From contig CAJXUN010000022.1 of NCBI GenBank assembly GCA_913061475.1, positions 1 through 64,000 of the forward strand: 64,000 nucleotides of DNA, written 5' to 3'. This document shows, one piece after another, positions 1 through 64,000 of this stretch. Numbering within the stretch: position 1 is the stretch's first letter; every line of letters begins with the position of its first letter. A program made the translations under genes and the position numbers. The DNA comes from an uncultured Colwellia sp. Lineage in GTDB: Bacteria; Pseudomonadota; Gammaproteobacteria; Enterobacterales; Alteromonadaceae. Below the pieces are notes generated by a model. It worked only from the letters and a program-made list of their open reading frames with translations. It was not told the DNA's origin and made no database searches.

Positions 1-53
1 CCAGGGACAAACGGATTAACAGTCCGTTGCTCTACCAACTGAGCTATTGAGGA
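1..53 (-). tRNA. tRNA-Asn(GTT), 3' part cut by window edge
   Basis: These 53 bases are identical, on the minus strand, to the 5' part of the intact tRNA-Asn at 257-332: acceptor 5' strand, D arm, the anticodon arm with GTT, variable loop and the start of the T arm. The remaining T arm, acceptor 3' strand and CCA lie outside the window. It is the next member of a tandem array and is probably co-transcribed with the copies to its right from the promoter at 370-398. Confidence 0.9.
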
Positions 54-111
54 ATTGTTCTTTATATTGTAACCGTTATTATATTAAAATAAGAACCATT
101 ACATTTTAATT

Positions 112-207
112 TGGCTCCTCAACCTGGACTTGAAATAACCAACAGGAACAAACGCCTGTTTATTATAAGAGTACAGTCCGTTGCTCATTTTATTGAGCAA
201 TTAAGGA
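112..207 (-). pseudogene. Decayed tRNA-Asn copy within the tandem array
   Basis: Read on the minus strand, this 96-nt segment keeps the tRNA-Asn acceptor pairing (TCCTTAA with TTGAGGA), a D stem (GCTC/GAGC), the first half of the anticodon arm (ACGGACTGT) and the last 23 bases through CCA. The 3' half of the anticodon stem and the 5' half of the T stem are lost. They are replaced by sequence able to form an AACAGG/CCTGTT hairpin. The flanking spacer to its left is closely similar to the spacer left of the intact copy, so it arose by tandem duplication. It cannot fold as a normal tRNA, so I call it a pseudogene; a processed RNA product cannot be excluded. Confidence 0.75.
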
Positions 208-256
208 GCTTTTATAACCGTTAATATAGTAAAATAATAACCATTACATCTTAATT

Positions 257-332
257 TGGCTCCTCAACCTGGACTTGAACCAGGGACAAACGGATTAACA
301 GTCCGTTGCTCTACCAACTGAGCTATTGAGGA
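257..332 (-). tRNA. tRNA-Asn(GTT)
   Basis: The minus strand gives a complete 76-nt cloverleaf including encoded CCA: acceptor TCCTCAA/TTGAGGA with G discriminator, D arm GCTC/GAGC, anticodon stem ACGGA/TCCGT around CTGTTAA (anticodon GTT), and T stem CCTGG/CCAGG around TTCAAGT. It is the promoter-proximal copy of a tandem array continuing past the left edge. Confidence 0.97.
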
Positions 333-369
333 ATTGTTTTTGAAAGCCGCTATTGGCTAACGGGGCGGA

Positions 370-398
370 ATATTAAAGGCAGCATGTCAGACTGTCAA
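370..398 (-). promoter_or_regulatory. Promoter of the tRNA-Asn array
   Basis: Minus strand: a perfect -35 TTGACA (393-398), a 17-base spacer and a -10 TAATAT (370-375). A GC-rich discriminator (TCCGCCCCG) follows the -10, as in growth-rate and stringently controlled stable RNA promoters. Transcription would start about 30 bases before the intact tRNA-Asn. Confidence 0.85.
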
Positions 399-850
399 CA
401 CAAAAGTTCGAAAAAAATCATTTTATTGACTGTTTGCTTAAATTGCAGGCATTGTTGAGAACATTTCGTCATTTTATGCTGAATAATTACTCAGTGCTAA
501 GCCCGCATGGATAGAAAAGATAGTTATCCACTTATTCTGTGGATAACTATGTGAGTTAAAGTGTAAGTTTACGTAATAAGAACCATAGAATGCGGCTTGT
601 AGCAGACCGGTGCTTTATTGTTCATAGCTTAAAACTCCTTTATAAATAGCAACTTAATACTTTATTGTTGTCTTTATGTTCATGCTCGTGCGTTTTTTGT
701 GCAAGCGTGATGTTTCTCACATTTGCTGTGTACTGTTACGAAGAGTCGGGTACTTGATTTAATTTTAAAGTAATTATTCTTGATAAGAATTACTTTATTA
801 TTCTTTGAAATAAAATATTTACGTAGCGAGTCCTATAACTATCTTTTACA
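399..850. other. Intergenic region between tRNA promoter and MATE gene
   Basis: No gene seen. It holds the DnaA-box palindrome listed separately (521-549) and a hairpin at 767-795 (AAAGTAATT with AATTACTTT, short mismatch) about 55 bases before the MATE start. The hairpin may be a leader structure or a weak terminator. Confidence 0.5.
521..549. repeat. Inverted pair of DnaA-box-like 9-mers
   Basis: An 11-bp perfect inverted repeat (TAGTTATCCAC / GTGGATAACTA) flanks a 7-base loop. The right arm contains TTATCCACA, the E. coli consensus DnaA box, on the minus strand (538-546); the left arm contains TTATCCACT (523-531). It could be a DnaA-binding site or simply a hairpin. No replication genes are nearby. 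Confidence 0.6.
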
Positions 851-2266
851 ATGAAAAATGTATTCGATTTATCACCTATTTTGAAGTTATTAATGAACCA
901 AACTAAAAGTAATCGCCAAATTAACCTCTTGAAAGATCCCGTAGCTCCGACATTGAAGTTAATGACCGTTCCTATGATTTACGGCATGATCTTGCTCATG
1001 ACGTTTAACTTAGTTGATACTTTTTTTGTTGGATTATTGGGAACTCAACCTTTAGCTGCGATCAGTTTTACTTTTCCCATTACCTTTACTGTTATTAGTT
1101 TAACAATAGGATTAGGTATAGGTACATCTGCGGTTATTGCAAAGGCATTAGGTAAAGGTGATAAGGCGTCAGCAAAAAACCTTGCTACAAGTGCAATGTA
1201 TCTAGCTGCTATCATTGTTGGTGTACTCGCTGTTGTCGGTTACTTACTTATTGATGAAACATTTTTACTTTTAGGTGCAAGTGAAGCATTGCTGCCGTTA
1301 ATTCATCAATATATGGATATTTGGTTTATTGGTTGTATTTGCTTGATCGGTCCCATGATCGGTAATGCAGTGCTAAGAGCCTCTGGAGACACTAAAACGC
1401 CAAGTTTAATTATGGGCAGCGCCGGTTTGATAAACGCGGTCTTAGATCCTATTTTTATTTTTGGTTTTGGCCCTATACCCGCGATGGGCATTCAAGGCGC
1501 AGCGATAGCTACTTTGATATCTTGGCTATTTGGTTTGTTTTATGTTTTATATGTTTTGGTGGCAAAAAGAGGTTTGATCCACAGCGGTTTAATGTCCATT
1601 AAAGACTTTATTTACTCTGCGCGTGGTATTTTACATATAGGTTTACCGGCAGCAGGGGCTAATATGTTAACACCGGTTGCTTCCGCCGTATTAACCGCTA
1701 TTGTCGCAAGATATGGTGAATCAGCAGTTGCTGCTTTTGGCGTCGGGTCGAGAATAGAGTCTATCGCCTGCTTGGTTGTGCTTGCACTATCAATGACCTT
1801 ACCGCCATTTATTAGCCAAAACTTTGGTGCCGGCAATATGAAGCGTGTTGAAGAAGGTTATAAAACATCGATTAAATTTGTTTTAGCTTGGCAAATATTC
1901 ATTTATGTCATTCTGGTGCTAGCCGCGCCGTATATTGCACAAGTATTCTCTAAAGAGCAGGCAGTGGCTGATATTATTAAACTTTTTATATGGATTTTAC
2001 CCTTAGGCTATGGTTTTCAAGGTGTTATTATTCTAACCAATTCATCATTTAATGCGCTACACAAACCTATGGTGGCGCTGTCCTTAAGTATTATTCGATT
2101 ATTTATTTGTTACGTACCTTTAGCGTATATAGGCAGTTTACTGTTTGGTTTAGAAGGCTTTTTTATTGGTGCGCTGCTCGGTAATGTTGTCATGGCAATG
2201 ATTTCATATAACTTGTTTGATAAACAGTGCAAAAAAGCTGAACACACGGAAGAGGTTGTTGTTTGA
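851..2266 (+). CDS. MATE family multidrug/Na+ (or H+) antiporter
   Basis: A 471-residue polytopic inner-membrane protein of the multidrug and toxin extrusion family, which exports organic cations in exchange for Na+ or H+. About twelve hydrophobic segments form two homologous halves. The N-terminal half has the typical pattern [18 protein letters not shown] near residue 55, and the second half has the [16 protein letters not shown] segment near residue 265. Length is normal for the family. The first ATG at 851 has no clear ribosome site; ATG 893 (after GAAG) would give a 457-residue protein more like relatives. The stop overlaps the uvrB start by one base (TGATG), so the two genes are probably translated in series. 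The substrate cannot be told from sequence. Confidence 0.9.
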
Positions 2267-4266
2267 TGAGAGCATTAAAAATACATTCTGATTATATTCC
2301 CAGTGGTGATCAACCTACGGCAATTGCTAAATTGCTTGATGGTATTGAATCAGGATTAGCCCATCAAACCTTATTAGGGGTAACAGGCTCAGGTAAAACT
2401 TATACTATTGCTAATGTTATCGAAAAGCTAAATCGCCCAACCATGATGCTTGCACCCAATAAAACTTTAGCAGCGCAGTTGTATGGTGAAATGAAAGAAT
2501 TTTTCCCCAACAACGCCGTAGAATACTTTGTATCTTATTATGATTATTATCAACCTGAAGCCTACGTACCAACAACTGATACCTTTATCGAAAAAGATGC
2601 CTCGGTAAATGAACATATTGAGCAGATGCGCTTATCTGCCACCAAATCATTATTAGAGCGCCGAGATGTTATTATTGTTGCTTCTGTTTCAGCTATCTAT
2701 GGTTTAGGTGATCCTGATTCTTATTTAAAGATGATGCTGCACATTAGTGTTGGTGACATCATCAACCAACGTGATATTTTACGGCGATTAGCTGAATTGC
2801 AATATTCGCGCAATGATGTGGCATTTCAGCGAGCTACTTATCGCGTGCGCGGTGACGTTATTGATATATTTCCTGCGGAATCTGATCGTATGGCGTTGCG
2901 TGTTGAATTATTTGATGAAGAAATTGAACGTATTAGTATTTTTGATCCACTAACCGGTGAAGTAGAACGTACGGTAGCGCGGGTTACTGTTTATCCTAAA
3001 ACACATTATGCAACACCGAGAGAAAAAATTATTGCAGCGGTTGAGAATATAAAAATTGAATTAAAAGCTAGATCGGCGCAGTTAAAAGAAAACAATAAGT
3101 TAGTAGAAGAGCAACGGATAGTGCAACGTACACAATTTGATATTGAGATGATGACCGAACTTGGCTATTGCTCCGGTATTGAAAACTATTCTCGGTATTT
3201 ATCAGGCCGAGGCGCCGGAGAGGCACCACCAACATTATTTGACTATTTACCCAGTGATGGTTTGTTAATTATTGATGAATCACACGTGACAGTGCCGCAA
3301 ATTGGCGCCATGTACAAAGGTGACCGTTCCCGTAAAGAGAACTTAGTAGAGTACGGTTTTAGACTGCCTTCGGCACTTGATAACCGACCGATGAAGTTTG
3401 AAGAGTTTGAAGCGCTATCGCCGCAAACCATTTATGTATCTGCAACGCCCAGCCATTATGAAATTGAAAAATCAGCCGGTGAAATTGCCGAGCAGGTGGT
3501 GCGCCCTACAGGCTTACTCGACCCACAAATAGAAGTACGCCCGGTAGAAACGCAAGTTGACGACTTACTTTCTGAAATTCGTAAACGGGTAAAAATTAAC
3601 GAACGGGTATTGGCAACAACATTAACCAAGCGTATGGCTGAAGATTTAACCGATTACTTAGATGAACATCAAGTTAAAACCCGCTACTTACATTCCGATG
3701 TTGATACGGTTGAACGAGTAGAAATTATTCGTGACTTTCGTTTAGGTAAGTTTGATGTGCTCGTTGGTATCAACTTACTGCGTGAAGGTTTAGATATGCC
3801 CGAAGTGTCATTAGTGGCTATTCTAGATGCTGATAAGGAAGGCTTCTTACGCTCAGAACGCTCACTTATTCAAACCATTGGACGAGCGGCGCGTAATATT
3901 AATGGTCGTGCAATTCTTTATGCTGGGCGTATTACCGGTTCAATGCGCAAAGCTATTGACGAAACTGACAGACGTCGTGCTAAACAACATCAATACAATA
4001 TCGATAATAATATAACGCCACGCGGTGTTAAACGTATTATTGCTGATGTGATGGATCTCGATGGTGGTAAAACACGAGCGGCGGCGGCATTAAAAGCTGC
4101 AGAGCCTGAAGGTAAGTATGACACGCTGACCACGAAAGAGATTGATACTAAAGTACAAGAGTTAGAAAACATGATGTTTAATCATGCGCAAAACTTAGAA
4201 TTCGAGTTAGCAGCTTCAGTACGGGATGAAATTAAAAAACTACGTGATCAACAATTGGTGACCTAG
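2266..4266 (+). CDS. uvrB: UvrABC excinuclease subunit B
   Basis: UvrB is the DNA-damage-verification ATPase of nucleotide excision repair; UvrA loads it on damaged DNA and it then recruits UvrC. The 666-residue protein is closely similar to E. coli UvrB throughout. It has Walker A GVTGSGKT near residue 39, the beta-hairpin [12 protein letters not shown] near 92-103, helicase motif DESH near 340, the C-terminal helicase motifs ([21 protein letters not shown]) and a final UVR domain ([17 protein letters not shown]) that binds UvrC. I chose ATG 2266 rather than TTG 2263, three bases upstream; AGAGG at 2251-2255 serves either. It overlaps the MATE stop by one base. No LexA box is obvious upstream. 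Confidence 0.97.
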
Positions 4267-4311
4267 TTCAACAATTAATTTTTTACATGAGACCATTTTT
4301 CAATATATAGC

Positions 4312-4390
4312 TAACCTGAACTTTGGATAATAGGTATGAAAATAAGCTATCAGCTGATTGACCTATATAACTTATTCATAGTTCAGGTTA
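4312..4390. repeat. 79-bp inverted-repeat element (TAACCTGAACT ends)
   Basis: Two 19-base arms, TAACCTGAACTTTGGATAA (4312-4330) and its inverse ending AGTTCAGGTTA (4372-4390), match at 17 of 19 positions. The interior has a second short pair (AATAGGT/ACCTAT). The element lies just after uvrB. A related single arm, TAGCCTGAACCCGGGATAA, occurs at 36971-36989, so this is probably a dispersed intergenic repeat family. Confidence 0.7.
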
Positions 4391-4391
4391 T

Positions 4392-4431
4392 CTAACACTT
4401 AATAGCGCCTGCTAGCGTTAATAAGTGTTAG
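4392..4431. terminator. Hairpin between convergent uvrB and 70-aa gene
   Basis: A perfect 10-bp stem CTAACACTTA/TAAGTGTTAG encloses a 20-base loop. It lies between two convergent genes, where a bidirectional terminator would be expected, but neither side has a strong T tract. Function is inferred from position. Confidence 0.4.
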
Positions 4432-4449
4432 CACAAGCTATTTAGTAAT

Positions 4450-4662
4450 TTACTTCATTTCAAACATCATATATTGACTAATGATACCGGCGACTTCGTC
4501 AGCATTACAATGCTTTAAACGACTGACATCATTAATTATTTTATCCTGAATGTCGACAGGAAATAGCATTAATTGCTCTAAATATAAATGCGCATCGCTT
4601 TCATTATTGCTGTTAATTAATGTGATTAATCGGTCGGCATGGTTCTTCCAAATAACACTCAT
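4450..4662 (-). CDS. Small conserved-looking hypothetical protein (70 aa)
   Basis: I do not recognise a family. The 70-residue protein is soluble and probably helical, with one Cys (in LKHCNADEV) and a Met/Phe-rich C-terminus. A strong GGGGAG ribosome site lies 6 bases before the ATG, which supports real expression. A perfect 28-bp palindrome sits 24 bases upstream of the start codon and could be its operator. It converges on uvrB. Confidence 0.6.
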   Translation of the reverse strand: MSVIWKNHADRLITLINSNNESDAHLYLEQLMLFPVDIQDKIINDVSRLKHCNADEVAGIISQYMMFEMK

Positions 4663-4686
4663 ACAAGCTCCCCATTAACGTAATAA

Positions 4687-4714
4687 TCACAAATGAGTTT
4701 AAACTCATTTGTGA
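4687..4714. repeat. Perfect 28-bp palindrome upstream of the 70-aa gene
   Basis: Two 14-base arms (TCACAAATGAGTTT and its exact inverse) with no spacer. Its position 24 bases upstream of a start codon suggests an operator for a dimeric or tetrameric repressor. A hairpin role in RNA is less likely because there is no loop and no T tract. Confidence 0.75.
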
Positions 4715-5011
4715 AAGTACAGTGACAATATTAAATATAGTTCGTCACTATGCTAAGTTTAGAGCATGGGGGGCGAGTCTTTATACGCATTAGGAATTAA
4801 AACTACCTGTTGGTAATCAAGCAATCTAAACCTGAAACATATTTTGAGGCGTTTTAAAGTAAAAAGTGCAGTTTTGTCATGCGCAGGTGATGTAAGTCTA
4901 GTAAGAAAGTCGTGTACGCGTTGTCTATAAAATTGAGCAACAAAGCCATTTTTACTACCTTGTTGCTCTGCTTAGAATATAGCTGAACGTCTAGCTGACG
5001 AGCTCAGATTA
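4715..5011. other. Intergenic region downstream of the thiol peroxidase gene
   Basis: No gene seen. It contains a hairpin at 4935-4968 (GAGCAACAA / TTGTTGCTC, 9-bp stem, 16-base loop), placed where a terminator for the leftward peroxidase gene would lie. The T tract is poor. Confidence 0.45.
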
Positions 5012-5494
5012 TTACAGTATTGCTGCTATATCCTTGGCAATATCCGCCGGTTTAGTCGTTGGGCTATAACGCTTTATCACTTCTCCTTGGTTATTAACCA
5101 AGAATTTTGTGAAGTTCCATTTTATACCCTTACTACCTAAAATGCCGGGAGCCTGATTTTTTAAATACTGGTAGAGCGGATGTGTGTTGTCGCCATTAAC
5201 TTCAATTTTACTAAAAAGTTCGAATGAAATATTAAAATTAAGATCACAAAACTTTTTAATTTCGCTATTTTCAGCTTTTTCTTGTTGTCCAAATTGATTA
5301 CAAGGGAACGCCAGTATTTCAAAATTTTTGTCTTTATATTTTTGGTATAAGCTTTCTAAACCGGCATATTGTGGGGTAAAACCACAAGCACTCGCCGTAT
5401 TGACGATGAGCAATGTTTTGTCTTTGTATATAGAAAAATCAATAGCTTCATTTCTATAATTATTAGCACCAAAGGTGTAAATTTTTTCTGTCAT
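5012..5494 (-). CDS. Glutathione peroxidase family, probably thioredoxin-dependent thiol peroxidase
   Basis: A 160-residue cytoplasmic peroxidase that reduces H2O2 or lipid hydroperoxides. The peroxidatic residue is Cys37 (NTASACGFTPQY) rather than selenocysteine. Gln67 (in FPCNQFG), Trp126 and Asn127 (KWNFTKFLV) complete the catalytic tetrad. Cys83 (KFCDLNFN) aligns with the resolving Cys82 of yeast Gpx3, so it probably works as an atypical 2-Cys enzyme recycled by thioredoxin, like bacterial BtuE, rather than by glutathione. Length is normal. It stands alone, with intergenic space on both sides. Confidence 0.93.
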   Translation of the reverse strand: MTEKIYTFGANNYRNEAIDFSIYKDKTLLIVNTASACGFTPQYAGLESLYQKYKDKNFEILAFPCNQFGQQEKAENSEIKKFCDLNFNISFELFSKIEVNGDNTHPLYQYLKNQAPGILGSKGIKWNFTKFLVNNQGEVIKRYSPTTKPADIAKDIAAIL

Positions 5495-5645
5495 TATCTT
5501 AAACTGGTCGGATCAATGTTAAAAAATAGCATAAGGTAAATGCGTGGGATTAACAAGATTCAAGCACTAGAATTATCACGCCATGGTTACTCACTGCTAG
5601 ATATATATCTGAAACACCATGGCTATATAGCGACGTCGTGCATTG

Positions 5646-6506
5646 TTATAAACGGGTGAGTAAACTTGACGTGTCCCAACGACTACCACCATTTTTTTGC
5701 ACGTCTGCATAAAACTGGTCAACTAATGCGGTTAATGGCAAGGTCGAGCCATTGCTTTTTGCTTCAGTGAGTGCGATATCGAGATCTTTTCTCATCCAAT
5801 CAACAGCAAAACCAAAATCATACTCGCCTTTTAACATGCTTTTATGGCGATTATCCATTTGCCATGAACCAGCGGCACCTTGGCTAATTACTTCCACAAC
5901 CTGCTCGCAATCTAACCCTGCATTTTTTCCAAAATGCAAAGCTTCTGCTAAGCCCTGAACAACACCGGCAATACAAATTTGGTTCATCATTTTTGCCAAT
6001 TGCCCGCTACCAGCCGCGCCGAGTAATTTACTAAACTTTGCATAGGATTGCATTGCTGGCTCAGCAGCAACATAAGTGCTGTGCTCACCGCCAACCATGA
6101 TAGTCAATTGGCCATTAACGGCACCGGCTTCGCCACCTGAAACAGGGGCATCGAGAAATGCTAAATCGAGTGACGCAGCCTTTTGTGCTAATTCACGTGC
6201 AACATTTGCCGACGCGGTAGTGTGATCAACAAGAATAGCTTTGTTTTTCATACCCGCAAAGGCACCATTTTGCCCTAATACTACTTGGCGTAAATCGTCA
6301 TCATTACCAACACAGACGAAAACAATATCACTGTCTTTTACCGCTTTGGCAGGAGTGGTTGCCATAGCTCCACCATATTGCTCAAGCCAGTTTTTTGCTT
6401 TTTGTTGACTGCGGTTATAAACGGTGACCTGATACCCCGAATTTTGCAAATGACCCGCCATAGGATAACCCATAACGCCTAAGCCGATAAAAGATACTTT
6501 TTTCAT
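5646..6506 (-). CDS. NAD(P)-dependent beta-hydroxyacid dehydrogenase (HIBADH/GarR-like)
   Basis: A 286-residue member of the beta-hydroxyacid dehydrogenase family (3-hydroxyisobutyrate, tartronate semialdehyde/2-hydroxy-3-oxopropionate reductases). Visible motifs are the Rossmann GLGVMGYPM at the N-terminus, the substrate motif DAPVSGGEAGA near residue 120, GAAGSG and the catalytic lysine in LAKMMNQ near residue 170. ATG 6506 is preferred over the TTG three codons upstream. It is monocistronic. The specific substrate cannot be told. It is a paralogue of the gene at 20367, but that copy has GRTP in place of SGGE in the substrate motif, so the two probably differ in substrate. Confidence 0.85.
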   Translation of the reverse strand: MKKVSFIGLGVMGYPMAGHLQNSGYQVTVYNRSQQKAKNWLEQYGGAMATTPAKAVKDSDIVFVCVGNDDDLRQVVLGQNGAFAGMKNKAILVDHTTASANVARELAQKAASLDLAFLDAPVSGGEAGAVNGQLTIMVGGEHSTYVAAEPAMQSYAKFSKLLGAAGSGQLAKMMNQICIAGVVQGLAEALHFGKNAGLDCEQVVEVISQGAAGSWQMDNRHKSMLKGEYDFGFAVDWMRKDLDIALTEAKSNGSTLPLTALVDQFYADVQKNGGSRWDTSSLLTRL

Positions 6507-6746
6507 ACTGTTCAATTTACTATCGTTAAATATTTACAATATTTATAGCATATATTGAGTGAAAATATTGTGCTATTTTAGTAAATTATGGGTGAATGTT
6601 AGGCCAGCTATCACATAACGCCCAGCAAATTTGGGCTCTTTATTTATCAAGATAAAACAATGCAAAGAGCTGTTTTTTCATCTTATTAATATTTTAGTTT
6701 ATACTTAATCTAAACCCTCAAGGACGAATAACCATAGGCTTTTACT

Positions 6747-7583
6747 GTGAAGTTTTGTTATTTTTTCCTCCTCATTACCATGGTGTGCTTGTCAGCTAAA
6801 AGCGCGTCAACGTCTGTACGTATGGTTATTCCCGGGGCAAGTGCACCGTTTTCGGTTAGAAATCCTTTTATTGAACAATTGTTAGTGATGGTGTTTGCTA
6901 AACAAAACATAACTCTTGAATTGGTTGATGCACCAGAAAATATTACCCAAGGCCGGGCGTTAAAAGAGCTAAATAGCCCTGATATTTTGGATTTAACGTG
7001 GAGTGTTACCACTGTTGAAAGGGAGCAGAACCTTACGCCAATTCGTATCCCAATTTATCAAGGTTTCATTGGCTGGCGTGTTTTTGTGATTAACAAAAAT
7101 AATCAAGAAAAATTTAGCGCTATCGATAATGTAGAGCAACTTAGTAAACTGTTGGCAATTCAACGATTTGATTGGCCTGATTACCAGATATTTCTTGAAA
7201 ATAACCTTAAGGTAGACGGTAGTTTACCCTTCTCGCAAATGTACAAGGCGATAGAAAGTGGTTTAGCTGACTATTTTCCTCGTTCTGTGCTTGAGGTAAC
7301 ACGGGAACTTAACGAATTAAACTCAGATAAGCTGACGATTGAGCAAACCTTGTTATTAAAATATCCCTCGTCGTATTATTTTTTTGTCGGCAAGAATAAC
7401 ACTGAACTAGCAGAATGCATTGAGAAGGGCTTTGAAATCGCTTTAGCTGACGGCAGTTATCAACTGTTATTTCAACAACACTTTGGCCCAGCTTTAGATA
7501 TATTAAATCTCAATGAAAGAAAAATTTTGTACTTAAGCAGTTCATTGCTACCGGCACAAAATCCTCTTATGAATGAGCGCTAG
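6747..7583 (+). CDS. Periplasmic solute-binding-protein-like protein
   Basis: A 278-residue protein with a signal peptide (cut near residue 19, SAKSASTS) and the fold pattern of the periplasmic binding protein type 2 superfamily. It resembles family 3 amino-acid binding domains but is divergent. The segment IPIYQGFIGWRVFVINKN resembles the hinge region seen in these proteins, and the C-terminus has the usual ALADGSYQLLFQQHFG helix. No ABC transporter genes adjoin it, as is common for the many orphan family-3-like proteins of Alteromonadales, so a sensory or scavenging role is possible. It converges on sbcB with only 8 bases between them. Confidence 0.75.
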   Translation: MKFCYFFLLITMVCLSAKSASTSVRMVIPGASAPFSVRNPFIEQLLVMVFAKQNITLELVDAPENITQGRALKELNSPDILDLTWSVTTVEREQNLTPIRIPIYQGFIGWRVFVINKNNQEKFSAIDNVEQLSKLLAIQRFDWPDYQIFLENNLKVDGSLPFSQMYKAIESGLADYFPRSVLEVTRELNELNSDKLTIEQTLLLKYPSSYYFFVGKNNTELAECIEKGFEIALADGSYQLLFQQHFGPALDILNLNERKILYLSSSLLPAQNPLMNER

Positions 7584-7591
7584 TAACAACT

Positions 7592-9055
7592 TTATTTACT
7601 GATATATTCAAACAATGCTTTTAATAATTGCATTTTTTCAGTGTTGTTCTCATATTCAAATGCCAAGTTTTCTAATTTCATCATAAACTCATCAGCACTT
7701 AATAAACCTTTACTACCGTGCTGAATACGATTTTGACAGTGTGCCTGCCATTTTTGCTGTTCACTATCGGTTAAGGTTAATGGGAAATTACGCGCTCGAT
7801 AACTAAACAACAGCGTATTTAACCGTTCATCTTGAAACTTAAAAGGATGCGTGCCTAATTGCTCCGGTGGCAGTTGATGCAATATATCCATTTGTGCTTT
7901 ATCGCTATGGGAGAAAAATTTCCCACCATAAAGCGCAAATTCAGCTTCAACGGTTTCATCGCCAAAGTCACTGGTTGCAAACACATCGGTTAATTTATCT
8001 CTAAGCTCAGTATATTGCTTTAGGCGCTTTAAATTAGCTAGGCAAAGTTCTCGTGGAATCGCTAGGCGTTCAGCATTTTCGGGTAACAGGGTTTTTGCTG
8101 GCGCTACAACAGGGCACTTGTTCAAGTGAATAAGCTTAACTGGAATAGGGAATTCGTCTTCTGCTAAGTCATCATAGCGAGTATATAAACGCGCTTTTAT
8201 TTCTTCACTGGAAAGCTCAAATAATGGTGTGGGATCACGCGCTAAATCAACTGCAATAACGGCATTCTTATTCACTGGATGATAACAAACCGGTGCAAAC
8301 CAACTTGTGCAACCATGAGCGGAAGATACCTTGCTTGAGGTATGAACAATGGGTGTCATATTGTAAACATCAATCAACTCAGCTACTTGCTTCTTATTTT
8401 TTAAGTTAAAAATAAAATCATACAACTTAGGTTGTTTTTCTTTGATCAATTTTGCCATTGCAATAGTGGCATAAACGTCACTCATAGCGTCATGAGCCGC
8501 TTCATGGCTAATACCATTAGCTTTTGTCAGTAGTTCTAAGCGAAAACTTACCACTTGCTCGCCATCGCGCTCAATGGTTGGCCATTCAATGCCTTCAGGG
8601 CGCAAAGCATAACAAGCTCTGACCATATCGATAATATCCCAGCGGCTGTTGCCATTTTGCCATTCACGGGCATATGGGTCGTAAAAATTACGATGGAATA
8701 AGTAGCGTGTAACTTCATCATCAAAACGAATGCTGTTATAACCTGCAACACAGGTATCAGGCTGTGAAAATAAACCATGAATACGGTCAGCAAACTCAGC
8801 TTCACTTAAGCCTTCGCGTAATGCTTTCTGCGGCGTAATACCAGTAACTAAACAGGCTTCAGGCTGCGGTAAATAATCTTGTGGCGGCTGACAATAAAAC
8901 ATCTCAGGCTCACCGATGATATTTAACTCAAGATCAGTACGAATACCGGCAAACTGAGACGGTTTATCGAATTTAGGCGATATTCCCCATGTCTCATAAT
9001 CGTGCCAGAGAATCGTAGACTGCTCGTTGGTGTTTACAGGTGGTTTATTATTCAT
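7592..9055 (-). CDS. sbcB: Exodeoxyribonuclease I
   Basis: A 487-residue 3'-to-5' single-strand DNA exonuclease of the DEDDh (DnaQ-like) superfamily, acting in recombination and mismatch repair. The N-terminal motif HDYETWG gives Asp19 and Glu21. NSIRFDDE and HDAMSDVYATI supply the other acidic residues and the catalytic His. The C-terminal SH3-like and helical regions that contact SSB follow. Length matches the E. coli enzyme (about 475). It is monocistronic and convergent with the binding-protein gene. Confidence 0.96.
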   Translation of the reverse strand: MNNKPPVNTNEQSTILWHDYETWGISPKFDKPSQFAGIRTDLELNIIGEPEMFYCQPPQDYLPQPEACLVTGITPQKALREGLSEAEFADRIHGLFSQPDTCVAGYNSIRFDDEVTRYLFHRNFYDPYAREWQNGNSRWDIIDMVRACYALRPEGIEWPTIERDGEQVVSFRLELLTKANGISHEAAHDAMSDVYATIAMAKLIKEKQPKLYDFIFNLKNKKQVAELIDVYNMTPIVHTSSKVSSAHGCTSWFAPVCYHPVNKNAVIAVDLARDPTPLFELSSEEIKARLYTRYDDLAEDEFPIPVKLIHLNKCPVVAPAKTLLPENAERLAIPRELCLANLKRLKQYTELRDKLTDVFATSDFGDETVEAEFALYGGKFFSHSDKAQMDILHQLPPEQLGTHPFKFQDERLNTLLFSYRARNFPLTLTDSEQQKWQAHCQNRIQHGSKGLLSADEFMMKLENLAFEYENNTEKMQLLKALFEYISK

Positions 9056-9152
9056 GATTTTTGTTGATTAATATCCATGGAATAGCTCTATTCTAATCGC
9101 GGACTTTAGCAGATAAAGTATTAATAATCCAAGACAAGCAGAAAACATTAAA

Positions 9153-9372
9153 TAACCTCAGTTCGGCTTAATGAATGCTTAGAAGCCAACACATAGCACT
9201 TAATATCAACATGTTGTCCAGCATAAGAAAAGTAACGCTAACTCCATTACTCAACATTGATAGTTTAGTGTTTAGCAAGGCGGCTATGCGTATCCAATAG
9301 CTGGCTATTGGATACGCATGTAAGCGTTAAAATAGCTTGTTGAGTTGTTTTGATTATCGCGAACTGAGGTTA
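9153..9372. mobile_element. 220-bp MITE-like element with a large central palindrome
   Basis: Exact 13-bp terminal inverted repeats TAACCTCAGTTCG (9153-9165) and CGAACTGAGGTTA (9360-9372) bound the element. In its interior is a perfect 16-bp inverted repeat with a 2-base centre (9286-9319; arms ATGCGTATCCAATAGC). There is no coding capacity. The layout suggests a non-autonomous, structured dispersed repeat; its mobility is inferred. Confidence 0.6.
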
Positions 9373-9698
9373 ATTAGCTCAAAGGCTAAAGTAGTGATGA
9401 AAATAGGCATGTATATTCTCTGAAGATTTAATGCTTGATAGTACTTTCCTTTAAGGTACAGTGATTAGGAAGTAAAAATCGTCATGGCCACTGCTTCACG
9501 TTATCATCTGTGGTTTGCTAAGTTCTTTTAATAGTTATCGTTTCTACGGAAATAAGCGTAAAAGTAATCATAGTTTAGCAATGGATCTTTAAACTCAATG
9601 AAATGGCGAAAGCTTAAAAATAGGACATTCCCCTAATATATCAATTTACGGCGCAAGAAGTAAGTCCCTGAGTTGCATGGCTAAAGCTATCAAGCTGC
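9373..9698. other. Intergenic region, no gene recognised
   Basis: AT-rich sequence between the MITE-like element and the small lipoprotein gene. I see no ORF of useful length, no tRNA and no clear terminator. Confidence 0.4.
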
Positions 9699-9905
9699 TT
9701 AATATTCTTCGTTACCATCGTCTTTTGCTTGTTCATCATCGTCGTCATCCATAATATCGGGAGTAACCGTGTCGACAACGTCGATAGCTCCACCAATAAC
9801 AGTTGAAGTGACACCTACCGCCGTAGACACAACACTAACCGCAATACAGCCAGATAAGCTAAAAGCTAGGTATAGCAACAAAAAGCTTTGTGCAATTTTT
9901 TTCAA
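9699..9905 (-). CDS. Small lipoprotein with acidic tail (68 aa)
   Basis: The N-terminus MKKIAQSFLLLYLAFSLSGC is a classic lipoprotein signal with lipid attachment at Cys20. A Val/Thr-rich glycine-containing segment (STAVGVTSTVIGGAIDVVDTVTP) follows, then a strongly acidic tail with five Asp in a row. Small lipoproteins of this shape are common in Alteromonadales; function unknown. The start codon is TTG (9903-9905), with GGAA 8 bases upstream. Location is probably the periplasmic face of a membrane. Confidence 0.7.
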   Translation of the reverse strand: MKKIAQSFLLLYLAFSLSGCIAVSVVSTAVGVTSTVIGGAIDVVDTVTPDIMDDDDDEQAKDDGNEEY

Positions 9906-10147
9906 AATGAGGTTTCCAAATGAATAAATATTTAACTACGCAGAATACGCTAATTTAATGGTGAATCAATTGTTGTTTTAATGTTATATAAAGAATCAGG
10001 CATCACTTTTTCCATGTAAAACACGTAGTTGTTTTATTTTACATATCGTTATAGGTGCTAAGCTATTGATAAGCTGAAAAGGCTAAGGCTCTTTATCGTT
10101 CAGGCTTTAGCACTGGTAAAGGCTTAATCCTACAAAAAGAGCGTTTG

Positions 10148-10708
10148 TTAAAAATACCTGAATTGCCTTTCACACGGGATACCGTCGCCATCACCATCCA
10201 TTTTAGTATTGGGACAGTTTTGAATGAAAAATTTAGCTTCTTTATATGAATTCATTTGGCTGCAATGTTGCCGCCCATCACAGAAAAAACGAGTTGTAGG
10301 TTTTGTTATTGTCCGTGGTGGAGCTGCTTCAATTTTTGGTGCTGTGTATTGCTGTAAGGGAATACGTTGGGTTTTTAAGTCTACACGTTGATATGCAAAA
10401 GCACATATCGCGATTACTGCAAATAATAAGATAGCTTTGCTTTTTGGTGCAGACGAGCTTTTATAAACATGGAGCTTTTTTCGTTTTAACGCTTTACTAG
10501 CAACACCTTCAATACGACAATTAACCGCTCTAGTTTTACCATTTGATTGTTGCTCAACCTCAAAATAGATAAAGTCACCAACCTTAGGTTTTCTACTCCT
10601 TTCTTTTAAGCTTGAAATGTGGATAAAAGTATCTTGTTTCAACTCCGATGCTTCAATAAATCCAAAACCTTTATTGTCAATCCAGCTTTTTAATTGCCCT
10701 TTGTGCAT
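10148..10708 (-). CDS. Cold-shock domain / transmembrane / excalibur domain protein
   Basis: A 186-residue fusion. Residues 1-67 are a CspA-like cold-shock domain with RNP motifs (NKGFGFIEA, DTFIHISSL). Residues 90-106 form one hydrophobic segment (AILLFAVIAICAFAYQ). The C-terminus is an excalibur domain with the Ca-binding pattern DGDGDGIPCE and paired cysteines (FCDGRQHC, NCPNT, PCE). The cold-shock domain would be cytoplasmic and the excalibur domain periplasmic. This architecture is known from other gammaproteobacteria, but its function is not established. ATG 10708 follows GGAG by 5 bases; a GTG one codon upstream is less well placed. Confidence 0.88.
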   Translation of the reverse strand: MHKGQLKSWIDNKGFGFIEASELKQDTFIHISSLKERSRKPKVGDFIYFEVEQQSNGKTRAVNCRIEGVASKALKRKKLHVYKSSSAPKSKAILLFAVIAICAFAYQRVDLKTQRIPLQQYTAPKIEAAPPRTITKPTTRFFCDGRQHCSQMNSYKEAKFFIQNCPNTKMDGDGDGIPCERQFRYF

Positions 10709-11042
10709 CACAGCTCCATTGTTGATGTCGTTTTAAAAATTATTCATATAGCAACCAAGATCACATTAGAACCAATGCTTAGATTTTATTGATATCGGAA
10801 AATATTATTAGTCATTATGCTTTTAAATACAATGTACTAGCTAGCATTGTTGTTAGTATATTTTTATTGTTAGCTGAAAATCTGTGAAATCAACGAAATG
10901 TGCGGGTTAAGTGACGTAAGTTTTTACATGATGTTGTCGTCATATTTGAATGAGCTTTAACGCGACTTTAAACAGCTAAAAAGGCATTGTCTAACGTAGA
11001 TAATACCTTTTTAGCTGTTTGCTTTTTTGTGTTGTTTTGATG
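10709..11042. other. Intergenic region downstream of the PL7 lyase
   Basis: No gene. It contains the long hairpin listed at 10970-11020 and the leader of the cold-shock/excalibur gene. Confidence 0.5.
10970..11020. terminator. Terminator hairpin of the PL7 alginate lyase gene
   Basis: A perfect 15-bp stem (AAACAGCTAAAAAGG / CCTTTTTAGCTGTTT) lies 22 bases after the stop of the leftward lyase gene. The T-rich arms allow termination on the minus strand; on the plus strand it is followed by GCTTTTTTG. Confidence 0.7.
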
Positions 11043-12089
11043 TTATTTCTGTGTAGCTTCTTGGCTCAATATGAGCTTAGAAAATGATACGCTAGCATAA
11101 TCACCATTGGTTTTATCCATTGCCCAGTCGCCAGTACCAGCACAGCCCGCATACCAAATGCCTTCAGCATCCTTTGTTGAACATTGGTTGTAGGCACCGG
11201 CTTTAAAATAAAGCCAATCGCCGCTATAGCCTGCGGTGTTGTCTTTCTCATCTATGTTGCCGTAGGCATCAATATTATTTGAAAGGTCAATGTTGTAAAC
11301 CACGGTGGCTTTATCTTTATGGGTAAATGTTAAGTGCATAACGCTGCCAATAACATTTATGGTGTAACTAAATTCTTCACCTAGTGCGATACCTGAGCTT
11401 TTAGGATCGTTTGGGTTTTCCCAGGTGTTCCCCCAAATAGGATAAGCTATGTCGGTTCTGTCAGGATTGTCTTTGGCTAGGTTGCGCTCATAAGTCCAAA
11501 ATACTGAACCTGTGTCATGATTTGGCCACTTTTTGTAATAAATTTTTATTGGCTCATTACCCCAACCAAAACCTTTACCTTCGGTAATTACCTCTTTGTC
11601 TTTTCCTGCATGAATTTGACCAATTACCACTGAATAAGCGGGTTTTTTCGGATGTTTAGCGTTTTTAGCGACATTGGTTACTTTTAAACTTGCGTCTAAG
11701 CGGCCACCTATTTGATTAAAGTAAGCGGCGTCTGGATGAGCAGCAATAGCGAAATTATTACTGTAAGATTTAGTACCAATTGAGGTGTCTGATCCTCTGA
11801 TCATTTGCCTTAATTCGCTACGAGTATTAGATGATGACTGCGTAGTTACGGCTTTATTGGGTGCGGTAAATACCATGTCACCATTTGCATCAATATAGAA
11901 AAAATCAGCATGCTGATAGTGTTGTAATGCCTTCGTGTCGATATCGTCGGCCTTACCATTGTTGTCGCGATCGAGGGGAATGGTAATTTTCCAATGCGAT
12001 AGATCAAATCTTCCAGCGGGAACATCCGATGTGCTCGCACAGCCGGTCATCAACAAAGCAAGGGTAATGGTAGATGCAGCTTTAAACAT
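11043..12089 (-). CDS. Alginate lyase, PL7 family, lipoprotein
   Basis: A 348-residue endolytic or exolytic alginate lyase that cleaves beta-1,4 uronate links by beta-elimination. The signal ends at Cys17 (LLMTGC), so it is lipid-anchored, probably at the outer membrane. The three PL7 signature strands are present: RSELRQM (90-96), QIH (158-160) and YFKAGAYNQ (294-302), carrying the catalytic Arg, Gln, His and Tyr. It is a single-domain enzyme. AGGAG lies just before the ATG. The TTGGTTGAC box found at the other alginate promoters is absent upstream, and a terminator (12201-12228) separates it from the lipoprotein gene, so it may be regulated separately. Confidence 0.93.
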   Translation of the reverse strand: MFKAASTITLALLMTGCASTSDVPAGRFDLSHWKITIPLDRDNNGKADDIDTKALQHYQHADFFYIDANGDMVFTAPNKAVTTQSSSNTRSELRQMIRGSDTSIGTKSYSNNFAIAAHPDAAYFNQIGGRLDASLKVTNVAKNAKHPKKPAYSVVIGQIHAGKDKEVITEGKGFGWGNEPIKIYYKKWPNHDTGSVFWTYERNLAKDNPDRTDIAYPIWGNTWENPNDPKSSGIALGEEFSYTINVIGSVMHLTFTHKDKATVVYNIDLSNNIDAYGNIDEKDNTAGYSGDWLYFKAGAYNQCSTKDAEGIWYAGCAGTGDWAMDKTNGDYASVSFSKLILSQEATQK

Positions 12090-12200
12090 AAAGCACTCCT
12101 GTACATAAGTATTTATTTTACTTACACGTGTTATTTATAAGTGATATTTAATGTGATGTTAAGCGCCATCAGTTGTTAATTAACGTTGGCTTTTTGAGAA

Positions 12201-12228
12201 AAAATAGCGCTAATTAAAGCGCTATTTT
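12201..12228 (-). terminator. Rho-independent terminator after the repeat lipoprotein gene
   Basis: The stem AAAATAGCGC / GCGCTATTTT (10 bp) with an 8-base loop is followed on the minus strand by a T run. It lies 23 bases after the stop of the leftward lipoprotein gene. Confidence 0.8.
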
Positions 12229-12251
12229 TATTCCGTATTAACAAGTAAGGG

Positions 12252-14513
12252 TTATTTTTCTTTTATAGCAACAACCGCTTCAGCAGTAGATGAATTGTAA
12301 GGTGATGAAGCATTATCAGTATCTAATGAAACACCGTCTGTGTAAGTTTCAAAATCATCTTCAAATTGTACCGTCGTAGCTTCGATATCGGCATAAAGTT
12401 TGAATTCATCAATGTAATAAGCGGCATCACCTGAAACTGAGCCATTATCGCCTAACTTAAAGATAACGGTTTCAACACCTACAGCAACATCACTCAATGA
12501 TTCAGAAACCGAAGCAAATGGCGCGGTAGTAACACTGGTACCGTCAATAGTCAGAGTTAACAGTGGTGCAACGGTATCTGAAGCGCCCGTGGCATCCCAC
12601 GTCATTTCAATATCGGTCCACTTATCAGCGGTAAACGGAATGGTTACGTCAACGCCTTCATTATTGCGTATAACATAACCGTCACTTTGAATACGTAAGT
12701 CGATAAGTGCATTACTTGTACTTGTTGAGGTACCGTATAAACCAATATATGCGTCTTTCTCAATCGCCGCTTCTTTTAAGAATGACACCGTTAACTTACC
12801 AGCCGCGATAATATCGCTTGAAGAAAGTTTATAACGTAATTCACCCGCATCGTCAGTCATGTTGTCGGTAATTTTTGCAGTAAGGTTGTCAGGGTTGGTC
12901 GTGTTATTACCGCCTGAACCCGTGTTAATTAATTCTACAAACGTTTCAGCAGTAGCCGAATTGTAGGGTGAGTCAGGGTTATCAGTATCTAATGACGCAC
13001 CGTCGTCATAACTTTCAAAGTCATCTTCAAATTGCACCGTAGTACCTTCAATATCTGCATAAAGTTTGAAGTTATCAAGGTAATAAGCGGCATCACCAGA
13101 AACTGAGCCATTATCACCTAACTTAAAGATAACGGTTTCAACACCGATAGCAACATCACTCAATGATTGAGAAGCTGAAGCAAATGGCGCGGTAGTAACA
13201 CTGGTACCATCAATCGTAAGGGTTAATAGTGGTGCAACGGTATCTGAGGCACTTGTGGCATCCCACGTCATTTCAACTTCTGTCCACTTATCAGCGGTAA
13301 ACGGAATAGTTACGTCCACACCATCATTATCGCGGATAACATAGCCACCGCTTTGAATACGTAGGTCAATAAGCGCATTACTTGTACTTGTTGAGGTACC
13401 ATATAAACCAATATACGCGTCTTTCTCAATCGCCGCTTCTTTTAAGAATGACACCGTTAACTTACCAGCCGCGATAATATCGCTTGAAGAAAGTTTATAA
13501 CGTAATTCACCCGCATCGTCAGTCATGTTGTCGGTAATTCTTGCTGCTTTTGTTGGCGCAAGAGCTGTGGCGCCGGTCACTGTGATGACAATTTCAGTTG
13601 CTGTGCCATCGACAGAGCTAATTGCAATGGTATCTGTAACAATATCACTGGCATCTGTTAGTGACGCCACCGTTGCGTTTTCTGTGTCTAACAGATATGT
13701 CCATTCACCTGTTGCCAAGATAGAGAAGGTGCCAAATGTCGTGGTTAAACTAGATTGGAGTTCAGTAGCGCTTTCGTCCACATCATCATCACTTACAACA
13801 ACTGTACCGGTTATAGCATCGGTTTCATTGTTAGTAACGGTGGCGGTTAAGTCACCTGAAAATGTTGCCGGCGTATTTGCTGACGCCGGTTCGATAACAG
13901 CAGTGGCGGCAGAAGTAAGTGCTTCACTGTAGCCATCAAGATCACTATATGCTGCAGTGACAACAATGGTTTTACCCACTTCGTTATCGGTTAGGGCAAA
14001 GGTAGACTCTGTTGCGTAAGCGATAAGCACATCGTTTGCAAGCCAGGTATATACAACGCTTTCGGGATCAAAGTCATTGTCGTCAAGTACACTCGCCGTG
14101 AGTAATTTCCCTGATTCTAGCGTACCTGACACTTCAATCGAACCAGCGAAGTTAATTAAAACATCAGGGGTCGAATTCGAAGTGATTACTTCACTGTAGT
14201 TATCGTTATCAGTATACGCAACAGTCACGCTGATGTTCATACCCGCTTGTAATTCGGTTAACACTAAAGCGCTTGATGTCGCGCTAGCGATGGCAGCACC
14301 ATCGGCCATCCAAGTGTATGTAACAGCCGACTCCTCTAAACCATTACCATCTGTTAAACTTGTTGTTAGTGTTTCGCCAACTTTTGCTTCGCCTGTAACA
14401 GACAGTTGGCCAAAAGAGTTGCCTTGTTTATCGGGCAATGTATCTGTATTACAACCAACAATTGCCAGCGCAATTGTTGATATAGCAATCGTTTTATTCA
14501 TTAACTTTTTCAT
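12252..14513 (-). CDS. Multidomain surface lipoprotein of the alginate locus with two near-identical C-terminal repeats
   Basis: A 753-residue lipoprotein (signal MKKLMNKTIAISTIALAIVGC, lipidated Cys). Two Ig-like repeats of about 90 residues come first (TYTW.ADG…VT..YTD), then a VCBS/cadherin-like domain (about 220-320, with GTFSILATGEWTYLLD), then two 201-residue repeats about 90% identical (ITDNMTDDAGELRYKL … FEDDFESYDDG). The repeats look like beta-sandwich carbohydrate-binding modules, but I cannot name the family. No catalytic motif is evident, so it probably captures alginate at the cell surface for the neighbouring lyases and receptor. ATG 14513 is chosen because it begins the lipoprotein signal and follows AGGAT; upstream in-frame codons would bury the signal. 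It carries its own promoter with the shared locus box. Confidence 0.8.
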   Translation of the reverse strand: MKKLMNKTIAISTIALAIVGCNTDTLPDKQGNSFGQLSVTGEAKVGETLTTSLTDGNGLEESAVTYTWMADGAAIASATSSALVLTELQAGMNISVTVAYTDNDNYSEVITSNSTPDVLINFAGSIEVSGTLESGKLLTASVLDDNDFDPESVVYTWLANDVLIAYATESTFALTDNEVGKTIVVTAAYSDLDGYSEALTSAATAVIEPASANTPATFSGDLTATVTNNETDAITGTVVVSDDDVDESATELQSSLTTTFGTFSILATGEWTYLLDTENATVASLTDASDIVTDTIAISSVDGTATEIVITVTGATALAPTKAARITDNMTDDAGELRYKLSSSDIIAAGKLTVSFLKEAAIEKDAYIGLYGTSTSTSNALIDLRIQSGGYVIRDNDGVDVTIPFTADKWTEVEMTWDATSASDTVAPLLTLTIDGTSVTTAPFASASQSLSDVAIGVETVIFKLGDNGSVSGDAAYYLDNFKLYADIEGTTVQFEDDFESYDDGASLDTDNPDSPYNSATAETFVELINTGSGGNNTTNPDNLTAKITDNMTDDAGELRYKLSSSDIIAAGKLTVSFLKEAAIEKDAYIGLYGTSTSTSNALIDLRIQSDGYVIRNNEGVDVTIPFTADKWTDIEMTWDATGASDTVAPLLTLTIDGTSVTTAPFASVSESLSDVAVGVETVIFKLGDNGSVSGDAAYYIDEFKLYADIEATTVQFEDDFETYTDGVSLDTDNASSPYNSSTAEAVVAIKEK
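12277..12879. repeat. 603-bp direct repeat, copy B (C-terminal module)
   Basis: Gap-free direct repeat of 12943-13545 at an offset of exactly 666 bases, in frame within the lipoprotein gene. Encoded modules differ at about 21 of 201 residues. The differences cluster in the last 40 residues, and the DNA encoding the first 60 residues is almost identical. Confidence 0.9.
12943..13545. repeat. 603-bp direct repeat, copy A (first module)
   Basis: Partner of 12277-12879, separated by a 63-base linker encoding a Gly/Asn-rich spacer (GSGGNNTTNPDN). It points to recent in-frame tandem duplication or ongoing gene conversion. Confidence 0.9.
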
Positions 14514-14571
14514 TATTATAATCCTACTATTTTTTTGGTAAAAGTGTTCGCTGCTATTTGGTCTGTCTTCA

Positions 14572-14604
14572 ATACTAATTTGTATAGCCACTTTGTCAAC
14601 CAAT
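14572..14604 (-). promoter_or_regulatory. Promoter/operator of the repeat lipoprotein gene
   Basis: Minus strand: ATTGGTTGACAA (14593-14604) contains the -35 TTGACA, with a candidate -10 TAGTAT (14572-14577) 16 bases on. The same 12-mer overlaps the -35 of the TonB receptor promoter at 17008-17019, and TTTGGTTGACCAA occurs before the second PL7 lyase. A second half-site, AACCGAAC, lies just upstream. This fits a repressor overlapping the -35. Confidence 0.6.
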
Positions 14605-14686
14605 ATGTTCGGTTGTAGCTAATTTAATCAGTTTTAATTCAATAAATAGCCAAAAAATCCCTCCAAGTTTTGGTTGTTTTATCATC

Positions 14687-15217
14687 TTATTTCACCGTTA
14701 ACTTTATTGAATCCATGCTTTCTCTTGCTAGTGCAAGCCATTTGTTTTTGTACTTCTTATCGGTTGTGGTGAAGGAAATAAAAGTTAACTTGCCATCAAC
14801 CGGAAGTGCATAAGTAAGGTTGAATTGGTATTTACCAATAGATTTAATTTCGTATTCGAATACCGCAACTTTAGTGCCTAATCGGCTATAAACTTTGTCT
14901 TTTTTCCAACGAGCTTTGTCACTTGATTTACGTAACATATTAGAGAGAGATTTATGAATTTTATTCATACTCTTCTTATCTGCAGGGGTTGGATATTGCG
15001 TAAAAGTAAAGCTTACACTTTGATCTTTATTGCTAAATGCAAAAGCAGGTGGGATTTTTTGCTTGCCATAGCGCTTGTTTAAAGCCGACTCGGATAATGT
15101 TTTGAACTCTGTTGACAGCTCAATGACCAAGCTGTCATCAAAAAAATGTTGGCTATTAGTTTTCGCAGCTTGACTAGTAAAACTGAGCAAAAAAAGTAAA
15201 AAGCATAGTTCTTTCAT
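14687..15217 (-). CDS. Small secreted protein of the alginate locus
   Basis: A 176-residue protein with a Sec signal (LCFLLFLLSFTSQA|AKT). I recognise no family. The mature part is Lys-rich and looks like an alpha/beta domain of about 150 residues; it ends with a helix (WLALARESMDSIKLTV). It resembles small exported proteins that accompany other genes, with no catalytic motif visible. Its start lies 3 bases after the PL7-CBM lyase stop, so the two are co-transcribed, and a role in alginate handling is inferred from that alone. Confidence 0.65.
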   Translation of the reverse strand: MKELCFLLFLLSFTSQAAKTNSQHFFDDSLVIELSTEFKTLSESALNKRYGKQKIPPAFAFSNKDQSVSFTFTQYPTPADKKSMNKIHKSLSNMLRKSSDKARWKKDKVYSRLGTKVAVFEYEIKSIGKYQFNLTYALPVDGKLTFISFTTTDKKYKNKWLALARESMDSIKLTVK

Positions 15218-15219
15218 GG

Positions 15220-16635
15220 TTAATTTCTTATTTTATTGGTTGAGTGTGAATAGCCGCGATGGCTATTATCGATATGGTAGAATGTTGCTTGCACATAATC
15301 ATGGGCGTCACCTGAGTTATTCTGGTTATAAACTCCGGCTTTAAAATACATATATTGGCTTCCTTCATCATATCCGCTTTGTGTCATGTCAACGGTTTGT
15401 ATAAATTCACTGCCATCTGATTTTATAATCGTCACGGTAAGCGCGTGACCTACAACCGATATCGAATAGCTAAATTTCTCATTCAATGCTATACCGTCAG
15501 TGGGGTTGCTGGCACTATTATCACGACTGCCAATAATCTCGTAATAAACATCATCACCACCTAGCGATTCATGCGCTAGGTAAATAGATCCTTTTGAATT
15601 ATCTGGAAGTTTTCGATAATAAACTCGCACCGGTTCATCATCATTTGCATGGATTTGTCCAATAATAACGCGGCCTATTTGGTAATCTTCCCCAGTACTA
15701 GTTACGCTATTAATAGCCAGTTCTGCGTTGAGCTCACCATCTACACCGCCGGCATTGTCAAGGTCTGCTTGCGGTGCCGTAGAAAATACCCAGTTATTTT
15801 TGTTTACGCCTTGAGTGTTATAACTTGTGTCTCCTCGGCGTAACATTTCACGTAGCTCTGAGCGCACGTATTTAGTATTGGTCGACGTACGATAGCCAGA
15901 AACTGATGTGCTAAATATTACTCCGCCATCTTTTGATAAAGAGAAGAAACGTGGGTCAAAATAACCATTGGCGAGGTCGGTTTCTTTAATGCTATCTGAT
16001 TTGCCATTATTGTCTTCGTCGGTAGGTACGCTTAAATACCAGTCGACCAATTCGAGGCTGTGACTAATATCTTGTTGGCAACCTAATGCGTTAATTTCTA
16101 AAATATTACTTGGTTCAGAAACGTCATTACCCGCCAGTTCTAGCTTTAAATACAGCGCCGTTGTAGCGGCTAGCTCGTCGAGTTTGACCACGTCAGGAAC
16201 GCTCGTGTTTTTTTCGCTTTGCCCGGTCGTATTGAGTAATTGCCAGTTTTCTTTGTCTTTAGAGGCATAAACATTAAAAAGATGCACATTGGCTAAATTT
16301 TGCCAAGTGATAACCATTTGTTTAAGTAGTGCTGGTTCAGAAAGCTCTACTATAAGGTTACTCATGGTTTGCGCGGCTTGCCAACTTGATACGTTGGTTT
16401 TGATACCATCAAAAAGCACCGGTAAATTTACCTTCGCTACCTCATTATAAATTGATGTGATTTGTAGTGGATAGCTGACATTACAGCTAATGTCTTCGAT
16501 AACAACAGGCGGTGCAGTTTGGTTTTCATTTTGCTTTGCTACCTCTTGCGCTGCAGTGTTACTTGCAGGGCTACCACCACAGCTTGTCAAGCCAAATAAA
16601 GTGATAAAAGTTAAAAAAATCATTTGTTTCTGCAT
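15220..16635 (-). CDS. Alginate lyase, PL7 family with N-terminal F5/8-type (CBM32-like) domain, lipoprotein
   Basis: A 471-residue lipoprotein (signal MQKQMIFLTFITLFGLTSC, lipidated Cys19). Residues about 50-186 form a discoidin/CBM32-like beta-sandwich (DGIKTNVSSWQAAQ … LYLKLELAG … INALGC) for carbohydrate binding. Residues 195-455 are the PL7 lyase with RSELREM (258-264), QIH (327-329) and YFKAGVYNQ (430-438). ATG 16635 is chosen because it begins the signal and follows GGGAT; an upstream ATG (16650) is possible. It is transcribed leftward with the small secreted protein gene, divergently from the TonB receptor, with locus boxes in between. Confidence 0.9.
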   Translation of the reverse strand: MQKQMIFLTFITLFGLTSCGGSPASNTAAQEVAKQNENQTAPPVVIEDISCNVSYPLQITSIYNEVAKVNLPVLFDGIKTNVSSWQAAQTMSNLIVELSEPALLKQMVITWQNLANVHLFNVYASKDKENWQLLNTTGQSEKNTSVPDVVKLDELAATTALYLKLELAGNDVSEPSNILEINALGCQQDISHSLELVDWYLSVPTDEDNNGKSDSIKETDLANGYFDPRFFSLSKDGGVIFSTSVSGYRTSTNTKYVRSELREMLRRGDTSYNTQGVNKNNWVFSTAPQADLDNAGGVDGELNAELAINSVTSTGEDYQIGRVIIGQIHANDDEPVRVYYRKLPDNSKGSIYLAHESLGGDDVYYEIIGSRDNSASNPTDGIALNEKFSYSISVVGHALTVTIIKSDGSEFIQTVDMTQSGYDEGSQYMYFKAGVYNQNNSGDAHDYVQATFYHIDNSHRGYSHSTNKIRN

Positions 16636-16749
16636 AGTTATCCCAACCATCTAGGTGAGTTTTATTATCTCAAAATTGCTTATTAACCGGTGCTATTTTG
16701 CTTGTTGTTAATGTAAAAAGGCGCATCGCATTAAATACTCTATTAAGGT

Positions 16750-16782
16750 TTTTACACTAAGTAATACATCTTGGTCAACCAA
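16750..16782 (-). promoter_or_regulatory. Promoter/operator of the PL7-CBM32 lyase operon
   Basis: Minus strand: TTGGTTGACCAA (16771-16782, arms TTGG and CCAA) contains a -35-like TTGACC; weak AT-rich -10 candidates (GTAAAA/TAAAAA) lie 17-18 bases on. The box matches those before the TonB receptor and the lipoprotein gene. Confidence 0.5.
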
Positions 16783-16933
16783 AATGTCATTATTGGTAAC
16801 TCTGTTTTTTGCTGTTTTATTGATAAATAATGCTGGCTTTAGCCGTATAGTTAATACGCGCTATTTTATTTATAGGATATTAAATATAGAGTTAAGTGAT
16901 AATTAAAAAAAAACATTAAATCGTTAAATGTTA

Positions 16934-16948
16934 AAACCAAATTGGTTT
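16934..16948. promoter_or_regulatory. Dyad AAACCAAATTGGTTT, candidate operator
   Basis: A 15-base near-perfect palindrome in the divergent lyase/receptor control region. It shares the TTGGTT half-site with the three promoter boxes. It lies 69 bases upstream of the similar ACCAAATTGGT at 17003, allowing cooperative binding or looping. Confidence 0.5.
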
Positions 16949-17002
16949 GCTTGGGGTTTGCTATTGGTAATGCTTTAATCTGTATTTTTAAAATTTAACC
17001 TT

Positions 17003-17041
17003 ACCAAATTGGTTGACAATTGATTTTTATATTGTTTGAAT
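17003..17041 (+). promoter_or_regulatory. Promoter/operator of the alginate TonB receptor
   Basis: The palindrome ACCAAATTGGT (17003-17013) runs into a perfect -35 TTGACA (17013-17018). A -10 TTGAAT (17036-17041) follows after 17 bases. A repressor bound to the palindrome would block RNA polymerase. The start codon is 44 bases further on. Confidence 0.65.
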
Positions 17042-17084
17042 AAAGTACAACGAAAATAAAAACTATAATGAATCGGAATTATCA

Positions 17085-20000
17085 ATGGCTACTCTCAACA
17101 AGTTAAATAAAATTAGCTGCGTAGTGCGCAAACAGGTCAGCTACCCTCAACAATTTTTGTGTGCATCAACGTTACTGACTTTACTTGCATTTCCTGCGAC
17201 CGCAGCAGAAGAAGAAAGTGAAAAGAAAGTAGATGCTGACATTGAAGTCATTGAAGTTAGTGGCGGTTTACGGCGCACCATGACCCGTTCATTAAACGAG
17301 AAAAAGAACAGCACAGCTATTGTTGATGCAATAGCTGCGGCAGACTTTGGTGATTTGCCTGGTTTGTCATTATCTGATGTTATTGAGAATATTTCTGGGG
17401 CGTCTGGTCACCGTTTAAAGGGTAGCCAAAACGAAATATCTATCCGTGGCTTGGGCTCATACTGGGGTTATTCAACGTTTAATGGCCGAACTATTACTAA
17501 TGCCGGGCCAGGTCGTGCGGTAAACTTCAAAAAATTCCCTTCTGAACTTGTCGATAAAGTAGTTATTTATAAGTCGCAACAAGCCGACTTAGTTGAAGGC
17601 GGCACATCAGGCACTATCGATGTTAACTCGCTGCGCGCTGTTGACTATGGCCAAGCACAAACAACGGTTGAAGCTACCGGTATTTATAACGAGTACTATG
17701 ATGATGTAGATGGCGACACATCACCTTGGGGCAAAAAATTCGTTATTTCAACGGTTCAACAATGGGAAACCGATAACCTTGGAGATATGGGGTTTACCTT
17801 TGGCCTTAACCATTCTGATTCATCAAACCCCGAAGAAAACTACGGTGGCAGTTCACAAATGGCGGTATGTGCACTTCGCGGTGCTGATGGTTCAAACTTA
17901 ATTGGTGGTAGTAATTGTGCGACCGGCCAGCAAGGTGTGAGTTCAGGACGCGTAGGGCGGGAGCCTGAAATAGGTATCGACACTGACTTAGCCGACTTTG
18001 ATCAAAGTAGTATTTTCTATGTACCAAACGATGCATATTGGCGAACAGGTGAAGATGAAGATGTTCGTACCGGTGCAGTGTTTACTTTTCAGTGGATACC
18101 TAGAGATGATTTAGAAATTAATATCGATTATGAATATTCAGATTTAGAATATACTGAAAAACGTATGGAATTAGCCTTAGATTCACGTTTAGATGACTTA
18201 GCTGACCATATTATTTCTGACGATCACACGCTACTTTATGCAACCGGTGAAGCACGCCCGACGTTGCAAGGTGAAAACCGTAACCAAGTTGATGAATATC
18301 GCGGCGGCGGCATAGAAATTGAATTTACACCGACAGAAAAATTATCGCTCGCACTCGATCTATCATACTCCGAATCGTATCGATATCGCTTACGTCAACG
18401 AACTAAGTTTCGTTCAACTGAACGTTATAACTATGCCCTAGATTTTCGAGGCCGTAATGTACCAACATTAACTTGGTTAGATGAAAACCGCTTAGGCGCT
18501 GACGATGCAGGGTTTGTTGCAGCAGAAGTGTTTGACGCCAGTGACATGGGTAATTTTGTTAATGACGACCATGCTTATGTAGAATATCGTCGCACGCATG
18601 AAGAACGTAACGATGATATTTTTGCGATAAATTTTGACGGAGAATATCAATTAGATAACGACTACTTTTCAGGTATTAAAGCCGGTATTCGTTATTCAAA
18701 AGAGCACCTACTTGATTATGTTACTAACGACGTATCTTTGGTTATTGCCGATGGCTCGCAAAGAAATGGTTCAAGCGATAATGAAGATAACAATTGGGAT
18801 GAACTCAACCCAGAAGCTAATTCAGCATTAATTAATGGCATTATAGATAGTTGTCAAAACGGTCATTCAAACAATATTCAATTTACCGAAGAGCCGGGCA
18901 GTGGTGGTGACGCTACCCGATACGCTACTTATGATCACAAGTGTTTTATCGGACAAGTCTTAGGCCAATTACCAGGCGCTACCGGTACCGATTTTTATGA
19001 CATAGGCGAGCGAGAAGACGGCAGAGATGGTGGTGACCGTGATGTTACTGAAACCATTACTGCTGCTTACGTTATGGCCAACATCGATGCGGAAATCGGC
19101 GGCATGCCGGTGTACGGTAACATCGGTGTTCGAGTGGTAAAAACTGAAACTGAATCTAGAGGTTGGGGTGACAAAGTCTACATTACTACCGATGAAGAAA
19201 CCGGTACTTTTAGCTCAGAAATAAACCCTACAGGTGAAATCGAAAGAGTTAATTTAGATTCAGAATATACCGAAGTACTACCTAGCTTGAATTTAACATT
19301 TCATGTAACTGATGAATTTTATGTTCGAACAGCTGCGTACCGTTCAATGTCACGTTTCCAGCTAAATGCGATGTCAGCTGGTGTGAGTTACGAAACCTGT
19401 GAAAACGAAGACGATACTATTTGTGACCCTGCAACTAATACGGATTATTCAGCAGTTATTCGTGGTGGTGAAGCAAACGGTAATCACCTTGCACCATACA
19501 CCGCAAATAACTATGACCTATCTTTCGAATACTATCCTTCTGAAGATGCCGCAGTGACCTTAGCGCTTTATCATAAGTCTTTTACCGGTGGTTACGAAAC
19601 GCTTACTGAGCAACGTGATATCACGGTTAATTTAGACGGTGTTGATACAACTTACGCAAATGTTAGTCATTTAGTTAAGCAAACTTCTGACGACAACGCG
19701 ATTATCAGAGGTGTTGAAGTTACCGCTCAAAAGCATTTTGTTGAGTTACCAGAACCCTTTAATGGCTTAGGTGCTAAATTTGCTTGGAACTATGCAGATT
19801 CTAACTTTGTTACTGCAGAGCCTGCTAGTCCGGGTATTGTTGCTGACGCTAACTTATTTGGTTTTTCGAAAAATGTCGCGTCAGCGTCAGTATATTGGGA
19901 AGGTGACAAAACAGCGATTCGTTTACTCTGGAAATATCGTTCTAAATATTTACAACCTAACAGTTTGCCATTCCCGGATCGCTCACACCGTTATGTGCAA

Positions 20001-20180
20001 GACTCACTGTACTTAAACATGTCAGCTAAATACCAAGTTAGCTCGAGTGTCAGTATTTTCCTGAAAGGCCTTAATTTGACCAATGAAGCGCAGGTTTATA
20101 CCCGAGGTAACGATACCACTATTGCTGATTATTCCCGCTCAGGTACTAAATGGGAGTTTGGTGTAAAGGCTAAGTTCTAG
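17085..20180 (+). CDS. TonB-dependent outer-membrane receptor (alginate oligosaccharide uptake)
   Basis: A 1031-residue receptor. A signal peptide ends near residue 41 (PATAA|EEE), followed by a short TonB-box-like stretch (DIEVIEVSGG), the plug domain (DFGDLPGLSLSDVIENISGASG … ISIRGLGSYWGYSTFNGR … GGTSGTIDV) and a long beta-barrel ending in an aromatic residue (WEFGVKAKF). The type is the large proteobacterial class seen in polysaccharide loci. Position between PL7 lyases and the dehydrogenase, and the shared operator, suggest it imports alginate oligomers with TonB-ExbBD energy. Two Cys pairs (CALRGADGSNLIGGSNC; CENEDDTIC) may form disulfide-closed extracellular loops. Substrate is inferred from context. 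Confidence 0.9.
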   Translation: MATLNKLNKISCVVRKQVSYPQQFLCASTLLTLLAFPATAAEEESEKKVDADIEVIEVSGGLRRTMTRSLNEKKNSTAIVDAIAAADFGDLPGLSLSDVIENISGASGHRLKGSQNEISIRGLGSYWGYSTFNGRTITNAGPGRAVNFKKFPSELVDKVVIYKSQQADLVEGGTSGTIDVNSLRAVDYGQAQTTVEATGIYNEYYDDVDGDTSPWGKKFVISTVQQWETDNLGDMGFTFGLNHSDSSNPEENYGGSSQMAVCALRGADGSNLIGGSNCATGQQGVSSGRVGREPEIGIDTDLADFDQSSIFYVPNDAYWRTGEDEDVRTGAVFTFQWIPRDDLEINIDYEYSDLEYTEKRMELALDSRLDDLADHIISDDHTLLYATGEARPTLQGENRNQVDEYRGGGIEIEFTPTEKLSLALDLSYSESYRYRLRQRTKFRSTERYNYALDFRGRNVPTLTWLDENRLGADDAGFVAAEVFDASDMGNFVNDDHAYVEYRRTHEERNDDIFAINFDGEYQLDNDYFSGIKAGIRYSKEHLLDYVTNDVSLVIADGSQRNGSSDNEDNNWDELNPEANSALINGIIDSCQNGHSNNIQFTEEPGSGGDATRYATYDHKCFIGQVLGQLPGATGTDFYDIGEREDGRDGGDRDVTETITAAYVMANIDAEIGGMPVYGNIGVRVVKTETESRGWGDKVYITTDEETGTFSSEINPTGEIERVNLDSEYTEVLPSLNLTFHVTDEFYVRTAAYRSMSRFQLNAMSAGVSYETCENEDDTICDPATNTDYSAVIRGGEANGNHLAPYTANNYDLSFEYYPSEDAAVTLALYHKSFTGGYETLTEQRDITVNLDGVDTTYANVSHLVKQTSDDNAIIRGVEVTAQKHFVELPEPFNGLGAKFAWNYADSNFVTAEPASPGIVADANLFGFSKNVASASVYWEGDKTAIRLLWKYRSKYLQPNSLPFPDRSHRYVQDSLYLNMSAKYQVSSSVSIFLKGLNLTNEAQVYTRGNDTTIADYSRSGTKWEFGVKAKF

Positions 20181-20204
20181 CGCTTAGTTTATCTATCAAA
20201 TCAG

Positions 20205-20226
20205 GTGAGCAGTTTACGCTGCTCAC
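20205..20226 (+). terminator. Stem-loop between receptor and dehydrogenase genes
   Basis: GTGAGCAG / CTGCTCAC (8 bp, 6-base loop) lies 25 bases after the receptor stop. No immediate T tract follows, so it may attenuate or stabilise rather than fully end the message, leaving some read-through into the dehydrogenase gene. Confidence 0.45.
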
Positions 20227-20366
20227 AAACAAAATTTTGAAGTTTTTTAGCCTTAATTATTTAAAAAGCCTCATCAGTTTAATTGAAATAAAAGCCGTGC
20301 TTGTTGTGCAGACTCAGCGCAATGCTTTGACAATTAAACCTTAGCAAATACTTTTAGGAGAAAATT

Positions 20367-21245
20367 ATGACAAAGCCAACCATTGGTTTTATCGGCTTAG
20401 GCCTTATGGGCGGTAACATGGTAGAAAACCTGCAAAAAAGAGGCTACCAACTCACCGTTTTAGATCTCAATAAAAGCGCCGTTTCAGCGTGTATTGGTCG
20501 TGGTGCTAACGTTGCAACGTCGGCAAAAGAGCTAGCCGCAACAAGCGATATTATCATGTTGTGCCTAACCACATCTGCGGTTGTTGAAAGCTTAGTTTAT
20601 GCTGGTGACGGTATTCTTGCGGGTATCAAACCAGGTGCGGTATTAGTTGATTTTGGTACCTCTATTCCAGCATCAACTAAAAAAATTGGTGCGGACCTAG
20701 CGGCCAAAGGCGCCGGTATGATTGACGCGCCGTTAGGGCGCACACCAGCACACGCCAAAGATGGTTTACTCAACATTATGGCCGCCGGTGACCTAGCAAC
20801 GTTTGAAAAAGTTCAGCCTGTGTTGCAAGACCAAGGTGAAAATGTATTTTACTTGGGCGCATTGGGCGCAGGGCACACCACTAAGCTAATTAATAACTTT
20901 ATGGGTATGACCACAGTTTGTGCAATGTCACAGGCATTTGCGGTAGCAGACCTTGCAGGCGTAGATCGACAGCAACTGTTTGATATTATGTCGACGGGTC
21001 CATCTAACTCACCGTTTATGCAGTTTTGTAAAAACTATGCCGTTGATGGTGTAAGCGACCTTGGCTTCTCAATTGCTAACGCCAATAAAGACTTAGGGTA
21101 TTTTGTCAAAATGCTTGAAGAGCTAGGCACGCAATCTAAAATTGCTGAAGGCTCTTCTGCCAATCTACAAGCGGCATTTGATGCAGGTTTGGGTAACGGT
21201 AATGTACCAGAAATCTTTGACTACTTTCTTAAGTTGGAAAAATAA
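20367..21245 (+). CDS. Beta-hydroxyacid dehydrogenase, probable DEH (alginate monomer) reductase
   Basis: A 292-residue cytosolic NAD(P)H oxidoreductase of the 3-hydroxyisobutyrate dehydrogenase family. Motifs are GLGLMGGNM (Rossmann), DAPLGRTPAHAKDG near residue 122 (substrate loop), GAGHTTKLINN near residue 172 with the catalytic lysine, and a C-terminal helical domain. A strong AGGAG precedes the ATG. In alginate catabolism the unsaturated uronate becomes 4-deoxy-L-erythro-5-hexoseulose uronate, which a reductase converts to KDG. Context makes that the likely role; family alone does not prove it, and reductases of the SDR family do the same job elsewhere. KDG kinase and aldolase are not in the window. 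Confidence 0.8.
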   Translation: MTKPTIGFIGLGLMGGNMVENLQKRGYQLTVLDLNKSAVSACIGRGANVATSAKELAATSDIIMLCLTTSAVVESLVYAGDGILAGIKPGAVLVDFGTSIPASTKKIGADLAAKGAGMIDAPLGRTPAHAKDGLLNIMAAGDLATFEKVQPVLQDQGENVFYLGALGAGHTTKLINNFMGMTTVCAMSQAFAVADLAGVDRQQLFDIMSTGPSNSPFMQFCKNYAVDGVSDLGFSIANANKDLGYFVKMLEELGTQSKIAEGSSANLQAAFDAGLGNGNVPEIFDYFLKLEK

Positions 21246-21268
21246 TTTAGCAATAAAAACGTTTCTCT

Positions 21269-21307
21269 AAGGCTTTTTCTTACACGGAGTTGTTCAAGCC
21301 TTTTTTT
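21269..21307 (+). terminator. Rho-independent terminator of the alginate dehydrogenase gene
   Basis: AAGGCTT (21269-21275) pairs with AAGCCTT (21296-21302) and is followed by a seven-T run. It lies 24 bases after the stop codon. Confidence 0.75.
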
Positions 21308-21352
21308 CTTAACCATAGCCATTATTACCGATATTTTTCACGCAATACTCGG

Positions 21353-21655
21353 TCAAATTTTAGCGCGCTCATAGGCAGGAATATTGATATAATTATCATC
21401 ACCTCGCGCAATAGCCGCTTTTAAAGTGGCTTTTCGATTACGCCGAACATTAATACTCTCGCCAAAAACATCAACATGAGCTTTTTCCATAATAACCACA
21501 GCTTCATCATGGGATATCACACCCAGTGCTTTACCTGCATGAATAAATCCTTCTGTTCTAAACTTTTGTTTGTCATCTTTTTTGTGCAAGGTCGCAAGTT
21601 GAAAAATCTTCACCAATTGCTCATAACAGCAATTTAAATACGCTTCTTTATTCAT
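21353..21655 (-). CDS. Hypothetical protein (100 aa)
   Basis: I do not recognise a named family. The protein is soluble and mostly helical, with an N-terminal helix (YLNCCYEQLVKIFQLATLH), a central basic segment and a conserved-looking end (GDDNYINIPAYERAKI). GGACC lies before the ATG. It converges on the alginate dehydrogenase gene and has no visible link to alginate use. Confidence 0.6.
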   Translation of the reverse strand: MNKEAYLNCCYEQLVKIFQLATLHKKDDKQKFRTEGFIHAGKALGVISHDEAVVIMEKAHVDVFGESINVRRNRKATLKAAIARGDDNYINIPAYERAKI

Positions 21656-22289
21656 AAATTAGGTCCATTTTTGCTAGCTTAAAAAGGTTCAATTGCAACA
21701 TTACAAGTTTAATGTTTTACGCATTAGCATTAATAACTTTATTAAAGTTAACTACTTAACTAAATGTTTATTGAGAATTGATTATCTTAAATCAATCTTA
21801 GTGTTACATCATGTGTTTTGAGATAAAAATACCAACAGGGTAGGATTATCTCAAACATTATTATTTTGAGTTTATGGAATAAATGTAATTAGGATGATGC
21901 AGTGACACCTCAGTTTTATAATGAAAAGGCCTTAGGCCTTGCCAAGTAACACCTTCTCTCCGACATTATCGAAAACCACAATGCCGCTATCCTAGGATCT
22001 GCTCTAGACGCTGAAATTTCTTTCAAATGTACCTCATCACCTTTCTCATTTGTCGGCTCTCAAAGATATTATTAGCTATCTATGTATCTCATTTGGTGCA
22101 TACATGCTATTAAGGCTTATTGCTATGGGCTTTTGTCTTAGCCTGCAGAAAATACAGAGTTGGCATTAGCACAAGTGACTTTAAAATGTAACAACTCAAC
22201 GACTTGTTTATATAAGTGTAGGAGTTTCTTCACTTTTAAATATTTAGAGCTAAGATAAATATATAACTCCATTTATTAGTGTCAGACGT
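21656..22289. other. Intergenic region with a possible gene relic
   Basis: No intact gene. One plus-strand frame from about 21893 reads coding-like for about 57 codons across an internal stop (DDAVTPQFYNEKALGLAK stop HLLSDIIENHNAAILG…), ending near 22070. It has no usable start and I cannot assign it. The last 100 bases form the leader of the response-regulator gene. Confidence 0.35.
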
Positions 22290-23834
22290 ATGCCTTTCAG
22301 TTTGCTTAAAAGTAATGTAGTAAAAATGCACTTGAAACCATGGCGAATACTTATTGTTGATGATGAAATCGATATTCATACTGTAACTAAAATGGCGCTT
22401 AAACGTTTCGAGCTAGAAGAAAGAGCTGTGGAATTCTTAAGTGCTTTCTCTTCAAAAGAAGCAAAACAAGTTATTGAAGAAAATGATGATATAGCATTAA
22501 TTTTTCTTGATGTTGTTATGGAAACAGACGATGCGGGTTTGCTCGTAGCTAAATGGCTGCGAGAAGAGAAAAAGAATGTTTTAACACGTATTATATTGCG
22601 AACTGGACAGCCAGGGCAGGCACCTGAAGAAGATGTCATTATGAATTATGATATTAATGACTATAAACAAAAAACTGAACTAGACCGAACTAAACTATTT
22701 ACTGCAGTTGTAACGGCGTTACGAGCTTATCGAGATTTAATTAAAATAGATAAATCTCGAATCTATGAAAGGGCTTATAGACTTGGTTTACAGCAGGTTA
22801 TTGAGTCTACAGCAGACTTACTTCAAGAGAAAACGCTCCAGAACTTCTTCAATGGACTATTACAACAAGTAGTTTCACTCATTCATGTTGATCAAAAAGG
22901 CGCGTTAGTAAAGCCGATAGACGGCGCCGGAGCTATTTGTTGTGCTAATGATTACCAAATTATTGCCGAGTGCGGAAATATTTCAGTCAAAGATGGCTTA
23001 CGGCCAAAAGCCATTGAGTTGCTTGATGAAGCAAGGCGGGTAAAAGGCAGTGTTTTTGAAGGAGAACACTATGTTGCTTATTTTCCGTCTAATAGTGATA
23101 AAGAAAGTTTACTGTATTTAAAAGGTAATCAAATTGAGCAGTTAACTGATGTTAATGTTCAATTGCTCAATTTATTCTCAAATAGTATTGGCATTGCCTT
23201 TGATAATTTATTGTTAAATGAAGAAATAATTAAAACTCAAGAAGATCTGATAAACCGCTTGGGTAATGCGGTAGAGTCGCGTTCTAAAGAGTCAGGTAAT
23301 CATATTAAGCGCATGTCAGAATTTTGTTTTATTTTAGCGCATGAGTTAGGTTTATCGGACAATGACTGCGACGTTCTCAAGCAAGCAACGCCAATGCATG
23401 ATGTCGGAAAAATTTCTATTCCAGATAGTATTTTGCTTAAATCAGGCCGGCTAACAGATGATGAAATGATGATCATGAAGCAACATTCAGCGTTGGGTTT
23501 TGATATTCTTGCGGGTTCAGAACGTCCGATATTAAACGCTGCTGCAATTATTGCCCAGCAGCATCATGAAAAATTTGACGGCACCGGATATCCGGCGGGC
23601 CTTAAAGGCGAAGAAATCCATATGTTTGCCAGAATAGTTGCGGTTGCTGATGTGTTTGATGCCTTAATTCATAAGCGTTGTTATAAACAACCTTGGGCTT
23701 TGAACAATATTTTGGCATTATTTAAAAAGGAAACCAATAAGCACTTTGATCCCGATGTTATAGCGGCCTTTAATCGTAGACTTCCTGAAATACTTGAAAT
23801 AAATAGTAAACTAACCCAAAGCGACTGTTTGTAA
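22290..23834 (+). CDS. Response regulator with DUF3369 and HD-GYP domains (c-di-GMP phosphodiesterase type)
   Basis: A 514-residue cytoplasmic protein. A receiver domain (about 18-145) has acidic VDDE at 23-26 and the phosphorylated Asp74 (IFLDVV). A DUF3369 linker domain follows (about 160-310). The HD-GYP domain occupies 320-510, with HD at 370-371 (MHDVGK) and HHEKFDGTGYP at 425-435, so the phosphodiesterase metal and GYP motifs are complete. It probably lowers c-di-GMP on phosphorylation. The REC-DUF3369-HD-GYP order is a known architecture. It is followed after 4 bases by a histidine kinase gene, its likely partner. Confidence 0.93.
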   Translation: MPFSLLKSNVVKMHLKPWRILIVDDEIDIHTVTKMALKRFELEERAVEFLSAFSSKEAKQVIEENDDIALIFLDVVMETDDAGLLVAKWLREEKKNVLTRIILRTGQPGQAPEEDVIMNYDINDYKQKTELDRTKLFTAVVTALRAYRDLIKIDKSRIYERAYRLGLQQVIESTADLLQEKTLQNFFNGLLQQVVSLIHVDQKGALVKPIDGAGAICCANDYQIIAECGNISVKDGLRPKAIELLDEARRVKGSVFEGEHYVAYFPSNSDKESLLYLKGNQIEQLTDVNVQLLNLFSNSIGIAFDNLLLNEEIIKTQEDLINRLGNAVESRSKESGNHIKRMSEFCFILAHELGLSDNDCDVLKQATPMHDVGKISIPDSILLKSGRLTDDEMMIMKQHSALGFDILAGSERPILNAAAIIAQQHHEKFDGTGYPAGLKGEEIHMFARIVAVADVFDALIHKRCYKQPWALNNILALFKKETNKHFDPDVIAAFNRRLPEILEINSKLTQSDCL

Positions 23835-23838
23835 CTAT

Positions 23839-25290
23839 ATGAATTCAAATAACAACTCAAGCAAAAAAACTAGCATAAATGCTGAAGTCAGTGCTTATGA
23901 CGCTGCTATTACCAGTGCTAATAAAAATAACATTAATGTTATAAATGCGTTATTGAAAATATCTTCGCTTGTCCAGTCTAAGTTAAGTCGGGCTGAAATT
24001 TATAAAAAAATTCACCTGATTATTGCTGAAATCATTTATGTAAAAAATATCGCTATATTTTTATATGATCCCATGGAAAAGATTATTGTTTTTGACTATT
24101 TTGTTGATGAAAAAGATGAGGTGGTTATTGGTACAACCATGCCTATTGGTAATGGTATTTCTTCTTATGTTATTAAAAAAAACAAACCTTGTATGTTTAC
24201 CAGTGCTGAGCAAAAGGAGATGCAAGTAAAAGGTAAAATATCTAACGTTATTGGGTCATTAAGTGAAAGCTGGATGGGGGTGCCTATTGCTAACGATGGC
24301 GGCGTTACAGGAATCATTATACTGCAAAGCTATTCAAGCGAGCATATGTATAAGGAAGATGATCTGCAATTACTTTCTTTTGTGGCGGCCAACTTAGCTA
24401 TTGTTCTTCAGCAACGAAAGCTTATTGATAAGGAAAGAGAAGATAAAAAATCTCTTGAAAGTGGTTTGCAGCTAATAAAAGAGCAAAACTTGGCGCTAGA
24501 GGAGATGATGGAAACGCTAAAAGGTGCGCAAAATGAGTTAGTACAAAAAGAAAAAATGGCCTCGCTTGGTAACTTAGTTGCAGGCATTGCCCATGAAATT
24601 AATACACCTATCGGCATATGCGTGACAGCAATCACCAATTTACATCATGAATATAAAAACTTGCAAAAACAAATAGCTGATAATACGGCTTCAGATAAAC
24701 ATTTAAATTATTTTTTTGAAGATGTCGATGAAGCTTGTACGATAATAGCGTCAAATACGCTTCGAGCAGCCGAATTAATAAATAGCTTTAAAGAAATAGC
24801 TGTTGATCAGTCTTCTGAAGTGTCTCGAAAAATAAACATGAAGGAATATATCTACGAAATATTGCTTACGATGAGTCCAATTTTAAAAAATACACCTCAT
24901 CAAGTAAAAGTTAATTGCCCAGACAATTTAGTGGTTAAAACGATACCTGGCGCTATTTCTCAAATACTGACCAATATGATCAATAACTCAATTATTCATG
25001 GTTTTAATAAAGGTGATAAAGGCTGTTTAAACATAACCGTGGTAAAAGAAGCTGATTGCTTTGGCATTTGTTATCAAGACGACGGTAAGGGCTTAAATAC
25101 CGATGAGATAAAAATGTTGTTTGAACCTTTTTATACCACCAAAAGAGGCATGGGAGGTAGCGGTTTAGGAACGCACTTAATTTATAATATTGTTACTTCA
25201 AGTTTACATGGCAAGATAAATGTTGAAAGTGAACCCGGTAAGGGCTTGCGGTACGATATATCTCTACCCATTAATACAATCGAGCTTTAG
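23839..25290 (+). CDS. GAF-domain sensor histidine kinase
   Basis: A 483-residue soluble kinase with no membrane segment. A GAF sensor domain spans about 45-195, a coiled coil about 196-240, then the H-box NLVAGIAHEINTPIG with phosphoacceptor His252. The HATPase domain contains an N-box (TNMINNSIIHGF), G1 (DDGKGL) and G2 (GGSGLGTHL). It is coupled to the HD-GYP regulator by a 4-base gap, forming a two-component pair linking an intracellular signal to c-di-GMP. The GAF ligand is unknown. Confidence 0.92.
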   Translation: MNSNNNSSKKTSINAEVSAYDAAITSANKNNINVINALLKISSLVQSKLSRAEIYKKIHLIIAEIIYVKNIAIFLYDPMEKIIVFDYFVDEKDEVVIGTTMPIGNGISSYVIKKNKPCMFTSAEQKEMQVKGKISNVIGSLSESWMGVPIANDGGVTGIIILQSYSSEHMYKEDDLQLLSFVAANLAIVLQQRKLIDKEREDKKSLESGLQLIKEQNLALEEMMETLKGAQNELVQKEKMASLGNLVAGIAHEINTPIGICVTAITNLHHEYKNLQKQIADNTASDKHLNYFFEDVDEACTIIASNTLRAAELINSFKEIAVDQSSEVSRKINMKEYIYEILLTMSPILKNTPHQVKVNCPDNLVVKTIPGAISQILTNMINNSIIHGFNKGDKGCLNITVVKEADCFGICYQDDGKGLNTDEIKMLFEPFYTTKRGMGGSGLGTHLIYNIVTSSLHGKINVESEPGKGLRYDISLPINTIEL

Positions 25291-25358
25291 TTTCAGCTTA
25301 GTGTTAAGGTGCTTTTGCTATGTTTATTCAATTTACCTCCTTCTTTACACATAGCCCG

Positions 25359-26522
25359 TTATAAATAATTTTTTTCAGCCTTAATGACTTTCTCTAAATA
25401 GCGACGAGACTCTGCTTTTGGATGCTTTTTGGTGAGTAAATAATAAACCTCTTTAGACGATTTTGTGTTGAGTACTTTCATGGCTGTTTTGCGATTACGG
25501 TGAAAGGTTTTTAACACATTGCCGCTACCACCATTGTAGGCGGAAATTATCGAATAATGACGGCTAGTGGCATTGGTCACGTCTTTTAAATAGTTGTTAT
25601 TGAGAATATGTAAATAGGCCGCGCCGATATCAATATTAAACGCAGGGTCAAAGAGTTGCTGTTTGCTTGGCGCACCATTTTTATTTTTAATACGTTGATA
25701 TACATCAGTACCGGCGGTGCTCGGTACCACTTGCATTAAGCCGTAGGCATTAGCACTACTGACGGCAAAAGGATTAAAACTGCTTTCTGTTGCTATTATC
25801 CCATAAATTAGTTGTGGTGATATTTGATAGCGCCTAGCGGATGCTAGTACATGCTGACTGTATTTCTGCTCACGTAGATGTTGATGTTGTTCAACCATGT
25901 TAATGCTAACGGCATAAATTTGTTTTCGATTCTTAGTGTATTTCTGCAGTTTAAATTCGGTCAAATATTGCGAGAATCGATTAGCGCGCCATGAGTATTG
26001 AATGGGCTCTTTGTCTTGGTCAAGCACTTGTTGGTATAAATAAGGTTTGCCTGAAATTTTTGGCGCATCGCTGGAAAATATATCGGTTTTATTTGGATCC
26101 GCACTTGTTAGTAAGGTGGTAACTATGGCGTTTTGCAAGTTGCCGATGGTTTTAGCTTTTGTGTTATCGGCTAGCGTTTCAATTAAAACCAGGCCTTTTT
26201 CAAAATCTACGATGGCACGGGCTTTATAATTATTGGTATATTTCACCAGTTTTTTATTACTGGGCAGTCGGGGGTTATCTTCACCCCAAACATCATGAAT
26301 ATGCTTGCTTAGCTCATTGAGTAAAGCTTTGATATTGCTGATGTCTTGCTGAATCAGTTTGTTAGTTTTAATTGCTTGATTGGCAATGCTAACCACATCA
26401 GTGTTGTCAGCTTTTATTTGTTTAATTAAGTTTTCAGCACTACGAATAGAGGCAAGGTTGGCTGTGCTTTTACAGCTCGTTAAACTTATCACGATTAGCA
26501 GCAGTAATATTTTTTTAAACAT
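25359..26522 (-). CDS. mltC: Membrane-bound lytic murein transglycosylase C
   Basis: A 387-residue lipoprotein (signal MFKKILLLLIVISLTSC, lipidated Cys17) that cleaves peptidoglycan glycan strands to 1,6-anhydromuropeptides. The N-terminal DUF3393 domain (about 40-190) is followed by an SLT family 1 domain with catalytic Glu in IIATESSFNPFAVSSANAYGLMQV and the later AYNGGSGNV motif. Length is close to E. coli MltC (about 359). Its promoter region lies within or beside the MITE-like element that begins 20 bases upstream of the start. Confidence 0.93.
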   Translation of the reverse strand: MFKKILLLLIVISLTSCKSTANLASIRSAENLIKQIKADNTDVVSIANQAIKTNKLIQQDISNIKALLNELSKHIHDVWGEDNPRLPSNKKLVKYTNNYKARAIVDFEKGLVLIETLADNTKAKTIGNLQNAIVTTLLTSADPNKTDIFSSDAPKISGKPYLYQQVLDQDKEPIQYSWRANRFSQYLTEFKLQKYTKNRKQIYAVSINMVEQHQHLREQKYSQHVLASARRYQISPQLIYGIIATESSFNPFAVSSANAYGLMQVVPSTAGTDVYQRIKNKNGAPSKQQLFDPAFNIDIGAAYLHILNNNYLKDVTNATSRHYSIISAYNGGSGNVLKTFHRNRKTAMKVLNTKSSKEVYYLLTKKHPKAESRRYLEKVIKAEKNYL

Positions 26523-26541
26523 TAAACACCGACCCTTAATC

Positions 26542-26860
26542 TATATACCCGTTTCACTTCAAGATGCAGCTTCAGCGCTAAGCTAGGAGCTCAGCTCAAG
26601 GCGCGATACGCGGATAATGGTCACTCCCTTATCAAGTACTGCACAGCTTTTTTGCTCCAGACAAAAGCTAAGTACATACATCCATGTATGCAACGCAGGA
26701 CTGATTTTCTAGCGTAGCGCACTGCGGGCAAGCCGATAACGGGTCATCTCCAGCGTTATTGATTTCGATAATAGAATAACTATTCTCTTCAATCAATGCC
26801 TTGGTCCTAACCCTTTATCGACTTGCTGATATCTGCACTTTGAAGTGGAGCGGGTATATA
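26542..26860. mobile_element. 319-bp MITE-like element with 28-bp terminal inverted repeats
   Basis: The left end (26542-26569, begins TATATACCCGTTTCACTTCA) and the right end (26833-26860) are inverted copies matching at 24 of 28 positions. The interior has no ORF, so it would need a transposase in trans. The right end overlaps the 3' end of the SGNH hydrolase gene and encodes its last residues. The left end abuts the mltC leader. Sequences like this end are, from memory, widespread in Colwelliaceae genomes; a search is needed to confirm. Confidence 0.7.
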
Positions 26861-27615
26861 TTGAATTGCTCTGCCGCTTGCTTGGCCCAAACGCTATAAG
26901 CTAATTTTGATGGATGCATACCGTCTTTTGCGAGATATTTTTGGCTAAAGGGTAAATCGACGGTTAATACTGAACACTTATTGTTAGCACAATTACTGAT
27001 TGAAGCTTGGCATACATCAGCGAGTGCAGCCGCCATTAAGGTATTTAGCTGAGTCGCGCGTAAACCTAAACACCAACGCAATGGTTGAGGTAGGGCAGTG
27101 AATAAATGCATCGGCGGTACGCTAGAAAATAATACCTTATCGGCACTAAATTTTGTGCAAAGTAGTGTCGCCAGTTTAGTTATGTTTTTAGTCCATTGCT
27201 TTTGTCGGGTGCAGTGAGTGACGTCATTAACGCCAACGGAGACTAAAACAAGATCAAACTTCTGCGCCGGTAATGACTCTAATTCGTTAATAATGTTGGT
27301 TGATGTTAAGCCACTTTTGGCGACTAACTGCCAGTTGATTGGGTATGGGGTTACGAGTAATGATGGCAATTGCCCCGCTAGTGCTTCTTCTTGCTGACTT
27401 ACGCCAACACCCGCTGCTGCCGAGTCGCCAAGAATTAATACGTTAACGGCTTCACTATTACCACTATTACCACTATTTCCTGTGCGTTCACCCGTTGCTT
27501 CAGGTAGTTTTACGATAGTAAATCGCAGCCAAATGGCTTGCAGTAATAACAAAGGCAAGAGTAAGGCAAAAACAGTGTAATAATAAGCACGTTCATAACA
27601 AGGTTTTATCTGCAA
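26815..27615 (-). CDS. SGNH/GDSL-family hydrolase, membrane-anchored
   Basis: A 266-residue esterase-like protein. An N-terminal hydrophobic anchor (about 11-31) is followed by a low-complexity linker with NSG repeated three times, then block I GDSAAAG (nucleophile Ser), a block III-like VGVND and block V DGMHPS (catalytic Asp-His). It could deacylate or deacetylate lipids or glycans in the periplasm. The last 14 residues (NIYPLHFKVQISAS) are encoded largely by the right end of the MITE-like element, so the natural C-terminus was probably replaced. It is followed upstream by a YgjV-like gene 20 bases away, likely co-transcribed. Confidence 0.85.
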   Translation of the reverse strand: MQIKPCYERAYYYTVFALLLPLLLLQAIWLRFTIVKLPEATGERTGNSGNSGNSEAVNVLILGDSAAAGVGVSQQEEALAGQLPSLLVTPYPINWQLVAKSGLTSTNIINELESLPAQKFDLVLVSVGVNDVTHCTRQKQWTKNITKLATLLCTKFSADKVLFSSVPPMHLFTALPQPLRWCLGLRATQLNTLMAAALADVCQASISNCANNKCSVLTVDLPFSQKYLAKDGMHPSKLAYSVWAKQAAEQFNIYPLHFKVQISASR

Positions 27616-27635
27616 AACTTTTCCTAACGGTTTGT

Positions 27636-28148
27636 TTATGAGGAAAGCTCAACCGGTTTTTTAGCAATATAATATCGGTAATAACCAATAGCGCTGCTGC
27701 CGACAAAAATCACTTCAACCAGTATGCCTACCGGTGTCCATAATATAAGGTTGTGCAATAACCATAATGAGCCACCGGTTATCATCATAGCGCGTAAAAA
27801 TTTATCATTATGGCTAAATGAACCAATGGTAATAAAAACCGTCGCGATAAAGCCAATAATGCTTAATGGACCATTGAATGTGGTTATGGTGATCAGTAAG
27901 CTGACGCTGAGCGCTACCACTGAAAGCCATTGAAACTTCCACTTGATTGAAATTAAAAACCTGATACTCGAAAATAAAAATATAAAGCCGGCTGTCGGCT
28001 GGTCAAGCAGTAAATAATGAAAACCATTAAACAAGCAGCTAACCGATAACGCCGCCAAAATATAGTTTTTGTTTTTTAACTGCATTGCACAACACTCGAT
28101 AATAAGTGTTACGGTAACTAGCAATTGTGAAAGTAAAAAATCAGGCAT
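27636..28148 (-). CDS. YgjV-like inner membrane protein
   Basis: A 170-residue protein with about five or six transmembrane helices and little else. The pattern (SQ…, Arg in SSIRFLISIKW, LLHNLILW) fits the Imp-YgjV family of uncharacterised inner-membrane proteins. Length matches. It lies 20 bases upstream of the SGNH hydrolase gene in the same direction, so it is the first gene of a short operon. Function unknown. Confidence 0.75.
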   Translation of the reverse strand: MPDFLLSQLLVTVTLIIECCAMQLKNKNYILAALSVSCLFNGFHYLLLDQPTAGFIFLFSSIRFLISIKWKFQWLSVVALSVSLLITITTFNGPLSIIGFIATVFITIGSFSHNDKFLRAMMITGGSLWLLHNLILWTPVGILVEVIFVGSSAIGYYRYYIAKKPVELSS

Positions 28149-28653
28149 AGTGGTGGCTCAGCGTTACTATTGGTCCGTTACAAATTGTCCATGGCAGATA
28201 AGCTTTTTATTACTCTTGTTGGAAATAGCGCAATAGCAGAGCATTAGCTTAGTGGCTGTGTTTAGCTAGCCACTTAAATCTGTTGGTATGTTTAAGCTAG
28301 TTTTTAGCTCAGTTTTAATTGAATGATATTAACAGTATTCCCTCTCAACTCCTAGGTTGTGTTTTGATAAATCGTAATGCTAAGAAATATTGTTAGTTAT
28401 GGTTTTATTTACTTTCGAATCTTTATAATTATCTGAAATTGTGTGATATTAGCGCTAATAAATTAAGGGTTGTTGATCTTTGTTTATATTTTCTGCAATA
28501 GGTTGTTTTTAATGTTAGCAAAGCAGAATGAACGAGGTTTGCTTGTTCCAAATAAGTCAAATTCTAATACCGCTAGCGTTAAAAATAGCCATTGCCCAAA
28601 GGGCTGAGGCTAAAATAAAAAAATATAGCTTACGGGTATTAACACGTATGTTT
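28149..28653. other. Intergenic region between divergent YgjV-like and RDD genes
   Basis: No gene seen. It contains a hairpin AGTGGCT…AGCCACT at 28251-28274 and a weak pair TAATACCG (near 28566) with CGGGTATTA (near 28633). Both are structural only. The plus-strand end holds the 8-bp repeat array listed next. Confidence 0.4.
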
Positions 28654-28708
28654 AGCCATTAAGCCATTAAGCCATTAAGCCATTAAGCCATTAAGCCATT
28701 AAACATTA
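28654..28708 (+). repeat. 8-bp tandem repeat array (AGCCATTA x6) in the RDD gene leader
   Basis: Six perfect head-to-tail copies of AGCCATTA (28654-28701) and a seventh degenerate copy. The array ends just before the ribosome site GGGAG, 16 bases upstream of the RDD gene ATG. Slippage here would change promoter or leader spacing. Confidence 0.9.
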
Positions 28709-28723
28709 GGGAGTAGTATCTAC

Positions 28724-29323
28724 ATGGATTCAAAAGTAAATTTTTCATCATATTCTTTAGCAGAGTTATATGAATCTAAAGAAGCGATTGATCGTGATAA
28801 ATACCCAGAAAAAGCCAAAGAAATAGATCGCTTGATCCAAGATAAGTTAATTAATTGTCCCGAAGAGCTCGATACAAGTAAAGAAACAGGTAAAGTGGCA
28901 ACGCGAGGCGATAGATTTGTTGCCGCACTGATTGATGGTATTCTGGCAATAATTGCTATGGTGCCTGTTATTAGCTATGTTGGCTTTGATGCTTTAAAAG
29001 CCCCCACGTTAACCTTGCTTGCTGCGTTTTTCTTGTATGGCGTGTTAACGGTGGTGATATTACACGGCTATCTTTTGTATCATTATGGGCAAACTATTGG
29101 CAAAAATTACATGTCAATTCGTATCGAAAATTTAGATGGTACAAAAGCCAACCTAACCACCATTTATTTTAAACGTATGCTGCCAATGCAGCTTATTGCA
29201 TTGATACCATCCTTTGGACAACTTATTTCCGGTTTTATAAATCCGCTGTTTATTTTTGGCAAGCAAAAGCGTTGTTTACATGACTATATTGCCAAAACAA
29301 AAGTGAGTTATACAGATGCCTAA
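28724..29323 (+). CDS. RDD family membrane protein
   Basis: A 199-residue protein. A hydrophilic N-terminal 55 residues (helical, acidic) is followed by the RDD domain, with Arg and Asp in TRGDRFVAALIDGIL, three or four membrane helices and a final LHDYIAKTKV. RDD proteins have been linked to ion or small-solute transport, but the role here is unknown. A tandem repeat in its leader may affect expression. A TPR lipoprotein gene follows after 68 bases. Confidence 0.88.
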   Translation: MDSKVNFSSYSLAELYESKEAIDRDKYPEKAKEIDRLIQDKLINCPEELDTSKETGKVATRGDRFVAALIDGILAIIAMVPVISYVGFDALKAPTLTLLAAFFLYGVLTVVILHGYLLYHYGQTIGKNYMSIRIENLDGTKANLTTIYFKRMLPMQLIALIPSFGQLISGFINPLFIFGKQKRCLHDYIAKTKVSYTDA

Positions 29324-29391
29324 ACGTTTTTCTGCTTTTACACTTTAGCCACTATTTTATCCTTTATTTAGCCATTAGAAATATATTTAGC

Positions 29392-30102
29392 ATGAAAACT
29401 ATATTGACACTTTTTGCCATTTTTATGACCGGTTGTGCAAGTACAAATAATCAATTAGCAAAATCCACTGATGTTGAAACTCAGCTGTCAGCGCAAGAAG
29501 TATCGTTAAATACGGGCTATAAAATGCTAGTGAATGGCAATGCTGTTGGCGCGATAAATAAACATTTTAAAGAGTTAACTGAACAGTGTGAAAAACAGTA
29601 TGCTAATTCACAGAAGCAAGTTTATGCCGCACGCAGCCAAGTTGAAACGTTATTTTATATGCTAAAAGCAATGTCAGAAGATAAAGACGCTATTGTGGTG
29701 AGCTCTACTTGTGCACAAAGCAATTATTTTATGGGCTACGCTAGCCTCGATTTAGGTCAAATTCATAACGCTGAGCGTTATGTAAAACGCGCGCTAGAGT
29801 TTTCTCCGGTTAATGCGATGTATTTGTCTGAATTAGCGCATATTTATCAAGTAAATAAAGATTGGGATAATGCGTTGGCGTTATATTCTAAAGCAGAAGA
29901 AAACGCCTCTGTGTATTCTCCTGACCAAGTAAAATTGGCTGAGATAACCAGAGCAAAACGCGGCATGGGGTTTGTGTTAATAGAACTCGGACAGCTAGAT
30001 AAAGCAAAGTTAAAATTTGAGCAATGTTTAGCGCTCGACCCAAACGATAAAAATGCACTGAATGAAATACAATATATTGAAAGCTTAACCACCAACTCTT
30101 AA
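29392..30102 (+). CDS. TPR-repeat lipoprotein
   Basis: A 236-residue protein with a lipoprotein signal (TLFAIFMTGC, lipidated Cys15). Three or more tetratricopeptide repeats follow, e.g. NYFMGYASLDLGQIHNAERY, LSELAHIYQVNKDWDNALAL and GFVLIELGQLDKAKLKFEQC. It is probably an envelope scaffold that binds partner proteins. It is likely co-transcribed with the RDD gene. No clear ribosome site precedes the ATG. Confidence 0.85.
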   Translation: MKTILTLFAIFMTGCASTNNQLAKSTDVETQLSAQEVSLNTGYKMLVNGNAVGAINKHFKELTEQCEKQYANSQKQVYAARSQVETLFYMLKAMSEDKDAIVVSSTCAQSNYFMGYASLDLGQIHNAERYVKRALEFSPVNAMYLSELAHIYQVNKDWDNALALYSKAEENASVYSPDQVKLAEITRAKRGMGFVLIELGQLDKAKLKFEQCLALDPNDKNALNEIQYIESLTTNS

Positions 30103-30186
30103 TTGGCTAAGGTGAATAGTCGTTGTAGGAGAGAAAAAGTTTTATTGCTAACGAACATCATGATAAGTACAGTAATATGAGATATT

Positions 30187-30999
30187 TTATTCACCTGTAT
30201 CTAATTGAGTACGCAGATGGTTAGTCATTAATTCTTGCCAAATTAAATATTCATTTGCGCTGTAGCCTGAGCTTATAAAAACCGCTTTGGTCTCATCATT
30301 TAGGTGATTATTAATGATTTCGCGATTAATAGTCGTCATTAAATCATTAACTCGTTTGCTGTTTTTATTGAAAATAACATGCAGTGAACTGTGCTTTATT
30401 GGCGTTCCTACACTCGAAAGGCAGCCTTTCTCAGTTGTTCCCGTTGCGTTAAAGCAAACGCTGTTGATTAAAGACTCATTTTCTAAAATATAATCTATGC
30501 GGCCGACGTTTAACATTCGGTGTAATTCTGGCCTTGAAGCGCTTTCGTATGTCGATTTAAAATTCATGCTTTTTGCTAATTCTGCATGAATAGATCCTTT
30601 GTGAACGCCAACAGTCGCTTCTTTAAAATTACTTGGCGGCATTTTTTTTGAGCTTTTATAAACTGAAATACTGTCGTAAGCAACCGGTACGCTATAAGAA
30701 ATTTTTTCAGCTCTGTCTGCAGAGTAAAAAGCTAAAAACGCACTATCAATTTTACTCTGACTTAATAGTTCTAAGGATGTTGCCCAAGGCGCATTAATAA
30801 TATTGAGTTTTATTTTGTGTTTAGTTGCTGCTTGTTCAAACAAGGTCCAGCCTACTTTGTAAGAGCGACTACTCTCTATGAAGTTTTCATGATTGTAGGT
30901 CACATAAACTTTCAGAGAGTCGGAAGTAGGCTTAGGTTTTGTGGCCTGAGCGATAGTGGGAAATAGAGTTACGAGTAATACAATAAGAGTTCTTAACAT
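30187..30999 (-). CDS. Periplasmic solute-binding-protein-like protein (family 3 type)
   Basis: A 270-residue protein with a signal peptide (FPTIAQA|TKP) and periplasmic binding protein type 2 features: NHENFIESSR at the start of lobe 1, YSVPVAYDSISVYKSS at the hinge and GVHKGSIHAE in lobe 2. No ABC permease or ATPase is nearby. It resembles the orphan family-3-like proteins common in Alteromonadales and is only distantly like the one at 6747. Ligand unknown. Confidence 0.75.
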   Translation of the reverse strand: MLRTLIVLLVTLFPTIAQATKPKPTSDSLKVYVTYNHENFIESSRSYKVGWTLFEQAATKHKIKLNIINAPWATSLELLSQSKIDSAFLAFYSADRAEKISYSVPVAYDSISVYKSSKKMPPSNFKEATVGVHKGSIHAELAKSMNFKSTYESASRPELHRMLNVGRIDYILENESLINSVCFNATGTTEKGCLSSVGTPIKHSSLHVIFNKNSKRVNDLMTTINREIINNHLNDETKAVFISSGYSANEYLIWQELMTNHLRTQLDTGE

Positions 31000-31311
31000 A
31001 CTTAAAGTAAATTATCAGAGTGTTTATTTACTTTAACAGCTAAGGGGGCGAGCGAGCAAAATATTTTTATCATTAGCTTTCTCGTCATGCCTATAAATGA
31101 AGATAAAACTAGCGTTTTATATTTTGTCGATATAAGGCGCGCTATCAGAATGACTTATTAAGGTATTGATACTGTTTTTATTGATATAGGTGAGTGCGGT
31201 GTTTAGCGGTATCACTAACGTTTTTAGTTATACCGCTATCACCGTGCAAGCATTGAATATTGATGATCTGTCGTTTTGCCTAACTCGCAGTTTTTAATAA
31301 GCTATTGAGCG
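31000..31311. other. Intergenic region with a terminator-like hairpin
   Basis: No gene. A hairpin at 31204-31238 (TAGCGGTAT / ATACCGCTA, 9 bp) lies about 75 bases after the leftward hemerythrin gene stop and may end its transcript, though the T tract is weak. Confidence 0.45.
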
Positions 31312-31878
31312 CTATTTAACACCTTTTTCGATTAATAATTCACTGTATTCTTTATCAGTGCCATTAATGTGATTAATCAACCAATTAGAAAGAAATACAC
31401 TAATTTCATTTAGCGCGTCATGACCTTTTTCGTTATATAAATCCATAAAGTTGTTCACTTGCGCGATCATTTTCTTATGTTGGGCTTTATGCGCCACTAC
31501 GTCTGGGTAACTATGTTGTTCTAATAATTGCTCTTCGCGCTCAAAGTGATATTTGGTGTAATTAATTAAATCTTTCAGCGCTTGGCGCTCGTATTCTTCG
31601 CTCATGGCATAGTCATATGCAGTGGTGAATTGATTTAATAAACTAATCAATTTTTTATGGTCATTATCTAAGCTGTCAATACCAACACTATATTCCTCTT
31701 TCCATACCATTTCATCAGCCTTGCTGACCTTTTTATAAAACACGGGGATCAAGGTTAACACCACGATGAGTATCCAAGAGATTGGGTTAGTTATGCTTGA
31801 TAAAAAACCTAAAAATATGGCGACAATAATCAAGCCAACGGTGGCGGCATATATTAACGATTTACTGCGACTATTCAT
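31312..31878 (-). CDS. Membrane-anchored bacteriohemerythrin
   Basis: A 188-residue protein. Two N-terminal membrane helices (about 9-49) precede a hemerythrin domain (about 57-185). All iron ligands are visible: His in DNDHKKL, His and Glu in YHFEREEQLL, two His in HKAQHKK, and His/Asp in NHINGTDKEY. Such domains bind O2 or NO at a di-iron centre. It is divergent from nirS, with FNR/DNR-type boxes between, so a role in NO or O2 sensing or detoxification during nitrite reduction is likely but inferred. Confidence 0.9.
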   Translation of the reverse strand: MNSRSKSLIYAATVGLIIVAIFLGFLSSITNPISWILIVVLTLIPVFYKKVSKADEMVWKEEYSVGIDSLDNDHKKLISLLNQFTTAYDYAMSEEYERQALKDLINYTKYHFEREEQLLEQHSYPDVVAHKAQHKKMIAQVNNFMDLYNEKGHDALNEISVFLSNWLINHINGTDKEYSELLIEKGVK

Positions 31879-31972
31879 AAATAATACTCATTTAAATATT
31901 GTGGTTAAATTATAAAGTTCTCACCAATACTAATACGAATCGTCATAGATTCGCGTAAAACCTATTTATTTG

Positions 31973-31986
31973 TTGACCTCGATCAA
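31973..31986 (-). promoter_or_regulatory. FNR/DNR-type box, probably for the hemerythrin gene
   Basis: TTGACCTCGATCAA, one mismatch from the symmetric TTGAT-N4-ATCAA consensus of the Crp/Fnr family. Its centre is about 100 bases upstream of the hemerythrin start. A promoter about 41 bases downstream on the minus strand would fit class II activation, but the -10 is weak. Confidence 0.6.
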
Positions 31987-32021
31987 GTTGTAAATGCATT
32001 CCGTTTGAATACTTTTAAAAC

Positions 32022-32035
32022 TTGATCTGCATCAG
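32022..32035 (+). promoter_or_regulatory. FNR/DNR-type box for nirS
   Basis: TTGATCTGCATCAG, one mismatch from TTGAT-N4-ATCAA. A -10-like AATAGT starts exactly 22 bases after its end (32058-32063), the class II activator geometry (box centred near -41.5). It implies a leader of about 210 bases before the nirS ATG. Activation under low oxygen or by NO is inferred. Confidence 0.7.
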
Positions 32036-32278
32036 GTTTTTTCTTCGCAAAGTAATGAATAGTTGCACTACTTTATATTTGCGCTCTGAACTTGAAGTTT
32101 ATAAGTAATAAATAATCGGCTGACTCAATGCTGTATTTCAGAGCCACATTTTATAAGCGGTCCATTTGTCTAACTATTGTCTGCATTATCCAAGTAGCTG
32201 ATAGAAATTTTAGATAGATAAAAAACATAATATTTTAAAAACATAAAGCTTGTTAATTTTGTAAATGGAGATGATCCG

Positions 32279-33907
32279 ATGAAAACGATTAAATATAGTC
32301 TTTCAGCACTTGGTTTAGCTATTGGTATGGCAGCTACTGGTTTTAGTATGACAGTATCAGCAGCAGAGCCAACGCTATCAAAAGCAGACTTTGAAAAAGC
32401 ACAGTTACATTACTTTCAGCGTTGTGCTGGTTGTCATGGTGTTTTACGTAAAGGTGCGACCGGTAAAAACCTTGAGCCAGAAAACACCTTAAAAAAAGGT
32501 CAAACGCGTTTAGAGAAAATTATTGCTTTAGGCACAGAAGGCGGCATGAATAACTTTGATGACTTGTTCAGTGAGCAAGAAATCAGTAACTTGGCGACAT
32601 TTATTCAAATGACTCCGCCAGTACCACCAGAAATGTCTCTAGAGCAAATGCGTTCTTACACTAAAGAATATATTGCGCCAAAAGACTACCCAACTAAACC
32701 TATGCACGGGCTAAATTGGAAAAATTTCTTTGTGGTTATCGAACGTGACGCAGGAACTGCGGCAATTATTGATGGCGATACGAAAAAAATCATCACACAT
32801 ATCGACACTGGCTATGCGGTTCATGTAATTAAAGGTACTGAACATCATAAAGTTGATCATGCGAAAGATGTAGGTCGCTTTTGGTACACCATTGGTCGTG
32901 ACGGTAAAGTTAATAAAATCGATTTATGGCAAACACCAGATAAAATGCTAGTTGCTGAAACTAAAATGGCTTACGACGCGCGTGACATAGCTGTTTCAGG
33001 TGATGGTAAGTACGTTATTGCCGGCGGTTACTGGCCTGCGCATTTCGTTATTATGGATGCCGAAACGTTAAACCCACTGAAAGTGGTTTCAACACGTGGT
33101 TACAACACGAAAGGTGAATTCATTAACGAAGCACGTGTAGCGGCAATTTATACTGCGCCAAACACTTCTTCATTTATCGTTGCGGTGAAAGAAACCGGTC
33201 AAATGTTACAAGTTGATTATAACGACTTAGATAACTTAACCATTACCAGCATTGCTTCTGCAGAATTCTTGCATGATGGATTCTTTGACCCAACAGGGCG
33301 TTACTTCCAAATTGCGGCTAACGCGTCAAATGCTATGGTGGTGGTTGATACGAAAGAACGCGCATTAGAAAAAATCATCAAAGTTGACAGCTTACCTCAT
33401 CCAGGTCCAGGTGCTAACTGGATTGATGAAGAGTGTGGCCCAGTGGGCGGCACAACGCATTTAGGTGTTGGGCTAGTATCTGTTTGGGGTAATGATCCGA
33501 TTGGTCATCCAGACAACGCGTGGAAACTTTGTTATGAAGTGGAAACTGATGGTGCTGGTGTATTCATCCGTACGCATGAAACTTCACCATACGTTTGGGC
33601 TGATCAGCTGAAACATCCTGAGCCAGAAGTACAACAATCTGTACAAGTTTTTGATAAGAAAACTCACGAAATCGTTAAAACTATCCGTGTAACAACAGAG
33701 CCGGGTAAAGCGGCACTGCACATGGAATTCAACGACGATGGCACAGAGGTTTGGGTTTCAGTGTGGAACCGTAAAGATGCGAAAAACCCAACCGGTGAAA
33801 TCGTGGTTTATGATGCGAAAACCCTTAAAGAGAAAACACGTATCAAAGGCTTAACTACACCAACAGGTAAGTTCAACGTATTTAACCGTATGAACCATAA
33901 AACTTAG
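32279..33907 (+). CDS. nirS: Cytochrome cd1 nitrite reductase
   Basis: A 542-residue periplasmic enzyme that reduces nitrite to NO. A Sec signal ends near residue 28 (VSA|AEP). The haem c domain has RCAGCHGVLRKGATGK (CAGCH 49-53). The eight-bladed d1 propeller has the proximal His182 (DTGYAVH) and both catalytic histidines, His374 (LPHPGPG) and His394 (TTHLGVG). Compared with Pseudomonas NirS, the region after residue 380 differs (ECGPVGG, LCYEVETDGAG), so it is a divergent clade. GGAG precedes the ATG. No haem d1 biosynthesis genes are in the window. A terminator follows at 34042. Confidence 0.9.
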   Translation: MKTIKYSLSALGLAIGMAATGFSMTVSAAEPTLSKADFEKAQLHYFQRCAGCHGVLRKGATGKNLEPENTLKKGQTRLEKIIALGTEGGMNNFDDLFSEQEISNLATFIQMTPPVPPEMSLEQMRSYTKEYIAPKDYPTKPMHGLNWKNFFVVIERDAGTAAIIDGDTKKIITHIDTGYAVHVIKGTEHHKVDHAKDVGRFWYTIGRDGKVNKIDLWQTPDKMLVAETKMAYDARDIAVSGDGKYVIAGGYWPAHFVIMDAETLNPLKVVSTRGYNTKGEFINEARVAAIYTAPNTSSFIVAVKETGQMLQVDYNDLDNLTITSIASAEFLHDGFFDPTGRYFQIAANASNAMVVVDTKERALEKIIKVDSLPHPGPGANWIDEECGPVGGTTHLGVGLVSVWGNDPIGHPDNAWKLCYEVETDGAGVFIRTHETSPYVWADQLKHPEPEVQQSVQVFDKKTHEIVKTIRVTTEPGKAALHMEFNDDGTEVWVSVWNRKDAKNPTGEIVVYDAKTLKEKTRIKGLTTPTGKFNVFNRMNHKT

Positions 33908-33916
33908 ATAACGGCT

Positions 33917-34008
33917 CTACTTGTTGCTGTATCGTCTAATTTAGGCGTCAAGAGTGCGCGTCGACTCCTTACTCTTTCCGTTAAATAAAGCGATACAGCT
34001 TAAAGTAG
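33917..34008 (+). repeat. Long inverted repeat in the nirS 3' region
   Basis: CTACTTGTTGCTGTATCG (33917-33934) and CGATACAGCTTAAAGTAG (33991-34008) pair over 18 positions except for three central bases. The 56-base interior is AT/GC mixed and may fold further. It is an mRNA 3' structure or unidentified element ahead of the terminator. Confidence 0.5.
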
Positions 34009-34041
34009 AACAGTTATTAGGTAGCTAGTTTTACCCGTTAA

Positions 34042-34067
34042 GGCATGGCTAATGCCGTGCCCTTTTT
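34042..34067 (+). terminator. Terminator after nirS
   Basis: GGCATGGC (34042-34049) pairs with GCCGTGCC (34054-34061; one G-T pair) around TAAT and is followed by CTTTTTATTTT. It separates nirS from the downstream cytochrome gene, which therefore needs its own promoter within 34068-34253. Confidence 0.75.
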
Positions 34068-34253
34068 ATTTTCATTTTAAATGATTATTAGTAGTGGAAA
34101 TAGAAAGGGTTGTAACCGTGTTTATACACACGTTACTACGCCTTATAAGCATTGTGACTTCCTTGCTAAGATTAATCGGGAAGGCAGTGAATAATAATTT
34201 CCCTCAAGCTTGACTGTTCAAGGGAAGAGAGCTGAATTCATCAAGAGTCAATT

Positions 34254-36047
34254 ATGGTAAATAACACAGTTAGCAAACCCAGTTTTTGGAATCGTCGACT
34301 GGTCCTTGGTACAACCGTAGCAGGAGCGGTGATCTTCTTTATCGTGGGTATTATTTTTTGGGGTGGCTTTAACACCGCAATGGAAGCAACCAACACCACT
34401 GAATTTTGTATCGGTTGTCATGAAATGGAAGACAACGTGTACCAAGAATACAAACCCACTATACATTATTCTAATAGAACTGGCGTCAGAGCAGGTTGTC
34501 CTGATTGTCATGTACCAAGACCATGGATCCACAAAGTGGTGCGAAAAATACAAGCATCAAAAGAAGTCTTCTCTTGGTTAACCGGTAAATTAGATACCAA
34601 AGAAAAATTCAATGAACATCGCTTTACTCTTGCTAAAAGCGTTTGGGGTGCGATGAAAGATACAGATTCACGTGAATGTCGTAACTGTCATAACTTTGAA
34701 TCAATGAACCCAGAGTTTCAAAAACCGCGGGCACGTAAGCAGCATTTAAATGCCTTTGAAACTGGGCAAACCTGTATTGATTGCCATAAGGGAATTGCTC
34801 ATCATGGCGTGAGAGATAAATTAACCGATGAAGAGCTTGAAGTACTCGAAGCGCCGAATCCAGAATTTATTCGTGAAGTGCCACAACTTTATCTCGACGG
34901 TTTAGCGCGCGTAGAAGCCAAAGAAGCGGCGGAAAAAGCACAGTTAAAAGCTGACGCAGAAGTTGAAAAAGCCAAAGTACAAGCACAAATTGAGCAGGCG
35001 GTTGCGGATGCAACAAGTAATATGACTGTTGCTCCAAAAGCAGCGAGCAATGCCGCGAATGATAATACTGCGACGAGTGCTAGTAACATTAATGTTGATT
35101 GGAGCAAAGCTAATACCACAGACATTAGTGTGTTTTACCCAGGAACAGCATCAATAGAGTGGATTTTAGGTCGAAACCATGGCGGCAAACGTGCTTTCAC
35201 GAAGGGCGATCGTTGCATTGAATGCCACGGTGAAGAAATTGCCGATATAGGCAACAATATTGCTTCAGGTGAAAGTGAGAAAATTGAAGACCCAGCGTTA
35301 ATCCCAGGCAAGCGTGGTAGCTTCGATGTCACCATTAATGCCGCACATGATGCAGAAAATCTTTACTTGAAGTTTAGCTGGCCGGAAACCGACCACATGC
35401 CCGCACCATTTGTTGACGGTGGTAAAATGGACCCTGCTAACTCAATGAAACTTGCGTTTATGTTAGCCACTGATGAAGTTGAATACGCTGATCGTGCAGG
35501 CTGCTGGGGCACATGTCATGCTGATGTAAATGGTATGCCATTTGTACCAGAAAATGACGTGCTAATGGGCTCCGACTTAGCCAAACGCTTAGATTTTAAT
35601 AACGGACTAACCAAATACATTACTGAGTCTCGTACTGATCTTGAACTTAAAGGTCGAGGCGGTAAAGCGTTAGGTGGTTGGGATAAATTGAAAGCTGAAG
35701 GTGAAATACAAGCAGCGGCTGACGCTAATAAGTTTATGGATATAGTGCGCTATAAAGCGGGCGAGGGCATCATTGAAGATGGTTATATCTTAGCGGAACG
35801 TCAAATGCACGGAGGTCAAGGCGGTGAAGTAAGCGCTGTGCTTGAAAATGGCACTTGGACAGTAATGGTTAAACGTAAGCTTAAATCTGATAAAACAGGT
35901 GATGTTAGCATCGACGCTGGCAGCATCTATAACTTCGGTTTTGCTATTCATGATGACTATACCAGTGGTCGTTATCACCATGTTTCATTTGGTTATAAGC
36001 TCGCACTCGACAATACTGAAGCGGAAATTAATGCGAAAAAACTGTAG
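34254..36047 (+). CDS. NapC/NirT tetrahaem cytochrome fused to an ethylbenzene-dehydrogenase-type haem domain
   Basis: A 597-residue quinol-oxidising electron-transfer protein. One N-terminal membrane anchor (about 17-39) precedes the NapC/NirT domain with four CXXCH sites (52, 82, 142, 174). An Ala/Lys/Glu-rich, probably coiled linker (about 210-285) follows. A fifth CXXCH (321-325) leads into a C-terminal EB_dh-like haem-binding domain (about 350-590) with an unusual CX3CH motif (GCWGTCH, 417-422). It probably passes electrons from the quinol pool to NirS in the periplasm, the fused domain replacing a separate carrier. That role is inferred from position beside nirS. A strong terminator follows. 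Confidence 0.88.
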   Translation: MVNNTVSKPSFWNRRLVLGTTVAGAVIFFIVGIIFWGGFNTAMEATNTTEFCIGCHEMEDNVYQEYKPTIHYSNRTGVRAGCPDCHVPRPWIHKVVRKIQASKEVFSWLTGKLDTKEKFNEHRFTLAKSVWGAMKDTDSRECRNCHNFESMNPEFQKPRARKQHLNAFETGQTCIDCHKGIAHHGVRDKLTDEELEVLEAPNPEFIREVPQLYLDGLARVEAKEAAEKAQLKADAEVEKAKVQAQIEQAVADATSNMTVAPKAASNAANDNTATSASNINVDWSKANTTDISVFYPGTASIEWILGRNHGGKRAFTKGDRCIECHGEEIADIGNNIASGESEKIEDPALIPGKRGSFDVTINAAHDAENLYLKFSWPETDHMPAPFVDGGKMDPANSMKLAFMLATDEVEYADRAGCWGTCHADVNGMPFVPENDVLMGSDLAKRLDFNNGLTKYITESRTDLELKGRGGKALGGWDKLKAEGEIQAAADANKFMDIVRYKAGEGIIEDGYILAERQMHGGQGGEVSAVLENGTWTVMVKRKLKSDKTGDVSIDAGSIYNFGFAIHDDYTSGRYHHVSFGYKLALDNTEAEINAKKL

Positions 36048-36109
36048 CTTTATAGCATTGTTTACTCAGTTCAGGACGAATTGATAGCGCTTAACTAAGC
36101 AAAGAAGAC

Positions 36110-36141
36110 AAAGCCTTTTGTGTAAACAAAAGGCTTTTTTT
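36110..36141 (+). terminator. Rho-independent terminator of the NirT-type gene
   Basis: A perfect 11-bp stem AAAGCCTTTTG / CAAAAGGCTTT with a 6-base loop, followed by a further T run, about 62 bases after the stop. Confidence 0.92.
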
Positions 36142-36347
36142 ATGCGTGAAATTTCAATGTTATGCAGATAAAACAATGCATTGTAGATACTTGGCGCTAT
36201 TGTTAGGCTATGATCACACAGCAATTTTTGCTAAATAGTTTTATCGATAACTAATGTGTATGGTTAGCTAACTGGCATAACAATGGTGTAAAGTTTTCTA
36301 AAAAAATTAATAAGTATATAAGTTGTGAGTGGAATAATAATTAAATT

Positions 36348-36884
36348 ATGGACATATCAATGAAAGCAGCATTAGAAAACGAACAAAACGAAAATGAAAA
36401 TGAACAAAACAACGTAAAAGTAGCGTCGGGTTTTGAAGGGTTATTAGTGCTGCTAGGCATAGGTATTGTTCTCTCACCTATTAGGTTGGTCACTGAATTG
36501 TATTCAACATATTTACCGATTTTTACCGATGGAACATGGGATAAAATCACTTCGATGAATTCCTTATCTTATGATCCTTATTGGGGCACTTTAGTAATTA
36601 TAGAGCTCATTGCCAATGTTGTATTTCTATTTTTAGCCATCCATTTGTTGCAACTATATTTTAAAAAGAAAGCAATATTTGTTAAGTGGTATTTAATTGT
36701 TGCAACACTATCGACAACATTTATATTGGCAGATGCCTACATTGTGGCATTTGTTTATCCAACGATAGACTTTGCATCGACTGATAATATGACTAACTTT
36801 GCCTCAAGCTTAATTGCTTTGTTGCTATGGGCACCTTATTTATATCGTTCGCAAAGCGCTAAAAACACCTTTGTGAATGATTGA
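36348..36884 (+). CDS. DUF2569 family membrane protein
   Basis: A 178-residue protein. A Asn/Glu-rich N-terminus (ENEQNENENEQNN) precedes four membrane helices, with the family pattern GLLVLLGIGIVLSPIRL at the first helix and LLLWAPYLYRS at the last. Function is unknown for the family. It is monocistronic. ATG 36348 has no clear ribosome site; ATG 36360 has GGA at 7 bases and is an alternative. Confidence 0.8.
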   Translation: MDISMKAALENEQNENENEQNNVKVASGFEGLLVLLGIGIVLSPIRLVTELYSTYLPIFTDGTWDKITSMNSLSYDPYWGTLVIIELIANVVFLFLAIHLLQLYFKKKAIFVKWYLIVATLSTTFILADAYIVAFVYPTIDFASTDNMTNFASSLIALLLWAPYLYRSQSAKNTFVND

Positions 36885-37252
36885 ACACTGACTTAATTTA
36901 CTGTTTTTTAGTATCAAACATTACTTTGATACAGCGCAATAAATCCTCGTTATTGACGACGTATATTAGGTAGCCTGAACCCGGGATAAGCTACATACGT
37001 CAATGTCACGATTTTTGCTGGTATCAGCGTTGCCTGCGTGGATGCAGGTACTTGGTTTTTATCGGGAATCAAAAAACCGTAAGTTTGCAACTAATAGCCC
37101 ACTAATTAGGTGGGAATTGCCGTGATTCACGTAAAAATTATTACCTTGAAAAAATAAAGGCTTTATAGCTTTTATTCGCATATCGGTTGTCCAGCGTAAA
37201 AATTATCTAATTAGGTCTATGTTTAACTTAAAACTATCGCAGGGATAAAATT
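36885..37252. other. Intergenic region with a single TAGCCTGAAC repeat arm
   Basis: No gene. At 36971-36989 is TAGCCTGAACCCGGGATAA, a relative of the arms of the 79-bp element at 4312. No inverse partner is close by, so it is a solo or decayed copy. A short hairpin CCTGC/GCAGG is at 37033-37048. Confidence 0.5.
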
Positions 37253-37633
37253 ATGACAGCAGTAAGGCACGGCTTATCAATTGGCATAGAACGCATTGGC
37301 AGTGATGTTTTCCTTTCATTAAAAGCGGTGGGTAAGTTGAGCCATGCTGATTATGAACTGATCACGCCTATGATAGATTCTGCCTTGTCACAGGTAACTG
37401 ATCCTGAAGTAAATGTGCTAATTGATGGAACTGAGCTAGAAGGTTGGGAGCTTAGGGCTGCTTGGGATGACTTAAAATTGGCGCTCAAGCACAATAATAA
37501 GTTTCGTAAAATAGCGATTTATGGCAATAAAAACTGGCAGGAAATTGTCGCTAAGATAGGTAGCTGGTTTATTTCGGGTGAGGTTAAATACTTTGAAAAC
37601 TTTGCTGATGCCTTGAATTGGTTGACTGAATAA
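37253..37633 (+). CDS. SpoIIAA-like (STAS-related) protein
   Basis: A 126-residue cytoplasmic protein of the SpoIIAA-like family: HGLSIGIERIGSDVFLSLKAVGKLSHADYE at the N-terminus, DPEVNVLIDGTELEGW in the middle and a final helix NFADALNWL. These proteins share the anti-sigma-antagonist/CRAL-TRIO-like fold and are often stress-related; the partner is unknown. AGGGA precedes the ATG. The cupredoxin gene follows 73 bases later, possibly in the same transcript. Confidence 0.85.
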   Translation: MTAVRHGLSIGIERIGSDVFLSLKAVGKLSHADYELITPMIDSALSQVTDPEVNVLIDGTELEGWELRAAWDDLKLALKHNNKFRKIAIYGNKNWQEIVAKIGSWFISGEVKYFENFADALNWLTE

Positions 37634-37706
37634 CCGCGATAACTTATTGCAAGTTTTACCGACACTGAATTTAATTATTATGCTGTGTTTAAACAAAGGA
37701 GCGAGT

Positions 37707-38036
37707 ATGCGTGCATCTATCTCAATTATTTTATTACTGTGTTCTTTAGCTGAAGTAAATGCCAAAGAGCATGTAGTTGAAATATTTAAAAAGCAATTTA
37801 CACCTACTGAAATAACCATTGAGCAAGGTGATACGGTTATTTGGCAGAATGTTGAAAAACGCCAATACCATAACGTTTGGTTTAAGCAACAAGTTAAAGA
37901 AGAGCCTGATTATATATTCCCTGGCGAAAGCTATCAGCGTACGTTTATGGAACAAGGCGTATTTCCATACGAATGTGGTCCACACCCTAAAATGGTTGGT
38001 AGCGTTAAGGTGGTTTTAAAGCCGGTCGGAAACTAG
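37707..38036 (+). CDS. Secreted cupredoxin (plastocyanin-like type 1 copper protein)
   Basis: A 109-residue protein with a signal peptide (LLLCSLAEVNA|KEH) and a single cupredoxin domain. The type 1 copper ligands are His55 (QYHNVWF), Cys90, His93 and Met96 (YECGPHPKM). It probably carries electrons in the periplasm; closeness to nirS suggests, but does not prove, a link to nitrite respiration. ATG 37707 follows AGGAG and begins the signal; the TTG at 37647 is rejected. Confidence 0.9.
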   Translation: MRASISIILLLCSLAEVNAKEHVVEIFKKQFTPTEITIEQGDTVIWQNVEKRQYHNVWFKQQVKEEPDYIFPGESYQRTFMEQGVFPYECGPHPKMVGSVKVVLKPVGN

Positions 38037-38221
38037 CGCTAGCGCGGATAAATATCTGATTTACTATTCGATTAACACGTCGATGAGTAAGTCCATGAAT
38101 AAGTCGATGAGTAGAATGTTAGCGGCTTTAACACAGCTAACATTTTACGATTTAACGACAATGGCAAGCGCCAACGTAGCTATGAACTTGGTATTACCTA
38201 TAAAGCTTATCAGCGTTCAGG

Positions 38222-38590
38222 TTATAACAAATGACTCGAAATTATTTTTGATATTTCTAGCATTGACGATTGGCCGGTAAATTCAAACTTCACTTTACCT
38301 AAGGCTGAAAAATAGATCTCTAATTCAGAATCGAGGTCGAAAGTGCCTGATGTTTCAATGGAGTAGGCAACAATATTTTTATAAGGCAGTGAGGTAAAAT
38401 CTTTTTTACTGCCGGTAATACCTTGGACATTAACCGCTATTACGCGCTTATTGGTAAATACCACGCCGTCTCGCATGGTTTTATAAGCATCAACAACTTG
38501 CTCATTTTCAAGCAATAAATCAGTAACTTTTTCAGCATAATCTATATCTTGTTTTAACTTGAAAAAACCTTTGTTATTAAAATCAATCAT
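38222..38590 (-). CDS. Bacterial PH-domain protein (bPH_1 type)
   Basis: A 122-residue soluble protein with the bacterial PH pattern: RDGVVFTNKRVIAVNVQGITGSKKDFTSLPYKNIVAYSIET and a C-terminal helix LEISKIISSHLL. Such domains form beta-barrel rings and may mediate protein or membrane contacts; function unknown. It is monocistronic and leftward. A short plus-strand reading frame across its end is discussed under findings. Confidence 0.85.
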   Translation of the reverse strand: MIDFNNKGFFKLKQDIDYAEKVTDLLLENEQVVDAYKTMRDGVVFTNKRVIAVNVQGITGSKKDFTSLPYKNIVAYSIETSGTFDLDSELEIYFSALGKVKFEFTGQSSMLEISKIISSHLL

Positions 38591-38895
38591 CGAACTTCCT
38601 TATCATAGTGAAGCATTAATTATTGTTAGCATGTTAAACACTAACACCCATTGTTCGTTTTTGTGGTTGTGTTAATTAACAGCATGATACTAGGTGGCTA
38701 GCTAGAAAACATGCCAAATATCACATATTGTGTGACTATCAGCAATAGCGGTTTTTTTTGTTTATCAAGTTTTGATAACGATGCTTTGCCATTTAGTGAC
38801 GAAAACAAATGTTAGTTTTAGGTTATCTAGAAAGGAAATCCACACATAGCGTTATGTGTGGATTAGCGTATCGAAAATTCAGCGATTGTTTCGCT
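38591..38895. other. Intergenic region downstream of the alpha-glucan operon
   Basis: No gene. CACACATA near 38840 and TATGTGTG near 38855 form a small hairpin (ATCCACACATA…TATGTGTGGAT) at about 38839-38863, just after the leftward amylase stop at 38896 and probably its terminator. Confidence 0.45.
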
Positions 38896-40743
38896 TTATT
38901 TTATTAATTCGTAAATGGCAAAGCTAAGGGCTGGCGTGTTAAGCGTTGTACTGCCGTTTTTTGATGCCTGCAAGCTACTGCTACCAGCAACTAAGCGATA
39001 ATTATTGCTGGTGACTGCAATATCCGCTTCGGCAGATTTATCACTGGTATTAAAGGCGATTAACATTTCTTGTCCGACACCTGCCGTGTTTTTACTAGCC
39101 GCTAAACTGCGTGTAATGGCAAAAATAGCATTGTCGTCAGCTTGAAATATGGTCTTTTGTTCGCCTCTACGAAGTGCAGGATAGCGATAAAAAATATCAG
39201 CGTATTTAGCGAAGCTCTTATAAATAGGGTGTTGGGTGTCAAAATTATCATCAGCAGTTGTAGCATCGGTTGCCAGTAAGTCATCGTCATTATAACTGGC
39301 CACGAGTGATGGCATCATGTCTTGGCGAGCTGCTTGGTCGCCACCATCACCAACAAAACCTTGTTCATCACCGTAATAAATAATCGGTACGCCACGCATA
39401 AAGTAAGTCATGGCGTGCGCAAGCAAAGTGCGTTTAACCATTTGCTCTTCACTGTAGTTGAATTGGCTTTGTTTTAGCATGTAAGCAAAGCGACCCATAT
39501 CGTGATTACCGGTGAAGTTCATTAGTTGATTGGCATCGCTGTCGTGATCAAGATAATCGTTATCATTAGCAAATAATGTGGCTAATACTTTGGTGCCTTT
39601 TTGCTCTATTAAGCTCTGTGTCATCGCGCTTTGAAAGCCAAAGTCTAATACCGATTGCATATTGCCGGCGGTGGTATATTCACTCAATTCTTTACTGGTA
39701 AAGCTATAGACTTCGCCAAACATAAAGAAGTTTTTGATGCCGGCTTCTTGCGCATGTTTAACGAGTTCAGGCGAGAACTCAGCCCAAAATTCAGTGTTAA
39801 CATGTTTTACCGTGTCAATACGAAAGCCGTCAGGTTTAAATTCAGTGATCAGGTTTTTGAAAATATCGATCATACCTTTAAGCACTGCTGGATTATTGGT
39901 ATCAATATCGTCAAGCCCTGCGAAGTCACCACGTTTTGAGCTTTCACCTTGCCAAAATGAATCACCTTGGTTGTGATAATATTTTGTCTCATTTAACCAA
40001 GCAGGGGTTTTTAATTGCTCTTGGCCTTTTGGAATAACCGTGGTGTATTTATCACCGGCCGCTAATTGCGCTAGGGATTTAAACGGACAGCCTTTATCTG
40101 TTTCGACTAACCATTGTAAGCCGTCTTCACCATGACATTGCGTGTACTTAATCACGTCAGCGGTATGATTGGTAATAATGTCAAAATAGATTTTGATATT
40201 TTCAGTATGGGCGCTGTCGATAAGATCCCTTAAATCATCATTGCTGCCTAAATGCGGGTCAATTTCGGTAAAATCTAACACCCAGTAACCGTGATAGCCT
40301 GAGCTATCGGCTTGCATGGCTTGATTACGCAAAATGGGTGTTAACCAAATAGCCGAAATCCCTAATTCTTTTAAGTACGGGAGTTTGTCTTTCAGACCTT
40401 GAATATCGCCGCCATGGAACATGCCTTTGTTGGTTTTATCGAAACCACCGGCAGAAATAGGCTGAGTTTTTGAGCCGAGATCATTGTCGGTATCGCCATT
40501 GTTAAAACGGTCAGGCATAACGAAATAAAATACTTCTTCTTGTACATCGCGTTCAAGGTAATGAGGCAAATCAGCCGCTGTTTTGTTAGTCATACTTGAC
40601 GACTTTTGAACTTCAACCACCGTTTTACTTTTAACTTCTGCTTCATTTTCATTGCCTGTGATGCCGGCATTTCCACATGCCATTAAGCTCAGCGAGATAG
40701 CCGTTGAAAACAGTAATCTAGATATTTTATTTTTTTTATACAT
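38896..40743 (-). CDS. Exported alpha-amylase family (GH13) lipoprotein
   Basis: A 615-residue lipoprotein (signal ending LSLMAC, lipidated Cys23) of glycoside hydrolase family 13. The four conserved regions are present: DIITNH, GFRIDTVKH (nucleophile Asp), FGEVY (acid/base Glu) and FTGNHD. The motif PDRFNNGDTDND at the start of the barrel is typical of amylases and neopullulanase-like enzymes. It should release maltodextrins from starch or glycogen at the cell surface or in the periplasm. It is the last gene of the operon, 26 bases after malQ, so an exported enzyme is transcribed with cytosolic glycogen enzymes. Confidence 0.92.
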   Translation of the reverse strand: MYKKNKISRLLFSTAISLSLMACGNAGITGNENEAEVKSKTVVEVQKSSSMTNKTAADLPHYLERDVQEEVFYFVMPDRFNNGDTDNDLGSKTQPISAGGFDKTNKGMFHGGDIQGLKDKLPYLKELGISAIWLTPILRNQAMQADSSGYHGYWVLDFTEIDPHLGSNDDLRDLIDSAHTENIKIYFDIITNHTADVIKYTQCHGEDGLQWLVETDKGCPFKSLAQLAAGDKYTTVIPKGQEQLKTPAWLNETKYYHNQGDSFWQGESSKRGDFAGLDDIDTNNPAVLKGMIDIFKNLITEFKPDGFRIDTVKHVNTEFWAEFSPELVKHAQEAGIKNFFMFGEVYSFTSKELSEYTTAGNMQSVLDFGFQSAMTQSLIEQKGTKVLATLFANDNDYLDHDSDANQLMNFTGNHDMGRFAYMLKQSQFNYSEEQMVKRTLLAHAMTYFMRGVPIIYYGDEQGFVGDGGDQAARQDMMPSLVASYNDDDLLATDATTADDNFDTQHPIYKSFAKYADIFYRYPALRRGEQKTIFQADDNAIFAITRSLAASKNTAGVGQEMLIAFNTSDKSAEADIAVTSNNYRLVAGSSSLQASKNGSTTLNTPALSFAIYELIK

Positions 40744-40769
40744 ATTATCTATCCTATTTATTTGTCTGG

Positions 40770-42935
40770 TTAAGAGCGAGGGCGCGCTGCTCTCATTGCT
40801 GTTGCTAAATCAGTTACTGACTCGGTTTGAGAAAATTCTTCAATACTAACGGGCAGTTTTTGTAGCCAATTCGGATGTTCATCAATGGTGCCTGGAATAT
40901 TAACTTGCTCGATAACATCTAAGGTATCTTCCAATGGGATTAACTGAATATGGCTTGGCGCTTGTGCCATGTATTTTTGCACGGCGAGGTTAAGCTCACG
41001 GTTCATTTTTGCCGGCGCTTGCTCTGGTGCTTTACTGATATCGATAACCTGTAAATCATCTAAGGCAGAAATCAGTAATTGCCGGTCTTCAATGCGGCTA
41101 TTGCGTTCGTTTTGACCCATTTCCTCATTCGGATAAAGGTTGAGCTTTTGACGCCACTCCAGATCTTTACCTGTCCACCAACCGGCCAGTGTTGGTAAAT
41201 CATGTGTTGATACCGTTACCATAGATTGGGCTGGGTAGAGCTCTGGACGCATAAAGAAGCCTGAGTCCCAACGTTCGAAAAATAGTACTTTGTATGACAG
41301 TAAGCCTGCGCGCGCCATTATTTCGCCAAAACCGTCTGGCACTGTACCTAAATCTTCACCGATAACCACACAGTTATTACGACGAGATTCTAGCGCTATA
41401 ATGCGTAAAATGTCTTCTAATGGAAAGGTAATGTAAACCCCTTCGTTAGCTTTCATACCTGGCGCAACCCAATATTGGCGCATCAATCCGAGAATGTGGT
41501 CAATACGCAAAGCACCGGCATATTGCATATTGCTGCGCAACGCTTTAACTAGCGGTTGGTAACCTTGTTTTTGTAGCGCAACAGGATTGATTGGCGTTAA
41601 GCCCCAGTCTTGCCCTAAGGTGTTCATGGCATCAGGTGGTGCACCAACCGCAGCGCCGGCAACATAAACGTCTTTGTCTGACCAAACATCAACACCAGAG
41701 CCATCACAACCTACCGCTAAATCTAGGTATAAGCCAATTGGCATACCTAATTCTTCGGCTTTATTGGCAATTGATTTTAGTTGACGGTGAGCAAGCCATT
41801 GCACGAAACAAAAGTAGTTAATACGGGTTTTATTTTCTTGCTGAAAGGCCTTTACTTCATCGCTGTTTGGTGATTGAAAAGCGCTTGGCCAACTTGTCCA
41901 ACCATAGGCATTGAAGTCGGTTTTTCTAAAATGTTCATAAAGCGCTTCAAAGGTGGCAAGTTGTAATAAGTCAGCGCCTTGGCTAGTCATAAAGTCGTTA
42001 AACTCTACCGTTTCGTTTTGCTTAGTAGTGATAAAGTCTTGATATAAAATCTCTAATAAATCGAATTTAATATCGGCCACAGCAGGGTAGTCAATCAATT
42101 GGCTTTGTTTTGCGTAGACAATTTTGTTTTGAACTTCTTCACTATTAAAACGAGCTTGTGCTGCTTGGCAGGAAGCAAAGTTGGGTACTTGTTTAACGTC
42201 AATATAAAGGGTGTTCAAAAAACAACGACTGGTTGGCGAATAAGGGCTGCGATGCGCTGGGTTGTTTTGGTACAACGGATGTAACGGATTCAAACCAATG
42301 GCTGAAGCTTGTTGCGCGGCTGATTTTTCAACCAACTTAGCTAAGTCGCCAAAGTCGCCCATGCCTAAGTTATCTTTACTGGTTAAAGAATATAGCTGTG
42401 CTGCATAGCCCCACATTTTATCGCCTGAAGCTTCTTGTGGGCTGTAACACGTTTGTGGGGCGAAAATTAATGGGCAGCTTGCCGTGTTTTCACCATAATG
42501 TAGCGTGAGTTGATGATAGCCTTGTGCTAGCGTTGGCAGTGGCAATGCGTATTTAATAAAGCGACAGCCGTCAAAAGTGGCAGAGTCTACTGTGGCTAAC
42601 TCGCTAAGTGCAAGCGTGTCGTTAACCTTTTCACCTGACTCTAAACAGATTTCCCAGCTAAGTTGCTTGGTATCTGAGTTAGCAATACTAATGATAATAT
42701 GGTGCTGCTCAGCTTCCTGCTTGGCAATGTGCGCAGGAGGTAACATGTTGCACCATGTCGTTTGCTCTAATTCAGCAATGCTGGTGCTGATTTTATCATC
42801 GGATGAAAGATCGTAACCCATAGCGTTAAGTAACGAGTGTCTCGCCTCATCTTTGGCATAAACTAGCTCGCCATATGAATTAATGTATGTCGGATGAAAG
42901 CCAACGAGTTCGGCAAGTTTCTCAATTAAATTCAT
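40770..42935 (-). CDS. malQ: 4-alpha-glucanotransferase (amylomaltase, GH77)
   Basis: A 721-residue cytosolic enzyme that disproportionates maltodextrins, releasing glucose and building longer chains for phosphorylase. The N-terminal 140 residues are the extra domain of E. coli-type MalQ. The catalytic barrel has GCDGSGVDVWS, ALRIDHILG (nucleophile Asp), VIGEDLG (Glu) and STHDLPT. Length is close to the E. coli enzyme (694). The start codon lies one base after the glgX stop (TAGAATG), so translation is coupled. Confidence 0.95.
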   Translation of the reverse strand: MNLIEKLAELVGFHPTYINSYGELVYAKDEARHSLLNAMGYDLSSDDKISTSIAELEQTTWCNMLPPAHIAKQEAEQHHIIISIANSDTKQLSWEICLESGEKVNDTLALSELATVDSATFDGCRFIKYALPLPTLAQGYHQLTLHYGENTASCPLIFAPQTCYSPQEASGDKMWGYAAQLYSLTSKDNLGMGDFGDLAKLVEKSAAQQASAIGLNPLHPLYQNNPAHRSPYSPTSRCFLNTLYIDVKQVPNFASCQAAQARFNSEEVQNKIVYAKQSQLIDYPAVADIKFDLLEILYQDFITTKQNETVEFNDFMTSQGADLLQLATFEALYEHFRKTDFNAYGWTSWPSAFQSPNSDEVKAFQQENKTRINYFCFVQWLAHRQLKSIANKAEELGMPIGLYLDLAVGCDGSGVDVWSDKDVYVAGAAVGAPPDAMNTLGQDWGLTPINPVALQKQGYQPLVKALRSNMQYAGALRIDHILGLMRQYWVAPGMKANEGVYITFPLEDILRIIALESRRNNCVVIGEDLGTVPDGFGEIMARAGLLSYKVLFFERWDSGFFMRPELYPAQSMVTVSTHDLPTLAGWWTGKDLEWRQKLNLYPNEEMGQNERNSRIEDRQLLISALDDLQVIDISKAPEQAPAKMNRELNLAVQKYMAQAPSHIQLIPLEDTLDVIEQVNIPGTIDEHPNWLQKLPVSIEEFSQTESVTDLATAMRAARPRS

Positions 42936-42936
42936 T

Positions 42937-45276
42937 CTATGTTTCTCTTTGCTTATCGCTACGCAGATTCGCGTGAGCGCTATGATTTGTCAAATTTGAT
43001 TTGGCTGACGCTGAGTCAATGTTTTGCTGGTATTGCGGGCCAAAAAAGCTCAGCACTAAGCAACTATGTGCAGCAATAGAGATCGTTGATGCGGTAATAT
43101 TAAGTTGCTCAGTGTTTGATTTTGTAATACTTGTTTGTCTCGTATGTACTGGTGAAGTGATTACTTCATCAGCGGTGTTGATCAGTTGCTGCCAGTAACC
43201 GTTAAGTACTGGCAGTTGATAATCTATCTCACACGGATGCGCATTGAAAATAACTAAAAGAGCGTCATCTTGGATGGCACCTTCAGTATTTTCTGATAAT
43301 TGCTCGTCGGTTTGTGCAAGTAGCATGGCAAAGCATTTCACTTCTTGGTCTTGCCAATCCGATGCTTGCATATACTCGCCGTGGCAATTAAGCCAATCAA
43401 TATCTTTTAAAGTGGTTTTATCCGAGATTTGTTGACCGTGATGATAATGACTACGGTTCAATAACGGGTGCTGTTTTCTTAATTGAATAAGTTGTTTAAC
43501 AAACGCTATTTCATGACTTTTACTGGAACTTTTGTTGCTATTTTCTAACGTTAAGTGCGACCAATCTAACCAAGATATTTCATTGTCTTGGCAATAAGCA
43601 TTGTTGTTGCCCATTTGGCTATTAGCCATTTCATCACCAGCAAGCAGCATGGGGGTGCCTTGGGAAATAAATAGCGTGGTTAATAAGTTGCGTTTTTGTC
43701 TGGCTCTAAGGCGGACAATAGTCGCATTATCAGATGCACCTTCATGACCGAAATTACAACTAAAGTTACTGCCATGGCCATCACGGTTGTTTTCGCCATT
43801 GGCTAAGTTATCAGGGCTTTGATAGCTGACTAAATCTTCTAGGGTAAAACCGTCGTGAGAGGTAATAAAATTGATACTGGCGCTAGGGCGACGACTGGGT
43901 TGTTCAAAAATATCACTTGAACCATGTAAACGCGCAGCAAACTCAGGCGCAATACCTAGATCGCCTCGCCAGAATCGTCGACAAGTATCACGAAATCTGT
44001 CATTCCATTCCAGCCAGTTTTTATCAAAGCGACCTAATTGATAACCGTCTTGACCAATATCCCAGGGTTCGGCAATCAGCTTAGTTTGGGCTAAAACAGG
44101 ATCTTGTTTTAATGCGCTAAAGAACGCGCTGTTTGCATTGAAATGAGGCGTTTCTCGGCCTAAGATCGTGGCGAGATCAAAGCGAAAACCATCAACGCCC
44201 ATGGTTTCTACCCAATAGCGTAAGCTGTCAGTGACTAACTGTAATACCCGTGGATGGGCAATGTTTAAAGTGTTGCCACAGCCAGAATAGTTTTCATAAA
44301 AGCGTTTGTCTTGGTTTTGTAAACGATAATAACTGGCGTTATCGATACCTTTAAAACTTAAGGTTGGCCCAAGTTCATTGCCTTCAGCGCTGTGGTTGTA
44401 AACCACGTCGAGCATCACTTCAATACCATGCTGATGAAACGTTTCTACCATGGCTCTAAATTCATCAATACTTTCTGCAGCACCCTTGGCATAACAATAA
44501 CTTGCCTGCGGTGTGAAAAATGACACGCTGTTATAGCCCCAATAATTACTGAGGCTTTTTTCTTCAATAAATGCTTCATTTAAAAACTGATGAACGGGCA
44601 TTAATTCTATGCTAGTAACACCGAGTGCCACTAAGTATTCAACAATATGTTCATTTGCCAAACCAGCAAAAGTACCTTTTAATTCAACCGGAACATTGGG
44701 GTGTTGTGCGGTAAAACCTTTTACATGCATTTCATAAAGAATGCTGTCGCGTTGGCGAACTTGTGGATGAGTGCTACATGGCTCAACAGCGTTTGAGTCA
44801 ACAACAATGCACTTAGCCATGGCCTTGGCATTGTCTTGAAGATCTAAGGTTAGATCCTGTCGAGGACATTGAGTTGAATTTCCGTCATCAGCGCTACTTG
44901 GCTGATAGGCATAATGTAAAGGCGAGTTTTTAACTTCGCCATGCAAGGCTTTTGCATAGGGGTCGAGCAATAATTTTGCCGGATTAAAACGATGGCCATT
45001 GTGCGGCTCAAAGGGGCCGTAAACACGATAACCATAGAGTGCGCCGGGCTTGATGCCGGCCACAAAACCATGAAAGATATCATCGGTATATTCGGGTAAT
45101 ACTAAACGTTGTATTTCATTTTCACCATTTTCATCAAACAGGCACAATTCGACCTTTTCAGCATGGGCTGAAAATAGCGCGAAGTTAGTACCGCTGCGGT
45201 CATTTTGTTGGTCGCCAGAGATAAAACTCGCGCCAAGCGGAAAACAACGGCCTGATGTGATAACAAATTGGCTCAC
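42937..45276 (-). CDS. glgX: Glycogen debranching enzyme (GH13, isoamylase type)
   Basis: A 779-residue enzyme that hydrolyses alpha-1,6 branches of phosphorylase-limit glycogen. An N-terminal CBM48 domain (YGYRVYGPFEPHNGHRFNPAKLLLDPYAKAL) precedes the barrel with DVVYNHSAEGNE, GVDGFRFDLATILGRE (nucleophile), a Glu in LIAEPWDIG and FITSHDGFTL. It is longer than E. coli GlgX (657) owing to insertions and a Ser/Thr-rich tail. Start is GTG, 4 bases after the glgB stop. Confidence 0.95.
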   Translation of the reverse strand: MSQFVITSGRCFPLGASFISGDQQNDRSGTNFALFSAHAEKVELCLFDENGENEIQRLVLPEYTDDIFHGFVAGIKPGALYGYRVYGPFEPHNGHRFNPAKLLLDPYAKALHGEVKNSPLHYAYQPSSADDGNSTQCPRQDLTLDLQDNAKAMAKCIVVDSNAVEPCSTHPQVRQRDSILYEMHVKGFTAQHPNVPVELKGTFAGLANEHIVEYLVALGVTSIELMPVHQFLNEAFIEEKSLSNYWGYNSVSFFTPQASYCYAKGAAESIDEFRAMVETFHQHGIEVMLDVVYNHSAEGNELGPTLSFKGIDNASYYRLQNQDKRFYENYSGCGNTLNIAHPRVLQLVTDSLRYWVETMGVDGFRFDLATILGRETPHFNANSAFFSALKQDPVLAQTKLIAEPWDIGQDGYQLGRFDKNWLEWNDRFRDTCRRFWRGDLGIAPEFAARLHGSSDIFEQPSRRPSASINFITSHDGFTLEDLVSYQSPDNLANGENNRDGHGSNFSCNFGHEGASDNATIVRLRARQKRNLLTTLFISQGTPMLLAGDEMANSQMGNNNAYCQDNEISWLDWSHLTLENSNKSSSKSHEIAFVKQLIQLRKQHPLLNRSHYHHGQQISDKTTLKDIDWLNCHGEYMQASDWQDQEVKCFAMLLAQTDEQLSENTEGAIQDDALLVIFNAHPCEIDYQLPVLNGYWQQLINTADEVITSPVHTRQTSITKSNTEQLNITASTISIAAHSCLVLSFFGPQYQQNIDSASAKSNLTNHSAHANLRSDKQRET

Positions 45277-45280
45277 AGGA

Positions 45281-47596
45281 TCAGTTCGCTCCTTGTAAGC
45301 AAAATATTACCGTTGCCATGGGCGGAACCGTCACTTTTATTTGATGAGGTTGTCCTTGCCACGGCGAGTTAATACTTTGTAATGGAAAAGAATTACCTTG
45401 GCCTGAGCCAGCGTAAATTTCCATGTCGGTATTAATGAGTTCTTTATAGCTGCCTGCTTCAGGTACACCGACGGTAAAATTTTGTTGAGCTTGAGTACTG
45501 AAATTACACAGCACAACTGCGGGCGAAGTGCCGTTATCGCCAAAGCGAATAAAGCTGTAAATAGACTGCTGCGCGTTTTCATGATCTAACCAAGTAAAGC
45601 CTTGTTGCTGGCAGTCTTTTTGATAGAGCGCAGGTGTTGTAGTGTAGACCTTATTTAAGTCTTGCACTAAACGTTGTACGCCGCTATGCCAATGAATATC
45701 GAGTTGATGCCAATCGAGTGCTTTATCGTGATCCCACTCTTTGCCTTGTGCAAATTCACAGCCCATAAAGAGTAATTTTTTACCGGGATGCGCCCACATA
45801 AAACCATAATAGGCACGTAAATTGGCAAATTGCTGCCATGCATCGCCCGGCATACGGGCGATAAGAGAGCCTTTGCCATGCACCACTTCGTCATGACTTA
45901 GCGGTAGAACAAAGTTTTCATCGAAGGCGTAAACCAAAGAAAAACTTAACTCATTATGGTGATGTTGACGATGCACCGGATCGCGCTTCATGTATTCTAG
46001 GCTGTCGTTCATCCAACCCATATTCCACTTGTAACCAAAACCTAAACCGCCATTGTCGGTAGGGCGAGAAACCCCAGGCCATGATGTAGACTCTTCAGCG
46101 ATAGAAAACGTGCCGGGGTAGAGCGAGTAAAGTTCTTCATTAAAACGCTTTAGAAAATCAACTGCTTCTAGATTTTCACGACCACCGTGCTTATTAGGGA
46201 TCCATTCACCTGCTTTACGGCTGTAATCTAAGTACAACATCGATGCGACAGCATCAACGCGAATACCGTCAACATGGAAAGTGTCAAGCCAATGTAAGGC
46301 ACTAGCACGTAGAAAGTTGGCGACTTCGACGCGACCGTAATTATAAATTAGGGTATTCCAGTCAGGATGATAGCCTTGGCGAGGGTCTGCATGTTCATAT
46401 AAATGGCTGCCATCAAATTGGGCAAGACCATGTGGATCACTTGGGAAATGGCCGGGCACCCAATCAATTAACAAACCTAAGTTCGCTTGGTGACATTGAT
46501 CAACAAAGTATTGAAAGTCTTCTCGGCTACCAAAACGCGAACTGGGTGAAAATAAACCCACCGGCTGATACCCCCAAGAACCGTCAAATGGAAACTCGCT
46601 GATTGGCATTAATTGCAGATGCGTAAAACCCATCTCTAAGGTATAGGGAATAAGCTTATCGGCAATGGTGCGATAGTTTAAATACTGATTGTTTTCATCT
46701 CGTTGCCATGAGCCTAAATGCACTTCATAGATAGAGATTGCCGCGTTGTGGGCATTACGCTTTGCGCGCTCGCTCAACCATCGTTGATCTTGCCATGGGT
46801 AGTCATGTTCATTGGCGACAATGGAGGCGGTATCAGGTCGATACTGCGCTTGTAGACCAAACGGATCGGCCTTTGCCGGCTGTAAGTTACCGGCATGATC
46901 CTTTATTTCAAATTTGTATAAGGCGCCCGCGTCAATGTTCGGGATAAATAGCTCCCAATAACCGCTACTTTCGCTATGCTCAATCGCGCTATCTCCAACT
47001 TGACAAGAAACCATTGGGTGGCAACGACCATCCCACTGATTAAAGTCGCCAATCACGCTAACATGACTAGCATTTGGTGCCCAAACGGCAAAGCTACAGC
47101 CACTAACTTCTCGTCCTGAGCATGTCTTTAAATTTGTTAAGTGTGCGCCAAGTTTTTTATAGGCGTTTTGGTGACACCCTTCACGTAATAAATGTAAGTC
47201 GAGTCCGCCGAGTACTTGTGTTGATGAAAAGGCAAAAGCGTCATCACAGATAACGCTTTGCTTCTCGCCGTTGATATGACGGGTGATTTTCAGTTGATAA
47301 TCAAAAGCTTTCTTTCTTCTCAACTTGAGTGAGTACAAACCTTCTGCGGCAATCGGCTTTAATTTACCGAGCGACTTTTGTGTTTTGCTATCGAGTATTT
47401 CAATAACGCATTCAACACCGCCCTCAACCCCACCCTCAATGGCGGCATCAGTGGCCTTATGGTTAATCAAGTGCGGCAGAAAAACCGTGATCACCAAGTA
47501 GCCTTTTGCAGACTCGGGGTGTAAACCCAAAACCTGATGTGGCTTAGGATGACTAGCGTTTAACAAGCTAGATATATCACGATTTTTTACTGCCAT
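45281..47596 (-). CDS. glgB: 1,4-alpha-glucan branching enzyme (GH13)
   Basis: A 771-residue enzyme that makes alpha-1,6 branches in glycogen. Two N-terminal CBM48-type domains come first, the second with FAVWAPNASHVSVIGDFNQWDGR. The barrel has DWVPGHFPSD, HVDGIRVDAVASMLYLDYSR (nucleophile Asp), IAEEST and LSHDEVVHGK. Length is near E. coli GlgB (728). ATG 47596 follows AGGAC by 7 bases and is preferred to an upstream ATG (47662). A short in-frame repeat (EGGVEGGVE) lies in the first domain. Confidence 0.95.
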   Translation of the reverse strand: MAVKNRDISSLLNASHPKPHQVLGLHPESAKGYLVITVFLPHLINHKATDAAIEGGVEGGVECVIEILDSKTQKSLGKLKPIAAEGLYSLKLRRKKAFDYQLKITRHINGEKQSVICDDAFAFSSTQVLGGLDLHLLREGCHQNAYKKLGAHLTNLKTCSGREVSGCSFAVWAPNASHVSVIGDFNQWDGRCHPMVSCQVGDSAIEHSESSGYWELFIPNIDAGALYKFEIKDHAGNLQPAKADPFGLQAQYRPDTASIVANEHDYPWQDQRWLSERAKRNAHNAAISIYEVHLGSWQRDENNQYLNYRTIADKLIPYTLEMGFTHLQLMPISEFPFDGSWGYQPVGLFSPSSRFGSREDFQYFVDQCHQANLGLLIDWVPGHFPSDPHGLAQFDGSHLYEHADPRQGYHPDWNTLIYNYGRVEVANFLRASALHWLDTFHVDGIRVDAVASMLYLDYSRKAGEWIPNKHGGRENLEAVDFLKRFNEELYSLYPGTFSIAEESTSWPGVSRPTDNGGLGFGYKWNMGWMNDSLEYMKRDPVHRQHHHNELSFSLVYAFDENFVLPLSHDEVVHGKGSLIARMPGDAWQQFANLRAYYGFMWAHPGKKLLFMGCEFAQGKEWDHDKALDWHQLDIHWHSGVQRLVQDLNKVYTTTPALYQKDCQQQGFTWLDHENAQQSIYSFIRFGDNGTSPAVVLCNFSTQAQQNFTVGVPEAGSYKELINTDMEIYAGSGQGNSFPLQSINSPWQGQPHQIKVTVPPMATVIFCLQGAN

Positions 47597-47706
47597 TGTT
47601 TGTCCTTTATTTTCTCTAACTAGCAAATGTTGATAGTAATAACAGCGGCAAGTATTGCTCACCGCTGTTATCTATCGATAAATATTTATCGATTAAACGC
47701 CTAGCA

Positions 47707-50214
47707 CTAAATGCTCGGTGTTAAATGCCAAATGTTTTGTACGTAGTCATCAATTGAGCGGTCAGAGTTAAATTTACCCATTAGCGCGGTATTTAAAATC
47801 GCCATTTTTGCCCACTGTTGCTGATTCTTATAGGCACTATCTAGTGCTTGATGGGCATTAGCATAGCTTTGAAAATCTGCTAATACTTTGTAAGGGTCGC
47901 CACCGGCTAAGAAGCAGTGTTTAAGGCCTGATAGTTCCCCCGGGTTACCTGGTGTAAAGTAATCCGTGTCTAACCAATCTAAACAAGCACGAATTTCAGC
48001 GCTATTTTCGTAATACTCGTGCGAGTTATAACCTTTTTCATCAAGCGCTTTCACTTCATCAACCGTTAAGCCGAAAATAAAGATATTGTCGTCGCCCACT
48101 TCTTCAGCTATTTCAATATTAGCGCCATCAAGTGTGCCAATAGTTACTGCACCGTTAAGGGCTAGTTTCATATTGCCAGTACCAGAAGCTTCTTTACCGG
48201 CAGTTGATATTTGCTCAGAAACATCAGCTGCGGGAATGATTTTTTCGGCTAAACTGACGCGGTAATTTGGTAAAAACACTACTTTTAACTTGTCTTGAAT
48301 ACGAACATCGTTATTAATTTTTTCAGCAATTTTATTGGTTGCGTAAATAATCTCTTTTGCTAGTTCGTAGCCTGGTGCGGCCTTAGCGCCAAAGATAAAC
48401 ACGCGAGGTTGCATATCGAGTTCTGGGTTCGCTAATAATCGACGGTATAACGCGATGATATGTAACAAGTTTAAATGTTGGCGTTTGTATTCATGTAAAC
48501 GCTTAATTTGTACATCAAAAATTGCGTCAGGGCTTACTGTAATACCGGTTAGTGTTTTAATTTCTTTAGTTAAGGCAATTTTGTTTTGATGTTTTATTGC
48601 CATAAACTTTTTCTGGAATGTTGCGTCATCAGCAAACTTTGCTAGTTCGCTTAAGCTGTTAAGGTCTTTCGCCCAGTCACCGTCGATAGTTTTATCGAGT
48701 AATTCAGCTAGTAAAGGGTTACAAGCTTTTAACCAACGACGTGGCGTAATACCGTTAGTCACGTTAGTTAATTTTGTTGGCCATAATTGGTCAAATTCAG
48801 GAAATAGATCTTGTTTCACTAAATCAGAGTGAATTTGTGCCACGCCGTTAACTTTATGAGAAGTAACAACACAAAGGTGCGCCATGCGTACTTTGCGTTC
48901 ATGACCTTCTTCAATCAGTGATAAGCGCGCACGCATTTCATTATTGTTTGGCCAAAGCGCTTCAACATCGTTATTTAAAAACGCTTCGTTGATGCGGTAT
49001 AAAATCGTTAAATGGCGCGGTAATACACGTTCAAATAATGCTACTGACCATTTTTCAAGGGCTTCAGGCAATAATGTGTGGTTAGTGTAAGCAAAAACTT
49101 GCTGACAAATACTCCAGGCGTTGTCCCAATCAATGTTTTTGTCATCGATTAATGTCCGCATTAACTCAAGTATGGCGATAGTGGGGTGGGTATCATTTAA
49201 CTGAATCGCCACCTTTTCACAAAATGTTGGCCAGTTTTTACTATCGCTAATTAAGCCGTATTGGTTTTCAAAACGGGCGATAATGTCTTGTACTGAACAA
49301 GCACAGAAGAAGTACTGTTGAACAAAGCGTAATTCTTTACCTGCGTCGTGTTCGTCATTTGGGTAAAGTACTTTAGAAACCGTTTCAGCGGCAACTTGCT
49401 GTTGGTGAGCATTTAAATAATCACCATTATTAAATAGATCCCAGTCAAAAGCGCTGTCAGCGCGACATTCCCATAAACGTAATGCATTTACCGTTTGTGA
49501 GTTATAGCCGACAATTGGCACATCCCAAGGAACACCTTTGAGCATTTTACCTGCATGCCATACTGATTTTGTAGTACCGTCAGCTTGAGCAATTTCTTCA
49601 ACATGACCATAAAGCGGAATAGTTTGGCTTGATTCAAGACGACAAACTTCCCACGGGCTGCCAAATTCACGCCACATATCAGGGGTTTCAATTTGGTGAC
49701 CATCAACAAAGCTTTGTTTGAATAAACCGTGTTGATAATGTACGCCGTAACCCATAGCGTTGTAATCAAGTGTTGCTAGTGAATCTAAAAAACAGGCTGC
49801 TAAACGGCCTAAACCGCCATTACCAAGGGCAAGATCAGCACCTTCTTCACATAAGTCAGCCAACTCAAAGCCCATTTTTTGTAGCGCTTTTTCTGTATTG
49901 GTATATAAACCTAAGTTATGTAAATTGTTAGATAGCAAACGGCCCATTAAATATTCGAGTGATAAATAGTTAACTGACTTTGCTTCATTTTGATTTTGAC
50001 GGGCTTTAGTGCTCTGTAATTTTTCAACGATAATGTCGTTAAGCGCGAGTGACGTTGCACGCCAATAAGCGGGTTTTTGGTTAGCACTGCTTTGTTCACC
50101 CATGGTGAACTGTAAATGGTGTTCGATACGTTGGCTAATGTCTGCCACAGTGATTGATTGTTTATTGCTTTTTACTGCAGGCTTTTTAGTTGACGCTTTT
50201 GTTTTGGAAACCAT
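47707..50214 (-). CDS. glgP: Glycogen/maltodextrin phosphorylase
   Basis: An 835-residue pyridoxal-phosphate enzyme that releases glucose-1-phosphate from the ends of alpha-glucans. The family signature EASGTGNMKLALNGA contains the PLP lysine, followed by TIGTLDGANIEI; the N-terminal half has NGGLGRLAACFLDS. Length fits (E. coli 815). An ATG at 50241 is possible, but the ATG at 50214 is nearer relatives. It is the first gene of the leftward alpha-glucan operon; glgC and glgA are absent from the window, so the operon is weighted to breakdown and remodelling. Confidence 0.95.
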   Translation of the reverse strand: MVSKTKASTKKPAVKSNKQSITVADISQRIEHHLQFTMGEQSSANQKPAYWRATSLALNDIIVEKLQSTKARQNQNEAKSVNYLSLEYLMGRLLSNNLHNLGLYTNTEKALQKMGFELADLCEEGADLALGNGGLGRLAACFLDSLATLDYNAMGYGVHYQHGLFKQSFVDGHQIETPDMWREFGSPWEVCRLESSQTIPLYGHVEEIAQADGTTKSVWHAGKMLKGVPWDVPIVGYNSQTVNALRLWECRADSAFDWDLFNNGDYLNAHQQQVAAETVSKVLYPNDEHDAGKELRFVQQYFFCACSVQDIIARFENQYGLISDSKNWPTFCEKVAIQLNDTHPTIAILELMRTLIDDKNIDWDNAWSICQQVFAYTNHTLLPEALEKWSVALFERVLPRHLTILYRINEAFLNNDVEALWPNNNEMRARLSLIEEGHERKVRMAHLCVVTSHKVNGVAQIHSDLVKQDLFPEFDQLWPTKLTNVTNGITPRRWLKACNPLLAELLDKTIDGDWAKDLNSLSELAKFADDATFQKKFMAIKHQNKIALTKEIKTLTGITVSPDAIFDVQIKRLHEYKRQHLNLLHIIALYRRLLANPELDMQPRVFIFGAKAAPGYELAKEIIYATNKIAEKINNDVRIQDKLKVVFLPNYRVSLAEKIIPAADVSEQISTAGKEASGTGNMKLALNGAVTIGTLDGANIEIAEEVGDDNIFIFGLTVDEVKALDEKGYNSHEYYENSAEIRACLDWLDTDYFTPGNPGELSGLKHCFLAGGDPYKVLADFQSYANAHQALDSAYKNQQQWAKMAILNTALMGKFNSDRSIDDYVQNIWHLTPSI

Positions 50215-50246
50215 ATAACTACAAACTCTTCTTTCGGACATTATTA

Positions 50247-50288
50247 TGTCGGTAAATTAATGTCGGTAAATTAATCTCGGTAAATTTT
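50247..50288. repeat. 14-bp tandem repeats in the glgP leader
   Basis: TGTCGGTAAATTAA occurs twice head to tail (50247-50274), followed by a diverged third copy (50275-50288). The array lies 33-74 bases upstream of the glgP start and may be a direct-repeat protein site or a slippage product. Confidence 0.7.
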
Positions 50289-50521
50289 CACCGCTGCGAT
50301 TTGGCAGCAAGATGAAAATACGGCATGTCTAGTATTAGTCCCTTAATGCGACAACATGTAATTGATGGAGCGACAATCAAGTTATAATTTTATTTTTTAA
50401 AATTGCGTTCGGACAATAAATTAGCCAGTGGCAACTTAACGCTCAATATATTTATGCATTTAATCTGTAATTTAACTGATGAATTAATTATGCCGATGTC
50501 TGACGGTAGAGCAATGAACTA

Positions 50522-50531
50522 CATACGTATG
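50522..50531. promoter_or_regulatory. CATACGTATG operator O1 (glgP/LacI control region)
   Basis: A perfect 10-bp palindrome in the extended form TACATACGTATGCA. LacI-family operators are even palindromes with a central CG, as here. It lies between glgP and the divergent LacI-type gene, 39 bases from its inverted copy at 50561. Confidence 0.7.
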
Positions 50532-50560
50532 CACAGCAGATATTTTTGATATTGCGCATG

Positions 50561-50570
50561 CATACGTATG
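50561..50570. promoter_or_regulatory. CATACGTATG operator O2 (glgP/LacI control region)
   Basis: Extended form TGCATACGTATGTA, the exact inverse of O1. Two such sites 39 bases (about four helical turns) apart suit a LacI-family repressor or activator acting at both divergent promoters. A close variant lies before the MFS gene at 54884. Confidence 0.7.
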
Positions 50571-50786
50571 TATTTTTTATCTATTACTGAAGTAAACTTC
50601 TCGATTGTCGGTCTATCCTTATAGTGTGCTTATATAAACGATTTATAGAAAATTAGTGTTAGCAACTTTCAGGTAAAATTGAGGCGTAAGTAATGATATT
50701 CGCGACATTGCATCACTAATTAAATTATGTACTTAGCCAAAGTGCTCGGTTAAGATGAGTTAATAATTTTCACTTGTAGGTAAATT

Positions 50787-51809
50787 GTGAAATCAAAACA
50801 AACATCATTTGATATTGCTTATCGTGCTGGCGTTTCTCAATCGACAGTATCTCGAGCATTACGTAATAGCCCTTTAGTTAATGAAGAAACACGTCGTCGT
50901 GTGCAAGAAATTGCGGCAGAGCTGAACTATAAAGTCGATAAAAATGCCAGCAGTTTACGTACGCAGCAAAGCGGTACTATTGCGCTGTTATTGTTTGAAG
51001 ACCCCACCAATGATGACTCATTAATAAATCCTTTCTTTTTATCGATGCTAGGCAGTATTACTCGTGCTAGTGCGAAAAAAGGTTATGACTTATTAGTATC
51101 ATTTCAACAAATGAGTAATGATTGGCACGCCGATTTTGAAGATACTCGTAAAGCTGACGGTATTATTTTATTAGGTTACGGTGACTACACCGACTATGAA
51201 GAAAAACTGGTACAGTTAATCAAACAAGAAACCCATTTTGTGCGTTGGGGCGCTGATGTTAAAGGATTGTCGGTTGTTTCTGTTGGTTGTGATAATTTTC
51301 ATGGCGGTTACCAAGTGACCGAACATGTGATTAACAAAAACCGTAAAAACTTTGCGTTTTTAGGTGGTGTTACTACTGGCTCACCAGAATTCTTAGACAG
51401 ATATAAAGGTCATTGCCAAGCGCTGAAAGATAATAATTTGGCGGTTGATAGCAAGTTGCAAATTGATGCGGTTTCAACTGACGAGTCAGGTTATCTTGCC
51501 GCTAAACAATTACTTGAAAATGGTGTTACTTTTGATGCTATTTGCGCCGCGAGTGACTTAATTGCCATTGGTGCGATGCGCGCCGTGCAGGAGGCGGGTT
51601 ATAATATTCCCAAAGATATCGCGGTTGTTGGCTTTGATGATATTGCCACGGCAAGTTCTACCTTTCCAGCTATGACCACTGCCAAGCAAGATACCGTATT
51701 GGCTGGTGAGCTATTAGTTGATAAGCTACTGCAATTAGTGCGTGGCGAAGAGGCGCAAACCCAACTTATGCCAACCACTTTAGTGGTGCGTAAGTCTTGC
51801 GGTAGTTAA
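50787..51809 (+). CDS. LacI-family transcriptional regulator of the alpha-glucan genes
   Basis: A 340-residue regulator. The N-terminal LacI helix-turn-helix and hinge are DIAYRAGVSQSTVSRALRNSPLVNEETRRRV. The periplasmic-binding-protein-like effector domain (about 60-335) ends with the family motif DIAVVGFDDIATASSTFPAMTTAKQD. Start is GTG with AGG 7 bases upstream. Its own control region and that of the MFS transporter carry the CATACGTATG-type palindromes, so it probably controls glgP-glgB-glgX-malQ-amylase and the transporter in response to maltodextrin or a related sugar. The effector is inferred. Confidence 0.92.
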   Translation: MKSKQTSFDIAYRAGVSQSTVSRALRNSPLVNEETRRRVQEIAAELNYKVDKNASSLRTQQSGTIALLLFEDPTNDDSLINPFFLSMLGSITRASAKKGYDLLVSFQQMSNDWHADFEDTRKADGIILLGYGDYTDYEEKLVQLIKQETHFVRWGADVKGLSVVSVGCDNFHGGYQVTEHVINKNRKNFAFLGGVTTGSPEFLDRYKGHCQALKDNNLAVDSKLQIDAVSTDESGYLAAKQLLENGVTFDAICAASDLIAIGAMRAVQEAGYNIPKDIAVVGFDDIATASSTFPAMTTAKQDTVLAGELLVDKLLQLVRGEEAQTQLMPTTLVVRKSCGS

Positions 51810-51824
51810 GCTTTTTAAATCTAA

Positions 51825-52043
51825 CTAGGCTTGGTATGGTGTAAAGTCTTTTACCGTGCCGTGGTCACATTTAACACAATTGAGTTGCTGACCTAACTTT
51901 TCCATTCTCGTGGCTTCATTTATTACCCAAGGGCGATTAACAAATGGCGGCTGATGACGGACATGTTGATTGTGGCCACATTGTAATTTAGCAACCCAAT
52001 GATTTTCTTCGTCGGTAGTAAAGCCAATTATTGCTTGTAACAT
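51825..52043 (-). CDS. DUF3565 family protein
   Basis: A 72-residue protein of the DUF3565 family: IIGFTTDEENHWVAKLQCGHNQHVRHQPP, FVNRPWVI and LGQQLNCVKCDHGT. The Cys/His set (CGHxxHxRH … CxxC) looks like a metal-binding site. Function unknown. It converges on the LacI gene, 15 bases away, and precedes nothing obvious in its own direction. Confidence 0.85.
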   Translation of the reverse strand: MLQAIIGFTTDEENHWVAKLQCGHNQHVRHQPPFVNRPWVINEATRMEKLGQQLNCVKCDHGTVKDFTPYQA

Positions 52044-52081
52044 AGTGAGATTTTCTTGATTAATATTACGAGAATAGGGTG

Positions 52082-52492
52082 TTAATTTTTCGTATTTGGT
52101 TGCCAGTGCATACCTTCACATTCCGGACGACTTAGCACAAAGCCAAACTTTTTATAAAGCTCGGGCACATCAGCCAGTAGGGTGATATAAGCACCTTCAG
52201 GTGCGTTTTCATTTAGGTATTGCATAATATTTTGCATAACGATACGCCCTAAACCTTGGCCTTGATATTGTGGGTCGACCGCAACATCAACAATTTCGAA
52301 ATTCAATGCGCCGTCGCCAACCACTCGGCCCATAGCAACTGTGTTATTGTCGATGATTAGGTGCACACCAAACAAACTGTTAGGTAAGGCTTTTTTAGCC
52401 GCTTCTACAGGACGAGGCGTTAAGCCGGAAATCACTCTTAAACGTAAAAAATCAGCTACTGCTGCCACTTCTTTAATAACTTTTACTGTCAT
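52082..52492 (-). CDS. GNAT-family N-acetyltransferase
   Basis: A 136-residue single-domain GNAT enzyme. The acetyl-CoA binding loop is VDVAVDPQYQGQGLGRIVMQNIMQYL (pattern QxxGxG/A), and the C-terminal part LYKKFGFVLSRPECEGMHW is typical of small aminoglycoside- or peptide-type GNATs. Acceptor unknown. It lies between DUF3565 and the outer-membrane protein gene, all leftward. Confidence 0.88.
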   Translation of the reverse strand: MTVKVIKEVAAVADFLRLRVISGLTPRPVEAAKKALPNSLFGVHLIIDNNTVAMGRVVGDGALNFEIVDVAVDPQYQGQGLGRIVMQNIMQYLNENAPEGAYITLLADVPELYKKFGFVLSRPECEGMHWQPNTKN

Positions 52493-52525
52493 GATTTCCT
52501 GCTTTATTATGCTTACGGCTGAATA

Positions 52526-53083
52526 TTAAAAACGATAACTTGCTTCGACACTGACACCATTAATGGTAATGTTGCTGCCAAGGTTTACCACATCATAGCC
52601 TATTTTTAGACCTATCCCCATATCATACTGATGCTTCCAACCCGCTGAGAAACCAAAGTCTGAACCGTCGTCACTGAAAACGGTTTTATTGTCATCAATA
52701 ATGTCATAGTCGTATTGCAGGGCATTAATTTGCACGTAGAAGCTATTACGCTTTGAAATAGGGTATTGCGCCTTAGCGCTGATCATGAAAGCGTTATAGT
52801 CGAGTTTTGAATCGGTAAAAATATCAGCAATGCTAGTAAATGAATTACTGTCACCATTTAAGTAACCAGCTCCAACGGCGAAATACTCATTAATATGGTA
52901 TTGATATGACAAGGTGTAATGCGCTGTAGTGACGTCATTTAACTCACGGGTGTTGTTATTGTTTTCAGTGTCAATAGCACTAAAATCAACTTGAACACCA
53001 ACAACATGAGGAGATTCTTGCGCCAAAATAGTTGTTGATGTCATTGAGAGTGCGAGCAGGCTAAATTTTAAAAAATGATGCAT
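52526..53083 (-). CDS. Outer-membrane beta-barrel protein
   Basis: A 185-residue protein with a signal peptide (LLALSMTSTTILA|QESP) and alternating hydrophobic strands ending in Phe (VSVEASYRF), typical of an eight-stranded barrel. The strand-loop pattern (YTLSYQYHINEYFAVGAGY, FYVQINALQYDY) supports this. It resembles small OmpA/OmpW-like or porin-family proteins; substrate unknown. It lies close to the GNAT gene (34 bases), probably by chance. Confidence 0.8.
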   Translation of the reverse strand: MHHFLKFSLLALSMTSTTILAQESPHVVGVQVDFSAIDTENNNNTRELNDVTTAHYTLSYQYHINEYFAVGAGYLNGDSNSFTSIADIFTDSKLDYNAFMISAKAQYPISKRNSFYVQINALQYDYDIIDDNKTVFSDDGSDFGFSAGWKHQYDMGIGLKIGYDVVNLGSNITINGVSVEASYRF

Positions 53084-53184
53084 AGTATTTATCTATATTC
53101 AAAAGTTAACGGGATGTTAACTAAAAACTTAGTGAAATACTATGCTTTGTATCGATTGCAACTTGTTAAGCTAAGGGATTCTCA

Positions 53185-54699
53185 TTATTGATATTCAGGT
53201 TCTTTTACTCTTAACGTTAATAAGCCCGCAAATACCATACTTACGCCGCCAATAACTAATGAGTATACAGGTTGGTTATCGAAAACTTTGGTGATCAGGA
53301 AGCCTAAAACACTTGCCGCTAAAATTTGTGGCAAGACAATAAAAAAGTTGAATATTCCCATATACAAGCCCATTTTTTTAGCTGGTAAAGCGTTAGCTAA
53401 AATAGCGTATGGAATTGATAAGATAGAAGCCCAAGCGAAACCGATACCTATCATGGAAATAATCAGTAAGGTTGGATCTTTAATAAACATGAAGGAAATA
53501 AAGCCAGCACCACCTAAAAATAGGTTAATCATATGGGCGATACGTAAATTAAAGTACTTAACCACCATAGGAATGCAAATAGCAGCAAATACAGAGGTTA
53601 GGTTGTAAGCTGAAAATAGCACACCGACCCAGTCAGCACCTTCATTAAACGCCGCCGACGTGACATCAGAACTACCAAAATGAAAATCAGTCACCGCTGC
53701 CGTGGTATAGGTCCACATCGCAAAAAATGGAAACCATGAGAAGAATTGTACAAAGGCTAATTGCTTCATGGTTTGCGGCATGGAAAATAAATCTGACATC
53801 ACTTGTGCAAAACCATTTTTACTATTATTTTTTGCCATCAAGCCGGCTACTAGCTGACAAATGGCAAAGAAACAAAAACCGCCAGCAAGAATAAATAAAT
53901 TTTTATCAAGTTTTTCGACATTTAATGCGACTAAAGCAAAGCTTACAATCCCAACCACTAACCAAATTAAGCCGCCAGTGATATATTTTTTTGCACTACG
54001 GGCAATAATATTTTCTTCACTATAATCTTTATCTTCTGCTTCTTGAAAGGCCTTTAGCTCGGCTGGAGAATATTCTTTAGTAGAATAAATGGTCCATAAA
54101 ACCGCGAGTAAAAAGACCACGCCACCAGCATAAAAAGCAAATTTCACGGTGTCGGGCAACATGCCGGGCTCAGCAACATTGCTAATGTCAAACCAGTTGG
54201 TCATCATCCAAGGAAGTGATGAGGCAATAACCGAGGCAACACCAATAAAGAAGCTTTGCATAGCATAGCCCATTGCACGTTGTTTTCTCGGCAACATATC
54301 ACCAACAAAGGCCCTAAAGGGTTCCATAGACACGTTAATCGAGGCATCCATTATCCATAACATGCCTGCTGCAACCCATAACGTAGGGGAGTTAGGCATA
54401 ATAAATAACGATAAACTAGCGGCTATAGCACCAAAGAGAAAATAAGGTTTACGTCGACCTAAGCGATTCCAAGTATTGTCACTAAAATAGCCAATAATCG
54501 GTTGAACAAGTAGCCCCGTTATTGGAGCGGCAACCCATAAAATCGCCATATTTGAATAATCAGCGCCTAAGGTTTGAAATATTCGACTTACATTAGAATT
54601 TTGCAGAGCAAAACCAAACTGTATGCCCATAAATCCGAAACACATATTCCAGATTTGCCAAAAGTTGAGCTGAGGTTTTGTGATCATTTTTGTGGTCAT
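53185..54699 (-). CDS. MalT-like MFS sugar transporter (maltose/oligosaccharide:H+ symporter)
   Basis: A 504-residue inner-membrane protein with 12 predicted helices of the major facilitator superfamily, close to the SLC45/sucrose-transporter branch. Characteristic segments are LNFWQIWNMCFGFMGIQFGFALQNSNVSRIF, GYFSDNTWNRLGRRKPYFLFGA and SINVSMEPFRAFVGDMLP. Shewanella and Xanthomonas relatives import maltose. The upstream operator variant at 54884 places it in the alpha-glucan regulon, consistent with uptake of maltodextrins made by the exported amylase. Confidence 0.88.
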   Translation of the reverse strand: MTTKMITKPQLNFWQIWNMCFGFMGIQFGFALQNSNVSRIFQTLGADYSNMAILWVAAPITGLLVQPIIGYFSDNTWNRLGRRKPYFLFGAIAASLSLFIMPNSPTLWVAAGMLWIMDASINVSMEPFRAFVGDMLPRKQRAMGYAMQSFFIGVASVIASSLPWMMTNWFDISNVAEPGMLPDTVKFAFYAGGVVFLLAVLWTIYSTKEYSPAELKAFQEAEDKDYSEENIIARSAKKYITGGLIWLVVGIVSFALVALNVEKLDKNLFILAGGFCFFAICQLVAGLMAKNNSKNGFAQVMSDLFSMPQTMKQLAFVQFFSWFPFFAMWTYTTAAVTDFHFGSSDVTSAAFNEGADWVGVLFSAYNLTSVFAAICIPMVVKYFNLRIAHMINLFLGGAGFISFMFIKDPTLLIISMIGIGFAWASILSIPYAILANALPAKKMGLYMGIFNFFIVLPQILAASVLGFLITKVFDNQPVYSLVIGGVSMVFAGLLTLRVKEPEYQ

Positions 54700-55078
54700 C
54701 AGTGAACTCTTATTGTTATTAAGTATTCAAATAGGGAATTAAATTTTTAAACCCCATATTTAGTTCTGCTAAGTGCTAACTCTATTCAGTAATGAAAATC
54801 AACAAGCTTTAGAGGTGTTTTTAATGACAGCAGTTAACTTAACTTTATGCATATTACATCAGCGAGCAAATATCTGTATTTATTGCATACGTATTCACCT
54901 GAAGTATTTATTCAACCGTTAAGTTCATTATTGGCAGGCATGCGGTGTGAAATTTAAATCATTAAAAAATACTTTCTTACAAAATCTAACACTCCTACGT
55001 ATAAAGGTAACAGTTTTTAAAAACTTAAGCCGCAGATTCAAATGATGTTTATCAATAAAATACCGCTAAATTATATTA
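54700..55078. other. Divergent control region between MFS transporter and ACP operon
   Basis: No gene. It holds the sugar-type operator (54884-54897). The ACP side is AT-rich, with no clear -35/-10 pair I would defend. Confidence 0.5.
54884..54897. promoter_or_regulatory. CATACGTAT-type operator upstream of the MFS transporter
   Basis: TGCATACGTATTCA matches the extended O2 operator TGCATACGTATGTA at 12 of 14 positions, 185 bases upstream of the transporter start. It could also affect the divergent ACP operon, 182 bases to its right. Confidence 0.6.
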
Positions 55079-55348
55079 ATGGACTACACCATGAATACGG
55101 TAGCAAAATTACAAAACATATTAAGCCAAGTGATCAACATTCCATCTGAATCTATTTTCCTCAAAATGCCACTTATCGGTGAATATGCTGAGTTAGACTC
55201 AATGGGGATTATGACCTTACTGATGGAAATTGAGTCAGAATTTTCAGTTGATATAAATGATATAGATTTATCGATGGAAACATTTGCAAGCTTTGATAGC
55301 CTGCAACGTTCGGTGGAATCTGCTATCAACCTAAGGTTGACAGCTTAG
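55079..55348 (+). CDS. Acyl carrier protein
   Basis: An 89-residue four-helix carrier with the 4'-phosphopantetheine attachment Ser41 in ELDSMGIM, followed by the acidic helix MEIESEFSVDINDIDL. It is divergent from fatty-acid-synthesis AcpP and is of the type found beside AMP-ligases in biosynthetic clusters. Ribosome sites are weak for both ATG 55079 and ATG 55091. It is the first gene of a five-gene operon and overlaps the next by one base (TAGTG). It probably carries the substrate activated by the ligase at 57990. Confidence 0.9.
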   Translation: MDYTMNTVAKLQNILSQVINIPSESIFLKMPLIGEYAELDSMGIMTLLMEIESEFSVDINDIDLSMETFASFDSLQRSVESAINLRLTA

Positions 55349-56187
55349 TGACCATGAAAAACTCACTCGCCAATATGCTGATTTATTTAATCATTTCTTT
55401 TTTTAAATTATTTAAACGTCATCAGCGACAAAAAATGGCTAAGTTTATTGCTAGAAAAATTTTACGTCATGCAAAAAAAACTAAAAGCCGCGCAATGAGC
55501 AATATCTCGTTAGCTTTGCCAACCTTATCGGCTATCGAGGTTGAAGCGTTAGCGCTTGAGTCTTATGAAAATATTGTCTGTGGTATTTTTGAGTGTTTTT
55601 GGCTTGATGAAGTAGAAATTGATATCGAATGTGATGAAGCCACGTTGGAATTACTTCATAACGAAAAAGGCGCAGCAGTTGCTACTATGCACATGAGTTG
55701 CTACGAAATCGCGCCAATCATTATCGAGCGATTAGTGGGGAATGCCACCACTATGTCTAAAATACCGGCTTTTATAACATCAGCGAGTGATATTTATAAA
55801 AAATCGAATATTAAAGTGATTAATTCCAATGCACCTCATCCTTTTATCGAGCTATTGCGTGCGACGAAAGAAAATAATGTTATTTGCCTACACACTGATC
55901 ACTTTTCAACGAATGTACCAGTAACCTTTTTTGGTCGAAAAACCAGTGCCCCGAGCGGTATTGCTATGGTGTCGGCTTATCAAAAAGTGCCCTTACTTAT
56001 TTGTTATGCGACATTGCAAGCAAACGGTCGATATAAAGCGGTATTAGAAACGGTTACTGAAGTCCCCGTTGAAAATAATGAATTGGCTATTACACAGGCG
56101 ATAGGCTCGGTATATCAACGTTTTGAAGAAATAATTAAAATCCACCCAGAACAATGGTATTGGTCATATAACCGTTGGCGTAGTTAA
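55348..56187 (+). CDS. LpxL/HtrB-like lysophospholipid acyltransferase family protein
   Basis: A 279-residue membrane-associated acyltransferase. A hydrophobic N-terminal helix (about 8-20) is followed by a basic segment and the LPLAT signature His115-x4-Glu120 (MHMSCYE). LHTDHFSTNVPVTFFGRKTSAPSG (about 190-215) matches the conserved block of lipid A secondary acyltransferases. It is shorter than LpxL (about 306). In lipid A synthesis, relatives transfer acyl groups from acyl-ACP; here the adjacent ACP suggests an acyl transfer to another acceptor. Start is GTG overlapping the ACP stop; ATG 55354 is an alternative. Confidence 0.88.
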   Translation: MTMKNSLANMLIYLIISFFKLFKRHQRQKMAKFIARKILRHAKKTKSRAMSNISLALPTLSAIEVEALALESYENIVCGIFECFWLDEVEIDIECDEATLELLHNEKGAAVATMHMSCYEIAPIIIERLVGNATTMSKIPAFITSASDIYKKSNIKVINSNAPHPFIELLRATKENNVICLHTDHFSTNVPVTFFGRKTSAPSGIAMVSAYQKVPLLICYATLQANGRYKAVLETVTEVPVENNELAITQAIGSVYQRFEEIIKIHPEQWYWSYNRWRS

Positions 56188-56191
56188 TCTT

Positions 56192-57982
56192 ATGGATATA
56201 AAAATGAATGCTCAACCGATAGTGGACACTGAAGAAGATCAATCTTCACATATAAAACCTTGGCCACGATTATTAGGTTATTTTGGTGCACACAAACTGA
56301 AACTATTGGTCGCGCTGTTAGCGTTATGCCTTTTTAGTATTGTTGATGCTGGCATGATCTATTTTGTTAAACCATTAATTGATGATGGCTTAGCGCTATC
56401 TAATGCTGAAACTCTTAAAACAGGGGCATTAGTTGTGGTGCTTATTTTTTTCTTTCGTGGTATCGCAGGCTTTGTTTATAACTATATATTAGCCTATGTC
56501 AGTAGTTATATTACTCATGATATTCGTCAACAAGCCTTTGAAAAACTACAGCGCTTACCTATGTATTATTTTGACGAATGTAACCGAGGGACATTAATCT
56601 CAAAACTTATTTATGACACTGAGCAAATTTCTAAAGCCACCTCAACTGCCTTAGTTACTGTATTTAGAGAAACGCTTATTGTGCTTGTTTTACTCGGGAT
56701 GATGTTTTATCAAAGTTGGCAGTTGTCATTGATTTTCGTCATTATTGGGCCGCTAATCGCCATTATTATTGCCAAAGTGACTAAGCGTTTTAAGCAGGTC
56801 AGTGTTGCGCTGCAAAATAGTATGGGTGATATCACTAAAGTGGCGGACCAGTCGTTAAGTAATCATCAAGAGGTACTGGCGTATAATATGTCGGAGAAGT
56901 TGTCGCAACAGTTTTCACAAGCGAACAATAAAAATCGACGACAGATAATGAAATTAGCAACCGCTAGCGCGCTGAGTAACCCAACAATACAGCTGATTGC
57001 ATCATTTTCAATTTCTGCGGTGTTGTTGCTTGCAAGTAATGAAAACATTATCAAAGAACTGACACCAGGCACATTTACCATGGTGCTATTCGCCATTGGT
57101 TCACTGCTGCGCCCTCTGAAACAATTGACGATGGTTAATCAACAATTACAAAGCGGTATTACAGCAGCTAACAGTGTTTTTGAGTTATTAGATAAAACAG
57201 AAGAAAACGATGGTGGTAGCAAATCGTTAACTGGAGATAGCTTCAGTATTAAATTTGAGCAGCTGAACTTTTCGTATCGCAAAAGCACGGCTAATATTTT
57301 AAACAATATTTCAGCATTTATACCAGCGAAAAGTTCAATTGCGCTTGTTGGGGCCACAGGAAGCGGTAAATCTACCTTGGCAAATTTGCTACTCCGACTT
57401 TATGACGCACCTGAGTCTTCAGTTTATATCGACAATACCCCAATAGAGCAGTATTCATTAGCATCATTACGCTCGAATATTGCCTTAGTTTCACAACAAA
57501 TCGTCCTATTTGATGACAGTTTAGCGAACAATATTCTCTTTGGTTGTAAACGAAATGTTAGTCGTGCTGAGTTAGAAGATATCGCCGAACAAGCTAATGT
57601 TATGTCATTTGCATCGTTATTGCCGTTAGGTCTAGATTCTGCCATTGGCGAAAATGGCTGCTTATTGTCGGGTGGACAACGCCAGCGTATTGCAATCGCT
57701 CGCGCCATGCTAAAAGATGCGCCGATTGTCATTTTAGATGAAGCGACCTCAGCATTGGACAATAAGTCAGAGTTTTTAATACAACAGGCATTCGCTCGCT
57801 TAGGTGAAAATAAAACCATGTTGATTATCGCGCACCGATTATCGACCATCGAGAATGCTGATCAGATTATCGTTTTAGATAAAGGTCATATAGTCGAACA
57901 AGGCCATCACAGCGCATTACTTTTAAATCGCAGTCATTATTATCAAATGCATCAACAACAATTTACTCAAGAAGAAAACTAG
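56192..57982 (+). CDS. MsbA-like ABC exporter (lipid flippase type)
   Basis: A 596-residue homodimeric ABC half-transporter. Six transmembrane helices (about 35-320) come first, then a nucleotide-binding domain with Walker A GATGSGKST (387-395), signature LSGGQRQR near 490, Walker B VILDEATSALD and H-loop IIAHRLST. It is closely like MsbA, which flips lipid A across the inner membrane. In an operon with an ACP and an LpxL-like acyltransferase, it probably exports the lipidated product of the cluster; it could instead be a second MsbA. Confidence 0.92.
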   Translation: MDIKMNAQPIVDTEEDQSSHIKPWPRLLGYFGAHKLKLLVALLALCLFSIVDAGMIYFVKPLIDDGLALSNAETLKTGALVVVLIFFFRGIAGFVYNYILAYVSSYITHDIRQQAFEKLQRLPMYYFDECNRGTLISKLIYDTEQISKATSTALVTVFRETLIVLVLLGMMFYQSWQLSLIFVIIGPLIAIIIAKVTKRFKQVSVALQNSMGDITKVADQSLSNHQEVLAYNMSEKLSQQFSQANNKNRRQIMKLATASALSNPTIQLIASFSISAVLLLASNENIIKELTPGTFTMVLFAIGSLLRPLKQLTMVNQQLQSGITAANSVFELLDKTEENDGGSKSLTGDSFSIKFEQLNFSYRKSTANILNNISAFIPAKSSIALVGATGSGKSTLANLLLRLYDAPESSVYIDNTPIEQYSLASLRSNIALVSQQIVLFDDSLANNILFGCKRNVSRAELEDIAEQANVMSFASLLPLGLDSAIGENGCLLSGGQRQRIAIARAMLKDAPIVILDEATSALDNKSEFLIQQAFARLGENKTMLIIAHRLSTIENADQIIVLDKGHIVEQGHHSALLLNRSHYYQMHQQQFTQEEN

Positions 57983-57989
57983 AGCCGCT

Positions 57990-59747
57990 ATGTTATTACA
58001 TGAATTATTAGAAAAATCCTCGGCATGTCAGCCGAATAAAAAAGCCTTAGGTCGAGAAAATCAATGGATGACATACCAAGAGTTACAAATAGCTTTTGAA
58101 ACTGCGGCTAAAGCCCTGCAGCAATTGAACATTTGTAAGAATGATCGAGTGGCAATATATTTGCCTAAGGTAGAAGAGGCGGTTATAAGCTATTTTTCAG
58201 TCAGTAAAGTTGGCGGAATTTTTATCCCGGTTAATCCCGCACTAAAAGCGCGACAAGTTGCTCATATTCTAAATGATAGTACTGCAAAGGTACTGATCAC
58301 CAACACGGCACGTTTAAGGCAAATGATAACGCAGTCGTTGACTGAGCAAGCTAACGCAAAAAGCTTAGCGAAGCTTGAGCAGATTATCCTTATCGATGCT
58401 ACTGAGGACGATGACTTATGTGACGATGAATTTTCTGTCAATAAAGGCCATGGTGAATCAGTCAATATCATCAGCTGGCCTGGTTTTATGACACTTGGTA
58501 ATAATACTTTAGTTTCAAGCACTTCAGATACGACTAGTCGCTCAGAGTATATCGGCAATGATATTATTGATAGTGATATCGCCGCTATCTTCTATACCTC
58601 CGGTAGTACGGGTAATGCAAAAGGTGTGGTATTAAGTCATCGTAATCTTGTGATGGGAGCAAAAAGTGTTGCGCAATACTTACCTTGTAAAAGCACAGAT
58701 GTTATGGCGGCCATTCAACCCTTTAGTTTTGATTATGGTTTTAGTCAACTGACCATTTGTTTTTTAATTGGTGCTAGTTGTTATATGGATGAATATTTGT
58801 TTGAAAAAGATTTATTTGAGACTATAAAAAGACAAAAAATCACCACCTTAGCGCTAGTGCCACCGCTTTGGATAAAGTTGGCGCAAGGGTGTTGGCCGGC
58901 AGAAGTTGGCAAGAACATTCGCTACTTTTGTAATACTGGCGGCGCAATGCCAAGGTCGACACTATCAAAATTAAGAAACTATATGCCTAATGCCAAACCG
59001 TATTTAATGTATGGACTTACCGAGGCATTTCGTTCTTGTTATTTGCCGCCCGAACAACTTGATATTCGACCTGAATCATTTGGCAAAGCTATTCCTAATG
59101 CACAAATTACTGTTATTAATGAGCAAGGCGATGAATGTCGGCCCCATGAGCCTGGAGAACTTGTTCACAGGGGGGTACTTGTTAGCCAAGGTTACTGGAA
59201 TGATGTCGAGCAAACCAAACAACGTTTTAAGCCAGCTGCGAATCTTTTGCCACAAGTACCTCTGACTGAAATGGCGGTTTGGTCGGGCGATGTGGTAAAA
59301 AAAGATGAGCAAGGTTTTTTATATTTCATTGGTAGAAAAGATGATTTGATCAAAACCTCAGGTTATCGCTTAAGCCCAGATGAGGTAGAGAATGTGCTTT
59401 ATTTGCTTGATGATATCAGTGAGGCGATTGTGATTGGCGTTCCTCATCCTGTTTTAGGGCAAGCGCTTGTGGCAATTATTGTTGCTAAATCTGCAGAGTT
59501 AACCGAAAAACGTGTATTAAGACACTGCTTAGCCTCATTGCCGAACTACATGCTGCCAAAGCACATTGCTTTTGTGGATTCATTACCTAGAAATGCCAAC
59601 AATAAATTTGAAAGAAATCATTGGAAAGCAGTATACAAAAATTTATTTGCCCGCTTAATCAATGAAAATATAAAAACTAATGATTTAGTCGAATCAACAG
59701 AATCAGTAAAGTCAGCAGAAGTGGGTATAAAAAATGAAAACGCATGA
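57990..59747 (+). CDS. AMP-forming acyl/aminoacyl ligase, exosortase A-associated type
   Basis: A 585-residue ANL-superfamily adenylating enzyme. It has FYTSGSTGNAKG (ATP loop), PFSFDYGFSQLT, NTGGAMPRSTL, YLMYGLTEAFRS and the C-terminal GRKDDLIKTSGYRLSP. The ordering and wording closely match the acyl-CoA ligase family associated with exosortase A loci (TIGR03098), by memory rather than search. It would adenylate a carboxylic or amino acid and load it on the ACP or CoA. The 14-base overlap with the decarboxylase gene, and the family pairing, suggest a shared pathway. AGAG precedes the ATG. Confidence 0.88.
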   Translation: MLLHELLEKSSACQPNKKALGRENQWMTYQELQIAFETAAKALQQLNICKNDRVAIYLPKVEEAVISYFSVSKVGGIFIPVNPALKARQVAHILNDSTAKVLITNTARLRQMITQSLTEQANAKSLAKLEQIILIDATEDDDLCDDEFSVNKGHGESVNIISWPGFMTLGNNTLVSSTSDTTSRSEYIGNDIIDSDIAAIFYTSGSTGNAKGVVLSHRNLVMGAKSVAQYLPCKSTDVMAAIQPFSFDYGFSQLTICFLIGASCYMDEYLFEKDLFETIKRQKITTLALVPPLWIKLAQGCWPAEVGKNIRYFCNTGGAMPRSTLSKLRNYMPNAKPYLMYGLTEAFRSCYLPPEQLDIRPESFGKAIPNAQITVINEQGDECRPHEPGELVHRGVLVSQGYWNDVEQTKQRFKPAANLLPQVPLTEMAVWSGDVVKKDEQGFLYFIGRKDDLIKTSGYRLSPDEVENVLYLLDDISEAIVIGVPHPVLGQALVAIIVAKSAELTEKRVLRHCLASLPNYMLPKHIAFVDSLPRNANNKFERNHWKAVYKNLFARLINENIKTNDLVESTESVKSAEVGIKNENA

Positions 59748-60957
59748 CATCCATCATCGTCTTAATGTCGAAAATAATCAGCTTATATTTGCCGGAAAGA
59801 GCGCAGAAGAAATTATTGCTATTGCTGGTGGCACACCTTGTTATGTTTATGATAAATCGCTCGTTGTTAACAGAGTTAAAGCGCTGAGATCAATGTTACC
59901 TGAAACGGTTAAAATTCACTATGCAATTAAAGCTAACCCTTACGCGCCTTTAGTCGGCCAAATGGTAAACCATGTTGATGGTTTTGATGTCGCTTCGCAT
60001 CAAGAATTAATTTTAGCGCTAGCTAGTGGCATGCCAGCAGCGAATATTAGCTTTGCCGGTCCTGGAAAATCATCTCAAGATTTAACTGCTGGCGTTGCTA
60101 GTGGTGTCATCATTAATGTTGAATCAGAGCATGAACTTAATCAAATTTATGCTATAGCTCAACAACAACAGTGTCGTGCGAATATTGCGCTGCGAGTAAA
60201 TCCAAGTTTTGAATTGAAAAATTCAGGTATGTCGATGGCGGGCGGCTCAAAGCCGTTCGGTATAGATGCCGAAAATATTACTGCGATGCTAAAAAAATTA
60301 GACGTTGATAAAGTGAATATTAAAGGTTTACATATATTTACCGGTTCACAAAACTTAAATGCTGAAGCGTTAATGCAAGCACAATCTAATACTTTTGAGT
60401 TGGCTTATCAACTACTTAAAGAAACGGGTGTCGAAATAACCCACCTTAATATTGGCGGTGGCTTTGGTATTCCATATTTTCCCAATGAAAAAGCACTAGA
60501 CCTTACCGCTGTTATTGATAATTTAACGAAACTGCTTGAAAAATATCAACCTTTGCTCGGCTTTAAAGAAATACATTTGGAGTTAGGGCGTTACTTGGTT
60601 GGTGAAGCGGGTATATATTTATCCCGAGTTGTTGATAAAAAAGTTTCACGGGGTAAAACCTACCTCGTTGTTGATGGCGGTATGCATCACCATTTGGCAA
60701 ATTCGGGTAACTTTGGTCAGGTGATCCGTAAGAACTATCCTGTCGTTATGCCACAAGAGATGGGGCATAACGCACCTGAAAAAGTTAATGTGGTGGGGCC
60801 TTTATGTACGCCGTTAGATATACTAGCAAACCAGATTAATTTAGCGCCAGCTAAAATCGGCGATGTTATTGCTGTTCTGCAATCAGGGGCTTATGGCCCA
60901 ACAGCAAGTCCGCAGCTGTTTTTGAGTCAACCACAAGTAAAAGAGCTCATGTTGTAG
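59734..60957 (+). CDS. LysA-like PLP-dependent decarboxylase, exosortase A-associated type
   Basis: A 407-residue alanine-racemase-fold decarboxylase. The PLP lysine is Lys66 (YAIKANP); GGGFGIPYF, ELGRYLVGEAG and GPLCTPLD carry the phosphate-binding and catalytic-Cys regions, and SGAYGPTASP ends the active site. It resembles diaminopimelate decarboxylase but is closest, by memory, to the family paired with exosortase A loci (TIGR03099). Its substrate is unknown: a free amino acid, or one tethered to the ACP. It is the last gene of the operon and converges on def with 11 bases between. Confidence 0.9.
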   Translation: MKTHDIHHRLNVENNQLIFAGKSAEEIIAIAGGTPCYVYDKSLVVNRVKALRSMLPETVKIHYAIKANPYAPLVGQMVNHVDGFDVASHQELILALASGMPAANISFAGPGKSSQDLTAGVASGVIINVESEHELNQIYAIAQQQQCRANIALRVNPSFELKNSGMSMAGGSKPFGIDAENITAMLKKLDVDKVNIKGLHIFTGSQNLNAEALMQAQSNTFELAYQLLKETGVEITHLNIGGGFGIPYFPNEKALDLTAVIDNLTKLLEKYQPLLGFKEIHLELGRYLVGEAGIYLSRVVDKKVSRGKTYLVVDGGMHHHLANSGNFGQVIRKNYPVVMPQEMGHNAPEKVNVVGPLCTPLDILANQINLAPAKIGDVIAVLQSGAYGPTASPQLFLSQPQVKELML

Positions 60958-60968
60958 TTAATTTGAGT

Positions 60969-61517
60969 TCAGGTTAAGTAGGTTTCTCGCCATTGCTGCT
61001 CGTCAATGGCGTCATTTTCATTATTGAGTCGTTCAATAAAAGTAATACCATCAAGGTGATCCAATTCATGCTGAAAGATACGGGCAAGAAAGTTTGTAAG
61101 CGTTTTGTTATGTTTAGTGCCCGCTTCATCAAGGTAGCTGACATCAATACTCGTATAACGAGCGACAAGTGCTCGTTTGCCTTTAACACTTAAACAGCCT
61201 TCCCAGCCTAACGCTTGTTGTTCACTCGTCGAACGTATTTCGGGATTGATGATAACGCTAATGGGCAATAAAGGCGCGTCAGGGTAACGTTCACTTGGCG
61301 CTGAGCACATCAGAAATAGTCGCAGACTTTCACCCACCTGAGGAGCTGCAATACCAACGCCTTTAGCTTCGGCAACCGTTATTTTTAAATCGGTGATAAG
61401 TTGCTTAATTTGTTCTGAATTTATATCAGTAACTGGATTTGCTACTTGCGCTAAAACGGGCTCACCGCGTTGTAAAATGATTAAATTATTTTTTGGTCGT
61501 TGGCCATTATCACTCAT
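60969..61517 (-). CDS. def: Peptide deformylase (additional copy)
   Basis: A 182-residue metalloenzyme that removes the formyl group from nascent N-terminal Met. The three motifs are complete: GIAAPQVG (55-62), EGCLS with metal ligand Cys108, and QHELDHLDG with His150, Glu151 and His154. The main def gene usually lies next to fmt; here it is joined by a 4-base ATGA overlap to an MFS transporter gene, so it is probably a second, accessory copy. Length is normal. Confidence 0.93.
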   Translation of the reverse strand: MSDNGQRPKNNLIILQRGEPVLAQVANPVTDINSEQIKQLITDLKITVAEAKGVGIAAPQVGESLRLFLMCSAPSERYPDAPLLPISVIINPEIRSTSEQQALGWEGCLSVKGKRALVARYTSIDVSYLDEAGTKHNKTLTNFLARIFQHELDHLDGITFIERLNNENDAIDEQQWRETYLT

Positions 61518-62821
61518 GATTCTGCTTCATTTTCCTGATGACTTTTAGCATCATTAATATTGATAAGGGTTTGGTTGGTATTTTGCCTTTCTTTTGTAAA
61601 GTAAAACCCACTAACGGCGAACAAAATAACAATAAAAGGTAAGCTGGTTAATACCACAACATGCCAGCCCGCTTTAAATAAAATCCATCCCGCCATTAAA
61701 GAGGCTGTTGCTTGAAAGCCAAAAATAATAAAATCATTAATTGCCTGTACTTTATGACGTTCACTGGATCGATAGCTTTGGGGTAACAACGAGGTGCCGG
61801 TAAGAAAAAGAAAGTTCCAGCCTATACCCAGTAAAATTAATGCCCACCAATAGTGCATCACTTGCTCACCCGATAACGCAATAACCGCAACCACGGCGTA
61901 AATTATCGTTCCTGCGAGCATTAAGTTTTTTAAACCAATACGCTTTACTAACAAAGCGGTAAATAAGGACGGAATGAACATTGCCGCGATATGGCTTTGT
62001 ATAACCCATTTTGTGTCGTTTAAACTATGACCATGTAAGTGGTGCATACTTAATGGTGTCGCGGTCATTAAGTAGCTCATTAAGGCAAAGCCAATAGCCG
62101 CTGATAATATCGCAATAATGAAAATAGGTTGCTTGATTATTTTGCTTAACGGTCGTATTTCACCATGGTTATCGCTTGGTTTTACTTCAGGATTGTTAAA
62201 ATTTAACATTAATAGCATAGCCACTAAAAATAACCCTGCGAGAAACAAAAACGAGCCGGCATAACCATGTGGCGAGCTTAACCAGTCTTTGGCGGTAACG
62301 GCTATTTCAGGCCCTAGAAAGGCAGAAAATATGCCGCTTAACATTAATATCGATAATACAGTAGGCACGTCTTTAGTATTTGAAATGCTTTCAATTGCGG
62401 CAAAACGCAGTTGTTGAATAAAGGCCGTACAGGCACCAAAAAGTAAACTCGCGAAAACCAATAATTCAAAACTGCCATTTAGCGCGGCAAACATTGCCAA
62501 TATTGTGCCGATAAAGCCGAGCGTAAAGCCGCTAAATGTCGCAAAGCGTCGACCTTTCTTTTTTGCTAATAAAGCCGCTGGAATTGCTGCACTGGCTACA
62601 CCTAAAATCATTACCGTAACCGGTAACGTCACTAGTGCAGGGTCTGCGCCCATGCTGGTCGCCAAAATACCGCCAATAAAAACAATGACTGGCGAGGCCG
62701 CCATAACTAAAGGTTGCACCAAAAAAAGTAACCAAACATTCTTCGGTAGGGTGAACAGCCGTTGCAAGCCATAAAAGCTTAATAATAATAGCGTCAGCGT
62801 GATGATGATGTTTATTAACAT
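61514..62821 (-). CDS. MFS transporter
   Basis: A 435-residue inner-membrane protein with 12 predicted helices of the major facilitator superfamily. AKKKGRRFATFSGF between helices 2 and 3 is the usual family loop. Similar proteins in gammaproteobacteria are annotated as putative drug or metabolite exporters. Overlap with the deformylase gene suggests co-expression, but no specific substrate is visible. It is divergent from recR. Confidence 0.88.
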   Translation of the reverse strand: MLINIIITLTLLLLSFYGLQRLFTLPKNVWLLFLVQPLVMAASPVIVFIGGILATSMGADPALVTLPVTVMILGVASAAIPAALLAKKKGRRFATFSGFTLGFIGTILAMFAALNGSFELLVFASLLFGACTAFIQQLRFAAIESISNTKDVPTVLSILMLSGIFSAFLGPEIAVTAKDWLSSPHGYAGSFLFLAGLFLVAMLLMLNFNNPEVKPSDNHGEIRPLSKIIKQPIFIIAILSAAIGFALMSYLMTATPLSMHHLHGHSLNDTKWVIQSHIAAMFIPSLFTALLVKRIGLKNLMLAGTIIYAVVAVIALSGEQVMHYWWALILLGIGWNFLFLTGTSLLPQSYRSSERHKVQAINDFIIFGFQATASLMAGWILFKAGWHVVVLTSLPFIVILFAVSGFYFTKERQNTNQTLININDAKSHQENEAES

Positions 62822-63080
62822 TGCCTGCCCTTGCAGAAGTTAAGTTCAAGAGATACGTTAAACACCATGATACTGAAATTTTACTGCCGTGGGTAAAATT
62901 AGCGAGATTAACCGGCAATAAATCTTTTTAATTATTTATTATCAATCGCTAAGTCGAATGATAAACTGCGACCATAAAAATAATTTGTTTGTTAGGTAGA
63001 TACTACTGGCGCGATATCACAGCCATGTAAGAGATGGCGAACATTTTATAAAAATTTAACTCAGCCAATAAAGAGTCGTA

Positions 63081-63686
63081 ATGAAATTTAGCCCGTTAGT
63101 TCAAGAACTTATTGATTCCCTCAAATGTTTACCCGGTGTAGGAGCAAAATCTGCACAACGCATGGCATTCCATTTACTTGAACGAAACCGTCATGGCGGT
63201 AACAAGCTTTCACAAACCTTGGCGCGAGCAATGGAAAATATTGGTCATTGTCAGCAGTGTCGTAACTTTACCGAAGAAAATTTATGCGATATCTGCCAAA
63301 GCCCAAAGCGTAAAATAGCCACGCAATTATGTATTGTTGAAACACCGGCGGATGTTATTGCCATAGAACAAACCGGTGAATTTCAAGGTCGTTATTTTGT
63401 GTTGATGGGACATTTATCACCGCTTGATGGCATTGGCCCGGACGATTTAGGCTTAGATGTTTTAGAACAACAACTGGCAACGGGACAGTTTAGCGAAGTG
63501 ATTTTAGCCACGAACCCGACAGTCGAAGGTGAAGCAACCGCCCACTTTATTGCTGAACTGACCCAAAAGCATGATGTAGACATTTCGCGTATTGCTCATG
63601 GTGTGCCGGTAGGTGGTGAGTTGGAATATGTTGATGGCAATACCTTGTCACACGCCTTATCAGGACGTAAAAACTATAGCTTTTAG
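63081..63686 (+). CDS. recR: Recombination mediator protein RecR
   Basis: A 201-residue protein that acts with RecO/RecF to load RecA at gaps. A helix-hairpin-helix ([17 protein letters not shown]) is followed by a C4 zinc finger (Cys57, 60, 69, 72) and a Toprim domain ([14 protein letters not shown] … [13 protein letters not shown]) and a C-terminal Walker-like end. It normally follows dnaX-ybaB; here the region upstream carries no such genes. AAAGAG lies upstream of the ATG. Confidence 0.96.
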
Positions 63687-63786
63687 CTTAGAGTTAGTCG
63701 CTTTTAATTAATCGTTATTAAGCAAGAGAACTTACCGTTAAAACAATATTTACGAGAGAATAAATATCTATATTACTATCAAAAAC

Positions 63787-64000
63787 TTGTTGCGAATAAG
63801 CGCTATGCTTAGCTTTACTCTTTTTGTTGGCTGTACGTCAACAAACCAAGTAACACATATAGAGCAGGCTGATTCTATTATAAAATATAAAGAAAACCCT
63901 GATAAGCTAGGGCGTTTTTCTAATTTATACTCTAGCAAGAAAACCTATCCAGTGACTTGCCAAGAAAACTGTTATCAACCATCCAAGGCACTTGTATGTG
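63787..64000 (+). CDS. N-terminal part of a lipoprotein, cut by window edge
   Basis: An open reading frame runs to the window end. From TTG 63787 it begins MLRISAMLSFTLFVGC, a lipoprotein signal with lipid attachment at Cys16, then a Cys-containing region (YPVTCQENCYQPSKALVC). ATG 63805 would give a shorter signal; an ATT at 63769 is a further candidate. Function unknown; four Cys after the anchor hint at a disulfide-bonded domain. Confidence 0.6.
   Translation, partial: MLRISAMLSFTLFVGCTSTNQVTHIEQADSIIKYKENPDKLGRFSNLYSSKKTYPVTCQENCYQPSKALVC

What the first reader, a model, noticed from the sequence alone, without database searches (positions are those of the whole stretch)
55079..60957. Five-gene operon coupling an exosortase A-type ligase/decarboxylase pair to an ACP, an LpxL-like acyltransferase and an MsbA-like flippase
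All five genes overlap or lie within 8 bases of each other. The ligase and decarboxylase resemble two families usually found together in exosortase A/PEP-CTERM exopolysaccharide loci, yet no exosortase, PEP-CTERM protein or EPS glycosyltransferase is in the window. The added ACP, HX4E acyltransferase and lipid flippase suggest a stand-alone route: acid loaded on ACP, decarboxylated, N- or O-acylated, and flipped outward as a small aminolipid or similar product. I know no described pathway with this exact set.
Basis: partly seen in the sequence, partly recalled or inferred. Interest (0 to 1): 0.75.

Follow-up and report, generated by a model that had tools for sequence, protein, structure and literature searches.

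The report
Amino-acid tagging cassette for membrane lipids
A five-gene cassette looks like a stand-alone machine that loads an amino acid on a carrier protein, trims it, fixes it to an envelope lipid and exports that lipid; it resembles the cholera bacterium's glycine tagging of lipid A, but with new parts.

Summary
In detail: five complete genes (carrier protein, LpxL-like transferase, MsbA-like exporter, TIGR03098 ligase, TIGR03099 decarboxylase) at 55079-60957. The set recurs in seven other genomes. In six same-genus genomes the two flanking genes are adjacent, so the five genes behave as one inserted unit. The genome has another LpxL-type gene and another MsbA beside lpxK; its only exosortase is on another contig, and three of seven cassette genomes tested have none. 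Ligase, carrier and decarboxylase match the logic of VinN/VinL/VinO and BtrI/BtrK: an acidic amino acid loaded through its side-chain carboxyl, then decarboxylated on the carrier (beta-alanyl- or GABA-carrier). In Colwellia and a neighbouring genus the same transferase core sits with an AlmE-like ligase and no decarboxylase. Best reading: the transferase works like AlmG, moving the charged amino acid (not a fatty acid) onto a lipid A-type lipid, exported by a dedicated MsbA paralogue. Product, acceptor and export are inferred, not shown. New variant of a known kind.

The parts
55079..55348 (+). Carrier protein (ACP), 89 aa; presumed phosphopantetheine serine S41 in ELDSM (55199-55201)
   Evidence: PF00550 30.3 bits; DSM motif in the 8 carriers of the non-Colwellia loci aligned
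55348..56187 (+). LpxL/LPLAT-superfamily transferase (ACT), proposed aminoacyl-carrier:lipid transferase; HX4E at residues 115-120 (55690-55707)
   Evidence: PF03279 87.4 bits, below the cut-off of every LpxL/LpxM-type model listed; predicted fold matches LpxM 5kn7, E 1.9e-14; HX4[E/D] in 25 of 25 family rows, window included
56192..57982 (+). MsbA paralogue (MsbA2), proposed exporter of the modified lipid
   Evidence: TIGR02203 627 > 602; block copies form one clade apart from housekeeping MsbA, SH-aLRT 100
57990..59747 (+). TIGR03098 AMP-forming ligase, proposed amino acid:carrier ligase; D248 (58731-58733), Y249, T316, R348 (59031-59033)
   Evidence: TIGR03098 648 > 592; VinN-like pocket residues by my mapping
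59734..60957 (+). TIGR03099 PLP decarboxylase, proposed aminoacyl-carrier decarboxylase; GPLCTPLD at 60796-60819; presumed PLP lysine K66 (59929-59931, motif recalled)
   Evidence: TIGR03099 563 > 478; best PDB relatives BtrK 7ru7/2j66; GPLCTP.D shared with BtrK
54700..60968 (.). Inserted segment: in six same-genus genomes the flanking MFS and deformylase-like genes lie 171-206 bp apart; here 6269 bp holding the five genes

Best explanation
The cassette is a stand-alone lipid aminoacylation system. Step 1: the ligase adenylates an acidic amino acid (most likely L-Asp, else L-Glu) through its side-chain carboxyl and loads it on the dedicated carrier. Step 2: the BtrK/VinO-like decarboxylase removes the free alpha-carboxyl on the carrier, leaving beta-alanyl-S-carrier (or GABA-S-carrier). 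Step 3: the LpxL-like transferase moves this omega-aminoacyl group, as AlmG moves glycine, onto a hydroxyl of a lipid A-type acceptor at the inner face of the inner membrane. Step 4: the MsbA paralogue flips the tagged lipid. The product carries an added primary amine, which lowers the surface's negative charge. Shown: gene set, families, phylogeny, alternative charging arms, insertion. Inferred from homologues: steps 1 and 2. Inferred more weakly: donor use in step 3, acceptor, export and purpose.
For: Decarboxylase: best PDB relatives are BtrK (E 6.8e-70, 8.4e-70), ahead of the best DAP decarboxylase (1.3e-46); GPLCTP.D shared with BtrK and GPLCTPLD in 50 of 52 relatives, while the genome's own LysA (521 bits > 298) has GPICETGD. 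Ligase: Asp at the amino-recognising site (D248), also in the Colwellia and Streptomyces ligases aligned, but I, V and C in three fatty-acyl-type ligases of the same genome (typed by family); Y249, T316 and R348 resemble the VinN features F231, S299 and K330/R331 (PMC11253843, passages); R348 in 52 of 52 relatives. Carrier beside the transferase in 22 of 25 genomes that have it. In 12 of these 25 the ligase/decarboxylase arm is replaced by another ligase; the one searched (L082) has 4OXI as best stand-alone PDB match, which is V. cholerae AlmE, glycine, and shares Asp-Leu at the place of AlmE D247-L248. Transferase: LPLAT fold, LpxM best. Exporter: MsbA2 one clade of 11 rows. Block ligases and decarboxylases each on one side of a branch (93 and 100). 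Two-component genes next to the block in L057, L058, L059 and L064, as CarRS controls almE (PMC12930378, passages).
Against: No biochemistry. AlmG's own sequence could not be fetched, so kinship to AlmG was not tested beyond the shared superfamily. The transferase's PDB relatives (LpxM, PatA) move fatty acids. By whole-sequence score the ligase's best PDB chains are NRPS modules, and NCBIfam names it acyl-CoA ligase. VinN's shortened beta13-beta14 loop was not evident in my alignment. LCTP.D is not unique to BtrK: 6knh, named probable diaminopimelate decarboxylase, has it too, and another decarboxylase of this genome has GPLCTSLD. Parts are not obligate partners: G062 and G096 have carrier and transferase without exporter, G125 the transferase with neither found, G160 the transferase alone, and G079 no full exporter ORF. 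The regulators score below all their models' cut-offs shown, and none lies beside the block in this window.
Confidence: 0.5

Rival explanations
1. One reading: the decarboxylated amino compound made on the carrier is acylated by the LpxL-like enzyme with a fatty acid, giving a small aminolipid that the MsbA-like exporter flips.
For: PF03279 enzymes and the PDB relatives LpxM/PatA use fatty acyl donors; a fatty acid hydroxylase (PF04116; weakly OlsE-like, 77.5 bits against a cut-off of 475) lies next to the exporter in Glaciecola.
Against: The transferase has its own carrier beside it in 22 of 25 genomes, and the alternative charging arm is AlmE-like; the exporter is a close MsbA paralogue.
Confidence: 0.2
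2. The block decorates an exopolysaccharide of the genome's distant exosortase locus in trans.
For: The genome has one XrtA-like exosortase on contig C5 and one TIGR03098 ligase over the cut-off; in S. meliloti the pair lies among glycosyltransferases.
Against: Three of seven cassette genomes have no exosortase match, against 34 of 34 tested genomes with the non-cassette ligase that do; a lipid transferase and an MsbA paralogue have no evident role there.
Confidence: 0.07
3. A late acyltransferase system that adds an unusual fatty acyl chain to lipid A: the ligase loads a fatty acid on the carrier; the decarboxylase makes a separate amine.
For: LpxL-like fold, MsbA-like exporter.
Against: Asp at the amino-recognising site of the ligase, which three fatty-acyl-type ligases of the same genome lack; a BtrK-type decarboxylase would have no part in it.
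Confidence: 0.1
4. A secreted small natural product (beta-alanyl or GABA conjugate) exported by the ABC protein.
For: VinN/VinO and BtrK, the closest characterised logic, belong to antibiotic pathways (PMC11284099; PMC7857480).
Against: No further biosynthetic genes in the inserted unit; the exporter is MsbA-type.
Confidence: 0.05

Closest known systems
AlmEFG lipid A glycylation, Vibrio cholerae
   Same: Adenylating enzyme, carrier protein and LPLAT-superfamily transferase; a variant of the present cassette in Colwellia has an AlmE-like ligase
   Different: Here the ligase is of TIGR03098 type, a decarboxylase is added, and an MsbA paralogue is linked; acceptor unproven; AlmG sequence not compared
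VinN/VinL/VinO (vicenistatin) and BtrI/BtrK (butirosin)
   Same: Acidic amino acid on a stand-alone carrier, decarboxylated there by a PLP enzyme; BtrK is the closest solved relative, and the ligase pocket resembles VinN's
   Different: Those feed antibiotics; here the trio is joined to a lipid transferase and exporter. BtrJ is of another ligase family (recalled)
Exosortase A-associated ligase/decarboxylase pair (TIGR03098/TIGR03099)
   Same: Both scores above the curated cut-offs; a carrier gene found near the pair in 22 of 45 non-cassette loci as well, though many stretches reach only 1.5 kb
   Different: No exosortase needed; block versions form their own group in both trees
MsbA and LpxL/LpxM
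   Same: Fold and family
   Different: Second copies; MsbA2 is a separate clade, and the copy beside lpxK is another one; the transferase scores below every LpxL/LpxM-type cut-off listed

Membership tests
TIGR03098/TIGR03099 pair | Scores over curated cut-offs | tested here: met
   648 > 592 and 563 > 478
TIGR03098/TIGR03099 pair | Exosortase A system association | tested here: not met
   Other contig here; no exosortase match in 3 of 7 cassette genomes
BtrK/VinO-type aminoacyl-carrier decarboxylase | Closest solved relative BtrK; CTP in place of the CE of LysA | tested here: met
   the CTP motif alone is not exclusive (6knh has it)
BtrK/VinO-type aminoacyl-carrier decarboxylase | Acts on the aminoacyl-carrier thioester | not testable with these tools
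   needs purified proteins
AlmEFG system | AlmE-type glycine adenylating enzyme | tested here: not met
   Window ligase is TIGR03098 type; 4OXI is not among its hits to E 1e-30. Only the Colwellia variant ligase is AlmE-like
AlmEFG system | Dedicated carrier protein with serine | tested here: met
   S41
AlmEFG system | LPLAT-superfamily transferase of AlmG type | tested here: inconclusive
AlmEFG system | Aminoacyl transfer to lipid A | not testable with these tools
   needs lipid A mass spectrometry
LpxL/LpxM late acyltransferase | Equivalog or subfamily scores over cut-off | tested here: not met
   TIGR02207 33 versus 297.8; best such model 76 versus 273
LpxL/LpxM late acyltransferase | HX4D/E catalytic motif | tested here: met
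   HMSCYE; 25 of 25 family rows
MsbA | TIGR02203 over cut-off | tested here: met
   627 > 602
MsbA | Housekeeping orthologue (beside lpxK, canonical clade) | tested here: not met
   The copy beside lpxK (TIGR00682 286 > 92) is L009 on C26; block copies form another clade

The most novel reading that the evidence does not exclude
A previously undescribed family of lipid-modifying cassettes adds beta-alanine (or GABA), made by decarboxylation on a carrier protein, to lipid A-type lipids and exports them through a dedicated MsbA paralogue; the charging arm is interchangeable with an AlmE-like arm. By the same logic the exosortase A-associated ligase/decarboxylase pair, whose models are only hypothetical equivalogs, is an omega-aminoacyl-carrier synthase in polysaccharide loci too.
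Probability: 0.45. Interest if true: 0.75.

Novelty: new variant of a known kind. Interest (0 to 1): 0.62.

Why it matters
It gives a testable chemistry for two annotated but functionally unassigned families (TIGR03098/TIGR03099), suggests that lipid aminoacylation of the Alm type has a wider family with interchangeable charging enzymes, and offers an MsbA paralogue that may be specialised for a modified lipid, useful for asking how MsbA reads its cargo.

Tried and rejected
Transferase in viral contigs: none; in phages: none; in plasmids two distant hits at about 24%. A sample of 369 class-level genomes gave, besides the own one, a single weak match of 86 bits. The three loci at 21-22% identity (L086-L088) showed no other block gene by tblastn and served as outgroup only. 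Block as part of an exosortase locus outside the window: rejected. Transferase and exporter as sole LpxL and MsbA: rejected. GC content does not set the insert apart (0.37-0.40, like its flanks). Promoter-like sites were fewer than in shuffles (14 against a mean of 20.8), so no promoter is claimed. The printed PDB alignments showed only gramicidin synthase chains, so the VinN comparison rests on a review's residue list and my mapping to GrsA numbering (recalled). Relatives of the Colwellia ligase in plasmids: 568 records, not followed. S. meliloti MsbA2 papers: listing only, not followed. Regions H85 and H77 came without annotation and were not used.

Mistakes found and mended: the query labelled EXO was the neighbouring polysaccharide deacetylase; one search repeated it with the exosortase (no hit within the fetched regions), and settled it by family search. 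In the first transferase tree one outgroup row (L088) was read from the wrong strand; rebuilt the tree with fixed strands and also checked that each row of the MsbA tree resembles the block's MsbA2.

Limits of counts: of 69 genomes with TIGR03098 at E<=1e-150, neighbours were read in 51 (own, 30 short loci, 20 regions); 18 were not read. 34 of the 44 read as non-cassette were tested for exosortase. D248 matched my pattern in 50 of 52 relatives; two block loci escaped the pattern. The two decarboxylases without GPLCTPLD were not inspected. Trees are 'quick' (SH-aLRT only), and the transferase outgroup rows are very long. Only one of the 12 AlmE-like ligases was searched in the PDB; against it the 12 are 52-100% identical.

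Full report
Observation. The window holds five complete ORFs on the + strand at the stated place, with overlaps of 1 and 14 bases and gaps of 4 and 7 bases. Pfam and NCBIfam give a carrier protein, a PF03279 transferase, an ABC exporter over the MsbA cut-off, TIGR03098 and TIGR03099. The HX4E motif is real (H115, E120). The window is C22:1-64000 of a 4.28 Mb assembly in 88 contigs; the contig ends at 67,476.

The unit. In the same genus, 13 of 16 other genomes have a close homologue of the right-hand neighbour, the deformylase-like gene. In 6 of these 13 it lies directly beside the homologue of the left-hand neighbour, the MFS gene (89.8-95.1% identity), with 171-206 bp between. Here 6269 bp separate them and hold the five genes. 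In the other 7 the neighbour differs: a more distant MFS (37%) in L160, a DUF3565 homologue in L161, L163, L169, L170 and L171, an unmatched gene in L162. None of 15 other same-genus genomes has the ligase at E<=1e-150, and none of 16 has the transferase at E<=1e-20. Insertion as one unit is the simplest reading; loss in the others is not excluded.

Recurrence. tblastn over 50 loci of relatives found the set in L057, L058, L059, L060, L064 and L067. A scan of named genomes found it in Pseudoalteromonas denitrificans (L077); Algicola sagamiensis (L079) and Glaciecola (L083, L085) have the same match figures as L067, L058 and L059 and so name them. Gene order matches the window in L060, L064, L067 and L077. 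In L057 and L059 the exporter lies about 2.4-2.6 kb away; in G140 (L058) it is on another contig. In L057 the transferase reads in two pieces.

Not the housekeeping copies. The genome has another MsbA over the cut-off (745 bits, C26), next to lpxK (TIGR00682, 286 > 92), and three other PF03279 members, one with 289 bits. Of 11 genomes with the transferase-exporter core, all 11 have the block MsbA2 over the cut-off and 10 also a canonical copy over it; in G284 the remaining strong match is a fragment with stops. MsbA2 copies form one clade of 11 rows (SH-aLRT 100), in an unresolved fork with three groups of housekeeping MsbA (rows verified).

Not an exosortase accessory. The genome's one exosortase is XrtA-like but below that model's cut-off (165.8 against 208) and on contig C5. 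Exosortase is matched in 4 of 7 cassette genomes, the own one included, and in 34 of 34 tested genomes with the non-cassette ligase. In those 34, the ligase lies within 60 kb of the exosortase in 16, further off on the same contig in 9, and on another contig in 9. Block ligases and block decarboxylases each fall on one side of a branch (support 93 in a tree of 53 rows, 100 in a tree of 52).

Charging chemistry. The decarboxylase is closest to BtrK in the PDB and shares GPLCTP.D with it; the genome's LysA has GPICETGD. A chain named probable diaminopimelate decarboxylase (6knh) also has LCTP.D, so the motif alone does not decide. BtrK decarboxylates glutamyl-BtrI to GABA-BtrI (PMC7857480, passages). 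In vicenistatin, VinN loads 3-methylaspartate on the carrier VinL, and VinO decarboxylates it after loading (PMC11284099, passages and section 5). In the ligase, D248 aligns with the amino-recognising Asp; two FadD-type and one acyl-CoA synthetase-type ligase of the same genome have I, V and C there. VinN differs from alpha-amino acid enzymes by F231, S299 and K330/R331 (PMC11253843, passages); by my mapping (GrsA numbering recalled) the window ligase has Y249, T316 and R348. R348 is in 52 of 52 relatives and in a Streptomyces ligase encoded near a decarboxylase and a carrier, but not in the Colwellia ligase, which has no decarboxylase beside it. This favours Asp loaded by its beta-carboxyl, hence beta-alanyl-carrier; Glu to GABA is the alternative.

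The alternative arm. The transferase family is in 25 of 395 family genomes, 11 of 52 genera (E<=1e-20). By neighbourhood: 7 have the TIGR03098/TIGR03099 arm; 12 have a different AMP-binding ligase (23-28% identity to ours) and no decarboxylase; 5 have no ligase next door but hold a non-cassette TIGR03098 elsewhere, as do at least 5 of the 12; 1 (G160) has the transferase alone. A carrier is beside the transferase in 22 of 25 (not found in G079, G125, G160). The best stand-alone PDB match of the second ligase is 4OXI (E 4e-65, behind multi-domain NRPS chains), which is AlmE of V. cholerae, substrate glycine, LPS modification. AlmE loads glycine on AlmF, and AlmG moves it to lipid A (PMC12930378, passages; PMC4790380, passages). 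In the transferase tree the 25 family rows stand apart from 7 outgroup rows (support 91), the AlmE-like type is one clade (99), and the other types are mixed. What stays constant is transferase, carrier and mostly exporter; the source of the charged amino acid changes. That is the main reason for reading the transferase as an aminoacyl transferase.

Transferase. The model (mean pLDDT 90.7) matches LpxM (5kn7, E 1.9e-14) and PatA. It scores below the cut-off of every LpxL/LpxM-type model listed. Direct comparison with AlmG was not possible, so it is not filed as AlmG.

Print status. Searches of the held library (listings only) showed no title or abstract describing this gene set; most subscription papers are not in that library.

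Verdict. Steps 1 and 2 are well supported by homology, the transfer step fairly; acceptor lipid, export and purpose are inference. It works like AlmEFG joined to VinN/VinO logic, but a defining Alm feature (AlmE-type ligase) was tested and not met in the window, so it is called a new variant, not a member.

Noticed in passing
L020:10613-18585 (own genome C5): Divergent XrtA-like exosortase with a polysaccharide deacetylase and a TPR protein beside it; the genome's only TIGR03098 over the cut-off is the block's, on another contig.
   Followed up: partly
L057:3690-4769, L058:7089-8168, L064:3224-4309, L085:14500-15579, L151:4418-5668: A DUF418 membrane protein, in four of the five also matching the HGSNAT acetyltransferase family, recurs within a few kb of the core; role unknown.
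   Followed up: partly
L025 (own genome C10): A further decarboxylase scoring equally low with TIGR03099 and LysA models (193 and 192 bits), with GPLCTSLD.
   Followed up: no
L080, L081, L082, L084 carrier ORFs: The Colwellia carriers appear to have KSF instead of DSM around the presumed serine; the alignment placed a gap there, and Pfam does not recognise the one scanned.
   Followed up: partly
L057 and G284: In G284 the transferase reads in two pieces, and a further MsbA match has internal stops.
   Followed up: no
34 genomes: In 18 of 34 the exosortase-associated ligase lies far from, or on another contig than, the exosortase, so the association is looser than the family name suggests.
   Followed up: partly
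L118:10412-13227: S. meliloti pSymB has the ligase/decarboxylase pair among glycosyltransferases in a polysaccharide cluster.
   Followed up: no
L156:8962-12905: Streptomyces plasmid with decarboxylase, holo-ACP synthase, hotdog protein, AMP ligase and carrier in a row: the same charging trio in another phylum.
   Followed up: partly
window 11043-16650: Two PF08787 alginate lyases near a TonB-dependent receptor (17085-20180).
   Followed up: no
window 32279-36047: Cytochrome d1-type protein followed by a NapC/ethylbenzene-dehydrogenase-like protein.
   Followed up: no
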